Assembly: GCF_014633365.1 (NCBI RefSeq)
Contig: NC_068344.1
Location: forward strand, 4,973,327 to 5,037,326
Direction: 5' to 3'
DNA: 64,000 bases
DNA from: Diospyros lotus
Lineage: Eukaryota > Streptophyta > Magnoliopsida > Ericales > Ebenaceae
Shown: one piece after another, positions 1 through 64,000 of the stretch
Layout: each line of letters starts with the position of its first letter
Position numbering within the stretch: position 1 is the stretch's first letter
Position numbers and translations under genes: made by a program
The notes under the pieces: model-generated
Told to the model about the DNA's origin: nothing
Database searches by the model: none
Seen by the model: only the letters and a program-made list of their open reading frames with translations

Positions 1-26
1 CCTTGGGTGCCAGCTGTCGCACATAT

Positions 27-326
27 TTGAGTGTTTGAAATACTGTAAAGTCATGAATTTAATTCTATTTTCATGCGAAAATGTGCATATTTTCACAAAA
101 TAAGGCCCCAAATTTCAGCCCATGATTCACATGTCCGCATATCTTGACTAAAGGCAATGTGAACTATGAGTTTTTGAGTGTTTGAAATACTGTAAAGTCA
201 TGGATTTAATTCTATTTTCATGCGAGAATTTGCATCTTTTTACAAAATAATGCCCCCAAATTTCAGCCCATGATTCACATGTCCGCATACCTTGACTAAA
301 GGCAATGTGAACTATGAGTTTTTGAG
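27..326. repeat. 147-bp tandem duplication
   Basis: Two head-to-tail copies of a 147-bp unit, 27-173 and 174 to about 320, differing by only a few substitutions. Each begins TTGAGTGTTTGAAATACTG and ends near GTGAACTATGAGTTTTTG. No coding frame is conserved between copies. The array may continue to the left of the window. Confidence 0.85.
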
Positions 327-329
327 CCA

Positions 330-1228
330 AAGACTAATTGTGATCCAGAGATTCCTCAAGTTTTTCACTACAAAAAAATATTTGAATGATCTTTAAAATA
401 TTATTTAATATTGTTGATTTTGTTTAAAAATTTTGATTTCATATAATGTAGTTGACAATTTTTATAAAATTGTCTTATTAGTACACTTCTAATATTCACT
501 TTCTGTAAAATTTTGCCTTTCACTTCCTTCCTCGTCCAGAAAATCTTATCTCTGACCTAAAATTCTAACTCTTCCACTATCTTTAAAGAATTTACTTAAA
601 CTTGTTCATCATTTTACAAAAATTATTGATTAGGTAAATAATATTTTATTATTAAAATAAAAAAAGTTAGACATGACTTATGGGATATAGAGTTTACAAA
701 ACCGAGCGAAAAGAGTTTTTGAAAACAAAGTACGAGACCTAGTCTAAGTAAGGAAAGAATGTGTTCGAGTGCTAAAACCTTTATTATTTTCCAGAGTTAT
801 GAGTCAAACCACAAGAAATTTGCCCCACTCTCTTTAAAGGAACCCGTTTCTTCATTCGTAACTTCTTACTTTGAAACAAAGGTGTACGAATAATAATAAC
901 AATAAAGAGGTTGATTATGGAAGTAAAAAAAAAAAAAAATAAAATAAAATAATAATAATTAAAATTCATTATTTTTGGGTAAATTATTAAGAACATGCTA
1001 AACTTTTGTGTTGTTTTAATTTTGTAATGAGTTTTCAATTTTGTCTATAGTATATTGAATATTGTGTTTTACTTTGATTTTATGTTATAATAAATTTTTA
1101 TTTTTTAATAGTATACATATTTATTTATTTAGTTTTAATTTTATAATACTGTAACCCTTTGTCTAATTGCGTCATTAAATGCCAGGGCAAAAGAAAGGTT
1201 GGATTTTGTAAAAAATAAATTCTACAAC
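330..1228. other. AT-rich intergenic DNA
   Basis: Very AT-rich with poly-A and poly-T runs. Open frames here are short and low complexity. I see no gene and no recognisable element. Confidence 0.6.
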
Positions 1229-1883
1229 AAATTCTATTTGCACCATCTCTTTTGCTTTTCATAATCACATTTTATAATTGCTCTTTACAGCCACCAATAA
1301 TTACTCTTTGCATCAATTATTTTCTAAAAATACCATTTAGTGTACACAATCATCCCACTTCTTCTTCGCACACACCATTATCGTCCATTATTGCTTATGG
1401 TCGCGTTCTCTCATCACAAAGCTCCTACCGATAGCCGCGTTTCTTGTAAGCACCCGTCATGTCACATAAACCCCAGGGTTTGAGGGTTTTGAAAGCACCC
1501 CAAACCCCAGAGTTCGGGGAGCTCCGCATTTTTTGCGGCTGTCGGTGGAAGCGACGCGGTCGCCGATAGAAGCTTTGCAATGATGGGGCCGTCGATCTTC
1601 TCCCATCATTCCTGAACTCTGTCATTATTCGTCGCCATGGCCATCGATCTCTTTCCCCCCATTCTTCCTTGATGGCTGACAACTTTTGTGGCTGCTTATT
1701 AATGAAAGAAGCGGCGACGATGATGAACGAAAATGAAGATGAGGCGACTGATGATGAGAGGATAAGAGATAAATTCCAGATCCATGATTGTAGAGGGCAA
1801 AAATAGATTTTTGCTTAAGGTTATTTTAATCCTATTAAAATATGACTGTGGAGAGCAAAATATCGAGTTACAAATAGAATTTC
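1229..1883. mobile_element. MITE-like inverted-repeat element (Mutator-like?)
   Basis: The ends are imperfect inverted repeats: AATTCTATTTG near 1230 faces CAAATAGAATTT at about 1871-1883. Inside both ends comes a similar pyrimidine-rich stretch with TTGCTCTTTACAG on the left and TTGCTCTCCACAG on the right when reversed. The layout resembles the element at 5912-6468. No clean target duplication could be read, so the superfamily is a guess from the long degenerate termini. Confidence 0.4.
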
Positions 1884-2605
1884 CCATTAAATTTATTTTT
1901 GGACTAAAATACCCCTGTATCCCTCATTGTGTGTCTGTCTGTCACCTATTTCTTTTTTCCATTGTTGTGCCAAACTTTATACTACTATCTGAATTATAAT
2001 CCAAACCTTTTTTGGTGTAATTTTATTCTAATATGTTGTTTTATTTATATTTAGTTTTATTTAAATTATTAAATATAATATATTTAGTTAATGCTTAAAT
2101 TTTGAAACTAAGCACAAAATTTATTCTTAAAAAATTTATGGTGTGTTTTATTTGTTGTTTTCAACCTGTTTTGAGTTTTCAATTTTTCAAAATACTAAAA
2201 ACGCATTTATTTTAATATTTTTAAAAAAAATATTTTCAAAAACAAGAAAAATTTTTATAAAGGAAACCCAAAATAATATTTTATTATTTTAGGTGTTTTC
2301 AGTCAAAATATGTTGAAACACAAAACATGAAAAATGCTCCCCTCCCAATCTTAGCCCCCAATGTCCATATCACTCATATGTCTTTTTCTCTCATATCTTT
2401 TTCTTATTTTGCCTCATTTATTCTCTCTTCCATTCCTTTTCCAACCTCGATTGTCGACCGTGCCCGTCATTTCCGTCATCGCCATGAGCTGCTGTCGACT
2501 ACGCCTACCACCACTACCGCCATCACCACTGTCGACTGCCCGCCGTTCGATATTGCTAGTCTTTTTCATCTCTCATCTCTCATCTATCATTTTCATTTTC
2601 TTGTT
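1884..2605. other. Intergenic DNA
   Basis: AT-rich. About 2141-2329 is weakly self-complementary at its ends (GTGTTTTATTTG against AACACAAAAC) and may be another small MITE. The frames at 2327-2638 are low-complexity Ser/Pro/Ile-rich translations with no domain, so no gene is called. Confidence 0.4.
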
Positions 2606-5560
2606 GATTTTTGGGTATGTTGGTTGATGAACCCTTGAGTGTCGAGTGGTTGCCTCAGATTGTAATATCCCGAGAATTGGAAAAGAAATAAATAATTATT
2701 AATTTGGTCGAGAGCAATTAATAATTGTTAAATATTTTTTTGGATTTAAGAGAAGTATTGATTTATTTTGTATTAAAAGAAATGGGTAACTAATTATTGA
2801 AAACTTGGGGTATGAGAGATATTAATATGTGGGGTGTATGTGTGAATTTTTGGAAGTGTGGGGGCATAAATGTAATTTTCAGGAACTGTTTAGAGTTACT
2901 TTAAATTCAATGATATGTGTATAAGAACTGAAGTATTGGCTAGCACGGGCGGCATGTGCGCTGGGAGGAATTAAGAAGAATTTTTGCAAGATGATGGCGC
3001 CAAAACGGTGTCGTTTTGAGGTTGAGGCTGTGCTGCGCCTATGCTGCCACGCGGCAGTTTCTGAAGCTCCCTTCTTTTGACCTTTTAAAGCTGAAACCAG
3101 TGTGTAAATAGACATGGTTTAAGCATCAGCGAAAGCAGGAAAATCGGGGAAAAAGAAAGCACTGTGCAAGCGCTGTTTGAGGAAAATTCAAGGTTAAAAT
3201 TGGGTTTAATCCAAGTTTAAATAGCCAGGTAAGTGCATATGTGTGTCCGTGGGTGCTGATATATATATGTATAATTATGCGGGTGTGTGCTTTGAGCAGT
3301 CCAAGTGGGTTACTGTGTGTGTATATATGTAACGGAGATATATATATATATATATATGAAATAACAGTGGGTTTCGGTGGCCATATATGTATGCATATCT
3401 GATTTTTACAGTCTTCCTGCATGTGATCGTGAGGGGTATTGAGGTGTTTAAAGGTTGGGAATGGAAGTTTCGAAAGATTCAAGTGGCTGCCATGGCGTGT
3501 AGTGATATATTATATATATATATTGAGCTAAGTGAGTTCACTGTGTGTGCGTGTGTGTGTTCACTGGGGAAGCTTAAAGATTATAAGTATAATTTAAGTT
3601 ATCTAAATAAATAATAATAGTAACAGACATGATTTAATTTAAAATAAATATGAGATTTATTGAGATTTTATTTACAGTGTGCCTATGCGGGATTTTAGAC
3701 AGTTAGATTTAATTAATGGAGTCACGGGTTTTATTAATTGCTATTAAACGTTTTACTTCGCAGCGGGAGTGCAAGGCAGAGAAGAAACGGCCGTGTAAAG
3801 GCAAGTTCCTAACTCTCTCTTCGTGTTCCTCAATTCCCGTGAAAGACCCTATGATTTCTCGTATTTTATCATCTCCCTCACTTTAATTCGGCACCTAGCC
3901 TTATTTATTGAGTTATTATTAATTTGTTTTAAGTTAAATTAAATCCGAGACATCTAGAGTTTGATTTGTGGTGAGCTTACGGTGGTTTGTACCGCCCCAC
4001 TCCTTTTGGGAATGATGCTGAACCAGCCTGGGAACTAGGTTCCTAGACGTGCGGGTTTATTTACGATTTTATTGGGTTTACTTACAGTTTTTCTTAGATT
4101 TATTTATGGTTCAGTTAGAGCTATCGAGCGGTGGGGCAGGGGTCGGTTGTTGGTGACGTTGGGGTAGACTATGGTACGGCCCTGATGTGGACCGTTGGGT
4201 GGTGGACACCCTAGTCACTGGCCGTTGACCGGTGCCGGACATTGCTGACCAGCTTTGCCGGTATGTGATTTACTGCATGAGTAGATGCATTGTATTACTG
4301 TTCATGATTTGGTATGCACATGGGTATGGGATGCATGTTGGGATATTCATTTATTGAGTATGCTTGGACACAGACATTCTAGCTTGGTTAGGTTGCATCC
4401 AGCGCGGGCATATGCATGGCGTGTGGTTTATTATGTGGGCGGAGCATGGCCTGATGCCTGGATGTATGGGCGCCTTGTATCACGTTGATGCTCACTACGC
4501 CATTGCATTTCTATGTGCATTGCATGGATACTGATAGTATTTAGTTCTCGGACGGGAGTACCGTTCCGAGGGAGCCTATGACTCGGTTGTCGGGAGTACC
4601 GACGGATACGGGTGACGGGAGTACCGACCTGGGATTGCGCGTGTAGGTTTGTGGAGATATTTGTTGCCTTTCAGGGCAGCAACAGGTTGGTATGGGACTT
4701 GGGTGCCGTGTGTCTTGTGTGGGCCCTAAGGACCGGTATGTGCTTTTATTATGCTATACTGCTGTGTTGTAGCGTCTCATGCCTTGTGTGTACCTGGGGG
4801 TTTATTTTGGGGAGAGTTTTTTTGGTTATGTTCAGCCTTCAGCCTTTCTTTTCTTTATGCTTGCTGAATCTCTCGACTCACTTTGCTTTCCATCATTCCA
4901 GGTAGTGCCAGCGTGGGTCCGAGCAGGGGAATCAGCGTCTAGCGGCCGAGTCGGTATGGTGTACAGGCAGTCCCGTCAACCTCTGTCAACTCTAATATCT
5001 GAGTAGGGTTTACCCTATTATTTTGTACTGTGCCAGGTCTTTCCTCGAGTCTTGTGTATGTCGGCACAGGAGTTTGTGTTTATTTATTTATCTTGTGACC
5101 GCTGTGTTAGCGGGGTACCCGTAGTGCATACATGTGTTTTTCTTTGTTTCCGTTGCTCTCTTCTTTGAGTATGCATGCCTGGGTGGTTTTTGTCTCGTGT
5201 TTCATTATTTTTCTCCTCCCGTAAGCGCTCCCGTTCGGGTAGTCCGGGTGGTTAGGGATATTCGGGCGGGGGTGCTTACACAGATCGTCGAAAACCACGG
5301 CCATGGTGGCCGGTGGCGACTGCCAGTACGATAGGCAAGTGAGTCGAACATTTAAATTTAGATTTAAGGAGATTTGGTCGTTGAATCTTGTAGATTTTTG
5401 GATATATTGGTCGATGAGCCTTTGGGTGTCGAGTGATTGCCTCAAATCGCCGAAAACCATCGGCCATGGTGGTTGGTGGCGACTGGCAGTGCATATAGGT
5501 GTGGTTGGCTAAAAATTAAAAATTAGATTTACGAAAATTCAATCGTTAAATCTGGCTCAT
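2606..5560 (+). repeat. 162-bp tandem repeat split by a solo LTR
   Basis: The first copy runs 2606-2660 and resumes at 5286-5392 after the LTR; the second starts at 5393. With the LTR and one copy of its target duplication removed the period is 162 bp. Shared landmarks are GATTTTTGG, GTGTCGAGTG, GATTGCCTCA and CCATGGTGG. A degraded third start may lie near 5551. The array predates the LTR insertion. Confidence 0.75.
2661..5280 (+). mobile_element. Solo LTR 1 (Ty3/gypsy, Tekay/Del-like termini)
   Basis: A 2,620-bp segment beginning TGTAATATCCCGAG and ending GGTGCTTACA, flanked on both sides by the 5-bp direct repeat CAGAT (2656-2660 and 5281-5285). That is a complete solo LTR left after recombination between the two LTRs of a full element. 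The TGTAA...TTACA ends and the length fit the long LTRs of plant Tekay/Del chromoviruses; that lineage is inference, since no internal domain is present. Open frames inside it are non-coding LTR sequence. A cluster of short CGGGAGTACCG repeats lies near 4552-4630. Confidence 0.85.
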
Positions 5561-5911
5561 TTTTGTGTATATTAACCCCCTTAACTTAGAGTTTATAATG
5601 GTAGACTCTAATTATGTGAATCTTTGGCTCGTGATGGTCACCGGTGATGGAAAAGATACAGAGCATTGGAAAATAGAAGAAAAGAAAGAAAAAAAGAAAA
5701 AGAAGAAAAAAAATACAAAATAAAATTTCAAAATTATAAAGCAAATGCATTTTTTATTTTTTTATTATAAAAAATAATTTTTTATAATGACAAAAAGATC
5801 GCATTAAAAGACAAAGATAACACCATCTTAAATTCTATTATAAAATCAAAACAAGCTTACAAAATTAGTAATTTTTAATAATTTACCTTTATTTTTTTAT
5901 AAATGACCTTG

Positions 5912-6468
5912 GGAAATTTTATCCATAGCCTATAAAATTACTCTTTATAGCCCACACTCCTCCATCAAAGTCTCTCATAATTTTAAAATACCTATTTTAC
6001 TTCCATAACCCACTCTCTCCTCCGATCACCCATAATCGTCGGCTACCATCTCGCATCTTTCTCTCTCCCGCACCATATACACACAAATACATATATATAT
6101 ATATACATGCCATTGGATCGGTCATGACCAACCCACACATACAAATATATATATATATATACACATACATACACATATATATATATATATTATGCACACA
6201 CACGATTATTGCATGGCCGTGGCCATGGAACCCAGGGGTGTTCTATTGTTGTGACTATGCAACAATCGCATGTGTGTATATATATATATATATAGGTGTG
6301 TCTATATATATGAGAGAAAGAGAGACACGAGGTGATGACCGTCGATTAGAGGTGATTAGAGATGAGATTGGGCTGTGGGGATAAAATAAATATTTTAAAA
6401 TTATTAAAAAATTTGATAGGAGTGTGGACTGTAAAAAGCAATTTTATGGGTTGCTGATAGAATTTTCC
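5912..6468. mobile_element. MITE with ~105-bp imperfect terminal inverted repeats
   Basis: The left end (5912 to about 6015: GGAAATTTTATCC, ATAAAATTACTCTTTATAG, CCACACTCC, TAATTTTAAAATA) is mirrored by the reverse complement of about 6365-6468 (GGAAAATTCTATC, ATAAAATTGCTTTTTACAG, CCACACTCC, TAATTTTAAAATA). Such long TIRs point to a Mutator-like MITE. The interior carries several (TA)n and (AC)n microsatellites. A 9-bp target duplication is not evident, so it is probably old. Confidence 0.65.
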
Positions 6469-7800
6469 TTACAGTATTGGATAGTATTGGATGATGCAAT
6501 GATGAAGATGCTGCCGTGCCAGCCTGGCAGCGATTTCGTAACGTCTTGTCCCAACGTCCAACTTGGCAGCGGCAGAAAAACGCAGCCCATTGTATAATAA
6601 AAACTTTGGTTGAATTACGTTGGGCTCCCCTTGTGTTTCTGATTAATGCGCCCCTTGACCCCAAAGTTCTAGATATTATATACTGATCCAATCAAACATT
6701 TCCCATTTGGAAATCGTAAATTTGATAAATAATTTTATTTAAAATTAATAATAATTTATAGTAATGAATAAAATTATTATTAATTTAAAGTAAAATTATT
6801 ATAAATTTGATTGTAACTATTATTAATTTATGTAAAATTATTATGAATTTATATTGAACAAGTCATTTTGTAAAATTTATTTATTAAATTTAATTATAAA
6901 TATAACATTTATTGTCTCATTTAACATTGTCGTATAATGAGTAGGGTGACTTGACCAATGAAAAATTAGGTTTAACTCGACTTATTATTGTAACGAGTTA
7001 GGTTTGTTTAAGATTTATATACTTAACTCGTGGGCTTTGCTAATTAAAATTAGAATATTTTAAAAATCATATAGACAATAGTATGAATTCATAATGATAG
7101 GTAATAAATTTAAATAATTTATATCTTATATATAATTTTTTAGCTTTTTACAATAAAATTTATATCTTATTCATAAAAACCATAATCACCTTAAAATTTC
7201 TAAATATATAAATATATATATATATCTCATACATAATCATTGAAGTTTGAATTCAAATATAAAGTAATTTTTATAATTTTTAAATATTTATAAAATAAAA
7301 TATTATTTTGTTGTTAAATTATTAAATTTTTAATTTTCAAACTTTTAACTTCTACATTCTAAATGTTTATTTTACAAGTAAAATTTATATTTGAAAAATA
7401 TTTCTATATCTTAGATATCAATTAAATAAATATATTTTTTAAAAATATTTTAAAAATGTATTGACCTGACAAATTTATGTTAGATTCGACTAATTGTGTC
7501 TGACTCAGCTTGTGAGCCTAATAAATTGACTCGATCATAAGATGGACGAAATCTTTAATTTAAGTAATAAGTTATATTTAAATTAAATCTATTCTATTAA
7601 TTAACTAAATTAACCTAACTCATTTAAATAAGGATTAAATGACGAGTTCGGGTTACTTATACTTGTTTGAAATGTGTACCAAAACTTTGTCTTAAAATAT
7701 TATTAAGAGTCCAAAAAAGATATTAAGATTTTCACTTAAGGTTTTTCTTTAAATTTTTAGCAAAGGAAGCAGCCAAATAACAAAAATCAATTTTCGAAAG
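6469..7800. other. AT-rich intergenic DNA upstream of the CTL gene
   Basis: Highly AT-rich. About 6930-7660 carries GAGTTAGGT and GACTCG-type motifs at its two ends, reminiscent of degenerate hAT-type MITEs, but I could not define termini. No gene seen. Confidence 0.45.
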
Positions 7801-7802
7801 TT

Positions 7803-7932
7803 GGGGGGGGGGGGGGGGGGGGTTGACACGTGGCGCATTCATATTTTCAGTAAAATTGAACCCAAACCCGACCGCGAATACCCCTGTTGGCGAATCGAAC
7901 AAAATATACTCTCTCTCTCTCTCTCTCTCTCT
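7803..7932 (+). promoter_or_regulatory. Probable promoter region of the CTL gene (G20 tract, ABRE/G-box, CT repeat)
   Basis: A run of 20 G (7803-7822) is followed by ACACGTGGC (7826-7834), which matches the ABA-response/G-box core, and then by a (CT)12 repeat (7909-7932), a common element near plant transcription starts. The block ends about 225 bp before the CTL start codon and is much less AT-rich than the DNA to its left. The motifs are seen directly; their function is inferred. Confidence 0.45.
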
Positions 7933-8138
7933 AGACTCTAAGCGATGAGATGATGGATACATCTTCGTAGTGTAGCGGTCATAGCCGTTGGCGAGAATTT
8001 CAGTTGCTTCTTCGTCTTCATTTCCGAAGCGTTTCAGTTCTCCATTCCAAAGTCTTCGTTGACTTACCCCAATCTCTCCCTCGATCTGAACGTTTCTTCT
8101 CGCTCTAAATCCCTAGCCGGCATCAGTTTCGCAGAGCG

Positions 8139-8162
8139 ATGCCTTTGATCCGTCATGCATGA
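8139..8162 (+). other. Upstream ORF overlapping the CTL start
   Basis: A seven-codon ORF (ATG at 8139, TGA at 8160-8162) whose stop overlaps the main initiation region: the sequence CATGATGAG holds the uORF TGA and the in-frame main ATGs at 8159 and 8162. Such a stop/start overlap could lower initiation or allow reinitiation on the CTL mRNA. It is only relevant if transcription starts upstream of 8139, which the CT-rich promoter position suggests. Confidence 0.45.
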
Positions 8163-11100
8163 TGAGCGACTCCCAGAGTTCCGCCTCCTCTGACTCTGGT
8201 TCACTCCCCACCGCTCAACAGGTGAGTTTCCGAATCCAATTTCGTGTTCCAATCACTGTACGTATTTGAATGTGTGAATGTGAAATTGGAGTGTGGATGC
8301 GAACATTTTGGCTCAATCTCGTAAGCTGGATTACAGAATGTTGTGCGGAGCCGCAGCGGAGATTCGTCGTCGGCGGTTCTGGCCCTGGAGGGGTCGCGAC
8401 ACTGGCGGGACGTATTTTGGTTGGGAGTGTTCGTGATACATATGATCGGGATGGGGTTGATCCTAGTGGTGCTGGGGCTCAATAGGTTTAAGAAGAAGGA
8501 CAGGCTTAAGATTGATAGGTACACAGTTGGGTTTCTGGAGCACCAGCCGGGCTTGACGGAGGATTACTGGCCGTTCTACGCCGTTGCCGGCGGCGTCGGG
8601 ACGGTTCTCGGGTGGATTTGGTTGTCGTTGCTCGGTTCTCGCGCCAATCAAATGATGAAAGTCGGGGTTCACATCTTGACTACTTATCTTGCTGTGATTA
8701 GCGTGCTGTGTTTTTGGGGTGAACAGTTCTTCTGGGGCGTTGCGTTTGCGGTTGGGGCTGCATTGCAGTTCTTGTACGTCCTATCAATTATAGACAGGTA
8801 AAGGTTTAAGCCTTTACATGCTTATTCATGTTATTTTTTTTTATTTATTTGTTTATTTCAGGGTCCTTTTGCAACGTTGTGTAGTTCGCTAGCAGTGTCA
8901 AAGTGATATTCAGTTTGTAGTTAGATTGTTCCAACCAAAATCATTCAATATTTGAAATTGTTTTCATCTTCAGTCTGGCAAATCTATTCTGCTGGCTAGA
9001 TGATAGTTACTGTTATGAAATATTCAAAGTAATAAATTCATCAAATAGAAACTTGTTTTAGGATAACAAAGTATTTGCTAGCACAAGCATGCTTCAAGAA
9101 GTGACTTACTGAATTCATCATAGACTGTTATTACTAACCTTTTATGTTTTGATTTATCAGAACATAGCAATCGGCTTGGGCTGAGCAGCAGCTAATTAAA
9201 ATTATTTTATCATATCATGTATAGTGCTTTTAGTGCAAAGTGGAATATCTTGATTTGAGGAATTACACCATAAGGATTTCTACAAGCAATGCAACTGAAG
9301 AGGAAAAAATTTCTCAGATTTAAGTAACTATTTTCCTGAGTGAAAAGATCATGAAATTCATGGAGTGTATAATTTGTTAAGGAATCTTATTTTAGAATGC
9401 AGACCACTTTGAAACGCTGATATTAGGAGACACATTTGCAAATAATGTTTTTTGATTGATCTTCATCGTATTCCCAAGTACAATCCTTCCCCCTTGGGGG
9501 TCAGTTAATGGTTTTCAGATGGAACACTGGAGCCTTGAAAAGTCATATGGTACAAATTGCAAGTGGTTGATGCTTTGTCCTTGAAGTTACACCCTAAAAA
9601 TAGATTGTCTAAAAACAAATTTAAATGCTAAAGGTTATTATTATTGTTTTTTGTTAACTGGCAGTCACCCACCTGCTGCATGGTATAAAACTGCTGTAAA
9701 TTTTGTTACAACATAACATTACGATTAAGTAACATTTCACTGACTTAATGTGATAAGTAAAGATAATAAATTAGTAAATAAATAGGTGAAATAGTTTAAT
9801 TATTTAATTTTCTTTTTGATAAATAAGAGCGTTATTAATGGAAATATGTTTAACATTCCTTTTTTTTTAATAATCCAATTTTAAAGGAACTTAATGTATC
9901 TATGCATGCATCCATAGAAAATATTCATGTAATTAGGTGAACTTATGATGAGTAGAAAGTCGAAATAATTTTAGCTTTAGATTTCCATACAAATTGAAAA
10001 ACCTTATCTGATGCCATGAAAAGGGTGGACATTGTCACTCACACCTTGGCATGTCATTTTAAAAATATTTAGGGGTAAACACTACATGTGTTTTAATTGA
10101 TCTTTTGCCCCTCAAAAGTTATGTTTTCTGTATAGCAAAGTTATCTTTCATTTTTTGAGCATCCATTGGTTCTGTTCTCTTATATTGCAATTTGCAACTA
10201 CTGAAAACCAACCCTACCTTATTTATCAGAAATTGAAACACTCATAGTAGCATAGATTTATATGGCGATTTATATATGTATATATGCTGCACATCCAAGT
10301 AACATAAAGACAAATTAAATATTTCTTGAGTGCCTCAATTCAGAGTGATATTTCATTGGATTATGGTTTTTGAAGAATACCTATCTCTGTCTCTCTTCCT
10401 TGTGCAAAAGATCCAGAATTCTTTAATCAGCTCTTTCCATTTATCTTTGACTTTATGGTGTTCTTCTGCAGACTTCCATTCACCATGTTGGTGCTGCAAG
10501 GAGCTGTTAAGATGGTTTGGAAACTTCCTGAGGTTATGAGAGTATCATGTGCATTCATGCTAGTCATGCTTTTATGGCTAGCTCTATGGTCTTTTGGTGC
10601 AGCTGGTGTTGTGGCTTCAAGTTTGGGTGATGGTGGACGTTGGTGGCTTCTTGTGGTGAGCTGGCAAGTTTGCTAATTCATTCTGTTGGTTAATTTTGGA
10701 TTGGTTGGTGTAAAAGCCTTGCCAAAGAAAAAAGTCAGCTATAAATTGTTTCACAATCTATTTATCCATGGACATTAAAAATGCTGATTCATTTGTTTAT
10801 GCAGGTGTTCTCTGTTAGTTTATTTTGGACTGGTGCTGTTCTCTGTAACACTGTTCACGTTATTGTGTCTGGAATGGTTTTTCTTGTTCTCATCCACGGT
10901 GGTCGAGAAGCTGCATCAATGCCTTCCAAGCCACTGATGAAGTCTTTGCGATATGCAATTACAACTTCTTTTGGTAGCATCTGCTATGGATCACTTTTTA
11001 CGGCTGCTATTCGGACATTGCGTTGGAAGGTAGCCAGACTATCCTTTGCTTTTCGGTTTAGTTTCACCTAAATATTACTTGCTCAGGGATATTGCCTGTA

Positions 11101-14100
11101 GATATTATATTAAGTGCATGAAGGTTAGACTGATTGTGCCATTTTTTCTAATATATGTAGATTAGGGGATTTAGGTCAAAGATCGGCAACAATGAGTGTT
11201 TACTCTGCTGTGTTGATTTTCTGTTTCATCTTGTGGAGACTCTTGTTCGATTCTTCAACAAGTATGCTTATGTTCAGGTAGTTTTATTGACCTTCCATTG
11301 GTGAATCCTCATAGTTTGTTTGTCTTTTGTTTACGAACTTTTTTTGAAGATTCTAGTTATTTTGCTTTCATTGATTATTCTTAAGTTGTAGAATTATTAC
11401 ATGTAAAACTGATCAGAGAAATTCCTATAAATGCTGTTATCTTTTCAGATTTCTATGTTCTTCTGTGAAATTGATGACCGACAAGGTGTTAAAAAAAAAA
11501 TCTGGCTGATTCCTCGTGCCTCTTGATGGAAGTACTATTGTCTGGTATACTTAATTGGATTTTTGACTTCTCATATAATGAACTTCTTTTATTTCCTTGC
11601 CTTCTCATCATATGTGAAGCTTGCACTTGGAGATTGCATCATTAACCTGAAATTAGTATCTTTGACATAAATTATTTTTCTAGCAGATCTTGAATTTTAT
11701 GCAAAAAGTGTCCAACATCCTATTACTTGTAGATATTTATTTGCAGTTCCTTGCCTTCAGATGATATCCTGTCATATCTGGACCTTGCACTGGAGATTCG
11801 GTCATTCACCTGAAATTAGTACTTGACCTCACACACTAACAATTTGTGGCCAGATCCTTCTTTTTCTACTTTTATGGAAAAATGTCCAATATCATTGGAT
11901 TGGCAAACATTTTTTCTCATGTAGATCAACTGTGGTTGAAATTTTGTATGCCTTAAGTGGTATATATTTATTCTCCTATAGAGCTACTGTGGTAGAAACT
12001 TTGTATGTCTTTATCTTTACGTTTCAACTTCTTATAGATAATTTGAGAAGGAGTCTTTTCCTTGGTGTGTGAGCATATTTCATGGTTTATGATTATGAGA
12101 AGTATCATATATTTGGAACATAGAGAAGAAGAGCGGTCCTTGCTTTTTGATGGCAATTACTTTAAAATTAATCAATTTCAGTGGCAATAAAAAGGAGGAG
12201 ACATTGTTAAAAATCTCATGGAGGGTTTTAGAGAAGAAAGAAGTTTGAGTTGCTCATATGCAAGATATTAAGAACATGTACATGGAGTAGAAACATCTGC
12301 TAGAACTTGTGTATGAGATATTAGGACTCTTCTAGTTACAATTGGATTACATTAACACATTTATCTATTTGTTCTAGTGATTAACTCAGTAAAGACACTC
12401 AAGAAGAGGTGCTTTAGTGTGTGCTAGTTGCAAATGATGTGTCATCTTGGTGGATGAGACAAAAAAGGTATGAATATGATACTCAAGATATAGAGGGACA
12501 CCTTAGAATCCTAAGACTCCAAGTTAAGTAAATCAGCAACCAAATATATGGAAATGTAAGTTTAATGAAAATAGAGTTATGGATGATTCTATGGTGAGCC
12601 TTGAAGCTCAAGTCATTCTAGGAAAAAAAATAATTTAAATACCTTGGTTCAATTGTCTAAAAAGGATGGGGGAAACCATTAATTATTTACTCATAGAATT
12701 AAGATAAGTTGGTTGAAATGGAGAAGTGCGTTTGGCAATTTATGCAATAGTAAAATTTCATTAAATCCAAAAAGAAATTTTATCCTGATGACCATTCCAC
12801 CTTCTTTGTTGTATAGTACAAAATCTTGTATAGTAAGGTACCAACATGTACAAAATATGAGCATAATGGAGATGATGTTATTTTATGTGCGACCATACGA
12901 GAAAGGATAGAATTAGAAATTATTTGTCACAAGGTTGGAGTGACCCCTATTGCAAATAAGGTGCTTCAGATGTGATTAAAGATGATTTGATCATTTAGAA
13001 GAAGATTGAAATTATGCTTTTAGCAGAAAAGGCAGAGGAAGACTTATGCACTGGAATACGAGGCTTACATGTTAGAAGAATGACTTAAGTTCCACTCAAG
13101 CCAATTCCTTGAAGATAGCTCTCAATATGAAGTTTTGCCTGTTGACCACATTTTAGTCCTAATTCTTCCTAGTAATTTTGGGAAAGCCATATTAGTGCCA
13201 GCCTTCTGAACTCTTTACTGAACTGAAGCACCATGCACTACCACACTCATACCTGATGGCTTAGTAATGTTAATAAAGCACGAACTATTTAAATCTTCAG
13301 ATCTTTTGGATAAATGATCGTCATCGGCAAAGTACCCCATAGTTAACTGCTGATTAAGTTTTGGAGAAAGTCAATATCTTGTCAATCTGCTTGCATGTTT
13401 GCTTGACCAGCATTTCCCATACACGTTGAACTCTAGTTTTTGGATAGATATGAACACAAGGAACTTAATTTATGTTACTAGCAATGTGTGCCTGTCAAAT
13501 ATAGTGGAGAATTCAACTCTTTGGTATGGAGTTTGGCTCATGGCCACATTTTGTTTTGGCCCCGTCTTTCATTCTTTGGTTCTGGGAGGAAAAAAGCCCA
13601 TGGCTGAACAATTCCAACACTTGGAAAAGAAAATGTTCCATACTAATGGAGTTGGGACCATAACCATGGGTTTGCGAGTAGTGGTCTCATCACAAGGGAA
13701 ATTCGTACGGGTTGCCATATAACGGTCTCTCCTTCAGTAATACATCCTCCAGCCCTTCCTGCTCTTCGTGGCATATAAAGATTAGCCAAGCATAAGGCCT
13801 TCCGTGCTGAAGGTAGTTTAGAAGGGTTCTCGCCAATCTTCCTTGCCCTTTTCAGCAGTTATCTAATGAAGAAACATTTCATCTCTTTCCCTTTATCCTG
13901 GCTTGAGCTACCTATTATATTGAGTTGCCTCCCCACTGAACTATCTTGGGAAAAGGTGAGCAAGGGTGATTGATAGATAGACAGTCAATTTCACTGAGCG
14001 CTGGAAGCAAAGAAAGAAGAAAGCTTGGGAGCTGTGCTATTGCCCGATCATATAGTTCTCCATCAGCTGGAAAGAGAGGACTGCCTCGAGGAGAGACAAC

Positions 14101-17100
14101 TCAACTAAAAGAGTGACTGCCCTCTGTTCTACGTGTTAGGACCGGTTGTTTCCTGTAGAAGACTACTTTTTTTCAAGTTTCACAAGGAGTTAAAATATCA
14201 CTGTATTAAATGCTGAGTTTTTGCCTACTCTGTTTGGAAGGATGACATTCAGTTAATTTATTCTTTGCTATATTCAGTTAATTCATTCTTTGCCTTCAAT
14301 TTTGTCTTGGATACTTCTTGCTTATTCACTTATCTCATTCTTTGCTTTTCTGTGTTAACATGCATTCATTATCCTCAGATTGCAGTTTATGGGAAAAGCT
14401 TTAATCACTCGGCAAGAGATGCATGGGAGTTATTTCAATTAACTGGCGTGGAAGCACTCATTGCCTATGATTGTTCAGGGGCTGTTCTACTGATGTGTAC
14501 GCTCTTGGGTGGGCTCATTACTGGGACTTGCGCAGGAGCTTGGACTAGAATTAAATATCCTGACCGAGTGATTATGGTGGGCTCTACTGCTATGTTGATG
14601 GGAATGATATTGGTAAGTTTATTAAATTATTCTCTGTTTCAGTTGGCCCACATAAGGACCAGCCAACCTTCTTATTAAGTAACACGGCCAAAGTCATCTC
14701 CTGCTGTTGGTTTTGGCTGAATGGCTTTGAATGCAAGTCAAAGGCCTACTTATGTTAGATCTAGGTTGGTAGATAGACCCAATAACCTAACATATGTTTA
14801 AAGAGAGGGGATATTAGTGCTCTTACTCATATGTTGGTGGAACCTTTCCTTCCCCTGCTATATAAACATGATAACATCGTTGGCTTAAGTCTTGGATGAC
14901 TGGCTAATTGGCCTTGTTTAATGTGCTTGCCTGTGTTTTCATTCATCCTGGTATGGGTATAAGGTGTCGGTACGCTTCCACTGTTCCATGTCATGTACAA
15001 TGATACTAGGATGTGAATAGATTTCATATTTATTCTATTTCTTTACATAATTTGTCAAGTATAAAATGTTTTCTAACAAACTATATAGAATATATATATT
15101 TATATATATATTTTTTGCATAAAATGCTTCCTACAAAGTTATGATGCAACTCAAGATGGTCGGTACATAATAGTGCCTGTTCAACTAAATATGCTGGATG
15201 CATCTCATATCTTTATTCAAGTATGGATCCTTTCATATGGGTCCTTCACACACTAAAGATCTATATAACACAACCACGTGCTGTTTGAACTCATTTGAGC
15301 ATAACCAATTTGAGCTAAGCCACATGATTGCTCTGTTATTTCACGGTCAACTAGGTCATTGAATGTGATTACACCAACACCATCCCAAGCCTTAAGTTCT
15401 GCTAAATGGTGTTGGTTACATGAATTCTAGCAATCAATTAGGTTTATCTATGATCTTATCTTCTACAATGCCATTGTATCTTGTATCATGCTTAAGGGTT
15501 TTTAACATAAAATTTTCTTTAGTTTTCCTTCTACCTCACCTCTTTTGCTGTAAGATTTTTCTATTCCATTCACTTGCCTATTAGGTGTGTCTGCTGGTCT
15601 TTTATCACATGTGCAATCAATTTTAATCGTGTCTTGTTCATCTTATCTACTCTAACTTTGTTATAAATATTCTCATTTGTAATTTTGTCTTTTCTAGTAT
15701 AGACATGTTTTCACCATAACATCTTCATATTTTGCAAATGTTGATATTTAATTATCAGCATTCTTAGCCATACAACAGAGATGGTTTGTATCCTGTATAA
15801 TAGAACTTTTCATTTTGCTTCAAAGGGATATTCTGCACATCTTTTCTTTAACCATTATGTCTTGATGCTATGAGTAACATCCTTAGTAATCTTCTTGTTT
15901 ATTTGACAATAGATTTGAGATATCTAAACCATTTTTTTTAGGAATAACTAGATCTTTAAGTCTTACCATGATATCATCTAAATTTCCATTTATTCTAAAC
16001 TTATATTTCATACATTCAATTTTTCACTTGCTTAATCTTGAATCTGGATTATAAAGTGTTGATTCATAATTCAAGATTAATATTTACTCCTTTTTTTCTC
16101 ATCCGTCAATATAATATTGCCTTAAATAAACATAATCAAAGCACCTCTTTTAGCATGTGCTTTGTGAGTTTATCAATTACAAGAGTATAGAGGTAAGGGT
16201 TCAGTATAGATGCTTGACATAATCTAATTGTAATTAAAGAAGTTTTAGCTTTTTTGCAAAAATTCTAGCAAATGTTTTTGCTTGATGATACTTGTCTTTA
16301 ATAAATAGTTTAAAAGTAATTTAAACTTGTTTCTTCTCCAAAACCCTTAAAAGACTTCTTTGAGAACTTCATTATGGGCTTTTCTAAGTGTATAAACATT
16401 ATATCCAACTCCATGTTATTATTTGGGACCTTTTCATTTGACACCTCAATAGTAAATAGCTTCCATTGTACCAAGCATAAAGCCAAATTGATTTTTGGAG
16501 ACCATGGTTTTAATCCTTAATCTTTGCCTATGTTACATGGACTCTGCATTTTTAGGCATTATATTGGTGTCGACATGACATGACACTAGTACTGATATGG
16601 GATATATGCCAAACTCTCCACTTTTTAGGTCTCTGTGTCAATTCTCTTTTTTATGTATTTAATTTACTTTTAATTTAAAATAATAAAAATTAACAATTTA
16701 TTTTGATTTATTATTATTTTTTTGTGAATATGCTTTAGCCTTTAAAGTAGAGTGTTCAAAAAGGCGGCCTCCTAGGCGCTGCCGAGGCGTTAGGTGGCCC
16801 CTCACCGTTGTGAATACATGCAAATTGACACCCTAGGTGTTGGGCCCGATTAATCGGGCCCAATTGGCGCCTAATTAGGCTTGTTCTAGAGATGGGAGGA
16901 CTAGATCTGATCGATTTCAATGAGACACTAGATCCAACAAGGTTTCAGGCTCGGGACAACAAATCTGGCTATATGCAGTGATATGCAAAGCTTCGATCGC
17001 TGAAGAAGGAGAACGAACGAGACTAAAATAGTGCACAACAGTGACTATTTTAGGCTTGTTCCAGAGACGAGAGGACTAGATCTGATTGATTTCAATGAGA

Positions 17101-20100
17101 CACTAGATCCAACAAGGTTTCAGGCTCGGGACAACAAATTTGGCTATATGCAGTGATATGCAAAGCTTCAATCGCCGAAGAAGGAGAACGAAGGAGACTA
17201 AAATAGTGCACAACAGTGACTAGAGAATCAGTGACAACATTGATTGGACGTTAAGCATCGATCAACGAATATTTGAGTATTTGGGCAGCCACGAAATCGC
17301 TGTTGACGTCGACCGTGCAACGCTCTTTTGCTGTGTGTGCTGCAACCCAATATAAGCCATTGTACACACACCCCAATACAAGCATGTCTTTGTTAGTTTC
17401 ATCATCTATCATCCTAAGAAGTTCATTATGAATCAACAAGTTTTTCTTCGCACATGTTTATGTTGAACCTGCAATTCAATTATGCTGGGTGTTGGATATT
17501 TCACTTGTCTTTCTAGATTTCATTTGTCTTTTCAACTTTGATTTACCTAAAAATAATATCAAATTATATCAAAAAATAGAAAAAAAGCAACAGTTTTCCT
17601 ATGCCTCGCCTAGGCGCTAGGCCCCAATCTGGCACTCGACTAGTGCTTAGCGTGTTTTAGAACAATGCTTTTAAGATATATGTTGGTATGAGATCACCCA
17701 AATTGCCTACCTACCAGTTACCATTTTATCTTATATGTACAAGTAACATATCCTTAATTTATAGTTATAGAACTAAAAGATAAAAAAGATTTGTAAGTAT
17801 GGTGGGGGTAAGGTAGTAAAATTTATTATTCTCTATGTCATATCCCAGTACCTTCCTACCTTCGGACACATATCCCCGTATCCTAAAATTCATGAAATTG
17901 ATAGGTCCAACCTTTGGGTACATACCCGTGTTCGACACTCATACTTGAGTCCATCTAACATAGATCTTTGCTAAACCATCCTCCCCAAAGTTTCATAGTA
18001 TAACTTATTAGCTTGATTCACCTTTATGCCTACAAATATGAATTAAAGTGCTCTTTTTTCACTCGTTCGGCATCCTGTTCATTTTAAGAATTCTATTAAC
18101 TATAAGATGCCTTTTTCTCTAATTTATTTATTCTTCTATTAAGGATATTACTTGATCTAACTAGTTCACCATTTTTCATCTTTTTCATAACTTGTTTCAT
18201 TTCATTTAAACAAATATGTTAATAGAATATATAGTTCCCATCCTTTTTAGAACTACCGAGATGTCTCAATACAACATTCGTTTTCCCACTTTCATTGAAT
18301 ACAACAATTACAAGCCCAAATCCCCCTAAGTGGAGTTGGGTATACACATTTGTGCTTAACTTCTAGAAATTCAAATACTTTATTCATCTCTCTCTCTCTA
18401 TATGCGTGTGTGTTTGTGTGTATATATCTTTTTTTGGAGGGTGAGCCTTGGTTGCAACAGTAAGGTTGCTCCTTTATGACAAGGTGACATGTTTGAGTTG
18501 TGGAAATAGTCTCTTTATAGAGCAAGGGTAAAGGTTGTTACAAAAATGACCTTGCCCCAACCCTTGCAAAGGGAGAAGCATTGTGTGCTAGGCACACCCT
18601 CATATATCTCCTTTTTTCGTCTTTTGTATTAAGTTGATGGTATAAATTTTTTTAAAGTTTTGACTTTACTTTTTCCAAAATATATCTCTATAGTTTTTTT
18701 AAAATTATTATTATGACACACCTCTTCACTTAAGCTTGAATGCTCCTTTTGAATTGGGGCTTTTCCCTTCAATCCTCTAAGAATAATTTTTATTGTGTTT
18801 TATATAGTAGTGACCATCTAAATCTATGCTGGGTTAGCCTTGCCTTTTCTTGTTTTTTTGAGATTGATTATTTTTTTCACTATTTATAAGAATAAGTGAG
18901 ATGTTCAAAGTTGTGGAAATTACAGTGGGATCAAGTTAACGAGTCACCATATGGAACTTTAGAAGAGAGTGATTGAGGATGAGATAAGAAGAGAAAACAA
19001 GGTGCTTGAAAACTAATTTGAACTCATGCTTAGTAGGTCTTTAGTGGAAATAATGCACTTGCTGAGTCACCAAATAAAAAGTTATAGTTGAACTTATGAC
19101 AAAGTCCCCAAAGAAATCTTATGAAGTGTTTTAGAGAAGAAATGAGTCTAAATTGCTTATATACATGTTACTAAGAACTTGTATCATAGAGCAGAAACAT
19201 GCGTTAGAACATGTGAAGGAGATATTAAGACTTTTCTCATTATAATTAGATTACATGAAGAATCTGTATTAAGTTCTTATTTCGTTGCCATAGTAGTAGA
19301 TTAACTCACTATGATGGAATGCAATTATATTAATTATCTTCATTCATCGCTATCTCATTGAACTTTTCTATATGAAGATGATGTTTGAATCTCATCTCAT
19401 CATTCCTTGTTTAAGGGGTTGTGTTAGAAAGGGCATCCAACATAAAATTTTGGCGCACTAATCTTTTGTAGGAATTTATATTGTCAATGTGACTTTTATA
19501 AGTCGATTGACATTAAGAATGCCATGCCACCAACCCTAACTTGGTTAGGATAAGGTGTAGTTGATGATAATTTTGAATAGATGAACTCACTAAATACATC
19601 CAGGCAAAGATGTTGTGGTGTATTGGTGGATGAGACAAAAGAATGTGTTAATGCTAAGCTTGAGATATGGTAGACCATTTTAGAATCTAGAGGTTTAAGT
19701 TGAGTGAATTAAAAACTAAATATATGAAATGCAAATTTGGTAAAAATATAAGTGTGGATGATGTTATGGTAAGATTTGAAGATCAAGTTATCCTAAGAAA
19801 AGATCCGTTCAGATATCTTGGATCAACCATCCAAAATCATGAAGAGATAATGAGAATGTTACCCATAAAATTAACGTAGGATGATTAAAATAGAAAGTGT
19901 TCTTGGCATTTTTATGTGATAATAAGATTTTGTTAATGCTAAAAGAAAAAATTTAAGAAATGGCTATTAGATCAACTTTGTTGTATAACACAGAATGTTG
20001 GGTCGTAAAGCATCGAAAGGTGCAAAAAATATGAGTATTACAATGGATGTGCGATTATATGAGAACAGATAAAATTAGAAATGAAGTTACTTATAATTGA

Positions 20101-22102
20101 GGTTGTTAACAACATATCATCTCAATCCTACTGGGGTCTACATGAATTCTAGCTCTCCAATCATCTAGGCCTTATCTTTTGTAAGACTCTTATAACTCAT
20201 ATCATATTTAAGAGTCTCTTACTAACTTTTTCTTGGTCTTCCTCTACTTCTCTTGCTAAAGAGTTGTTTCATTTCGTCCACTCCCCTGATATACTTTATA
20301 ATTCTTACAACATAATTCTTTTTGTCTCATAAGAATGTAGTCTATTTAGGTAGTTAATAAACTATTTTCATATGTAGCCATGTTTTCATCCTGCTTCTTG
20401 AGCACAAGATTACCTATGATGAGGTTGTATGTTGTGGCAAAATCCAAACTAGTTTCCCTTCATTATTTCTTTCTCCAAAGCCATAACATCCATGCACATT
20501 TCTATATCCATTTACTTCTCTGCCCACATGTCCAATTTAATTTACATCCTATAATGATCTTGGGTATTCCTTGTAACAATTCTTCTAAGTCTTTGTGAAA
20601 TTTTGCCTTCATCTTTTCTTCTAATCCATCTTGTGCTTATGCACTAATAATATCCAAAATCCTTTCTCCTAGAATAAGTTTAACTACTGTAATCCATCTT
20701 CCAATCTCTTTACAGTTACTATCTCATGCTTTAAAGTCTTACCCAAGATTCCATAATAATCTTTTACTCCATTCCTCGTGCAATCCTTTCTTGAGTATCG
20801 AAGTTATACCCAGACTCAATTAACACCGTGGCAGTCTCACTAACTCAATTAAAATTTTGGCTTTCTTGCTAACGGCTAATCTATCTCTTCTCCTGAAGGT
20901 AAATAATATCATTTCTCCTAATAATCTCATCCACTACTTTAATAGATTCTCTTATCAAAGTCCTAACGATCCTTAGCTGCTGGTCCTAAACTAAATTCTT
21001 TCGTCACCTTGTTTATGAAAATCCTAGAACCCTTGCAAATGTAACATTACATCCAAGCTTTGATGAAGCAGCCTTAGTTCATTTTTCACTTACACTTGGG
21101 TCAATATAGCGCTTCACTATGAAAGGTATGCCCCAACTGCTTACTATTTTGTTTAGAATTTATGATGAAAGTTTTTATGAATTTTTCTCCGATTGTCTGC
21201 TACTCGATCCAACTCTCCTCTTTAATTTGGCTTTGGAATTGGCTGTGAATAGCAGGAATACTTCCAACACAAGGTGTTGAAGGAATTACTCAATCCATGG
21301 GCAGGGTTTTATTAGATGTTCATTAGTTTAATAAAAATTGTAAATGATCTTTGTAAAAGTCTAGGAAATTCTGGTCTCATTTGGTTGGTTAAACAGTCTT
21401 CACTGTTTGGTTTTGGGAATTGATCAAGGTTGGTTCAATTTTGGGCAAGGTACTAACTTGAATCAATTTCAGGCTTCTGTGAAGCTTTTCCTTAATTATT
21501 GGTTATATTCTAGTTGAGTATGTACATATATATTTCTGAGCATCGATAACTTGCTTCATCAAAAACCATATAATATCACGCATCTGTCATTGGTTGGTTT
21601 GGTAAAAATTGGATTTACCCTTCTAAGGCATCATTTTCTATTTGAAATGCAACTATTTTGCATTCCTCGTTTCCATGCTGATGTGTCAACAATATAAGCC
21701 TTCCTATAATATATACTTGCTGTTAACATTTTCCAAGCAAGCATTTTGTACTTGCACCACATTATCTTGTCATATGCTGATTCATTACGAACTTTTAATT
21801 GACCAATTTTTCATTACACTGACATAGACGTAGCCTAGACTCCTTGATTTCTGCATATAATGATGGTTAGGCCGTTTGATGTTCAGGTGGGACTCGCAAT
21901 GGTAGTGGTGGAAAGTGCCGTTACATCTATATACATATGTTATGCGGAAGAACCCTTATTGATTCAAAGATGGGATCCCCAGTTCTTCAACCAGATGTCA
22001 GAGACTTTGCACCAGCGACTTCAACATAGGAGTGCACGATCCAGACACGTATCGACTCAGAGTCGGCTTGATGGCCACACAGAAAGCCCCTTTCCCATTT
22101 GA
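8159..22102 (+). CDS. Choline transporter-like protein (CTL/SLC44 family)
   Basis: Seven exons with GT-AG introns and compatible phases: 8159-8221, 8337-8797, 10472-10655, 10805-11029, 11161-11277, 14379-14612 and 21887-22102, giving 499 residues. The N-terminus (residues 1-45) is Ser-rich and cytosolic-looking. Hydrophobic segments follow near residues 47-69, 100-120 and 132-172, with more in exons 3, 4 and 6, as expected for a polytopic Choline_transpo-domain protein. Exon 6 holds the conserved-looking stretch with ARDAWELF, and exon 7 reads into a typical CTL tail with a Cys-Tyr-Ala-Glu motif, then a basic cytosolic end and TGA. Plant members are predicted membrane choline/solute transporters; substrate cannot be read from sequence. 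Start: ATG 8159 is the first in frame, with a second at 8162. Oddities are the 3.1-kb fifth and 7.3-kb sixth introns packed with transposons. The coding sequence looks intact. Confidence 0.9.
12180..13090 (+). mobile_element. Degenerate LINE (L1-type) RT C-terminal fragment, sense
   Basis: This lies within CTL intron 5. Broken frames still read in order as the C-terminal half of a plant LINE reverse transcriptase: a GGRVLEKKEV-like piece near 12220, a DETKK-like piece near 12455, a KYLGSIV-like piece near 12640, IRISWLKWRSAFG near 12700, a TIPPSLLYSTKS-like piece near 12785, and HKVGVTPIANK near 12930. Many stops and frameshifts make it a fossil, probably 5' truncated. Confidence 0.7.
13540..14170. 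other. Possible organelle-derived insert (NUMT) in CTL intron 5
   Basis: Compared with the surrounding intron, this stretch is visibly less AT-rich and lacks homopolymers and microsatellites. Its texture, for example GGAAAAGGTGAGCAAGGG, the GATAGATAGACAG run and CTCGAGGAGAGACAAC, resembles plant mitochondrial intergenic DNA. This is a judgement from composition and memory, not an alignment. A relict of another gene or repeat is equally possible. Confidence 0.3.
16748..17665. mobile_element. TIR-like non-autonomous insert
   Basis: The ends carry related inverted sequences rich in CCTAGGCGC: the left starts near AGTGTTCAAAAAGGCGG and the right ends GCGTGTTTTAGAACA. Near-identical flanks (CTTTAAAG and CTTTTAAG) may be a degraded target duplication. 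It sits inside the antisense LINE and so is younger than it. The body holds the 175-bp tandem duplication listed separately. The frame at 17251-17439 has no recognisable domain. Confidence 0.45.
16877..17226. repeat. 175-bp tandem duplication
   Basis: Two copies, 16877-17051 and 17052-17226, nearly identical from AGGCTTGTTC through to GCACAACAGTGACTA. Only scattered substitutions separate them, so this is a recent duplication inside the TIR-like insert. Confidence 0.9.
18437..18604 (+). mobile_element. Au-like SINE
   Basis: The order of motifs matches the plant Au SINE family: GGTGAGCCTTGGTTGCAACA (tRNA-derived A-box region), GTAAGGTTGCTCC, a B-box-like TGTTTGAGTTGTGG, then GGTAAAGGTTGTTACAA, CCCAACCCTTGCAAAGGGAG and GCTAGGCACACCC. 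It is diverged and lies in CTL intron 6. Confidence 0.75.
18895..20100 (+). mobile_element. Second degenerate LINE RT fragment, sense
   Basis: This parallels the 12180-13090 copy but reaches further upstream. About 18920-19260 reads as the RT stretch that includes the IGSS and MLSRSLVEIMH-like region and a TIIRLHEES-like piece. It is then interrupted at about 19320-19560 and resumes as DETKECVNAKLEIW-like, RYLGSTIQNHEE-like, TLLYNTECWVVKHRK-like and RNEVTYN-like pieces. Frames are broken throughout. Confidence 0.65.
20100..20350 (-). mobile_element. Antisense LINE fragment abutting the sense copy
   Basis: On the plus strand it carries the antisense LINE 3' region (CTACATGAATTCTAGCTCTC, TCTTGGTCTTCCTCTACTTC), in the same order as 15400-15560. 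It meets the sense fragment at about 20100, forming a head-to-head LINE pair, which suggests nested or 5'-inverted insertion. Confidence 0.55.
20351..21886. other. Remainder of CTL intron 6
   Basis: About 20350-21290 is less AT-rich than average and could be further degraded LINE sequence, but I could not assign it. 21290-21886 looks like ordinary intron sequence and ends in a TTCAG acceptor at 21886. Confidence 0.4.
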
Positions 22103-25100
22103 AAAGTTCAGAGTTTTTAAAAGATAGACGCACAGTGTAATTGATTCCAATTTTCCCAAGTTCATGCTGGTCCATTTTTCCTGTAGTTCTGTGAGTTATA
22201 ACTTGTGGAAATAGCCATTCTTGGAGGTAAGCCATGTCCATTGACCTAGAGGTAAGACTTCAGAATCAGAACATTTACAAAGGAGCCTCCCTCCCTCGTT
22301 TGGAATCCCCTCCTGTGCTTGGTTGTAAGTTGCCAACCCCAAGTGAGTCTTCATCCATTGAAATTATAAATCAGTGAACAATTGCTTTTTTACCCGTTTA
22401 CTATGCTTTTTGTCAACATCCCATGTCTGCTCGAGATGCAGTTTCACGTGGGTATATAAAGTATAGGGCAAGGTATACCTAACGATGATTAGGGCAAGGT
22501 ATATCATCAGGAGATTGTTTTTCTTTACTGTTGTTGTGGGCTTTACTGGAGATGCTAAGATAGTGCCAGCTAGGGTGGCTAGTCAAACCCAATGATAATT
22601 TTGTATGAATCATGTTACATGTATATCATTTTTGTACATTTTGAGTTACACAAGCGGTATTATGATCAAAATACCCTGCGCCTCCATGTGCCTCACGTGG
22701 TTCTATGCATTTTATGAGGGATATTTTTGTCATTAGTACACCTTTGTGTAGTCCAAGATGTATCAATAACATTATTCATTTTGTATACTTATGACACTAG
22801 GTAATTGTTCTTTACTCTTGTTGTGGGTAAATATTGGAGATCTCAAAAGTGTCAGTTGGGTGGATTGTTCCACTTCTTATGAAAGTAGAAACTAAAGTAG
22901 CATCTAAGCTTAATGCATTATGTCTTTGTTATTATCATGGGCCAATAGATACTAAAATTGAGGTAGATTTAGGTAAGAATGGATCAGGAGCAATAAAAAG
23001 GCCTTTCCGGAGAGGGAGGAACTGGCCTTCAACGGGTAAAGGGAGACAAGTCACTTGAGCTAAGCCCAATAAATTTGGACTCATTTTATAGGGCAAGTCC
23101 TACATACTTTTGAACTAGATATCACAGTTCAAATCAATTGGGTTATTAAATTGATTGGTATTAGTTTATTGGTTCACCAATTAAACTATTGGTTCAGAAA
23201 TTTGTGTATATATAATACAATAAAATAAATTTAAATATAATAAATTCGTATTTTTAATGACTTGATATATTTTTTTATTTTTCTCTTCATAATGGCTAAT
23301 TTACCCTTCTATTAAAAAAAGGAATTTTTAAAAATCAAAAATTAAAATAATAAAAAAAACATTTATATACACGTACTACAATAATAATAATATATCTAGT
23401 TTTTATTTTATGCTAATAGACTTGGGTACCTAAATTTTAAATTTCTATTAATTCTTTTATCTCTTTTACTAACTAGTTGTTCGATACCATCAACTCTCCT
23501 CATAGCCACTATAATTTCTATATCTCATATGATTAAACTATTTTAATTATGTCTTTTACTTATTTTCAATTGAATCTATTTCGACCTTATAATTAATAAT
23601 ATTTTAAATATACAACTATAATAGTTAATAAAATTTTCTTTTTTTTAACCATTTTATAATTGTTCAAATATTGTTAACCGTAAATTTAAATAATCCAAAT
23701 ATAATTGTATCCAATAATATCAATTCAATTACCATCAACTCATAAATATCATAATATTATAACGAAATATAAATATAAAGCTAAAATAATTCTAATATAA
23801 AATAAAAGGACTAACAATTGACACAATAAAAAGTTGATTTTCATTCTCTTCCTCCCTTCTTCTTCACTACTCTCTTCTTGTTTTGCCCCTCTCTCTCTCT
23901 CTCTCTATTAATTCCCCCTCTCATTCTCTCTCTTTTAATATAGTGACATACTTGTAAAAGGGAGAGGTAAAGCCTGGGTGTTATGGGAGAGAAGATGGGT
24001 GGAGAAGAGCAAAAGATAAAAAGGTTTCCTTGAATATGAACGCTTGCCTTTATTTAGTATTTTTGTTTATTATTGGGGGTGTAAATAATGTTTTTTTAAA
24101 TGTATTCGTAATTTTATATATATATAAAATATGAGTATAATGAAGATAAATGTGTTACGACGACTGTTAAATTATTTAAAAGGTAAAAATAATTCCAACT
24201 ATTGGTCCAGGAGGAGAGAAAGGACAGAAACTATCCTTATTTCACTGACGATTTGCCAAATTTGTTGCTGCTGTTGCTTTGGTTTCTACTTCTTCACGAG
24301 TTGTTGCTTCGTTTTCTTCTTCTTGCTGAAATCGTTGTTGCGACAATGGGTTGGATTTGTAGATAATGGAACCCATCAATTGCCAAATCGTTGCAATAGG
24401 TCCGGCAAATCAGTGGCCATTAATATGGTTTATCATTGCCAAAAACAATGGGTTTTGGAACCCTTTGTTTAATTAACGTTGTTTTATAAATAAAACATAT
24501 AAATCACTAAAATATGGTTTGAAGTTACTTTATTCTGTTAATGGGTTGGGGTTGGACAGAGGCTTGTGTTTGTAAATGGGTTTTTGATATATAAAGTTGT
24601 GTCTATAATTGGAAATTTTGGGTATAAGGGCATTTTAGAGGTCTAGAATTAATGTAGTTGACCTCACTGCTGAGACTAAGGGTTGTGATTATAGTTGTTG
24701 CAAGGGCATAGGAGCTACTAGGTCTGGAAATGAAAGGAACTTTGTGATATTAAGCAGGATGTAGGTCACTAAATACTTTATTACACTACTGCTGAAAGGC
24801 TGTGCATGAATGCCCCACTGCTGTCCATAAATACACTAACTTATCAACACCCACACCACACTAGACCTACATTAATTGGCCCTTATTTCATCCCAAAGTT
24901 GTAATGGAAGTTAATTTTTCACCTTCTAGGTCAAATAATCTACCCGTAATGCCCAATATATATATATATATTGTCATTGTGGGACTGAGTCAAGATATGA
25001 CAGGTAGATCATCTAATATTTGTTCGTTTGTAGTATAGCCATTTGAGTGTCAGTGCTAAGGAGTAAGCTTAAATTCTAGGTCAAATAGAAATTATAGTTT

Positions 25101-25471
25101 ACCAATGTATTAAGAGTTTGGTACCAACATAATTCGAGGATAGATCTTGCAGTCTCTTTCAGACAGTTGATTCCTTTTGAAACTATTTTCAACCTGTTGC
25201 ATTCAACCATTCTTTTGTACCTTGACTACGTGGTTTTAAAACGAGCTATGTGCTAGATGCGGTTGTAGTTCCTATTTAAGGCCCATGTACTGATTCTTTT
25301 TGCCTGAATTCTTTGTATAATCTTACAACAAATGCTTGGAGGCTTCTCTTTATTTTTATGCACCTTATTAGAAACTTTTAGGAGTCCTCTATGTTAGTCA
25401 AGTGATGGGAGCTACAACCGAAGCTATACAAATCTTGCCAAGTGCTTGGCCTTAGACTGTTGTGTTAGTTT
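22103..25471. other. Intergenic DNA downstream of CTL
   Basis: 22103-22600 probably includes the CTL 3' untranslated region. 23100-24130 is extremely AT-rich with a CT-rich patch near 23890. The frames at 22834-23058 and 24131-24472 show no recognisable domain. Just before the LTR, 25381-25471 reads open in one frame except for one TAG and continues across the LTR into 28401-28490 (see findings). Confidence 0.45.
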
Positions 25472-28400
25472 TGTAATACCGCGTACTGGCATAAGATTAC
25501 CACGTAATTTCGAGAAGTTTGGGATATCGAAAAATGAGTTTAATAATAAAATAAATCGTTGAATCAACTGTAGGAAATGTCGTGAGGTTGAGATTTCAAG
25601 GGAAAATGATATGTTATTGCTAAGCATTCCAAGATAAGATTTTTAGTATCAAAAGAAATCGGATCGGAGTTAATTTTCGATTAAGCTTCAATTCAGGCTG
25701 AAAACTGAATTGCCGGTAGGGAACGCCTCGGAATTTAGATGTTTAAAAGAAAGGATATATTAGGTTATAGTTGTTTTTAATAAAAGATATTATAGTTTAT
25801 CATGTTAAAAAAAAAAAAAATCAGAATTGCAGCGAGAGGTAGGGCTGCCATAGCTGCTGCAGTCCGTCAAATCAGCAAGCAGGGCATGGGCAAGCCTTGC
25901 ATGCACGTGGGGGTGGTCTCTAGCTCACGTTAACCCTTGTGATTGGTTGAGAGAGGCTCGAATTTGGCTATAAATAGCCGAGTTTTGGTCGAGGGTTTGC
26001 ATCAAAGATTTTACTTCGGATTTCTCACATTTGGGAGTGAATTAGAGGTTGGGGATAAGGGGCTTTTGTTCCCCAGGTTGTGAGAAGCAATTTGAAAATT
26101 TTGAGAGTTTTTGGAGTAGTATAAGGGGTGTTTTCGCATATATATATATATATTCGGTCGCCTCTATATATATACATATTGCATGAGTGTTTAAATCGGG
26201 TTGTAGAGTGATCGATCAAAGGATCTAATAAGGGGCTTTTGGTCGTGAGACTATGGGCAACTAGTCTGAAAATTTTCGTATCAATCGGAGTTCAAATTAG
26301 AGGTCAATTTGGTTCGCCGAAGTTTGATGGCGGGTGGCTTGGGCGGACTGTTTTTGGCCAAATCGAAGGGCTTCTAGTGGTGTTTTCTGACAAAGAAGGG
26401 TACCATTGAGATCGACTAAGGGAGAGGAGCAGCTTGGTGTCATCGTTTCGATTTTTCAGTGTGCTGTCACTGGAAAAGATGATCGAAGGTAATTTCTGTA
26501 TTTTTTAAATACTGAAAATATAAAAAATTTGAGAAAAAACATAATTAAAGGAAATAAAATTATGAAAAATATCCATAAATTCAATAAAAAGGAATAGTTT
26601 ATTTTGATGAATTTTTATCTTGGAAATTTCTTGAGGAGATAATTATTTGATTTCTTGAAAGGAAATGTAAATGGAAAATAAATATGAGGGATTTTTATAA
26701 AATTCTGAGAAAATTCCAGAAGGATAAGGAATTTATTTTATGAGTTTTGGTGATTTTTCATGGAGGATATTCGAAGTAAATCAAGGAGAAATAAATTTTC
26801 TCAAGGAAAAGTAATTATGGAAATTGGAGAAAATAGGAGAAAAATCTGGAAAATTTTCAGAAAATTTCAGAGGCTTATAAATATTTTTTTTATGAATTTT
26901 TTTGGAGAAAAAAATGGAAAAATGCTTGAAGAGATATTTACTTGAAATTATCGAGAGAAAAATAGGAAGAAATTAGAGAAAAATTATGAGAAAATTGAGA
27001 AAATAGATATTGATTTTTCTTTGAATGCATATGATGTCTAGGGTATCGTTGAAACTTGAGGTTGAACTATAGAGCGCCTGGCACGAGAATCAAGCTCGGG
27101 CACGCATTTCGAGGAATCTTAAATTTAGCCTAAAGTGAGTGGTTCTACTGGAAAAACTTGTTTGTGGCATGTGAATGGTTTCCTGTGAGTTGTTCAATCC
27201 AATTTCTGTGCATATTCTTGTTACTTTTGATCACTTTTGATTTATCATGTGTGGTAGGTATCGTGAGATGGTTCGTCTAAATGATTATTTACACACGTAT
27301 TGAATTTCATACGATAAATTGCATACATTGAAATGTTGATTTTATGTTATGCATGTTATGATTTTCGGCATTGGCATGTTATGTGTTGTCCATGTGGGAC
27401 GTGGGTTGTTAACCTGTGACGTGGCCCTTGAGTGACAGCACTCGGGATGCTTGCCGATGATTAATACTATGTGACCCACTTGGGATGGTGCTGAGACGGA
27501 TTTCACTCTATGGTACTCAAGTGGCGGGGCTGAGAGTGGACACCATCCCGGTTGTTGGCTCAAGTGGCAGGGCTGAAAGTGGACACCACCCCAGTTTTCT
27601 TTGAGCAATAGCATTAATACCGATGTGTCTTTGATTCCGGGGATAATGCTGATGTGATACTCTTAGGGCTAGGGTTGCGTTGGGTTTTGGAATGCTTTTG
27701 AGTAGGAGCGTAATGCCTAACAATGATAATGTGGTGATTCCCAAGTTCATATGTTGAGGTTGTCCCTCTTAAGAAGGATTGTGTATGCTAATGGGTCGAT
27801 GTGGTTGTGTCGCCTTTAGAGAGATTGCATTTTCCCCGATTAGGGCTAAGTGCTATGTGGGATTCTCTTAGGTTGGGGCATGTCAGGATTTGTCGATTTT
27901 ATACATGATTTTGCATATATTCATGAAAATATTTTTAAACTATCACTTAGATGATTCAGCATTTAATTTGGACTATGTCCCTGAAATATTCAAACGTTCT
28001 AGGTGAAAGTAGTGGCGCTAAGGGAAATGATGTCATCGAGATGTAGCTATTATGTTTAGTTTTCGTAGGCCTTTGTCTATGATTACGATGTTTAGAGGTT
28101 ATATAATATTTTGATATTTTTATGTGAAGTATCGATTTGGTTATTTAACTATAAAAAGAATTTATCGGTTATATATCATTAAGGTTTCGATTCTTGCTTT
28201 TGCTGATGTGATTGTTAATACCTGTCTTAGTCTGTTAATTTTTAAATTTTGATATGCTGGGAAGGTATAATCAAGATTATCAGGATATGATTATGATGAG
28301 GGTATGTTTATCGAGGAACTTATGTTGTGTGCATGATGTTGAAAAAAAAATATTCCCAAAATCTCGAGGTAATGCGTGTTCTGAAAAGACAGGCGTTACA
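25472..28400 (+). mobile_element. Solo LTR 2 (long gypsy LTR)
   Basis: A 2,929-bp segment beginning TGTAATACCGCG and ending AGGCGTTACA, bounded by the perfect 5-bp direct repeat AGTTT (25467-25471 and 28401-28405). It is a different subfamily from solo LTR 1 but related to the LTR at 40012-42525: the two share GGGAGTGAATT-like, AGGGGCTTTTGG-like, TTTTAGAGAGATT-like and TATTCAAACGTTC-like blocks in the same order. A GGCTATAAATAGCC TATA-like motif at about 25967-25980 may be the LTR promoter. No coding sequence inside is credible. Confidence 0.85.
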
Positions 28401-28990
28401 AGTTTGGTTCATGGTCTTCTCTGGTCTAAGTGCTCAAATGAGGAGGAAATCTTATGTTGCCTTGAAGACTAATTATTGCATTGACTGAAAGATTAAAGAT
28501 AAAAATATAAACCTAAAATAGAAACGAAGTATTTCCTTGTATCAGTCCATTTGATAGTACTTCCACAATTAAGCGCTTAAATTGGTTCCAGTACAAGGTG
28601 AATAATGCTAGACCTACAGGTAAGGATTTTGAAAATATATTCGAATTTATCAATGTGTAATTGCTGGGAGTTCTACTAGTATTTGAAGAGCACAAAAGGA
28701 AAGTGAATATTGCATTTGGGTTCTTTCTGCTGTTGGGTTTTGAAAATTGCACAGTCGAAATGATTCTTGAGAAGACCAAAGGACCAAGGTTTTGAATAGG
28801 GTTTCTCTAACTAATCAAGTGCTTATGTGATCCTATCTTGTACTGTCACTTCGAAGATTGTGCTTACTTTTTTTTTGTTGGATTATCTGGGTTGCTTTCT
28901 TACTAGCTATGGCTTCTGTGAACGTTGAATCTTAACATAAGCTGCTGTGGAGGTAGTTTTAGCGTGTGTTGATCAATGACTTTTAGTCTC
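28401..28990. other. Short unassigned stretch between solo LTR 2 and the Athila LTR
   Basis: Moderate AT content and no complete frame. A short plus-strand reading around 28676-28788 looks protein-like (EEHKRKVNIAFGFFLLLG) but is closed on both sides by stops. It may be a decayed exon. Confidence 0.3.
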
Positions 28991-29938
28991 TGTTTGGATG
29001 AATTTGGTGTAAATATTTAATTTGCGTCAACTCCTACACTCAGAAAGTTGCTGGCTTGATGAACATCGACGAGAGACCAGTGACTGCACTCTCACCCTGC
29101 AATTAAAACACAATAAAAATTTTATATTTTTTTATTTATTTAGGCGAGAGGTTTATACTCGTCAGTGTACGAGTGCAGTTGTAGTTCAAATTTAAATTTA
29201 TACTTTCTGGATAAGTCCAGGTCGTCCACTGAGAGATTTATTTATGGCAAAAGAAAAAAAGAATGTCACACACACGCACATGCATTTAGATGGATTGATA
29301 ACATGTTTTTTTATGATTTTTTTTAGATAACAAATACTAGAAAATAAAGCAAGACAGAAGTTGAAATAAATACTGAACGTGAGAATATGAAATTGGAAAG
29401 TACTTGAGTTAAGACAATTTTAGTGCCAACCCGTTGATTCCCAAATATTAGCATAAAAGATTAGCAACATTAATTTAATTTCAGATATGAGGATTTGTTA
29501 TTAAATGCAATTAAAGATAATGATAGCTCTAGTTTAAGCAATCCCCATACATGATATGCGGGATTCTAATTTAAGAAACTACCATAAATTCAATTACAAT
29601 TAATACACAAAACAACTAAATTAATCATCCGGGTTTGGGTATGATAGCGTTTCCAGTTCTAGTAACTCTCATGCGTGACATGAAAGCTCTAAGTTAGGTT
29701 TACGCTCCAATCCAAACCTAGTGATTTTTCAATAATCAAAACACACTCATATTGAAGTTTAAACCAATGTTACTCATTTAAAGCGTAGCTTTCTTTGGGA
29801 ATCATTGGCGTTGGACACTGTCCTTGCCTTAACCCAAGATTAGATTTAGCTACTCATCTCCATTAAATTAATTGACAGGAATTTAAATGACATAATTTAA
29901 ATAACTGAATTTAAATGACAGGAATTAAAATAGAAGAA

Positions 29939-30110
29939 ACTAACCGGCCATTTAGGCGGTAGATAATTAAAATACAAGAATTAAAATTGCAAGAATTTAA
30001 AGGAAGAAACTAACCGTCAATTTAGGCGGTGAACAATTAAATGACAAGAGTGTAAATTGCAAGAATTTAAAGGCAAAAACTAACCGTCCATTTAGGCGGT
30101 GAATAATAAA
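29939..30110. repeat. 70-bp tandem repeat, about 2.5 copies
   Basis: ACTAACCG(G/T)C(C/A) plus ATTTAGGCGGT recurs at 29939, 30009 and 30079, spaced exactly 70 bp, inside the putative Athila LTR. Confidence 0.8.
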
Positions 30111-30388
30111 GTAATAATAAATGACATAAGAATTTAAAAGAAGAAAGGAAGAAAGGAAGAAAGTAAGATCACAAGAGAAAATACTAAAGAAAATGAGAGA
30201 GAACAAAAGCAATTCTCAAAGAGAGAATTCTAAGGAAATAACTAAACTTTGATTCAAGAATAATAATCACTCTTACAAATGCAATCAAGTGATCTATTTA
30301 TAGGCCACAAGATGCAATACAAACCACACAATTTCAATTATTCAACTAGACATAATTATATCTAATGGGCACTCACACACTTAAAGTT

Positions 30389-30545
30389 AAATGGATTTTA
30401 GCTATAATACACACCTAATATTAAATAGATTTTAGCTAAAATACATACCTAATAAAGCACTCATAAAGTTAAATGGATTTTAGCTATAATATCCACCTAA
30501 TAGTTAAATGGATTTTAGCTAAAAAACACACCTAATAAAGCTCTC
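30389..30545. repeat. Degenerate ~40-bp tandem repeat
   Basis: Four copies of a unit around AAATGGATTTTAGCTA followed by CACACCTAATA, alternating with and without an AAGCACTCA-type extension. Confidence 0.7.
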
Positions 30546-30663
30546 ACATACAAAATAAAAATAGATTTCTATAAATTGGTTTTTAATCTTCATTAGGATT
30601 AAAAATAATCCTTGGGCCTTCTCCAAATAATATTTTCCATGGGTTGCTCAAATTGGGCTTTAA

Positions 30664-30816
30664 TTCTTCATGGGCTTGAATTCTTCATGGGTTTGAATTC
30701 TTCATGGACTTTAATTTTTCATGGGCTTGATTTCTTCATGGATTTGAATTCTTCATGGATTTGAATTCTTCATGGACTTTAAATCTTCATGGGCTTTAAA
30801 TCTTCATGGGCTTGAA
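30664..30816. repeat. 17-bp minisatellite, about 9 copies
   Basis: The unit TTCTTCATGGGCTTGAA is repeated head to tail with substitutions (GGATTTGAA, GGACTTTAA). It lies within the putative Athila LTR. Confidence 0.85.
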
Positions 30817-31155
30817 TTCTTCATCCCTAAAAAAAATAATTTAATATTATTAATAAATTATATATTATATATATATATTACATATGGCACACATATATAT
30901 ATATTGGATTATATTATATATATATATATATATATTACATGCATGCATATAATGATGTATATGTATTATATATAATTTTATATATTATTATTATTATTAT
31001 TATTAAATTTTACTTTAAAATTTCATTTTATTCATTTTTCAATTTAAACTTGCATATAACCATAAAATATATATTAATATCTAATTTAAATCATTTTTAA
31101 GATCAAAAGAAGGGTATAATTATAACAAAATTTTTATAAAATTAACCACTAATCA

Positions 31156-32974
31156 TACCCCCCAACTTAAACATTGCTAGTCCCTTAGCAATCAGATTAT
31201 ACACCTGCCAAACTTTATTCACAATAACTGTATGAATGTAAAAATTTCAAATTCGAAACCAAAATGCATAAAATTAAATAAATAATTTAGCATTCTAAAT
31301 CAGATTTTTGGTTAAAGGTCATACAATCTCAGGAATGGAAATTAGGATAACCAACACACAGACTTACTCCCTCGAAGTTTTGACTTCAAATCTCACTATG
31401 GATTTTCTCTCCAATAAAAAGAATTCCTCAGGTGTACACACAAGGGGGTGCACCGTTATAAGAGTAAATGCAGAACAAGTTCAAAACTCGGTGCCATCCC
31501 AAATACAAGGAACGTATTTTCATGAAAAAACAAGGAAATTGACATAGCTTCATGATTGGAATAATGCTCTAGATGAGTAACTTCTGAATTTAAACATGAT
31601 TCCCTACTCCAAACTCGAATTCTGAGATCACATGATTTATAGCATTAAAAGGGACCAGACTGGGTTGTAATGGGGCTATAAGGTTAATACGGGTTGTCAA
31701 AGAAAAGGTAGAGTGTGCAAAGGGTGTGTCGGGATTTTTTTTTTTTTTTTACCATTTCTTTTGAAACAGTTATGCTGAATAGTTAAGAGAATTTCCCCCT
31801 TTTTTTTTTCACCTTTTTTTTTTCTTCTTTTTTCTTTTTTTTTTTCTTTAAATATGAAAATAGATAAACAGACTAATTCTCAAAATCACACCAAACGAGG
31901 GTAACGAAAGAAATTATACTACAAATGGCTCAAATAGGATAGCAAAGGAGGTTAATTTAAAGAAAGAAAAAGGTTTAATAAGCTCAAAATGAAAGAAATT
32001 GATCCCTCTATCATGCTTCTACAAAATGATGATACTCAGTCATCTAATTCAGAGTTTGAAACCAGTCAAACTTATCCGCTATCATACTAGACATTCAAAG
32101 CAAATTGATGTTTTGAAGCCATTGAAAAGATAAGATAAACAATAAAGCATATTTAGAGTAAGTGTTATTTCACTTAGAATTAACAGTTATTAGGCTCAAA
32201 CACTCACTTGGGTAATAGTTTCCACTTCTGTTGAGGGATCATACAGTGTACTAATCAGCTAATTACCGTTACCTTTGACTTTATGACCGATAATCAATTT
32301 TTAAATTTTGAATCCCTGATGAATGCAAATTACTTATTCTAATGCATATACGTTTTCAAATAAGAAATCAATGCATTCATGTTTCGTATTGAAAACTTAG
32401 CCGGCTATCAGTGCATAACTTCAAAGCTTTAGGAATAGCATTATTTAAAACACATAATAATTTTTTTTTTTTTTTTATAAGAGCAGATAAAGATAATCAA
32501 TTCCCACAAGACTACAAACTAGTAATAACAAACTCACAGTTAAATATAAACCAGATGATTCATGACTAAACCTTACACCCCCCAACTTGAATTGCAGTAA
32601 TAAATTAGGGTTGTTAGGAATACCTGTAACTCCACAAGTTCATTTTGCTGTGAACTGCTAAAACTTAAACAACAAATGAGCACACCATATATATATATAT
32701 ATTTATATTTTCATACCAAAATAAAAATTGATGCAAGTCATAAGATAAGCAAAATGCGTCTCAAGAGTACAAAAAGTACTCCTTACTCAGCCATCTTATC
32801 AAAGACTTTGCTAACAACATTCCACAGTTTTGTTTTGTTTTGTTTTTTTTTTTTTGTTTTTTGTTTTTTTAAAGAACACAACCAAGAAAAATTCTGCGAG
32901 TTGTACAATAACTAGATGCGTCTCAAGAGTACAAAAAGTACTCCTCACTCAGCCATCTTAATAAAGAGCATTTC
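31156..32974 (-). other. Athila 3' non-coding region
   Basis: Non-coding sequence between the LOG ORF and the 3' LTR, with long poly-T tracts (near 31735, 31800, 32460 and 32840). It contains polypurine-tract-like motifs on the minus strand at about 31156-31171 and 32577-32590. Two 45-bp direct repeats start at 32754 and 32916 (see findings). Short frames at 31308-31547 and 32676-32915 show no domain. Confidence 0.55.
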
Positions 32975-33634
32975 TCACAGTGATAAATCTAAATTAATCG
33001 GACCCCTTTGGCGCTTGTTACTAATTGCCTTAGACCAGTCTATCCGAGGCTCATGAGGATCGTACTGTGGAACATAAGCATGTAATTTCTCTAACAGCTT
33101 ATCAATGGTGGATGCAGAAATGAGAATCTTTCTTGCTGAACGAGAAATGAACTGTTGGTCCACAGCCTGATCAAGAAAAGAGAGTAACCCATCGAAAAAA
33201 TGGTTAACATTTAAAAGTCCAATGGGTTTGGTATGGAGATTACTCTTGGCCCAGGAGATTATACAAAAGATTTCTTCAAGTGTTCCAAAACCTCCTGGTA
33301 AAGCAATGAAGGCATCTGACTGATAAATCTTACAAGCCATGCGCTCAGACATAGAAGTCGTTTCTATAAGTTGACCGCGTGTAATCCCGGAGATATGTGG
33401 TTCAGCTAAAGGGATTGGCATTATACCTACCACAGATGAATTTCCAAGATGCACAGCTTGTGAAACATAACCATTCAATCCACGACTTCCCCCTCCATAT
33501 ACCAAATTAATTTTTTTCTCTCCTAATTTTTTACCAAGTTCGTTCGCTGCAAGTGCGTAACAAATATCACTCCAAAGTTGAGAGCCACAAAGTACACATA
33601 TGGTTTTAATTTGACGAACGAACTGCCCTTCCAT
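32975..33634 (-). CDS. LOG-family cytokinin riboside 5'-monophosphate phosphoribohydrolase, retrotransposon-borne
   Basis: A 219-residue uninterrupted ORF of normal LOG length. Visible family features are CVLCGS (residues 13-18, Rossmann-like N-terminus), LVYGGGSRGL (44-53), Arg98 in the MSERMACK segment, the signature PGGFGTLEE (113-121), and KPIGLLNV (136-143). Known LOG enzymes release free active cytokinin from its nucleotide in one cytosolic step. One deviation stands out: the usual Met-x-x-Arg-Lys pattern reads M-S-E-R-M, so a conserved Lys is replaced by Met. Ordinary plant LOG genes have several introns and this one has none, pointing to a reverse-transcribed copy. It lies in the pol-to-LTR space of an Athila element, in the same orientation. 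Absence of stops suggests recent acquisition or selection; activity is unproven. Confidence 0.85.
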   Translation of the reverse strand: MEGQFVRQIKTICVLCGSQLWSDICYALAANELGKKLGEKKINLVYGGGSRGLNGYVSQAVHLGNSSVVGIMPIPLAEPHISGITRGQLIETTSMSERMACKIYQSDAFIALPGGFGTLEEIFCIISWAKSNLHTKPIGLLNVNHFFDGLLSFLDQAVDQQFISRSARKILISASTIDKLLEKLHAYVPQYDPHEPRIDWSKAISNKRQRGPINLDLSL

Positions 33635-33654
33635 GTTTGTTCCTTTTGTATGTC

Positions 33655-33759
33655 CTGAAAAGAAGTTTGGAGATCAAAAGTAGCTATACTACAATTCAAC
33701 AAGAAATAAATACAAACAAAAATCTTGCGTATGTATAAGTAGTTGTGATTGTGGCTCAC
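33655..33759 (-). other. Possible 105-nt intron between the Cys-cluster ORF and LOG
   Basis: On the minus strand a good donor (GAAGAT|GTGAGC at 33759) and an acceptor with a pyrimidine-rich lead (TTCTTTTCAG|GAC ending at 33655) sit between the two ORFs, 20 nt before the LOG ATG. Splicing would join a non-coding leader to LOG rather than fuse the two proteins, because the frame at 33798 does not continue into LOG. Confidence 0.35.
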
Positions 33760-33801
33760 ATCTTCCTCTGGTTTTACGTCCAGAAACGGCTTAAACACTT
33801 T

Positions 33802-34347
33802 CTATGAAGCGGGGATAAGCTTCCCATCCAATTTTCTTATAGATTGGCAAACAGGGTCGTTTTTAGTCAGATTCCCAAGACTATAGCGTTGGTGGTCACT
33901 TCTGAACTGGGTCCATAAAGCAAGAAGTTCTCTTTGCACTATTCCACATGGATGCGTCTCAAGAGTCAATCGGATATCATCCAAAGACTCCTTACTCAGT
34001 CCATCCTTTATGAAACTAATTTTATCTTCTCGATTTATGGACGTAAACCCCACAGATTTGCATCGTGTGTTACAGGTCCATCGAGCACATTTGTAACAAC
34101 CATTCACTCTTTTCGCTCTTCTTTTTTTCGCAAAACTACTCTTCCCTAAGCCTGGAAAATGCTTAAAACTAGGTGAAGTTTCACCAGCTAATCGAACTTT
34201 TGCTTCGATCAGCCAACGAATATCTTCAGGGATGTTATTAAGCATCAACAACCTAAGTCTTTCACACCTAGCAACATAAATTTTTTTCAAATCATTCTGC
34301 GGGAGAGATGGATAGTACTTGTGAATTTTTGAGAGATAAAGATCCAT
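33802..34347 (-). CDS. Basic Cys-cluster protein of unknown function in Athila accessory region
   Basis: A complete 181-residue ORF that I do not recognise with confidence. The N-terminal 60 residues are helical-looking and charged. A very basic run KKRRAKR (74-80) is followed at once by a compact Cys cluster, C84-x2-C87-x4-C92-x3-C96, which could bind zinc. The C-terminal third is mixed and ends before TGA at 33802. The basic run plus Cys cluster recalls the small cysteine-rich nucleic-acid-binding proteins of carlaviruses and their relatives; that is a tentative reading of layout, not an established match. It lies 168 bp upstream of the LOG ORF on the same strand, where Athila elements often keep an env-like gene. 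It has no signal peptide or membrane segment, so it is not an env protein. It could equally be a retrotransposon-specific gene. Confidence 0.6.
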   Translation of the reverse strand: MDLYLSKIHKYYPSLPQNDLKKIYVARCERLRLLMLNNIPEDIRWLIEAKVRLAGETSPSFKHFPGLGKSSFAKKRRAKRVNGCYKCARWTCNTRCKSVGFTSINREDKISFIKDGLSKESLDDIRLTLETHPCGIVQRELLALWTQFRSDHQRYSLGNLTKNDPVCQSIRKLDGKLIPAS

Positions 34348-34735
34348 TTTTTTTTTTTTTTAACTATACTAAGAAGAAAGTAAAGAACTATAAATTTTAC
34401 AAAAGGGATGAGAGTACCTGATCGGAGAATAACACAAAGGAGAGAAGACTGAGCTCAAGAAGGGTGGCTTGCCTTATACAGATATGGAGTCTCTTATAGA
34501 GCAATGACCATCACTATTTTACACTCGGCTCGAGGCATGCCATAATTACAGGGTCAGGCTTGGCGTCTCTTTTTCAACGCTTGGTGCCTCATTTTTCAAC
34601 ATTTGGCAGTGTGCCTTATCCTTTATAGGGCAGTGTGATTGCACTGCCCAAGAAAAGATAGCTACCACCAGCGTCAATTCTGTCTCTCAATTCAATTTTT
34701 TTTTTTATATTATTATTTTATTGTTTTTTTTTTAA

Positions 34736-34774
<39 letters not shown>

Positions 34775-35050
34775 TTTTTTTTTTTTTTTGCACAATGGAT
34801 CAGTTTCAAACACCAATAAAATCAAGTACACCTTACCCCCCAACTTAAATTGCGCATTGTCCTCAATCGACAATAAAAAGATAGAAGATAGGCATACCTG
34901 GTGGTCTTCAATGCATGAACTTGTATGCAAAAAATTTTTATTTAGATTGCACACAGAGAAACACTATTTGAATCAAAGTTAATTAAGTAATGCAGAAAAT
35001 GAACAACTTATATATATAATTCTTTATTATTTTATTTTATTTTTATTTTA

Positions 35051-35081
<31 letters not shown>

Positions 35082-35181
35082 TATTTTTTTTAATTTTTTT
35101 TTCAGATCTATAAACATCCATTTAACCTAAATGGAAAGGTGGTCTTTTAACGTCAGATTCCCAGACGATAGGAAACTTTCC
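34348..35181 (-). other. Non-coding spacer between pol and accessory ORFs
   Basis: Carries a third polypurine-like motif on the minus strand (about 34835-34850), a (TAT)n stretch at about 34740-34770 and poly-T runs. The frames at 34639-34954 are translations of these simple repeats. Confidence 0.55.
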
Positions 35182-35484
35182 CTACGCATCAGATGATGAT
35201 GGATCATCTAGATCCACAACTCCTTCATTCTCCTCAACACTACCCTGGTATGGTTTCAACCTATGACCATTGACTGTTAGAAGCTGTCCTGACTCCAGAT
35301 TTTCTATCTCAAATGCCCCATATCCTGAGATGGACTTGATTACAAAGGGGCCGACCCATCGAGACTTCAATTTTCCTGGGAATAGATGCAATCGAGAATC
35401 ATACAAGAGTACCCGTTGCCCTACCTGAAAGCTTTTTCGAATGATGTGCCGATCATGTAACTCTTTCATGCGAACCTTGGCCAA
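35182..35484 (-). pseudogene. C-terminal end of Athila integrase/pol, cut off by a stop
   Basis: A 100-residue frame in the same reading frame as the main pol ORF and separated from it by one TAA (35494-35496). It reads like the post-integrase tail (FQVGQRVLLYDSRLHLFPGK, WVGPFVI, VNGHRLKPY), the usual end of Athila pol, and ends in an acidic Asp/Ser stretch. Confidence 0.8.
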
Positions 35485-35493
35485 TCTTGCATT

Positions 35494-38400
35494 TTAAAAT
35501 GCTTCATTCCGAATTTCTTCAAGTTCATTCAATTGGAGCTTCCTGGATAAGCCTGCTTCAGTTAGACTCTTGTTGATCTTATGAATTGCCCAATATGCTT
35601 TATGCTCAATTTTCACCGGCAGGTGACAAGATTTACTGTATACTAGCCTATAGGGAGACATTCCCAAAATTGTTTTGTAAGCTGTCCTGTACGCCCAAAG
35701 AGCGTCTACTAGTCTTAAGGACCAATCCTTACGATTAGCAGCAACAGTCTTTTCCAATATGCGCTTAATCTCCCTATTGGCTAGCTCGGCTTGACCATTG
35801 GTTTGGGGATGGTATGGTGTTGCAACCTTATGCAGTACACCATATTTCTTCATTAATCCTGCCACAACTTTATTACAAAAATGGGAACCCCCATCACTGA
35901 TGATTGCTCGTGGCATCCCAAATCGACTGAATATGTTTTCTTTCAAAAATTTCACGACAGTCCTATGGTCATTTGTTCTGGCCGGGATTGCTTCTACCCA
36001 TTTGGACACATAGTCAACAGCAAGTAAGATATATTCATGACCAAATGAATTGACAAATGGGCCCATAAAATCCATACCCCAACAGTCAAAAACTTCTAAC
36101 ACTTGGATCGGATGTAATGGCATCATGTTTCTCCTTGACAGACTTCCTAACCTTTGACATCGATCGCAATTTGAACAAAACTTGTACACATCCTTGAACA
36201 GTGTCGGCCAATAAAATCCACTCTGAAAAATTTTTGCAACTGTTTTCTTGACAGAAAAATGGCCTCCACATGCAAGAGTATGACTGAAATTGATAACACT
36301 TTGTTGCTCATGATCGGGTATGCATCTACGGATGATTTGGTCAGGACAATACTTGAAGAGATAGGGCTCATCCCAAAAGAAGGTTCTGACTTTTCTGAAG
36401 AATTTATGCCTATCTTGCTTACTCCAATGGTCTGGGATCAGACCAGTTGCCAGGTAGTTCGCAATGTCGGCATACCAAGGGACAACAGATGATACACGAA
36501 TAACATTCACTTTAAACAGTTGCTCATCAGGGAAATTGTCATGAATTGGTTCATCAAATTGTGTGAGATCTTGACTTGGAATCCTTGACAAATGGTCAGC
36601 CACCACATTTTCTACTCCTTTCTTGTCTCTGATTTCAATGTTGAACTCTTGCAGGAGTAAGATCCATCGGAGCAGACGGGGTTTTGCATCTTGCTTTGTG
36701 AACAAATACTTCAGAGCAGCGTGATCAGTAAAAATGATCACTAGTGACCCTACGAGGTAAGATCGAAACTTGTCCAGGGCAAAGACAACTGCTAGTAACT
36801 CTTTCTCTGTAGTGGTGTAATTCTTTTGTGCCTCATTAAGAGTTTTGCTAGCATAATATATCACATGAGGTTTCTTATCCTTCCTCTGCCCTAACACAGC
36901 TCCTACCGCGTAATCACTAGCATCGCACATAAGTTCAAACGGGAGGGACCAATCAGGGGACTGAATGATAGGTGCTGAAATGAGTGCATCTTTCAATTTA
37001 TCAAAAGCATTTTGACAGGCAGGACTCCATTCAAACGGAACATCTTGAGACAACAAATGGCATAAGGGTCTTGTTATAGTGCTAAAGGAAGCAATGAATC
37101 TCCTATAAAACCCTGCATGTCCCAAAAAACTTCTGATGTCTTTCACATTCCTAGGGATAGGGAGTTTTTGAATTGTTTCAATTTTTGACCTGTCTACCTC
37201 CATCCCCCTAGATGAAACGATGTGCCCCAAGACTATGCCTTGTTTCACCATGAAGTGACATTTTTCCCAATTGAGTATCAGATTTGTTTCCTCACATCTT
37301 GCTAAAACCTTTTTCAGATTCTCCAAACAGGCCTCAAAGTTACTTCCATAAACAGAAAAGTCATCCATAAACACTTCAACAATTTGCTCAACCATTTCAC
37401 TGAAAATGCTCATCATACACCTTTGAAAGGTGGCTGGAGCATTGCATAACCCAAATGGCATGCGCCTGTATGCAAATGTCCCAAATGGACATGTGAAAGT
37501 TGTCTTCTCTTGATCTTCTAGTGCAATTTCTATCTGATTGTACCCTGAGTACCCATCTAAGAAACAATAGTAGGCTTGGCCTGCTATTCTCTCCAGAACT
37601 TGATCCAAGAAAGGCAAAGGAAAATGATCTTTCCTTGTCACAGAATTGAGCTTTCTATAATCAATGCACATACGCCATCCTGTCTGGATGCGCGTGGGAA
37701 TCAGTTCATTGTTCTCATTTTTTACAACAGTGACTCCAGACTTTTTGGGTACTACCTGTGTTGGACTTACCCACTTAGAATCAGAGATTGGGTAAATTAT
37801 TTCAGCATCCAATAGCTTAAGCACTTCTTTTCTGACAACTTCTTTCATGTTGGGATTTAATCTCCTTTGCATTTGCCTAACTGGTTTTGCTCCTTCTTCC
37901 AAGAATATCTTATGAGTACAGATCAAAGGGCTAATACCTTGCAAATCTGAAATGGTCCATCCTAATGACTTCCTGTGTGCTTTTAGAACTTCTATCAGTT
38001 GTTGCTCTTGCTGAGGTGTCAAACTTGAAGAGATCACCACTGGGAATGCTTCCCCTTCTCCTAGAAAGACATACTTCAAATCACTGGGCAATGGCTTTCT
38101 CTCAGGCGTGGACTGATGGCTATCAGGAGCCATGAGCTTACTGTCCAAGTTCCTTAATGGCTCTAAACCAGGCATCCATGTAGGCTTCTCACTTTCTTTG
38201 CTTATGACTTCCACTTCTTTTATTTCTTCAAGATCTTGATTTCCTTCTTTGGGTCTTCTCATGAACTCTTCAAAACAGTCATTGGTCAGTGTTTGGATCA
38301 AGTCTACCTCCTCCACTTCACTCTCAGTGTCCTGATGTTTGGCTACCCTGAAGATATTCATTTCTACAGTCATGTTCCCAAAAGATAGCTTTAACACACC

Positions 38401-40011
38401 ATTCCTACAGTTGATGATGGCATTTGATGTGGCAAGGAATGGTCGACCTAAGATGACTGGCACAGGAGGTTGAGGCCCCTGATGTGGCTGGGTGTCCAAA
38501 ACGATGAAGTCTACTGGAAAGTAGAACTTATCGATTTGTACCAAAACATCCTCCACAATTCCTCGTGGAACTTTGACTGATCGATCAGCCAGCTGAAGGG
38601 TCACTCTAGTGGGTTTAAGCTCACCTAATCCCAACTGTTGATACACACTGTATGGCAACAAATTGACACTAGCTCCTAAATCCAAGAGTGCCCGATCAAC
38701 CTTTTGACTTCCTATGATGCATGTAATGGTTGGACAACTTGGATCTTTGTATTTGGGAGGAGTTTTCAATTGGAGAATGGCGCTGACTTGTTCAGTCAAG
38801 AATGCCTTTTCATGCACATTTGTTTTCCTTTTGACAGTGCACAGATCTTTCAAAAACTTTGCATATGAAGGTGTTTGTTTGATTGCATCCAACAGCGGGA
38901 TGTTGATTCTCACTTGCTTAAACACTTCATATATATCTGCATTTTGTTGCTCTTTTTTCAAATGATTCAACCTTTGTGGAAAAGGTGGTTTGGGCCTGTA
39001 TTGAATTTCTTTCTCATCTTCTTTTTGTTTTTCATTTTTCTCATTTTTTTCATTTTTCTCATTTTTTTCATTTTTCTCCACGGTGGATTCATAATCTTTT
39101 GGTTCTTTTTCTTCATCAACATGTTGGTTTATCCTAGGATCAGTTGGTTTCTCAATTATTCTTCCACTTCTTAGGGCAGTCACTGCTTGCACTTGTTCAT
39201 GAGTGTTGGTTTCACTATTTGAAGCTTCTACCTGGTTGGTTTGCCTAATTGGGTTAGGATTAGTTTGGGATGGAAACCTTCCGGGTTCTCTCACACTCAA
39301 TGTTTGTGTTATCTTGGTCAACTGGCTCCTAATGTCTTCTATGGCTCTGTTTGTTTGGTCTTGATTTTTGACAAGCTGAGCAACCTGATTATTGATACCT
39401 GTTTGACTTTGGATGAACTGGTGCAAGGTATCTTCCAAAGATCTCCTATGAGGAGGTTGGTAAGTATTGGATGAAGAACCTTGATTTTGTTGGAAGGTAT
39501 GTTGTTGTGTAGGGAAGGGAGGTTGAGAATGATTTCCAGAATCATTTCTCCAAGAAAAATTGGGGTGATTTCTATTATTGGGATGGTATGAATTGTAGTT
39601 CTGATTATTCCCATAATAGGCTCCACTCTGATTTTGATTTTGTCTCCCTTCAAAGTTGTGTGAATGATTGTTATTAGTCTGCCCATACAATACCTCCTTG
39701 AAAGCAGGTAGGGTAGGACATTCTTCAGTTGAATGATCTGTTGCATCACACACAACACACTTTACTTCCACTTGATTAACAGATTGCACATTTTTGGGTT
39801 GCATGTTTTCAACTTTCTTTGTTAAAGCAGTTAGTCTTGCATTTAAATCATCACTCTCACTCAGTTGGTATCTCCCTCTAGGTTGTGGATTTTCTCTTGA
39901 ATCAAGAGCAGATGTTGGACCAACTTCCCAGTTCCTTGTATTCTCAGCCAATGTGTCAAAGAAGTGGAAAGCTTCTTCTGGAGTCTTCTCATAGAATTCT
40001 CCATTGCACAT
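35494..40011 (-). CDS. Athila-type gag-pol polyprotein, 5' truncated and with a late stop
   Basis: 1,505 codons. Order: the end of the gag domain (residues 1-30, starting in the conserved MCNGEF motif); CCHC zinc knuckle C85-x2-C88-x4-H93-x4-C98; Asn/Gln-rich linker (about 110-190); (NEK)n acidic repeat (about 313-328); aspartic protease with DLGA at 444-447; reverse transcriptase about 700-950 with [12 protein letters not shown] and the catalytic FMDDF at 881-885; RNase H ([10 protein letters not shown] region); integrase with an HHCC zinc finger, then the three acidic residues in [15 protein letters not shown] and GQAELANRE. The polyprotein would copy and integrate the element. Most domains are intact, which suggests a fairly young copy. 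The gag N-terminal domain is lost at the 40012 junction, and the protein stops before its tail, so the listed Met is internal and not the original start. Confidence 0.9.
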
Positions 40012-42525
40012 TGTAGAAGAAACAACCCTCTAGCGATTTCGAGTTGAAACGAATGAATTTAGGGTCAAAATGAGCAATCGGGCCTAAGTGTAATTTTCCA
40101 ATTTTGTATGAGGGAGATCAAAACGATGGTTTTTCGAAAAGTTTGAAGATGAAATGAAAAGTACTAAACTTGTGGGCCTTAGTGGTATAGTTGGATAGAT
40201 TAGAGATATCATGCAAATGGTAGAAATGACATTTGAAGAAACTTGGGAGTCAAAGTGTAATAAACCAAAGTTTGGCAGTGTGAACGTAAGGAGGAATTCG
40301 GTCGCTACAAATCCACCTCACGTGGAGACTGATTTCGACGATGGGACAACCAAGGGTGACCTAGGCGAGGTAGTATACGGCCGTGGGAAGCTTGGAGGCC
40401 ATGTATCGACCGATGATTAGCCGAAAGGTGGCCAGAATTTGGCTATAAAATGGGGCTGAAACTTCAAGATTTTTGGCATCAAATTAGTCGATTTTGGGAG
40501 TGAATCGAAGGCAAGGGATAGAGGGCTTTTGGTCTCGAGGCATCAAGGATCATTTATGGAGCATTTGGTGTGGTTTGGTGTGCGTTTGAAGGTTATTCGA
40601 AATTGGTCGGAAAAAAGTAAGGCGGATCGCCTTCGCCGCTTGTAACAGCTCGTTTAGGGCACTTTCCAGCGTCCTTTCGGTCAGAGGTTGGTGCAGTTGG
40701 GATCGACTCTTTAAGGGCTTCAAGGGGCTGGGCTCAGATCGGCCATCGAAGCATTCGTCGGCGGCCAAAAATTTGGGGAAGAAGGTGGCGCGTGGCTGTA
40801 AGCGCCACAGTCCACATGCAGCCACGCGCTGAGAGTGTGATGGCGTGTGACAAGGGCTATTTTCGGTATTTCTCTTCCAATATTTAACTTAATTTATTTT
40901 AGGATTTATCATGTTGAAAAATCTGGAAAAATGTTTGAAGAGATAAGTATTTTGGAATTATCGATGTGAAAATTGAGAGAAAAATAGATGAAATTATGGA
41001 AAAATTGAGGAAAATGGATTTTGATGCTTCCTTAATTAAATATGATGTTTAGGGAGTATCGTGGCTCAAGATTGAGTATAAGTTCAAGTGTTTGTGATTT
41101 GACACACAAATCGAGGTAGTGCACGAGGATCGAGGCGATCCAAATACATTCGAGGTGAGTGAATACCCCCAAAACTTCATTTATTGTGGGTATATCTACC
41201 CTAAAAACTTGGTGTTTATGTTACCTAAATGTGTTATGATTTCATGCAAAATGATTTTGTGCATGCAAACGGTAATCAGTGATGGTTGGTTTTATAAGGG
41301 AGGTTCGTCCCTAAACGTTTTGTACTTGTGCTTTGCATTTTATAAAATTTTATTTATATGATGCATTAAATTGTGAAATGTGGCATTGTCTTGTGTTTTG
41401 TGTGTTCGTATGGAATGTCAGTCTAAGATGTTGTCTGCAAAGTGTAGTCATAATTCTCCAAGGGCGTGACGGAATAATAGAGGTATCTTGTGTTGGTGTG
41501 CACGCTAGGATAGCCTCCTTGGTTTTCGTGTTGGGCCGTTTGGTCAGGAAAGTTGCACCAGGATGACTAGATAGTCCATATTGTGTTGTTCATGTGGGAT
41601 GTCAGCTTAGGATGTTGTCTGGATAGTGTAGCCATAATTCTCCAAGGGCGTGACAGAATAATAGGGTATCTTGTGCTGGTGAGTATGCCGAGATAGCCGC
41701 CTTGATTTCCGTGGCAGGCCGTTTGATCAGGGAAGTTGCACTAGAATGACTAGGTGGTCCATGTCAAATTTTGGAGTTGGGATTATGTGGTGGTTCTTGG
41801 ATGCTTAGAGTGGGAACGTAATCTCCAACGTAAATGTGGTGAGCCGGGTTCCTGCGTTGATATGACCCTCTTGGGCTGGGAGTTTGTAACGATTATTCCA
41901 GAGATATTGGAGAAATGCGTTGACTTGCCCCTCTTAAGCTAGAATCGCGTCGTGTCGATGTGTCGGTATGGTGGCATAGCTTTTAGAGAGATTACTCTTT
42001 TTCCATGGTAGGGTTAAGCGCTTGGGATTCTCTTGGGATAGGGCTTACCGGGTGTATTGGTTTATTTCATGTCTTGCATTCATTTATGAAAAATGTGTTT
42101 TTTAACTCTTACTTAGATGATTCATCATCTAATATGGACTTTGTCTCTGGAATATTTAAACGTTCCAGGTGAAGGTAGCACTGCGAAGCGAAAAGGGATT
42201 GCTAAGGAGTGACGCCGATTAATGGATAGTTTACTTTATGTCGTTTTCAATTATGTTGTTAATTTTTAATGACGTCATGTAAACGTTGGTTCAACTTTAT
42301 ATTATGAATAAAGTGCTTTTGATTGTGTCTATTGAGGTTTCGATCTAGCTTCCACATTTGAGATGATGTACCTGTCTTAGTTTATTGATGGTTCATAGTT
42401 GATATACTGAGAATGTGTAACAGGATCTTCGGGGAACGATTTTTGTGATGGGTTTTTATTTGGAAGAAAATTTATATCCCCAGAATCTTATTTTACCTAA
42501 CATCCTGGGAGAGCGGGGTGTTACA
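40012..42525 (+). mobile_element. Third long gypsy LTR, fused to the truncated Athila element
   Basis: Related to solo LTR 2 along most of its length (GGGAGTGAAT, GGGCTTTTGGTC, AGAGAGATTACTC, AATATTTAAACGTTCC in the same order). Its 3' end is GCGGGGTGTTACA at 42525, the family terminus. The 5' end abuts the broken Athila gag at 40012; it starts TGTAGAAGAAAC, poorly matched to the family start, so the first part may be missing. Flanks CACAT and AAATG do not match, so no target duplication supports an intact insertion. Plus-strand frames here are non-coding. Confidence 0.65.
41403..41770. repeat. 184-bp tandem duplication in LTR 3
   Basis: Copies at 41403-41586 and 41587-41770 share TAATTCTCCAAGGGCGTGAC and AGGCCGTTTG(A/G)TCAGG-type blocks. 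Several substitutions show it is not very recent. Confidence 0.75.
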
Positions 42526-44635
42526 AAATGTCATTGTCAAGTCATCTGAGTTTGTAAAGAAGAAAACAATCAGAGGGCACAGAGAAGTTCTTGCATGAGC
42601 ACTTCGATACTTAAATTAGACACTAAAAATGCTAGAGGTTTGAGAACAGTATTCACACTAGTATCATAGACGTACATTTTCTAAAATGCGAGTCTTTTGC
42701 CTTCTGCCTTGGTTGAGGAATTATGGGAGGCTTGAGAACGTACTTTTACAAATGATATTTATCCCCTTATCACCATTGCTTGAGGAATTGTGGGAGGCCA
42801 AAGGCCTTCTGCCTTGGTTGTGGTTGGCAATGTGGGGGTAGGAGATGTCTTCTGCATTTGTTGTTGTTGCCTGAGGAATTGCGAGAGGTTAAGTGCCTCC
42901 CGCCTTGGTCGCGACCGGTGGCGTGGAGGGAGAAAGGTCTCATTCCCTTGTTGTTGCCACTCGAGGCGATGTGGTTCTTCCGTTCTTAAGCATGGAAATT
43001 GCTCAGAGACGCTATTTCGGCATTTCCAAACTATTTCCCATTTTAGAAACGACAAAGATGGCCCGAAACACTTTTCGGGCTATTTCTATAGTTTGCGGAA
43101 CGTTTCGAGACTGTTTCACAAATTACAGAAAATGGCCAAAAATGTGTTTTCGGCTACCGAGAGGCAAGGCGAGGCGACGACGAGAGATGCGATGCGATGG
43201 TAGAGATGAAGGATGTAGCGGCAGTCGACGGCGAGGGTGAGAGGCGAGGTGGTTGCCAAAGCGATGAGGCGACATGCCAACGACGAGAGATGCTAGAGAT
43301 GTGAGGCGACGATAGAGATGGAGAATGTAGCAGCAGTGACAATGGGTCTCTCATAACCTACCCCAAACCTTCAACAAGCTGAAATTCCTTTGCAAATTTG
43401 CAATTCAAATGGCTGAATCTAAAGTTTATAATTTAAATGCTATTTATATCATATAAATTATAAACTAATTTTACATACACCCTTTTTTATTTTATTTCAA
43501 CCCTTATAGTTTCAACTGTTTTTCACATATACCTTATTTATTTAACTTTTCAAGTATTTTCTATTCTATACTTTCTTTCTTTTTTTTCAAAAAAGATAAC
43601 ACTAACCAAGAATAATGATTATAATATCATATTAAGGTGCTCAAGAGAAAAATTTAGTTGAATGAAAAATATATACATATAGATGGTGGATTATAATATA
43701 GAGTTTGATTGATTTAATCCTTTTGATTGATCAATTAATTTTTGTAATCCATATATATGGTTAACAAGTATTAAATATATCTTTTTCGATAATATATTTA
43801 TTATAATAAAACTAATTAACAATAAATGGTTAGACTTAAAAATAAAATATAATAAATATGTATTATCTGAAAATTAATGTATGGTGTTGGTGTGTTTTGC
43901 AACATATAATATATAAAATAAAAAAGTTTATGTTCTGCATATTACTCAAAATATATACAAAATTTCATATCTTTTAAATAATTACTATATTTTCGTGACA
44001 ATATTATTTATATGTATTGATGTAATATTACATAATTTATAATAGTCTTATTTACAAAACAAAATCGTATATTTTTTTAATTTACACTTTATACTATATT
44101 TTCATTTTTTACTTTTTTTAGAAAAATATCGTTCTCTCATTTGCATTTTATATCGAAAATATTTCTTGTTTTCGTTTCCGTATAACCTACGTCTCTCATC
44201 GGCGAAGGGTTTCTGCCCTTTGGTCTTTTCCCATTTTTCTAGGTCGACCCACTTTTAATTTTTACTTTTTGTTTTCCTTTAATTCCTTTTGTAGTATTTT
44301 TATACAAGATATATCAATTGTAATTTGAATGACTTTTATCTATAGTGTAATAATGACGTATTAAATTGGTTCCAAGAAACTTAATTTCATATTAAACTAA
44401 TTTTATGAAACTTAATCTCATGGACGAGATAATTTAATAACACACTTTAATCAAATTAATTATCAATACTATATATATATGAGATATGGGGTACATATTT
44501 TGATACTTAATATATATGAGATTTGAGGTACTTAATTCATTATTACATGACATTGAAATATTGGATGAAGGATGAATTTGTAATACAAATATTGACTACA
44601 TTTCTATGAAAAAGGATGGGCTTGCAATAGCCTTC
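42526..44635. other. Intergenic DNA
   Basis: 42680-42910 has three imperfect repeats of a unit with GAGGAATTGTGGGAGG and CCTTCTGCCTTGGTTG. The overlapping frames there on both strands are translations of GC-richer repeat DNA. 43430-44600 is very AT-rich. No gene seen. Confidence 0.45.
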
Positions 44636-44639
44636 ACGG

Positions 44640-44805
44640 GCATAGCCTGACGGTTGGTATTGTATATGTGTTATTTTTAAGGAGTCTTAGATTTTGCCGC
44701 TATATAGTCGGTGTTGGTTCCATGTTCGAATTTAGCCGCTAAGTTTCGTGATTTAACTCCCTTGTAGAAATTTTGAGGGTGAACTACGAAAGCTCTTGAG
44801 ATGAG
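44640..44805 (+). mobile_element. Possible SINE-like fragment
   Basis: GGCATAGCCTGACGGTTGG resembles a degraded RNA polymerase III A box, and TTCCATGTTCGAATTT at about 44725 resembles a B box. Their spacing is wider than usual and no poly-A tail or target duplication was identified, so this is weak. Confidence 0.22.
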
Positions 44806-45062
44806 AAATTTTACCTTTTGATCCAAGCATTAATTTGCAATAAATTAAAAATTCTAAGTAACTAGTAGCACTACAATGGGCCGCTTTGAGCCCTTTGGTG
44901 GACAAATGAAGGTGGGGGAGCATGACAACTCACTACCTAACTACAGCTCTATATTTCTCATAGCCAAACCTTTTGATTTCATGTCAACTCCATATATAGC
45001 TGGCACAGGGAAAACAAAGATCGATAATAATGACCAGTTTGGAAAATAATTGATACATGAAT

Positions 45063-45270
45063 CTTCATGGTCCTCCCCACTGTTCATGGCCAAGAAGAAA
45101 ATGCTGGCAAGTGCTTCTAATTATAGAGCATTTGGGTATAGTATGAAAATAGATTTGGGTCAATAACTTCATGGTCCTTCCCACTGTTCATGGCCAAGAA
45201 GAAAATGCTGGTAAGTGCTTCTAATTATAGAGCATTTGGGTATAGTACGAAAATAGATTTTGGTCAATAA
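45063..45270. repeat. 104-bp tandem duplication
   Basis: Copies at 45063-45166 and 45167-45270 share CTTCATGGTCCT, CACTGTTCATGGCCAAG and TATAGAGCATTTGGGTATAG with only a few differences. Confidence 0.88.
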
Positions 45271-46031
45271 TTTAGGATTCTTATTCTTGTGCAGTTTCTC
45301 GTTGTTCGTGTTTTTTATTTTGATAGAAAAGATAAATTATAGGTGGAGACTTTGTTTCATTACATAAGACAAGAAGTTAAACTCATGATCTACTGATGTG
45401 AATTTTAACTTATTATGAGTCAATCACTTGACCTGTGTTGAGCACAATTCGAGTCAATAATTTGAACGTCACAAAACGAAAAATATCATACACTAAAATG
45501 GGTCTGGGAGACCCTTTGGCATTTGAACTGAAAATAACCCCACCAAATACCCTCTTCGGATGTGAAAGACATCCAATGACAAGCATTGCAATTTGGACGG
45601 ACGACATTGAGACAGGCAAAATGAATGAGTAGTAGTTGCCAGGCCCATTTTAGTTCACACATTGCTTCTCAAACTGGAGGAGAAAATCCAGACTGCTTTT
45701 CTTTTCTTTTTCTGAGAAAATTTCCCCAACAGTTTCCCGGAAAAGACGTTATCGGGAGGCTGCCCTCTTCGGTTGACATTATTGACTTCATTGCACACTA
45801 AAGTGCTTTCATTTCACATATCTTTACACATTTGCTGCATAAATATAATAATAATATGCATTGTATTTGACTCTCCTTTTGAAGCCACACCCACAAGCCC
45901 AAAGTGACCAGTTTTGAACTAACATTAGTCGGTAATCTAGTGATAGGTGGTTGGTGATAAGTTGAACTTTATGAGTTTCAGTGTATTTTTTTTTTAGGGT
46001 TTTAAGGCTTAAAAGGAAGTAATGATATTAT
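45271..46031. other. Intergenic DNA
   Basis: No domain in the two opposed frames at about 45413-45632. Nothing else recognised. Confidence 0.4.
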
Positions 46032-46657
46032 TAGAGTTGGAAATGAGTTGACTTATTCGTGAATCAATTTTATAAAAATTTGTTCGAATTCGTTTGTTAA
46101 GATAAACGAAATAATTTTGAGTCGAATTTTGAATCTCGATTTGTTAACGAGCTGAGGCTGAACTAGTAAAACTCGACTCCTTAGCTGGTGGACAGATTTA
46201 ATTAGAGAATTGAGAGCAAATTTGATTAGAAATTTGTGAATAACTCGTTAATAGACTTATTTATAAATATATTAATAAATTTATTCATAATTTTATAAAA
46301 ATATTATTTAATATAAATTTATCAAACTTTAAATTATTATAATAATACCATTAAATCATTAAATTTTGTTAGATAGATTTTGAGAATGTTTTGACGATGA
46401 GAAATTAAATGTAAAACTTTAATATATTTTTTCCATTAAAATGTGTTGATAATAAGATATATTCATTAAGATAAACTGTTGGGATTTGTTAATTATCGAG
46501 TTCGATTTAAAGTTATATTTATTAATTATTTGTATATTAGATTATCAATTTTTTTAAAATATAATTTTGATAAATTAGAGCTCGAGCCCATGCTTTTGGC
46601 GAGCTCATTTTTAGCTGGAGCTGGATCTCAACCCGACTCGATTCAATTGCAACTCTA
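46032..46657. mobile_element. hAT-type MITE with exact 8-bp target duplication
   Basis: Ends are TAGAGTTGG (46032) and CAACTCTA (46657), an inverted pair of hAT type. The flanking 8-bp direct repeat GATATTAT is exact (46024-46031 and 46658-46665). The 626-bp body is AT-rich with CGAGCTC motifs typical of this plant MITE group, and it has no coding capacity. Confidence 0.85.
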
Positions 46658-46665
46658 GATATTAT

Positions 46666-47223
46666 CACAAAAACTTAAAAAGATATGATTATAATCTTTA
46701 TTCGGATCCTAATTTTCATCGCGAATGAGTTGGACAAGATTTGCTTGTATGTGCCATGTGGGTTAAAAATACAATCTCACACTAAATAACTCAATATTAT
46801 AATAATTGGTATACTCTGATGGATCTGACTACCCGAGCCAATTTTTTTTTCTTTTTAATTAACCATAGAGTAAACATGTGCCCAGTGAAATATTATTATT
46901 CAATTAGCACACCCAAGAAAGACATCATCCTTGGCACAAGTCAATCTTCCTTCTTATAAATGGCAAGTAATGCTAAGATTACTTGTTCTAAACTTTTCCT
47001 CTTATAGTACTGTTTCTATCTTTATTAAAAGGGTCGTAAGTTGGGCATGTTTTGGATGTGTTTGGGCACGGCTGATATATCAGGTTGGCTAGAGTTTGTG
47101 CATTTCTGTCACAACAACCCACTTCACTTTAAAATATTCATATAATTAAAATCATACTATATGGTATGTTTTGTCCACAAAATGATATATATTTTTATGG
47201 GTGGACAGGGGGCATGGAGAGTC
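46666..47223. other. Intergenic DNA upstream of the carboxylesterase
   Basis: AT-rich and unannotated. It may contain distal promoter sequence of the carboxylesterase gene. Confidence 0.4.
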
Positions 47224-47362
47224 CACGTGAAGATATGTGGAGCTTTACGAGTTGCCCACTTGTCAAATAAAGAGAGGAGGACCCCATCCCGGCCTCCCTA
47301 ACTTTGATACCCTTATTAGTTCTGGACTGGCCGTTTTATCTTTTCTTCCTTCCTATATAAAG
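47224..47362 (+). promoter_or_regulatory. Carboxylesterase promoter: G-box and TATA box
   Basis: A CACGTG G-box at 47224-47229 and a TATATAAAG TATA box at 47354-47362 precede the start codon at 47433. The spacing leaves a leader of roughly 40-50 nt. G-boxes bind bZIP/bHLH factors; which signal acts here is unknown. Confidence 0.6.
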
Positions 47363-47432
47363 GAGCATAAGCAAACAACTATTTTCTAACCTAAGTAACG
47401 CCCATTTCTCCAGTTTCACGAGGAAGAGGAGA

Positions 47433-48467
47433 ATGGCTGCCACAACAATGGATCTGACTTTGAGCCTTCAAATCAGCCCCAAAAACCCCCGCGAGCATGG
47501 AGCCATAGTCGAGGAAATCGAAGGGCTTATCAGGGTCTACGAAGATGGACATGTGGAGAGACCCCAGATCGTGCCACTCGTCACCGCCTCTTTGCCGCCT
47601 GAGCTCGGGGTCTCCGCTAGGGACACCGTCGTCGACAGATTCACCAACATTTGGGCGCGTTTCTACATGCCCAAGTCCCGCGGGAAGCCGCTCCCACTGC
47701 TCGTTTACTTCCACGGTGGCGGATTCTGCGTCGGCTCCGCCGCCTGGAGTTGCTACCACGAGTTCCTCGCAGAGCTGGCCGCCGCAGCCGGCTGCGTGAT
47801 CATGTCCTTGAACTACCGCTTGGCGCCGGAAAATCCGCTTCCGGCGGCCTTCGAAGATGGGTTCAAGGCCGTTATGTGGTTGAGGCAACAAGCTTTGTTT
47901 GGGACTGAATACTGGTGGTCAAAGCAATGCAACTTCTCGAAAATCTTCCTCGCAGGCGACAGCGCCGGCGGCAACATAGCCTACAATGTGGCAATAAGAT
48001 TGGCATCACAACCGACGGCGGCGCTAAGCCCGTTTAAGATCAAGGGAACCATTTTAATCCAACCCTTTTTCGGAGGAGAAGAAAGGACTAATTCGGAGAA
48101 GTTCGCGGCGGCGCAGCCGCCACACTCTGCCCTGAACTTGTCGGCTTCGGACACGTATTGGCGGCTGGCGCTCCCTGCGGGGGCCAACCGGGACCATCCA
48201 TGGTCGAACCCAGTGGCGAAAGGGTCGGGAAAATGGGCGGAGCCGAGGCTTTTTCCTAGCATGGTGTGCATATCGGAGATGGATATATTGAAAGATCGGA
48301 ACTTGGAGTTCTGTGCCGCCTTCTCCGGCGCCGGCGCCGAGAAGTCGGAGCATGTGATTTACAGAGGCGTTGGCCATGCATTTCAGATCCTTAATAAGTC
48401 CCTTCTGTCACAATCTCGAACTCACGAAATGATTTCTCATATCAAAGCCTTCATTAGCAGATCATGA
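47433..48467 (+). CDS. Plant class-I carboxylesterase (CXE, alpha/beta hydrolase)
   Basis: An intact intronless gene of 344 residues, the usual CXE length. The oxyanion-hole motif HGGGF lies at 94-98. The catalytic triad is visible as Ser177 in GDSAGG (175-180), Asp284 in EMDILKD, and His315 in GVGHAF. No signal peptide, so it is probably cytosolic. These enzymes hydrolyse short acyl esters of plant metabolites or xenobiotics; the natural substrate cannot be told from sequence. The gibberellin receptor GID1 shares the fold but lacks the catalytic His, which is present here, so this is an enzyme of the CXE type, nearest in feel to the CXE17/CXE6-like group (tentative). It is markedly GC-richer than its AT-rich surroundings, a usual contrast for plant coding exons. 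The long frames on the opposite strand are shadows. Confidence 0.93.
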   Translation: MAATTMDLTLSLQISPKNPREHGAIVEEIEGLIRVYEDGHVERPQIVPLVTASLPPELGVSARDTVVDRFTNIWARFYMPKSRGKPLPLLVYFHGGGFCVGSAAWSCYHEFLAELAAAAGCVIMSLNYRLAPENPLPAAFEDGFKAVMWLRQQALFGTEYWWSKQCNFSKIFLAGDSAGGNIAYNVAIRLASQPTAALSPFKIKGTILIQPFFGGEERTNSEKFAAAQPPHSALNLSASDTYWRLALPAGANRDHPWSNPVAKGSGKWAEPRLFPSMVCISEMDILKDRNLEFCAAFSGAGAEKSEHVIYRGVGHAFQILNKSLLSQSRTHEMISHIKAFISRS

Positions 48468-49673
48468 ATTAACGTAAATTGCTTAAGTTTTGTATATCAT
48501 ATCTTTATAGGATTATATATAACTTTGGTTGGCTGGCTTGTGGAAATTAATGGAATCATATATGAAGAGGAGTTCATTTGAAATGACACTGAAGTGCACA
48601 TATATATATATGTATATATAGTCTGTGTATGTACGATGCCTGTTGCCTAATGCTTACTTAAGGCAATGGTGGCGAGTTGTGGTGTGACAAAAAGGAGAGA
48701 TGACTCCAGTCACAGTATTATTGGGGGGAGATGAGATGAGGTGACGTAAAGCGGTCAGTAGCTACTGACACTTTGTTGGAACTTGGCCAATTGGAGATGA
48801 AGATGTTTTTTTTTTTTAAGAAAATGGTGAAAATCAAAAGTATCACTAGTGTTGAGATTCAAGACTTTAAGTTTAGGGTTGTAGGTTTTTACTTTAAGTT
48901 TGAGCGGTATATATAGTTTCCTATTGTTCCAATTATAGATGATATTGGTTCCAAATACTTTTAACCTATCAAGCTAAAGAAACAAAGCCTAATCCCTTCT
49001 CTCAGCTCCAGCAAACATAAAATAGATCCAAAGACAAAAATTCAAATAAAACCTAGGATTCAACGAAATTTACTGAGGCCTAGCTAGCTAGCTCAAAAAA
49101 CCCACTGAAGAACAAAAACCCTGAAAAACTACATGGTCTTTCCACATCGCCGCCAGCTTTTAGCTTTAGTCTGATAATTGCAACTCCCTTTCCACCTTTT
49201 TCGTTTGCATCCACCTCCTACATGATTAAGATTTTGATTCCTCTAATTGACTTAGTTTAGGACGTTGATCTCAAGAAACTCATTCATCGCCGTCGAGTGC
49301 CGTCCTCCATCATCGACTAAGAGCCACTCCCTTTTTGTCATTATTGGTGCTCTTCAACTCCTCTTCCACATAAAGGATTGAGAGAGCAGGGAAGAAACTG
49401 AGAGAGTAGGGAAGAAACCAATAGGACTAGAGGCCGCCAGGACCCTAAAACTAGAGAAAACCCAAGGAACCATAAGAGGAGGAGAATTAAGCTCTGTAAT
49501 TAAGGTTCCCCATCACAAGTTTCTCTCCTTGTTGAGTAAATGGACCAATCTCTTACGGAATCGATCATGTATAAGAATGTGTGGTGCTAAGCATGTCTAA
49601 AAACGCAAAAGAACGTTCTTTTGCTAATACTGTAACTAGAATTAATACTTTACATGAAAAACTTAATTAAGGT

Positions 49674-49968
49674 CGTGTTTTCTTTTAGGTCGTTTTTAGT
49701 TTCAATTTTTTAAAATAGTGAACATGTGTTTACTTTATTATTTTCGAAAACAAGAAAATTTTTTGTAAAAAAAAAATCAAAACAATAAAAAGTCGTTTTA
49801 GCTATTTTCATTACAAGCACGCTCAAAATTTTCAAAATACCGAAAACGCTGCAGACAAGAAGAATGCGTTTTTAACAATTTCAAAACAAATATTTAAAAC
49901 ATAAAACTGAAAATAAATTTATTAAAACTCAAAACTGAAAAATAAAATACAAAAGAACAACCCCTTAT
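49674..49968. mobile_element. Possible small MITE
   Basis: The left end (GGTCGTGTTTTCTTTT) and the reversed right end (GGGGTTGTTCTTTTG) are weakly complementary, and the interior is symmetric in pattern, with poly-A/T and CGAAAAC and GAAAACG motifs. A similar block occurs at about 2141-2329. No target duplication was read. Confidence 0.3.
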
Positions 49969-50099
49969 CACCTTTTGAACTTCAAATTTGAACTATCAAA
50001 TACTTAATCTTTATAATTTATATTTATTGATTACTTAATTATTTAGTCAATATTGAGATTGTAATAGACGTGCATGAACAGTGACCGTGGGATGTTGGT

Positions 50100-50352
50100 T
50101 GGAGCAAAAAGGAAGAGGAAGGGTGAGTTGGTCACGAGTCACTAGTCAGAGCAAAGAGGAAAGGAAAGGATCGGTTGGTCGTAACTTGCAAGTCGTCGAT
50201 CTGGGCAAAGAGGACGAGAAAGATGGATTAGTCACTGGTTGCCGATTGGAGTAAAGAGGAAGGGGAAGGGTCGGTCAGTCACCTAGTACTGGTCAGAGAA
50301 AGGGAAGGTTGGGTTGATCGTGACTCACAAGTCACTAATCGAAGCAAAGAGG
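50100..50352. repeat. Imperfect ~60-bp purine-rich tandem repeat
   Basis: About four to five degenerate units built on GAGCAAAGAGGAAGGGGAAGG-like purine blocks, each followed by GGTTGGTCGTGACTC-like text. No coding frame is preserved. Confidence 0.65.
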
Positions 50353-53233
50353 AACTGATGGGGTTTGTCAAAACAACGACAACCAACGGAAGACTCAATT
50401 TTGCCGTTCAAGTCAACGGGAGATGGAGGTAAAGATGACGACTAAAGGTGAATGGGAAAAGCAGAATAAATGATAGATTTAGTTGGTTCTTCTCTTATTC
50501 TTTTTTTCTCATATTTTTCTTCTTTTCATTTCACCTCACGTATTATTTTATTTTAAATCAAATTAAGTAGTCATTAAATATAAATTATAAAGATTGAATA
50601 TTCAATTAATCAAATTTAAAATTCAAAAAGTGAAAGGTTTTTATACAAATTTTGAAAAAAAAAATATGAATTTAGCCATTAATTTAATAACCATCATTCA
50701 TAGTATTCCTATACCATCTCTCCTCATCTCAAAAGGGGGGAGTCATTCATCAGTGTGTGGGGACTCTTAAGATGAAAAATTTCACCTACATACAAAGAGG
50801 GGTCATTCATAACATTAGCATCCCACCCCGGTGGGCCATTTATGCCATTACCTTCCCCACTCATTGCCAGTTGGTTATTAGTCAACAACAGACACAGGAT
50901 TAACTTGCAATGTGTTTGGAAGCATATAAGGATTATATATATATATATATACACACACACACTTAATTAATAAGAAAATTAACATTGATGTTGTGTTAAA
51001 TTGGAATTTAACTAAATAATTACATAAATATGTATATATGGGTATATTTAAAATTATATGGGTATATGATCAATGTATTGTTATTTTTATTTAGAATAAT
51101 ATATAGATATAGATATAGATATATGATATTCTTCCTTCCTTTATTCGAGAGTCATGAATTGGAGAGAGGCCACTCCAATGGACTATATAGTGTTGGTTTT
51201 TGGCGTTCTTTTAGTATCCAAAGTCATGTCTAAAATGAAAAGTGGCCATGTGAAAAGATGCTTCCAAGTACACACATCGCCCTACAAATTTGACAAGAAT
51301 TAAGCGTTTTCTCACGTTCTTTTCCTTTTTCACAACATTAAGAATCCATTCAAATTAGGAATCTTGATATCAAGATAAGATCATACACTAATCAAAGGGA
51401 TAAATTATTATTTCATGTTAGTTCATTCATTTTATTATGGATATAACAATACTAATCTTTTCTTAAGAAATTTATATATTTTAATAGCTAGTAAATACTC
51501 AATTATTATTATTATTATCATAAACACACACAAAAAATGACAAAGTCTAGCACTATCAAGCTAGATTTGTGATCGCCCAACTTGAACCCTTGAAGCTCTT
51601 CTTATTTCTCTCTTTTTTTTTTAAATGAGACTTGGATTTGACAGCAATATACCTAGAGTACTATGCGAGAGTAAAAATATATATAAGAAAGACTAATAGG
51701 AGGTAACAAGATATAAGTGTGATAAATTGGGCACTACATAATTATTTATTAGACTTTCTTGTCAACTAATTACACCACTTATTATATATATATATATATA
51801 TATATATTAGATAATTAAATTGATTCTAAATGAACATATAAATATCTGCAACATGGCACCCATATAATATAATATTACAACATTGCTGTCTTTGAAAGCA
51901 ACCAAATTAAAATCCTACCATGAATAAAAATTTCACAGTACTACAGAGATGTATTTCATCATTTTGGAACTTAATTAGTTTGAATTAATTAATTGCAATT
52001 TCATTGTCACAGTTATACACATATGGATGCAAGACTTGTGCTTTGTGTCTACTTCTCAGATGTAAGATCCTATGATTCAAGAACTCCATTTAGATATATA
52101 CATATATATATATATAATCTTCACTCCAAATGTCTTCATTATATATCCATGAAAATGTCAATGTCATGATGTTTGAAGCAACATTTTCGCATAAACACCT
52201 TGTAAGCATATCATTTTTGGGAAAGACTGATGCCACCTCAGACCCTGATCCCAACCTTTCGTGAAGGTCCGAGGTTGAGGCTCTGCTAATGTTCTCATTT
52301 CTAGTTCCTTGGTGGGATCAATGACTCCAAATCTCTTGCTCAAATGAGTGTTCCAAATATACATTCACAAGGTCGCACCTGCAAAATTCAAAATAAAATG
52401 TTTTACTGTACATTCATTTTAGTGTGCATATTTATTTTGTCACATTTGACAATCTACTAATTACGATAATGTTATGTTGTCCACGTCGAATAATATAACG
52501 TTTGTCTGATGCGGGCAAAATGAGAGAGGGGCGTGGGTCCCCATCCCCCTTGCATGCCTGCATCAAATTTGTCTGACGCGGGCTAAAGAACAAATCTGCT
52601 ACTAATTATTAATGTTGCAATTTTGAAAGGAAATTACATTTAAAAAGTACAAAAATTATATAAATGATGTAATTAATAATATTGTTCTTATAATTCTGAG
52701 CACTTCTCATGGATATTTTCTCCCTTCAATAGATTTTAGAGATGTTCTGATGAAGAGAACTGAAGCAAAACTTTAATGAACTTTGACCATAAAAATCCAA
52801 GTAAAACCTTAATGTACTTTCTCTGTTATCTATTAATCACTTGGAAGACGTCATCTAGGCTTCAATGGATTTGGTTCTTAATGAGTCACAGGATTATCCT
52901 AAGTGTCCATAGTACCTAAGTGTTCAAATGATATAGGTGCTTAAAATATAGTTGAATATGTTTAAATGACTTGATATGATATCCTAAATATTTAAACATG
53001 TATTAATCGACTCACACATAGAGAAAGATTAAGATTTAAAAGAAATGTATTTGGAAATGTGTTTCAAATACGTACTTGAAACAAACATGAAGTCCTTGTA
53101 TTCTCAATCTTGATACATTAATTCAAAAAGAATGTATAAGTGAAAATTATACACTCAAATGTTGAAATTTAATGATATCGGAAAAAACGCTTAATAAAGT
53201 ACTTAAAAAGTTAAGTATTTATTGCTTGATAAG

Positions 53234-54649
53234 CAGAGCCGGCCCTGGCCCAGGGCTACAGCCCTGGGCCCATAACTGAGGGGGCACAATAGTTAGAAAA
53301 AAATTAATAAAATATATATTATTTTTATTTTTATTCTTCATAATTAGAAAAAATTTAATAAAATATATAATATATTTATTTTTGCTCCCCTATTCTCTCA
53401 ACCCCCTCAAAAGTTGTCCCCTATACTTTATATTTTATCTCTAACCATCTCCTCCACTTTCACAAAATTAATCTATTTATTCCCTCACTATTCTCTCTCC
53501 CCCCTCTCCTTCACGGCAAAAATTTGAAACCCAACTCATTCTCTCTATTTCTCTTCCTTTAATTTTCTCTCAACAATATATCAATAAACAATTAATTTTA
53601 TAAAATCTAACTGTTTGATCTTCGATTTGATCGCATTTTTACCATGAAAGTGGTCTCGATCTATAAAAAGGTAAGTCTTTTAAAATTTTCAGTAATTATT
53701 TTTAATTTTCAATACAGATCCATAATATATGTTTCAAGTTTTAATTATGTACTATTATATTAGACTGTTAGGGACATCAATTACATAAAAAACAATAGTG
53801 AGGGTATAATGGATTCTAGTCATATTACACTGTTATGCCAAATTAAGAAATTTGTCATTTTTTTTTGTTTTAGGAATTTTTTGTCTTGAAAATTTGTAAA
53901 TTGTAATACATATCTTTATCAACTTTTTCTTATTTATTATTTGATTCAATAGAAAATTTAATTGGGATTCTTATTCTTTATAATTGGAAGTTTCAAGTGA
54001 AAGAAAATATACTCAAAGTTCAAGTTTTATTGTTCTTTGTTAATTAGTTTTTTTTTTTATTGTATTGTGTTTATTATAAAAATAAAAAAAATATTTCTTA
54101 AGAAACAACTTTCCGAAAATCTTAAAAGACAAAGAAAGAAAAAAGAAGAAGAAATTGCTCAAAGTTTAAGTAGATCTTTGAATAAATATTTTGTTAAATA
54201 TACTAATACTTCACTTGAAAATTTAGATGAAGATTTACCAAATGAATGTGAATAACTAATTCAATTTGAAGAATTAGTCAAAAATGAGAATGAAGTGAAT
54301 GAAGAAATTGGTGATGTAGATGAAAATGAAAATATTGATGAACCTTTCCTACAGATGAAAATAAATATTGATCTAGATGAAAATGAATGTAGATTCAAAT
54401 ATATAGTTTTCGTTTAATAATGTATTGTTTACAATGTGAGGTACTCTTTTTCTTTCGTTTGGGATTTTGTCCCATTGAATTTTTCTCAAAAAAAAATTTA
54501 ATGAGGCCCCAAAGTATTCTTCTTTGTCTTTTATAAATTTTAATAAAATTAATTAATTAATAAATTTTATCATTTTTTATTTAATTTATATAAAAGGGCA
54601 CACTTGATAAATTTTGCCCTGGGCCTTAATAAACCCAGGACCGGCCCTG
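53234..54649 (+). mobile_element. hAT transposon, internally deleted, with exact 8-bp target duplication
   Basis: Ends are CAGAGCCGGCCCTGG (53234) and CAGGACCGGCCCTG (54649), near-perfect inverted repeats, with an exact 8-bp duplication TTGATAAG at 53226-53233 and 54650-54657. The 1,416-bp body is too short for a full transposase. It retains a short exon ending in a GTAAGT donor at about 53671 and a 72-codon Lys/Glu-rich frame (54037-54255) like the N-terminus of ZMYM/TTF-zinc-finger-type hAT transposases. It is probably mobilised in trans, if at all. The exact duplication means insertion was relatively recent. Confidence 0.88.
54037..54255 (+). pseudogene. N-terminal remnant of a hAT transposase
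   Basis: A 72-residue frame that starts in hydrophobic intron-like sequence and becomes a Lys/Arg/Glu-rich run (QRKKKEEEIAQSLSRSLNKY) ending in an acidic segment and TAA-type stop. Beyond the stop, similar acidic text continues for about 100 nt in frame, then ends. No catalytic domain remains. Family assignment is from texture and position inside the hAT element. Confidence 0.5.
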
Positions 54650-54657
54650 TTGATAAG

Positions 54658-56053
54658 CAAACCACTCAAGGGTTTGAAAGATTTAAAATATGAGCTTCAA
54701 ATTAATAATTATATGCTTAAACTGAAAACAAAACGTTAATTGAATAATATGTCTAATTTAATTGATTAGCACATATATATCTTACTCGAGTAGAAATTAA
54801 TTTTAATCAAGTAATTATGTTATCAACTAACAAACTAGATTTAATCAAGTAAAGAGATATATCAGTTATCTGAGCTATGACAAAAACCCATCATCGGACT
54901 CTTCTTTATCTCTTTCTCCTCCTTTTCCTTTTTCTCCATTCATATAATTTCTAGCATAAGCATGAAGATTATTACGAAAGATGAGTATAAAAGACATCTC
55001 TAAGTTCATGCATAAACATAGCATATATATATATATATATATGTATTATATGATTTGAGTCTCTCAAGAAGCTCATGGTTTGGGTTGGTATTTATAGTGG
55101 AGATGTGAGGAAGGAAGCAAAGGATTGAAGTAAAGTAGTTAGCGGGGGTTGGGGTATATGTAATTGCATGTGGAAGAACCACCAGTCTCCTCACATCTAA
55201 TGCAATGACTATATATTGTGATTTTTATGACAAAGTAACTATTTTTCAAGGCTATATACGTTAATTTGTTCCAATTTTTAAATTAAATATTTTATTTAGT
55301 TTTTAGTTTTTGGGTATGTAGTAAAAATAAATACTTTTGTTAACAAAATATCTTATTTTTATTTGATTTACTGAATATCTTATAAAAATTATAAGTTTTT
55401 TTTTTTAAATTACAAAAAATTGGGACAATTTTTAAAAACAATTTTTATTTTATATATCATCGTACAAATTTAATAATAAACTCTTTTGTAATTATTTTAA
55501 TTATTTGTATAATTGTATGGAATTTGAATTTATCAATTACACTTTTTTTTTTACAATTATATAGAAATAATAATAACATAATATGTGTATATATAAATAC
55601 TGTATGTGTCTAATTCTTATAATTAAAATGTTCCTTAATTTTAATTAGCCCATTTTTCACCCGCAATCCAATCTAAATTTATCCATAGTGCCATATTAAT
55701 ATTGTGGTTTTTCTCGATCCCAACTAATTACTAATTAATTAGCGAAAGAAAAAAAACCAAAAAATTAAATCAAGAACACTGTTACCATTATGACATAGCA
55801 ATCTTGGAATGATTTCATCTCTTTGAGATAAATGACTCACTATTAATTAGGTAATTAAGAGTCAAGGATTTATAGAGTAATGCTCAACAATGAAGTTGAA
55901 AATTGATTGACAACCATATATTAATTAAAGAGGTGAAATTTAAACTGGCAAGTTAAAATACCGATCCTATAACTAAAAGCACCAAATATACATAATTTTA
56001 TACAAATATATATACATATATATATATTGTTATGTTATACTATTATGGTTTTA
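54658..56053. other. AT-rich intergenic DNA
   Basis: Contains a (TA)n tract at about 55021-55042. A minus-strand TATA-like CTATAAATA near 55089-55098 lies before a short frame without a recognisable domain. No gene called. Confidence 0.4.
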
Positions 56054-56851
56054 GAGAATAACTAAAATCATTCTGGATTACATTTAAAATTGTAGTTCGA
56101 ACAACAAAAACGACATTGTTTTGGTTGTCTCTCTCTTTTACTACTGCCCTTTTCATCATTCTATTTAGTTGAGGACCTTTCTCTTTGTGTTTTTTAGACG
56201 GTAGATCCACCACTGTCATCACTATCCGTTGAAGCTCAAAAAGGGTTTCAGAGGATAAAGGAGCTGGGACAACGATAAGCTTGAAATAGGGAAGAAGGAA
56301 GCGCGAAGAAGGAAGCGCGTTGGTCAGTAAAGCCCGTCAATGACAATGAGTGGAAAATGTCAAATAAAAGAAGAAAATGAGGAAGAGAAGAAGAGGGGGA
56401 GGATTTTGACGAGCAGTCGCCATGCACTAGGCAAAACCTTATTCCTCATTTTCAACGAGCTTCCTAGGTCACTGCCATGCCAAAACCCTCTTCCTTCTTT
56501 TCTTTTCCTCTTCTTCTCTTTCTCTTTCTCGTTCTCTTCTTTTATTCGATATTCGTCGCTCGTTGTTATCAATGGTCTTCGACATGCTTCGCCAATTATT
56601 GTCGTTCCAACTCCCTTTTTCTCTTTTTTGAGCTTGTTGTCATCCTAGCTCCCTCTTCCTCTAAAACCCTCTTCAAGCTTCAACGGACAACAATGGTAAT
56701 GGCGAATTTGTAGTCCAAAAAACACAAAAAGGAGGGCCTCCGGCCAAAGAGGAGGAAAAGACAGACAGTGGATAAGGACGGGGGACTGGACAACCAAAAT
56801 GAATCTAAATTGCAATTTTAAATACAATTCAAATTAATTTTAGTTATTCTC
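56054..56851. mobile_element. Mutator-like MITE with 9-bp target duplication
   Basis: Ends GAGAATAACTAAAAT (56054) and ATTTTAGTTATTCTC (56851) are exact inverted repeats over 15 bp, and homology continues as far as CATTTAAAATTG. The flanking 9-bp sequences are ATGGTTTTA (56045-56053) and ATAGTTTTA (56852-56860), with one mismatch, the size expected for Mutator-family insertion. The frames inside, near 56340-56713, are Ser/Phe/Leu-rich simple-sequence translations and are not credible genes. Confidence 0.82.
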
Positions 56852-56860
56852 ATAGTTTTA

Positions 56861-57206
56861 ACTCTTTATTTCCCAAAATATCACAAAATATCATATTAAT
56901 GACTTACTAAGCACACAACAAACAAACAATCAATCAACTAGTTTAGTAATCAACAAGTAAGTTGGTGCAACATACTTATTGTATCAAGCAATCTTGTCCA
57001 AGTTAAAAAAAAAAAAAGTTTTATAGGTGGGTTATTAGGCAAAATCATTTGGGGCTCCCCAAAATATTATAAAGTATGGTGTTTCATCCCTCATCTAATT
57101 CATACATATTATTTATTATTCAATTAATATTTTAGCTCATTTTTAGTGCAAAAATTAATAGAGAGTAAGCGAAAAACTTAATGGTGATACCTTAGTGGCT
57201 TTATAT
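56861..57206. other. Intergenic DNA
   Basis: A diverged extra copy of the unit at 57207-57366 starts at 57047 (ATTTGGGGCTCC against ATTTGGAGCTCC, 160-bp spacing). No gene. Confidence 0.45.
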
Positions 57207-58205
57207 ATTTGGAGCTCCTTGAATTATTAAAAAATATAATATTTCGTTTCTTATCTAATTGATATTTACTGTTCATCTTTAAACTAATACTTTAGGTCAT
57301 TTTCAGTCCAAAGGTTAATTCAAAGTAAACAAAAAATTTAATAATGACATCTAATAAGGTGAATAGGAAAGATGTCAGATACATGTTAGAAAAGTTTGTA
57401 CACATCATAAAAATACTTACATGTAAGCATTTAAATAACACTTAATTAGTAATTAAAATCTCTGTTGTCCGTCTTGTACAAATAAAAATAAGTTTTAAAT
57501 TATATCAATTATCAGTAATTTAAATGACATGTGTCAACATTTGAATGACACATAAGAAAATGCGACTGTGAAATTAAGGTTGTCCAAGTCCATAAATTTG
57601 TAATGCAAATTTAATATTTTTAAAAAAATGAAATATTTGTTCAACTATATATCTAAAGTATATTGACAGTGGTATTTTTGTTAAAACAGTTTGCATGTAT
57701 GAATATTTGGAGAAACCAAGTTGAGTTCATTCCACAATTAATGTGTTCATGACATAGCAAAATGAGCTTGGTCAAATTGTCCTAAATATATATATCTAAC
57801 TGACCTAATTAAGCTCAACAAAATATAAATAATGATAAATGCTATTTTAAGTTTACAAACAAAATTCATTTAGGCACAACATAAACCTGACAAAACACCA
57901 AAATCGACATTCGATATTTCAAATTATTTCTAAGAATTTGCAGACTGCTGAGTCCCCACGTTTGCTGCTTTCCTTTGCTGTGCAACACTCTGTGTGGTGC
58001 CTTTGCAATTGAGCCTCTTGTTGGAGTTGGTTTTTTTTTACTGTATTTGACATCTTTTTTATTTACCTTATTAGTTGTCATTATTAAATTTTTCGTTTAC
58101 TTTTAAGTTACCTAAAATATTAGTTTAATGATAAATAGTAAGTATAAATTAGACAAGGAAAGCATCATATTTTTTTATAATATATATAGTTACATATAAT
58201 ATATA
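57207..58205. repeat. Long inverted repeat, about 150 bp arms with ~690-bp spacer
   Basis: The left arm (about 57215-57365) and the reverse complement of the right arm (about 58052-58205) share CATTAAACTAAT-type, TTTAGGT, AAAGTAAACGAAAAATTTAA-like and AATGACATCTAATAAGGT-like blocks. It may be a Mutator-like or foldback element. Its outer ends and target duplication could not be fixed. Confidence 0.6.
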
Positions 58206-59029
58206 TATATATATAGAAGAATTTATTATGAGAGGCATTCTGTTTTAACCTTTAATTGTGTGATGGATGATACGAACGAAATTGGAGGAGAGGTGATCAT
58301 TGACCGGCCGGAGGTGGTGCCAACTCCCATTCAGATGGCTCGCCTACCCACTTTCACGTGTCCCAGCCGGCAGCTCAACTCCCCCACTCTTACGGCTTTC
58401 CTTACCCTTTTAGTTTTATTTATTAATATATCTATATATATATAAATATAATACTCCTATGACGACAGAAAAGGATTGACGAGACAGTCGCTAGATTCCA
58501 ATTTGTCTTTTCTGGAATTTTTGTACCTTGAGGGCGACGCTGCCTTGAAGCTTCCCATGACCGTCTCGAGCGTGCATGCATGCATGAACTTGCCACCCCA
58601 CCCCCTTTGTCGTTTCATAGTTATATGTATATAATTCTATATATTTTATCTTTTCTTCTCAGTTCTGTTATTTTTCTCGAACAGTAATTAATTAGGGTAT
58701 ACGAGTACTAAGATTGTTCTCTAATTTACAAAAAATAAGGACCAAGATGGCACATACTTTTCAATCCTCACAAAGTGAAAAGTTTTGTATATAAACTAGT
58801 AGCTAGCATTGTTAGTATTCACTTTGAGAAAAGGAAACAAAGATTGTCGAAAAATACGATGCTCTTACAACTTTCGAAGTGACGAGTTATATGTTTTTTA
58901 GAGGGGGGAGTCCAAAAGAATGAATTTGAATCGTATGGGTTTGATTTACGTAGCAAAACCAGTGCTTAGGTTAGGTTAAAGGGTAATTGAACAGAGACAG
59001 AGGGTACGTATAGTAGGGTCCTCTTTGAA
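58206..59029. other. Intergenic DNA downstream of the ALMT gene
   Basis: Contains a CACGTG at about 58357 in a GC-richer patch (58250-58400) and a (TGCA)n patch near 58575. The frame at 58260-58445 has no domain. No gene called. Confidence 0.4.
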
Positions 59030-61766
59030 TTATGGATTCTTGAAGTTGGCTTTGTCGCTAAGCTCTTGAAAGGAGCGGACAACGTGCTGAAGCCTGGCGA
59101 CAAATTCAATCAAAAGCGAAGCGAAGGTTGCCAAAGACAAAGCGCTGGCGCTCTGATGACACCCCCACTTCTTTAATTCATCTTCTTCCACCTTTGTCGC
59201 CCCGGCAATAAACGACGACCACAGCTGCGCGGAAGCTTCGCTTTTTGCCGAGGAGTCGACGTCGACCACAGTTTCCCTCTTGTCTTCGTCCTCTCCACGG
59301 CATAATTTCTGGGAATCTTCGAGCTCCTTTGGCTGCTGCTTCTCTGACGAGGATGAGCTCATCAGGAGCTGCGATTTTTGGTCGATTATTCTCTTCTGCA
59401 ACTGTTGCGCTGCTTCGTGCACGTCTTGAAGAATGTCTAGAGGGCTTAGTTTCTCCATCTTCTCCACTTTGTCTCCCAGCTCTCGTAGGACTCTGGCGCC
59501 TTCTACACCAACTCTTTCTAGTTCGCTCGCAAACACCCATCTCTGCTCGGGTGGAGCCTACATCGAACAGATGAATGAATGAAAAGATTGCGTTAAGTAG
59601 TCAACAAGTAACATAAAACTTAATTTGTTAGATCAATGGAGACCCTTGTGATAACATAACTAGAGCAATCAACTCACTCAATTGAAAATGATAAAATGAT
59701 AAATTTATTCTTACTTGTTTGTCAATATACCCTTATTCACTGACCCAGTTGACTAATTGGATCGGGGGCTGAAGGGATCGAACCCAACACTCCAAAAACA
59801 CACCCAACTGCTTGAATCACCACTTCCGTCATTCTTGATGTAGGTATCAATTTTACATCATAAAAATCTCCATGAATATATCCCATTTTCTATAATACTA
59901 TTGTTAATTATTATATATATATATATATTAATTACCTGTATTTCTGAAAGAATGCATCCATGAAGTGCCATAACCATGAAGACACAGTGCCTCAAAGCTC
60001 CGCTTAGCTTCACATAGTTTCTCCATGGATAGTTGAACACTTTGTATCGGCCATGGGGGGGCTCCCAAATTGCAAAACCCAGCTGTCAATTCAACAATAA
60101 TATTTACAAGAATCTATAAATTACCAAAATATCAAAACTCTAAACATTTCACCCATCTTACAAAATATAGAAATATATATATTATGTATATTGTTTATAT
60201 CATATGTATATGTTCATGTTAGGCTATGGTATATTTACTAAAATTGTTATTATGTTTATGTATATATTTTATAATTTAATATAAATTTGAACTGGTAACA
60301 GTAAGTTCAGTATACCTTACCGGATGCGATAAATATTGATAACTATGACTTATCCTGAGAGTTATTTGAACTCTATTTCTAGAAGAGAGCGCTATAATAT
60401 TTTATTATTGGACCAACCCTTCGGGTCTATTAATTTTCTTCTTTTTAAAGATGGTATAGAAAGTAATATGCAAATACATATGATAGATTGACAAATATTT
60501 ATATACCAAAGTCTGCTCGCGGTTTGTAGACTCTAAAACTGATTTGTAAGCAGTGTGAAGGGGATCATGATCAAATGCTTCGTAAGTGACTATTCTTGAT
60601 CTTGAAGGATATTCAAAGCAATTCAGGTACCCGTTAACACAGCCTGATCATCCAAAGTAAACCTTAATTAGTTGTCAAATTTAACTATATTATAAACTTA
60701 AAAAACCAGATCAACTAATATAATCAACTCAATCACATTACTTAATTTGATTCTTAAATCTATCCGGAGCTGTGAACATCAGTAGCTGATCAAAGCGGGT
60801 TCAGAGGAAGTTGCCTAGCATCAAAGAAAAATAGCATGAGAAATTACCCTCCAAGGAAGCGGCAGCATCCCTGAAGTTTCTGACCACCAGCCTGTGCAGA
60901 TCATCGCCGGCCCAAATGGGATAGATGCAAGTATTGACTAAGAAGCAAACGCCGGCACCTACAGCTATAAGCACCAGCCTGGTGACTATTGCCTCTGTGT
61001 AATCTCTACTCCTATTTCCGGCCACCATGAGGATACAATACGTCATCACGAAAACCCGAAACCCGTATTCGTACGGCAACATTGTCGGGTACAGCTTCAA
61101 ATAGGCTGCAACTAACCCTATTACCAAAAGAATGCTGTCAAAATTTTAAACTCCAAATTTTAAACACGATTTATTATTATTATTATTACTGACCGATTAT
61201 GAAAATGCTAGCTACAATTACGACTTTTTCCCAGGGACCAGAGAGTGTAGCTAGCTTTGCAAAGCCAAAGGCGATGGCTCCCGCAAAAATTGTCCCCAAC
61301 CCGCGATTAAATCCTTTGATTAAAGTTGCTCCTGCATGAGAAGGGAAAAAAGGCCTGGAATGTAGCTAAATTTATGGTTAATTCGATTGATGATTGCATT
61401 AATGCAAAATTCAATTTTAACCGAATAATGCAGCTTCCATGCAAGGTGATGCATGGTACCTATGCTGAACTCGAACATGACGACAACGGTGAGGATTGCC
61501 CAGATGGCATACTGTGAAAGTTCAGGGAACAAATCCACCCAGAATAGGAGGAGGGACACAACGGCTAGCGCCAGCCCCATCTTGGCGGCGAAGATGACTT
61601 TCCTCCGATCAGACCGGCCCATTTCGAGCACTTTCCCGGCGTAGTCCTGCAACTCATTACACAGTCTCGTTGCTTCCCGGCGAGCTGACGGGAAACCCAT
61701 CATCAACCTCCAGCTTTCCCAGCCACAATATTCTCCGAAGCCGGCCAGCAACCTGTCCTTGCTCAT
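59030..61766 (-). CDS. Aluminum-activated malate transporter family anion channel (ALMT9-like clade)
   Basis: Six exons on the minus strand with GT-AG introns in compatible phases: 61766-61460, 61331-61194, 61117-60848, 60643-60507, 60082-59936 and 59557-59030, giving 508 residues. The N-terminal half is membrane: hydrophobic segments near residues 57-77 and 82-103, then four more in exons 2-3, ending at the conserved [10 protein letters not shown]. The C-terminal half is cytosolic, with the family WEP motif (AIWEPPHG), [26 protein letters not shown], and a long Ser/Glu-rich helical tail. This is the complete ALMT domain layout. The sequence resembles the vacuolar ALMT9/4/5/6 group, which move malate or chloride across the tonoplast; exact substrate and membrane are inferred. 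The N-terminus is shorter than in ALMT9. The start ATG follows directly on an (AT)n microsatellite. Confidence 0.93.
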
Positions 61767-61790
61767 ATATATATATATATATATATATAT
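61767..61790 (-). repeat. (AT)n microsatellite touching the ALMT start codon
   Basis: A run of about 12 AT units ends exactly at the ALMT ATG on the minus strand, forming the end of the 5' leader. The context around the start is therefore TATATATG, without a good initiation consensus upstream. Confidence 0.8.
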
Positions 61791-64000
61791 GCAGCTATAG
61801 AGAGCTCGGAAGAAAGAACAAACCGAATACGAAATGAAGCCAAATTAAACTTGCAATGACAGCACCGTTCAGCTATAGAGAGCTCAGTTTGTCCATTGGT
61901 TTTGCTGAGAAGTTGGAGCAATATTCTGAAATGAGATGCTTGGAACTGAGCATTGAAATACTGTGATGATGACACTTTTAAGTTATATATAATTGTAGGC
62001 TATTTGGGAGTGTTTTTTTCTTTTTTTCTTTTTTAAAATTCTATGAAATATATTCAATTGGGTATAAAGATGAGATGACAACAACATATATGCATGGAAA
62101 CAAGGTCATGAGAAAGTTCCATCTTGTGAGTAAAGAATATATGGTAGTGAAGGGGAAGCTTCAACCTTCACCATTGCTGCAACTTTACCTGTCAAACTGA
62201 GAGACTTGGAATTATTATCGGTTGAACTTTGAATTAGTAGATCTGTAAAACAAGGATCTTGGAAATGCCTTGAGACTTGTTGGGAAAGCCACTTGAATGG
62301 ATGTCTAAATTAAATATGGAGCAAAGTAGTGGAGCAAAGTAGAGCGTGTAGAATAATTGTTCATGAGAATGCTTGTAGTCCTCTATTTATATATACTAGT
62401 TCAAATTAATCATTTGCTTTGGATTAGACCTCTATAATTGATATTAACTATAAATAATGATTATAAACAAATCTGAAGAGATTTGTCTTATTTTTAATAA
62501 CCAATTTCCTTAATTTTAGGAGGAGTCAATCCCGAGATTGTAAGGATTCCTCAAGTGGATTTAGGCCTATCATCAATAATAATAATAAAAAAAAAGTGTT
62601 CCATTTGAGGTTGGTTCCATCCCTTGTTTGGGATTACCACAAAAGTCTTTGTTTAACTAGCACAATCTTCTAATCTTACCTATTGCCTGCCTGTAAAGAG
62701 GCGTGAGTTACCCTAGCCCCACTATTATGCACAATGTGGGCCCTTACGTTCGGCTTGTGGGGTTAGATTTACTATTGCAAGCGAGTCCATATTTGAGGGT
62801 ATCATATATAATTCAATCTCTTAACCACCAATAGCAAGAGGTACTTTATCAAATGCTTGAACTACCACTATATATGGTGGTCTTTTTTTGCCTTTTAGTA
62901 AAGGATATTGTGGCTTTCCTTTTGATTTGCTCCCAACAATATATAATGTGTCATGTTATTATTTGTCAGTTTTATATTCTGGTAAGATATTTTGTTACGT
63001 TGTGACAATTTTTATCATTAAGAAATTATAGTTTTAACTTTTCAGGTGAATTATTTGTGTCTCAAGTTAATATCTGTGCTCTACATACTTTAGCAGAAAA
63101 GTACTAAATTTAGATTAAACATAGTTTTTTTTCACCAATTGTGTTAAAATGATAGCTAGTTGTGAGTTTTGACATATTGAATTCAAGGTCAATGAGTTTT
63201 AGGGTTTTCGTATTATTATGTTATATTCTACTATAAAGGTAATATTGTTAAAATTATATTTGGTAACTATGTATAGTGATGTGTTAATTAATATTTAGAG
63301 AAAGTAATAACTATTTAGTTAATATTTTATTATTGTGCCAGAAAAGATATTATGATATTAAATAACTATTTAGTAAAATAACATAATTATGAAGGGAGGT
63401 GATAATAATTATAAAAGTAAATAATCTATTAATGATTGCAGATCCCAAAAGTAACTTAAAAACTATTTTTTTAAAATTGTGCTTTAAAAAAATAAAGTTT
63501 TACCTTCTCAAACACCATTTTTTAAAAAAAAATTAATAAAAAACTATTATACTTAAAAAAAACACAACAATACTAAGCTCATAAACTTACTTCTCTAATT
63601 CATTCCCATATAGCCTTCTATCATACTTTATTGAATTTAAAAAATGAATAAACTAACAATATTATCTCAAAAGCTTAACAAAATATAATACTCTAGTATG
63701 ACATATTAAGTATTCTCGACCCTTGCAACCCACTATCAAGAAAAAATAAACAAATAAGGCATTAAATAATAACTAAGATGACATTTAACTCAACTTAAAT
63801 TATGGGAGCTTAAAGCTCCAAATCTTTATACTATAAAATTTTAAAATTTAAGGAAAGAATTTTAATTAATCGTTTTAGTTGGTCAACTATAGTTTTTTTT
63901 ATCGAAATTTCTTCAAAATACATGAAACAAGAGTAAAATGCCTTTTTCCAAAAACCTTCAGATGCCCATATTGCTCCCCAATGGAGCTGAATGAAAAGCT
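61791..64000. other. ALMT upstream region and AT-rich intergenic DNA
   Basis: 61791-62400 should hold the ALMT promoter, but no convincing TATA/start pair could be fixed. AT content rises towards 63-64 kb with poly-A/T runs, and about 63420-63600 has MITE-like text. No gene seen to the window end. Confidence 0.45.

What the first reader, a model, noticed from the sequence alone, without database searches (positions are those of the whole stretch)
32975..33634. Intact intronless LOG cytokinin-activating-enzyme gene carried by an Athila retrotransposon
The ORF has the full LOG length and the PGGxGTxxE signature, is collinear with pol, and lies between pol and the 3' LTR. Host LOG genes are intron-rich, so this looks like a captured mRNA copy that has stayed open. 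A mobile element carrying an enzyme that releases active cytokinin could alter cell division around sites of its expression, as some cytokinin-making pathogens do. The last part is inference.
Basis: partly seen in the sequence, partly recalled or inferred. Interest (0 to 1): 0.88.

Follow-up and report, generated by a model that had tools for sequence, protein, structure and literature searches.

The report
Persimmon retrotransposon with cytokinin-enzyme-like gene
A young, abundant jumping element in a persimmon relative carries two extra genes, one descended from a plant hormone-activating enzyme and one resembling a plant-virus nucleic-acid-binding protein, and both look maintained by natural selection, perhaps to act on the host cell.

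Summary
The ORF is real: 219 aa, intact, LOG family, minus strand, between pol and a 3' LTR (29081-31155). The 630-Mb assembly matches Diospyros lotus. This is no lone retrocopy. Six of six copies checked have near-identical LTRs and perfect 5-bp target duplications. In six pairs between subfamilies dN/dS is 0.21-0.31 (LOG) and 0.14-0.20 (NABP). LOG-like genes of other asterids and rosids form one clade apart from host LOGs (100/100). They keep the catalytic Arg and PGGxGTxEE, but 110 of 119 have lost the pocket Lys of known LOGs and the pocket Glu is kept in 9; 94 of 119 end in an LxLxL (EAR-like) tail, against 0 of 121 host LOGs. A conserved RNA hairpin occurs in the NABP coding sequence and twice behind LOG (1,677 exact genome matches, control 0). 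LOG in Athila-type elements was reported before; the NABP partner, tail, pocket change and hairpins I did not find in print. Cytokinin release is unproven and is weakened by the pocket change.

The parts
32975..33634 (-). LOG-derived ORF, 219 aa, intact
32978..33016 (-). its C-terminal tail KRQRGPINLDLSL: basic patch plus LxLxL (EAR-like)
   Evidence: PINLDLSL in 50 of 50 D. lotus copies
33802..34347 (-). NABP ORF, 181 aa: basic motif and C-x2-C-x4-C-x3-C; Viral_NABP PF05515, Carla_C4 PF01623
33951..34005 (-). RNA hairpin A, inside the NABP coding sequence
   Evidence: (z -3.05)
32915..32957 (-). RNA hairpin B, behind LOG
   Evidence: (z -1.07, not better than shuffles)
32753..32795 (-). RNA hairpin C, behind LOG
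   Evidence: (z -2.32)
35494..40011 (-). end of gag plus pol, 1505 aa open; ends in an in-frame TAA (35494-35496)
35182..35493 (-). open stretch behind that stop, like the end of integrase; no chromodomain or other Pfam match
34412..34423 (-). candidate splice donor ahead of NABP (GATCAG^GTACTC)
   Evidence: exact in 48 of 50 copies, one variant, one absent; position; use not shown
34369..34379 (-). candidate splice acceptor ahead of NABP
   Evidence: sequence only
33651..33666 (-). candidate splice acceptor just ahead of the LOG ATG (ACTTCTTTTCAG^GACA)
   Evidence: 50 of 50 copies; position; use not shown
31157..31168 (-). polypurine tract next to the 3' LTR
29081..31155 (-). 3' LTR, TGATTAGTGG...GCAGTCA

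Best explanation
This is the 3' part of a degraded copy of a young, high-copy Athila-type (Ty3/gypsy) retrotransposon family of Diospyros lotus that carries two selected accessory genes between pol and the 3' LTR: a virus-type nucleic-acid-binding protein (NABP) and a LOG-derived protein. Shown: the two genes travel together, sit in elements that transposed as units, evolve under purifying selection, and have relatives in other asterids and in rosids, the LOG part forming one clade outside host LOGs. Inferred: the LOG gene entered once as a spliced mRNA copy, gained a basic-plus-LxLxL tail, then lost the pocket lysine of true LOGs while keeping the catalytic Arg/Glu and the phosphate loop. I think it is now a nucleotide phosphoribohydrolase (or nucleotide-binding protein) with a changed base pocket that works in the nucleus and recruits TOPLESS-type corepressors, so that hormone chemistry or transcription is tilted towards a cell state that favours the element. 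NABP probably binds RNA (candidate site: the repeated hairpin) or acts on silencing or transcription, as carlavirus relatives do. Both are probably made from spliced subgenomic mRNAs (candidate sites only). Subjective odds: selected accessory gene 0.9; active phosphoribohydrolase of some kind 0.6; cytokinin nucleotides still the main substrate 0.35; tail a working EAR motif 0.5.
For: NABP beside LOG in 50 of 50 window-family loci and 10 of 10 loci of two further subfamilies; frames open in 48 of 50 for LOG and 45 of 50 for NABP. Both LTRs 98.5-99.9% identical and 5-bp target duplications identical in 6 of 6 copies. dN/dS between subfamilies, six pairs: LOG 0.21-0.31, NABP 0.14-0.20, Fisher p 6e-4 or lower. 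One clade, 34 of 34 LOG-like rows against 13 host rows, 100/100. Catalytic Arg in 114 of 119 and Glu in 115 of 119, pocket Lys in only 9 of 119, LxLxL tail in 94 of 119, basic patch in 106 of 119; host rows: 121, 121, 121, 0 and 1 of 121. Loss of Lys needs one change on the tree. The tail is predicted disordered (pLDDT under 50 at 207-219), as a short binding motif would be. NABP and LOG joined in three Orobanche gracilis gene models. Hairpin: 1,677 exact genome matches, reversed control 0; 74 of 77 hairpin columns invariant between subfamilies against 248 of 327 flank columns.
Against: No expression, localisation, binding or enzyme data. LOG copies were ranked by protein score, which lowers dN within the window family; between subfamilies and for NABP this matters less. 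25 of 119 LOG-like rows lack the terminal LxLxL, some because they are fragments or fused gene models, some with near misses. Rows are related, so counts are not independent; host controls are mostly LOG7 orthologues. Most rows from other species were not shown to lie in elements. Hairpin B does not fold better than shuffles, and synonymous sites in hairpin A are not significantly slower than elsewhere in NABP (p 0.5). The Athila label rests on domain content, not on a phylogeny.
Confidence: 0.8

Rival explanations
1. One reading: a working LOG enzyme. The element releases active cytokinin from its nucleotide and so promotes division of the cells in which it is expressed.
For: LOG fold predicted with confidence (mean pLDDT 86); catalytic Arg/Glu and PGGxGTxEE kept; the basal P0208 and P0183 groups still have the pocket Lys.
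Against: The window has Met for the pocket Lys, Cys for the pocket Glu and Ser for the pocket His; alanine changes at the crucial residues of CgLOG nearly abolished activity (PMC4979012, passages). The tail points to a further role.
Confidence: 0.3
2. The LOG domain no longer acts as an enzyme; it is a scaffold that carries a nuclear repressor tail, or a nucleotide sensor.
For: The pocket Lys and Glu are lost while the tail is kept.
Against: Catalytic Arg and Glu, which a mere scaffold need not keep, stand in 114 and 115 of 119 rows.
Confidence: 0.2
3. Hitch-hiking: the accessory genes are passengers without function, open only because the copies are young.
For: LTR identities of 98.5-99.9% show recent insertion of the six copies examined.
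Against: dN/dS 0.21-0.31 at dS 0.13-0.28 between subfamilies, and full-length relatives at about 50% identity in other plants with nearly invariant active-site columns.
Confidence: 0.04

Closest known systems
Athila-like elements with LOG similarity (Steinbauerova et al., cited by PMC9289625 for the YgdH domain; paper not held, recalled as two Athila-like elements similar to LOGL4); YgdH in Gypsy consensuses of two Citrus species and Populus trichocarpa (PMC9289625, section 12 read)
   Same: A LOG-type domain carried by a Ty3/gypsy element in a eudicot
   Different: Those passages mention neither an NABP partner, the LxLxL tail, the pocket change, hairpins nor selection; here multi-copy with both LTRs in a new host
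LOG cytokinin-activating enzymes (AtLOG3, AtLOG8, host LOG7, CgLOG)
   Same: Fold, length, catalytic Arg/Glu, PGGxGTxEE
   Different: Pocket Lys, Glu and often His replaced; basic plus LxLxL tail; single exon in an element
Carlavirus-type nucleic-acid-binding or cysteine-rich proteins (Viral_NABP PF05515, Carla_C4 PF01623)
   Same: Basic motif followed by four cysteines, Pfam match above cut-off
   Different: Longer (181 aa), cysteine spacing x2, x4, x3 against x2, x9, x4 in potato virus H (PMC3689765, passages); carried by a retrotransposon
Phalaenopsis Gypsy elements with an AlkB RNA demethylase (PMC9289625, abstract, passages and section 12)
   Same: Acquired enzyme domain in a plant Gypsy element, proposed to help it against the host
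   Different: Other enzyme, confined to orchids in that screen, with in vitro activity shown
Pathogen effectors with EAR motifs (HaRxL21, Jsi1, PopP2: search listing with starts of abstracts)
   Same: An EAR-type motif; two of them bind TOPLESS according to their titles
   Different: Effectors of microbes; here a retrotransposon protein with no interaction tested

Membership tests
Athila lineage (OTA, Ty3/gypsy) | gypsy-type pol order RT-RNase H-integrase, no second (archaeal) RNase H as in Tat, no chromodomain | tested here: met
   domains found as stated, no chromodomain or further RNase H matched; definition of Tat by aRH from PMC6317226 passages
Athila lineage (OTA, Ty3/gypsy) | RT/INT phylogeny places it in Athila | not tested
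Athila lineage (OTA, Ty3/gypsy) | LTRs TG...CA, PPT, 5-bp target duplication, extra ORF 3' of pol | tested here: met
   6 of 6 copies
LOG cytokinin-activating enzymes | fold, PGGxGTxxE and catalytic Arg/Glu | tested here: met
   window R98, PGGFGTLEE
LOG cytokinin-activating enzymes | adenine/prenyl pocket: Met96, His97, Lys100, Glu125, Trp129 (CgLOG numbers) | tested here: not met
   window has M, S, M, C, W; Lys kept in 9 of 119 and Glu in 9 of 119 LOG-like rows, 121 of 121 host rows
LOG cytokinin-activating enzymes | release of cytokinin base from its nucleotide | not testable with these tools
   needs an assay
Viral_NABP / carlavirus CRP | profile match above the curated cut-off | tested here: met
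   PF05515 35.4 bits (cut-off 23), PF01623 21.1 (20.9); of four relatives scanned all four pass PF05515 and three PF01623
Viral_NABP / carlavirus CRP | basic motif and zinc finger C-x2-C-x9-C-x4-C (potato virus H) | tested here: inconclusive
   basic motif and four cysteines present, spacing x2, x4, x3
Viral_NABP / carlavirus CRP | nucleic-acid binding, silencing suppression | not testable with these tools
   needs an assay
EAR-motif repressors | LxLxL motif | tested here: met
   motif definition PMC6479872 passages
EAR-motif repressors | nuclear protein, TOPLESS binding, repression | not testable with these tools
   needs an assay

The most novel reading that the evidence does not exclude
A retrotransposon lineage spread through asterids and rosids has turned a captured hormone enzyme into a nuclear effector: a nucleotide-processing domain with a changed pocket plus a TOPLESS-recruiting tail, working with a virus-type NABP that binds a hairpin repeated in the element's own RNA, so that a genomic parasite reprogrammes host development or defence much as a pathogen does.
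Probability: 0.25. Interest if true: 0.92.

Novelty: new variant of a known kind. Interest (0 to 1): 0.74.

Why it matters
Most extra ORFs of plant LTR retrotransposons have no known function or source. Here two are recognisable, co-inherited, under selection and shared between asterids and rosids, one of virus type and one from hormone metabolism, so what a retrotransposon gains from acting on its host becomes directly testable. It also warns annotators: in D. lotus such a gene is annotated as an ordinary LOGL10 (P0121), although the substrate pocket of LOG is changed in it.

Tried and rejected
Viral contigs: NABP singly and as an alignment, and LOG singly, gave no relative; the LOG alignment gave 20 distant matches of 28-47% identity, not followed up. 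The hairpin pattern had 0 matches in viral contigs. Rfam, 30000-36000: one match at E 0.37, far under its cut-off, taken as chance. The NABP model (mean pLDDT 59) was too poor to use. Paper searches for Athila with LONELY GUY, with carlavirus NABP, for Carla_C4, for Viral_NABP, and for EAR with retrotransposons found only PMC9289625 for LOG and nothing relevant for the rest. The careful tree of 127 rows did not finish; its quick version and a careful tree of 47 rows chosen by me (34 of 119 LOG-like, 11 of 121 host, AtLOG3, AtLOG8) agree; the bootstrap of the latter had not fully settled. Dropped before the 127-row tree: 7 of 119 LOG-like rows (fused models or fragments) and all but 12 of 121 host rows. 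The label 'LOG-like element row' was given to rows P0121-P0240 except P0230 and P0231 plus the window; most were not shown to lie in elements. Host control rows are mostly LOG7 orthologues, a narrow control; AtLOG3, AtLOG8 and B. subtilis YvdD agree with it at the pocket. Contig-length linkage under 1.5 kb is no better than chance (5 against a mean of 3, largest 7). A genome count with PF05515 did not complete.

Full report
What is there. Upstream in the element's direction lie a second ORF (33802-34347, 181 aa, Viral_NABP E 1.4e-8, Carla_C4 E 3e-4) and pol (35494-40011), which ends in an in-frame TAA. Downstream are two RNA hairpins, a polypurine tract and the 3' LTR, 31155->29081. The 5' part of the element is missing from about 40011 on, so this copy is degraded; its two accessory frames are open.

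Host. The window is part of a 630-Mb assembly. One contig has the length of a contig named Diospyros lotus, and the best protein match is a D. lotus protein at 99%. Diospyros is an asterid (Ericales).

Copies. The genome holds 1,125 first-look LOG candidates; the best 150 were scored, all covering residues 1-218 or 1-219 at 96-100% identity, 143 of 150 without a stop (ranked by protein score, so not a fair sample of decay). A query with a relative (P0124) brought up places of further subfamilies at 77-79% to that relative, of which ten loci were read. NABP lies beside LOG in 50 of 50 window-family loci and in 10 of 10 of the others. Its frame is open in 45 of 50 and 7 of 10; LOG is open in 48 of 50 and 10 of 10. 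In 6 of 6 copies looked at from both sides the aligned LTR stretches are 98.5-99.9% identical and the 5-bp target duplications perfect; one such copy spans 13,996 bases. The accessory genes therefore transposed with the element, recently. Host LOG7 of the same species (P0287), used as query, finds 150 scored places at 48-51% identity and at most 206 bits, many of them copies already listed. No single-exon place encodes the host protein itself, which fits a host gene split by introns; I did not read its exons.

Selection. Within the family pN/pS is 0.31 for LOG and 0.33 for NABP over 1,225 pairs each; for pairs with pS over 0.03 it is 0.26 (450 pairs) and 0.20 (213 pairs). Between subfamilies, in six pairs, LOG dN/dS is 0.21-0.31 and NABP 0.14-0.20, Fisher p 6e-4 or lower throughout.

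Spread and origin. The LOG search lists relatives in Xanthoceras, Reevesia, Populus, Diplodiscus, Pterospermum and Rehmannia, with up to 327 member sequences a cluster (best 120 of 7,871); NABP has 527 relatives, among the 120 listed Populus, Orobanche, Xanthoceras, Acer and Rhamnella, and all 120 carry PF01623. That these are asterids and rosids is recalled. Three Orobanche gracilis gene models join NABP and LOG in one protein, one of them ending in DPLDLSL. Four contigs of at least 1.5 kb occur with equal length in both lists (shifted control mean 0.6, largest 2), among them that of P0208; shorter contigs show no excess. In the 47-row tree the 34 LOG-like rows form one side against 13 host rows with 100/100 support; a 127-row quick tree agrees at SH-aLRT 78. 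The rows still with the pocket Lys (P0183, P0221, P0208) branch first; P0208 already has the LxLxL tail, so the order host-like, then tail, then pocket loss is the simplest reading. For P0183 and P0221 I did not show that they lie in elements.

What changed in the protein. Residue roles are from CgLOG (PMC4979012, passages): Arg99 and Glu122 catalytic; Met96, Lys100, Glu121 adenine pocket; Met96, His97, Lys100, Glu125, Trp129 prenyl pocket. Of 119 LOG-like rows, Arg99 is kept in 114, Glu122 in 115, Glu121 in 115 and Trp129 in 117, but Lys100 in 9 (Ile 40, Met 36, Leu 32, other 2), Glu125 in 9 and His97 in 53; host rows keep all of these in 121 of 121. An LxLxL within three residues of the end occurs in 94 of 119 against 0 of 121, a basic patch in the last 20 residues in 106 of 119 against 1 of 121, and shuffled tails give 2.7%. 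PINLDLSL is present in 50 of 50 D. lotus window-family copies, and the catalytic Arg in 48 of 50. LxLxL is one of two EAR motif types, a plant repression signal (PMC6479872, passages). Fisher values for these contrasts treat related rows as independent and should not be taken as probabilities.

RNA hairpins. The pattern CTGAGTRAGGAGT...ACTCTTGAGACGCAT occurs three times in the window and in 0 of 100 shuffles, and 894+783 times in the genome with a reversed-pattern control of 0+0. It lies in the NABP coding sequence, where it encodes the strongly conserved DGLSKESLDDI..TLETHP, and behind LOG. Between subfamilies (five sequences) 74 of 77 hairpin columns are invariant against 248 of 327 gap-free flank columns. 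The internal-loop sequence is shared while the top of the stem differs. Against: hairpin B alone does not fold better than shuffles (23 of 200 at least as well), and synonymous sites in hairpin A are not significantly slower. No Rfam family matches.

Function. [quoted passage not shown] With a LOG-derived partner that carries a nuclear-looking repressor tail, the simplest common theme is control of the host cell's state. That step is inference. Candidate splice sites ahead of both genes are conserved among copies, but splicing is not shown.

Prior work. LOG/YgdH similarity in Gypsy elements of Citrus and Populus is in PMC9289625 (passages and section 12 read), which cites Steinbauerova et al. 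for an earlier report (recalled: two Athila-like elements; paper not held). For the NABP partner, the tail and the hairpins I found nothing in the searches in a library of open-licence papers; subscription papers are mostly missing from it. The hairpin as such was searched for only in Rfam and sequence collections, not in papers.

Noticed in passing
window 40012-42525 and 26883-28012: Two related stretches (74-76% alike in parts) flank the element remnant; the first ends GGGGTGTTACA and looks like a Tekay-type LTR read on the other strand (recalled feature). It abuts the broken 5' end of gag-pol.
   Followed up: partly
window 34835-34846 and 32577-32588: Two further copies of the PPT core AAGTTGGGGGGT, one between pol and NABP and one behind LOG; possibly extra primers for plus-strand synthesis or traces of stepwise gene gain.
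   Followed up: no
window 29892-30146 and 30620-30857: Tandem repeats of about 70 and 17 bases inside the 3' LTR.
   Followed up: no
window 47433-48467 (+): Intact single-frame carboxylesterase of the alpha/beta hydrolase 3 family, 344 aa, probably a host gene.
   Followed up: no
window 59030-59536 (-): Fragment or exon of an aluminium-activated malate transporter (PF11744).
   Followed up: no
window 45063-45273: A tandem duplication of about 104 bases, 95-96% alike.
   Followed up: no
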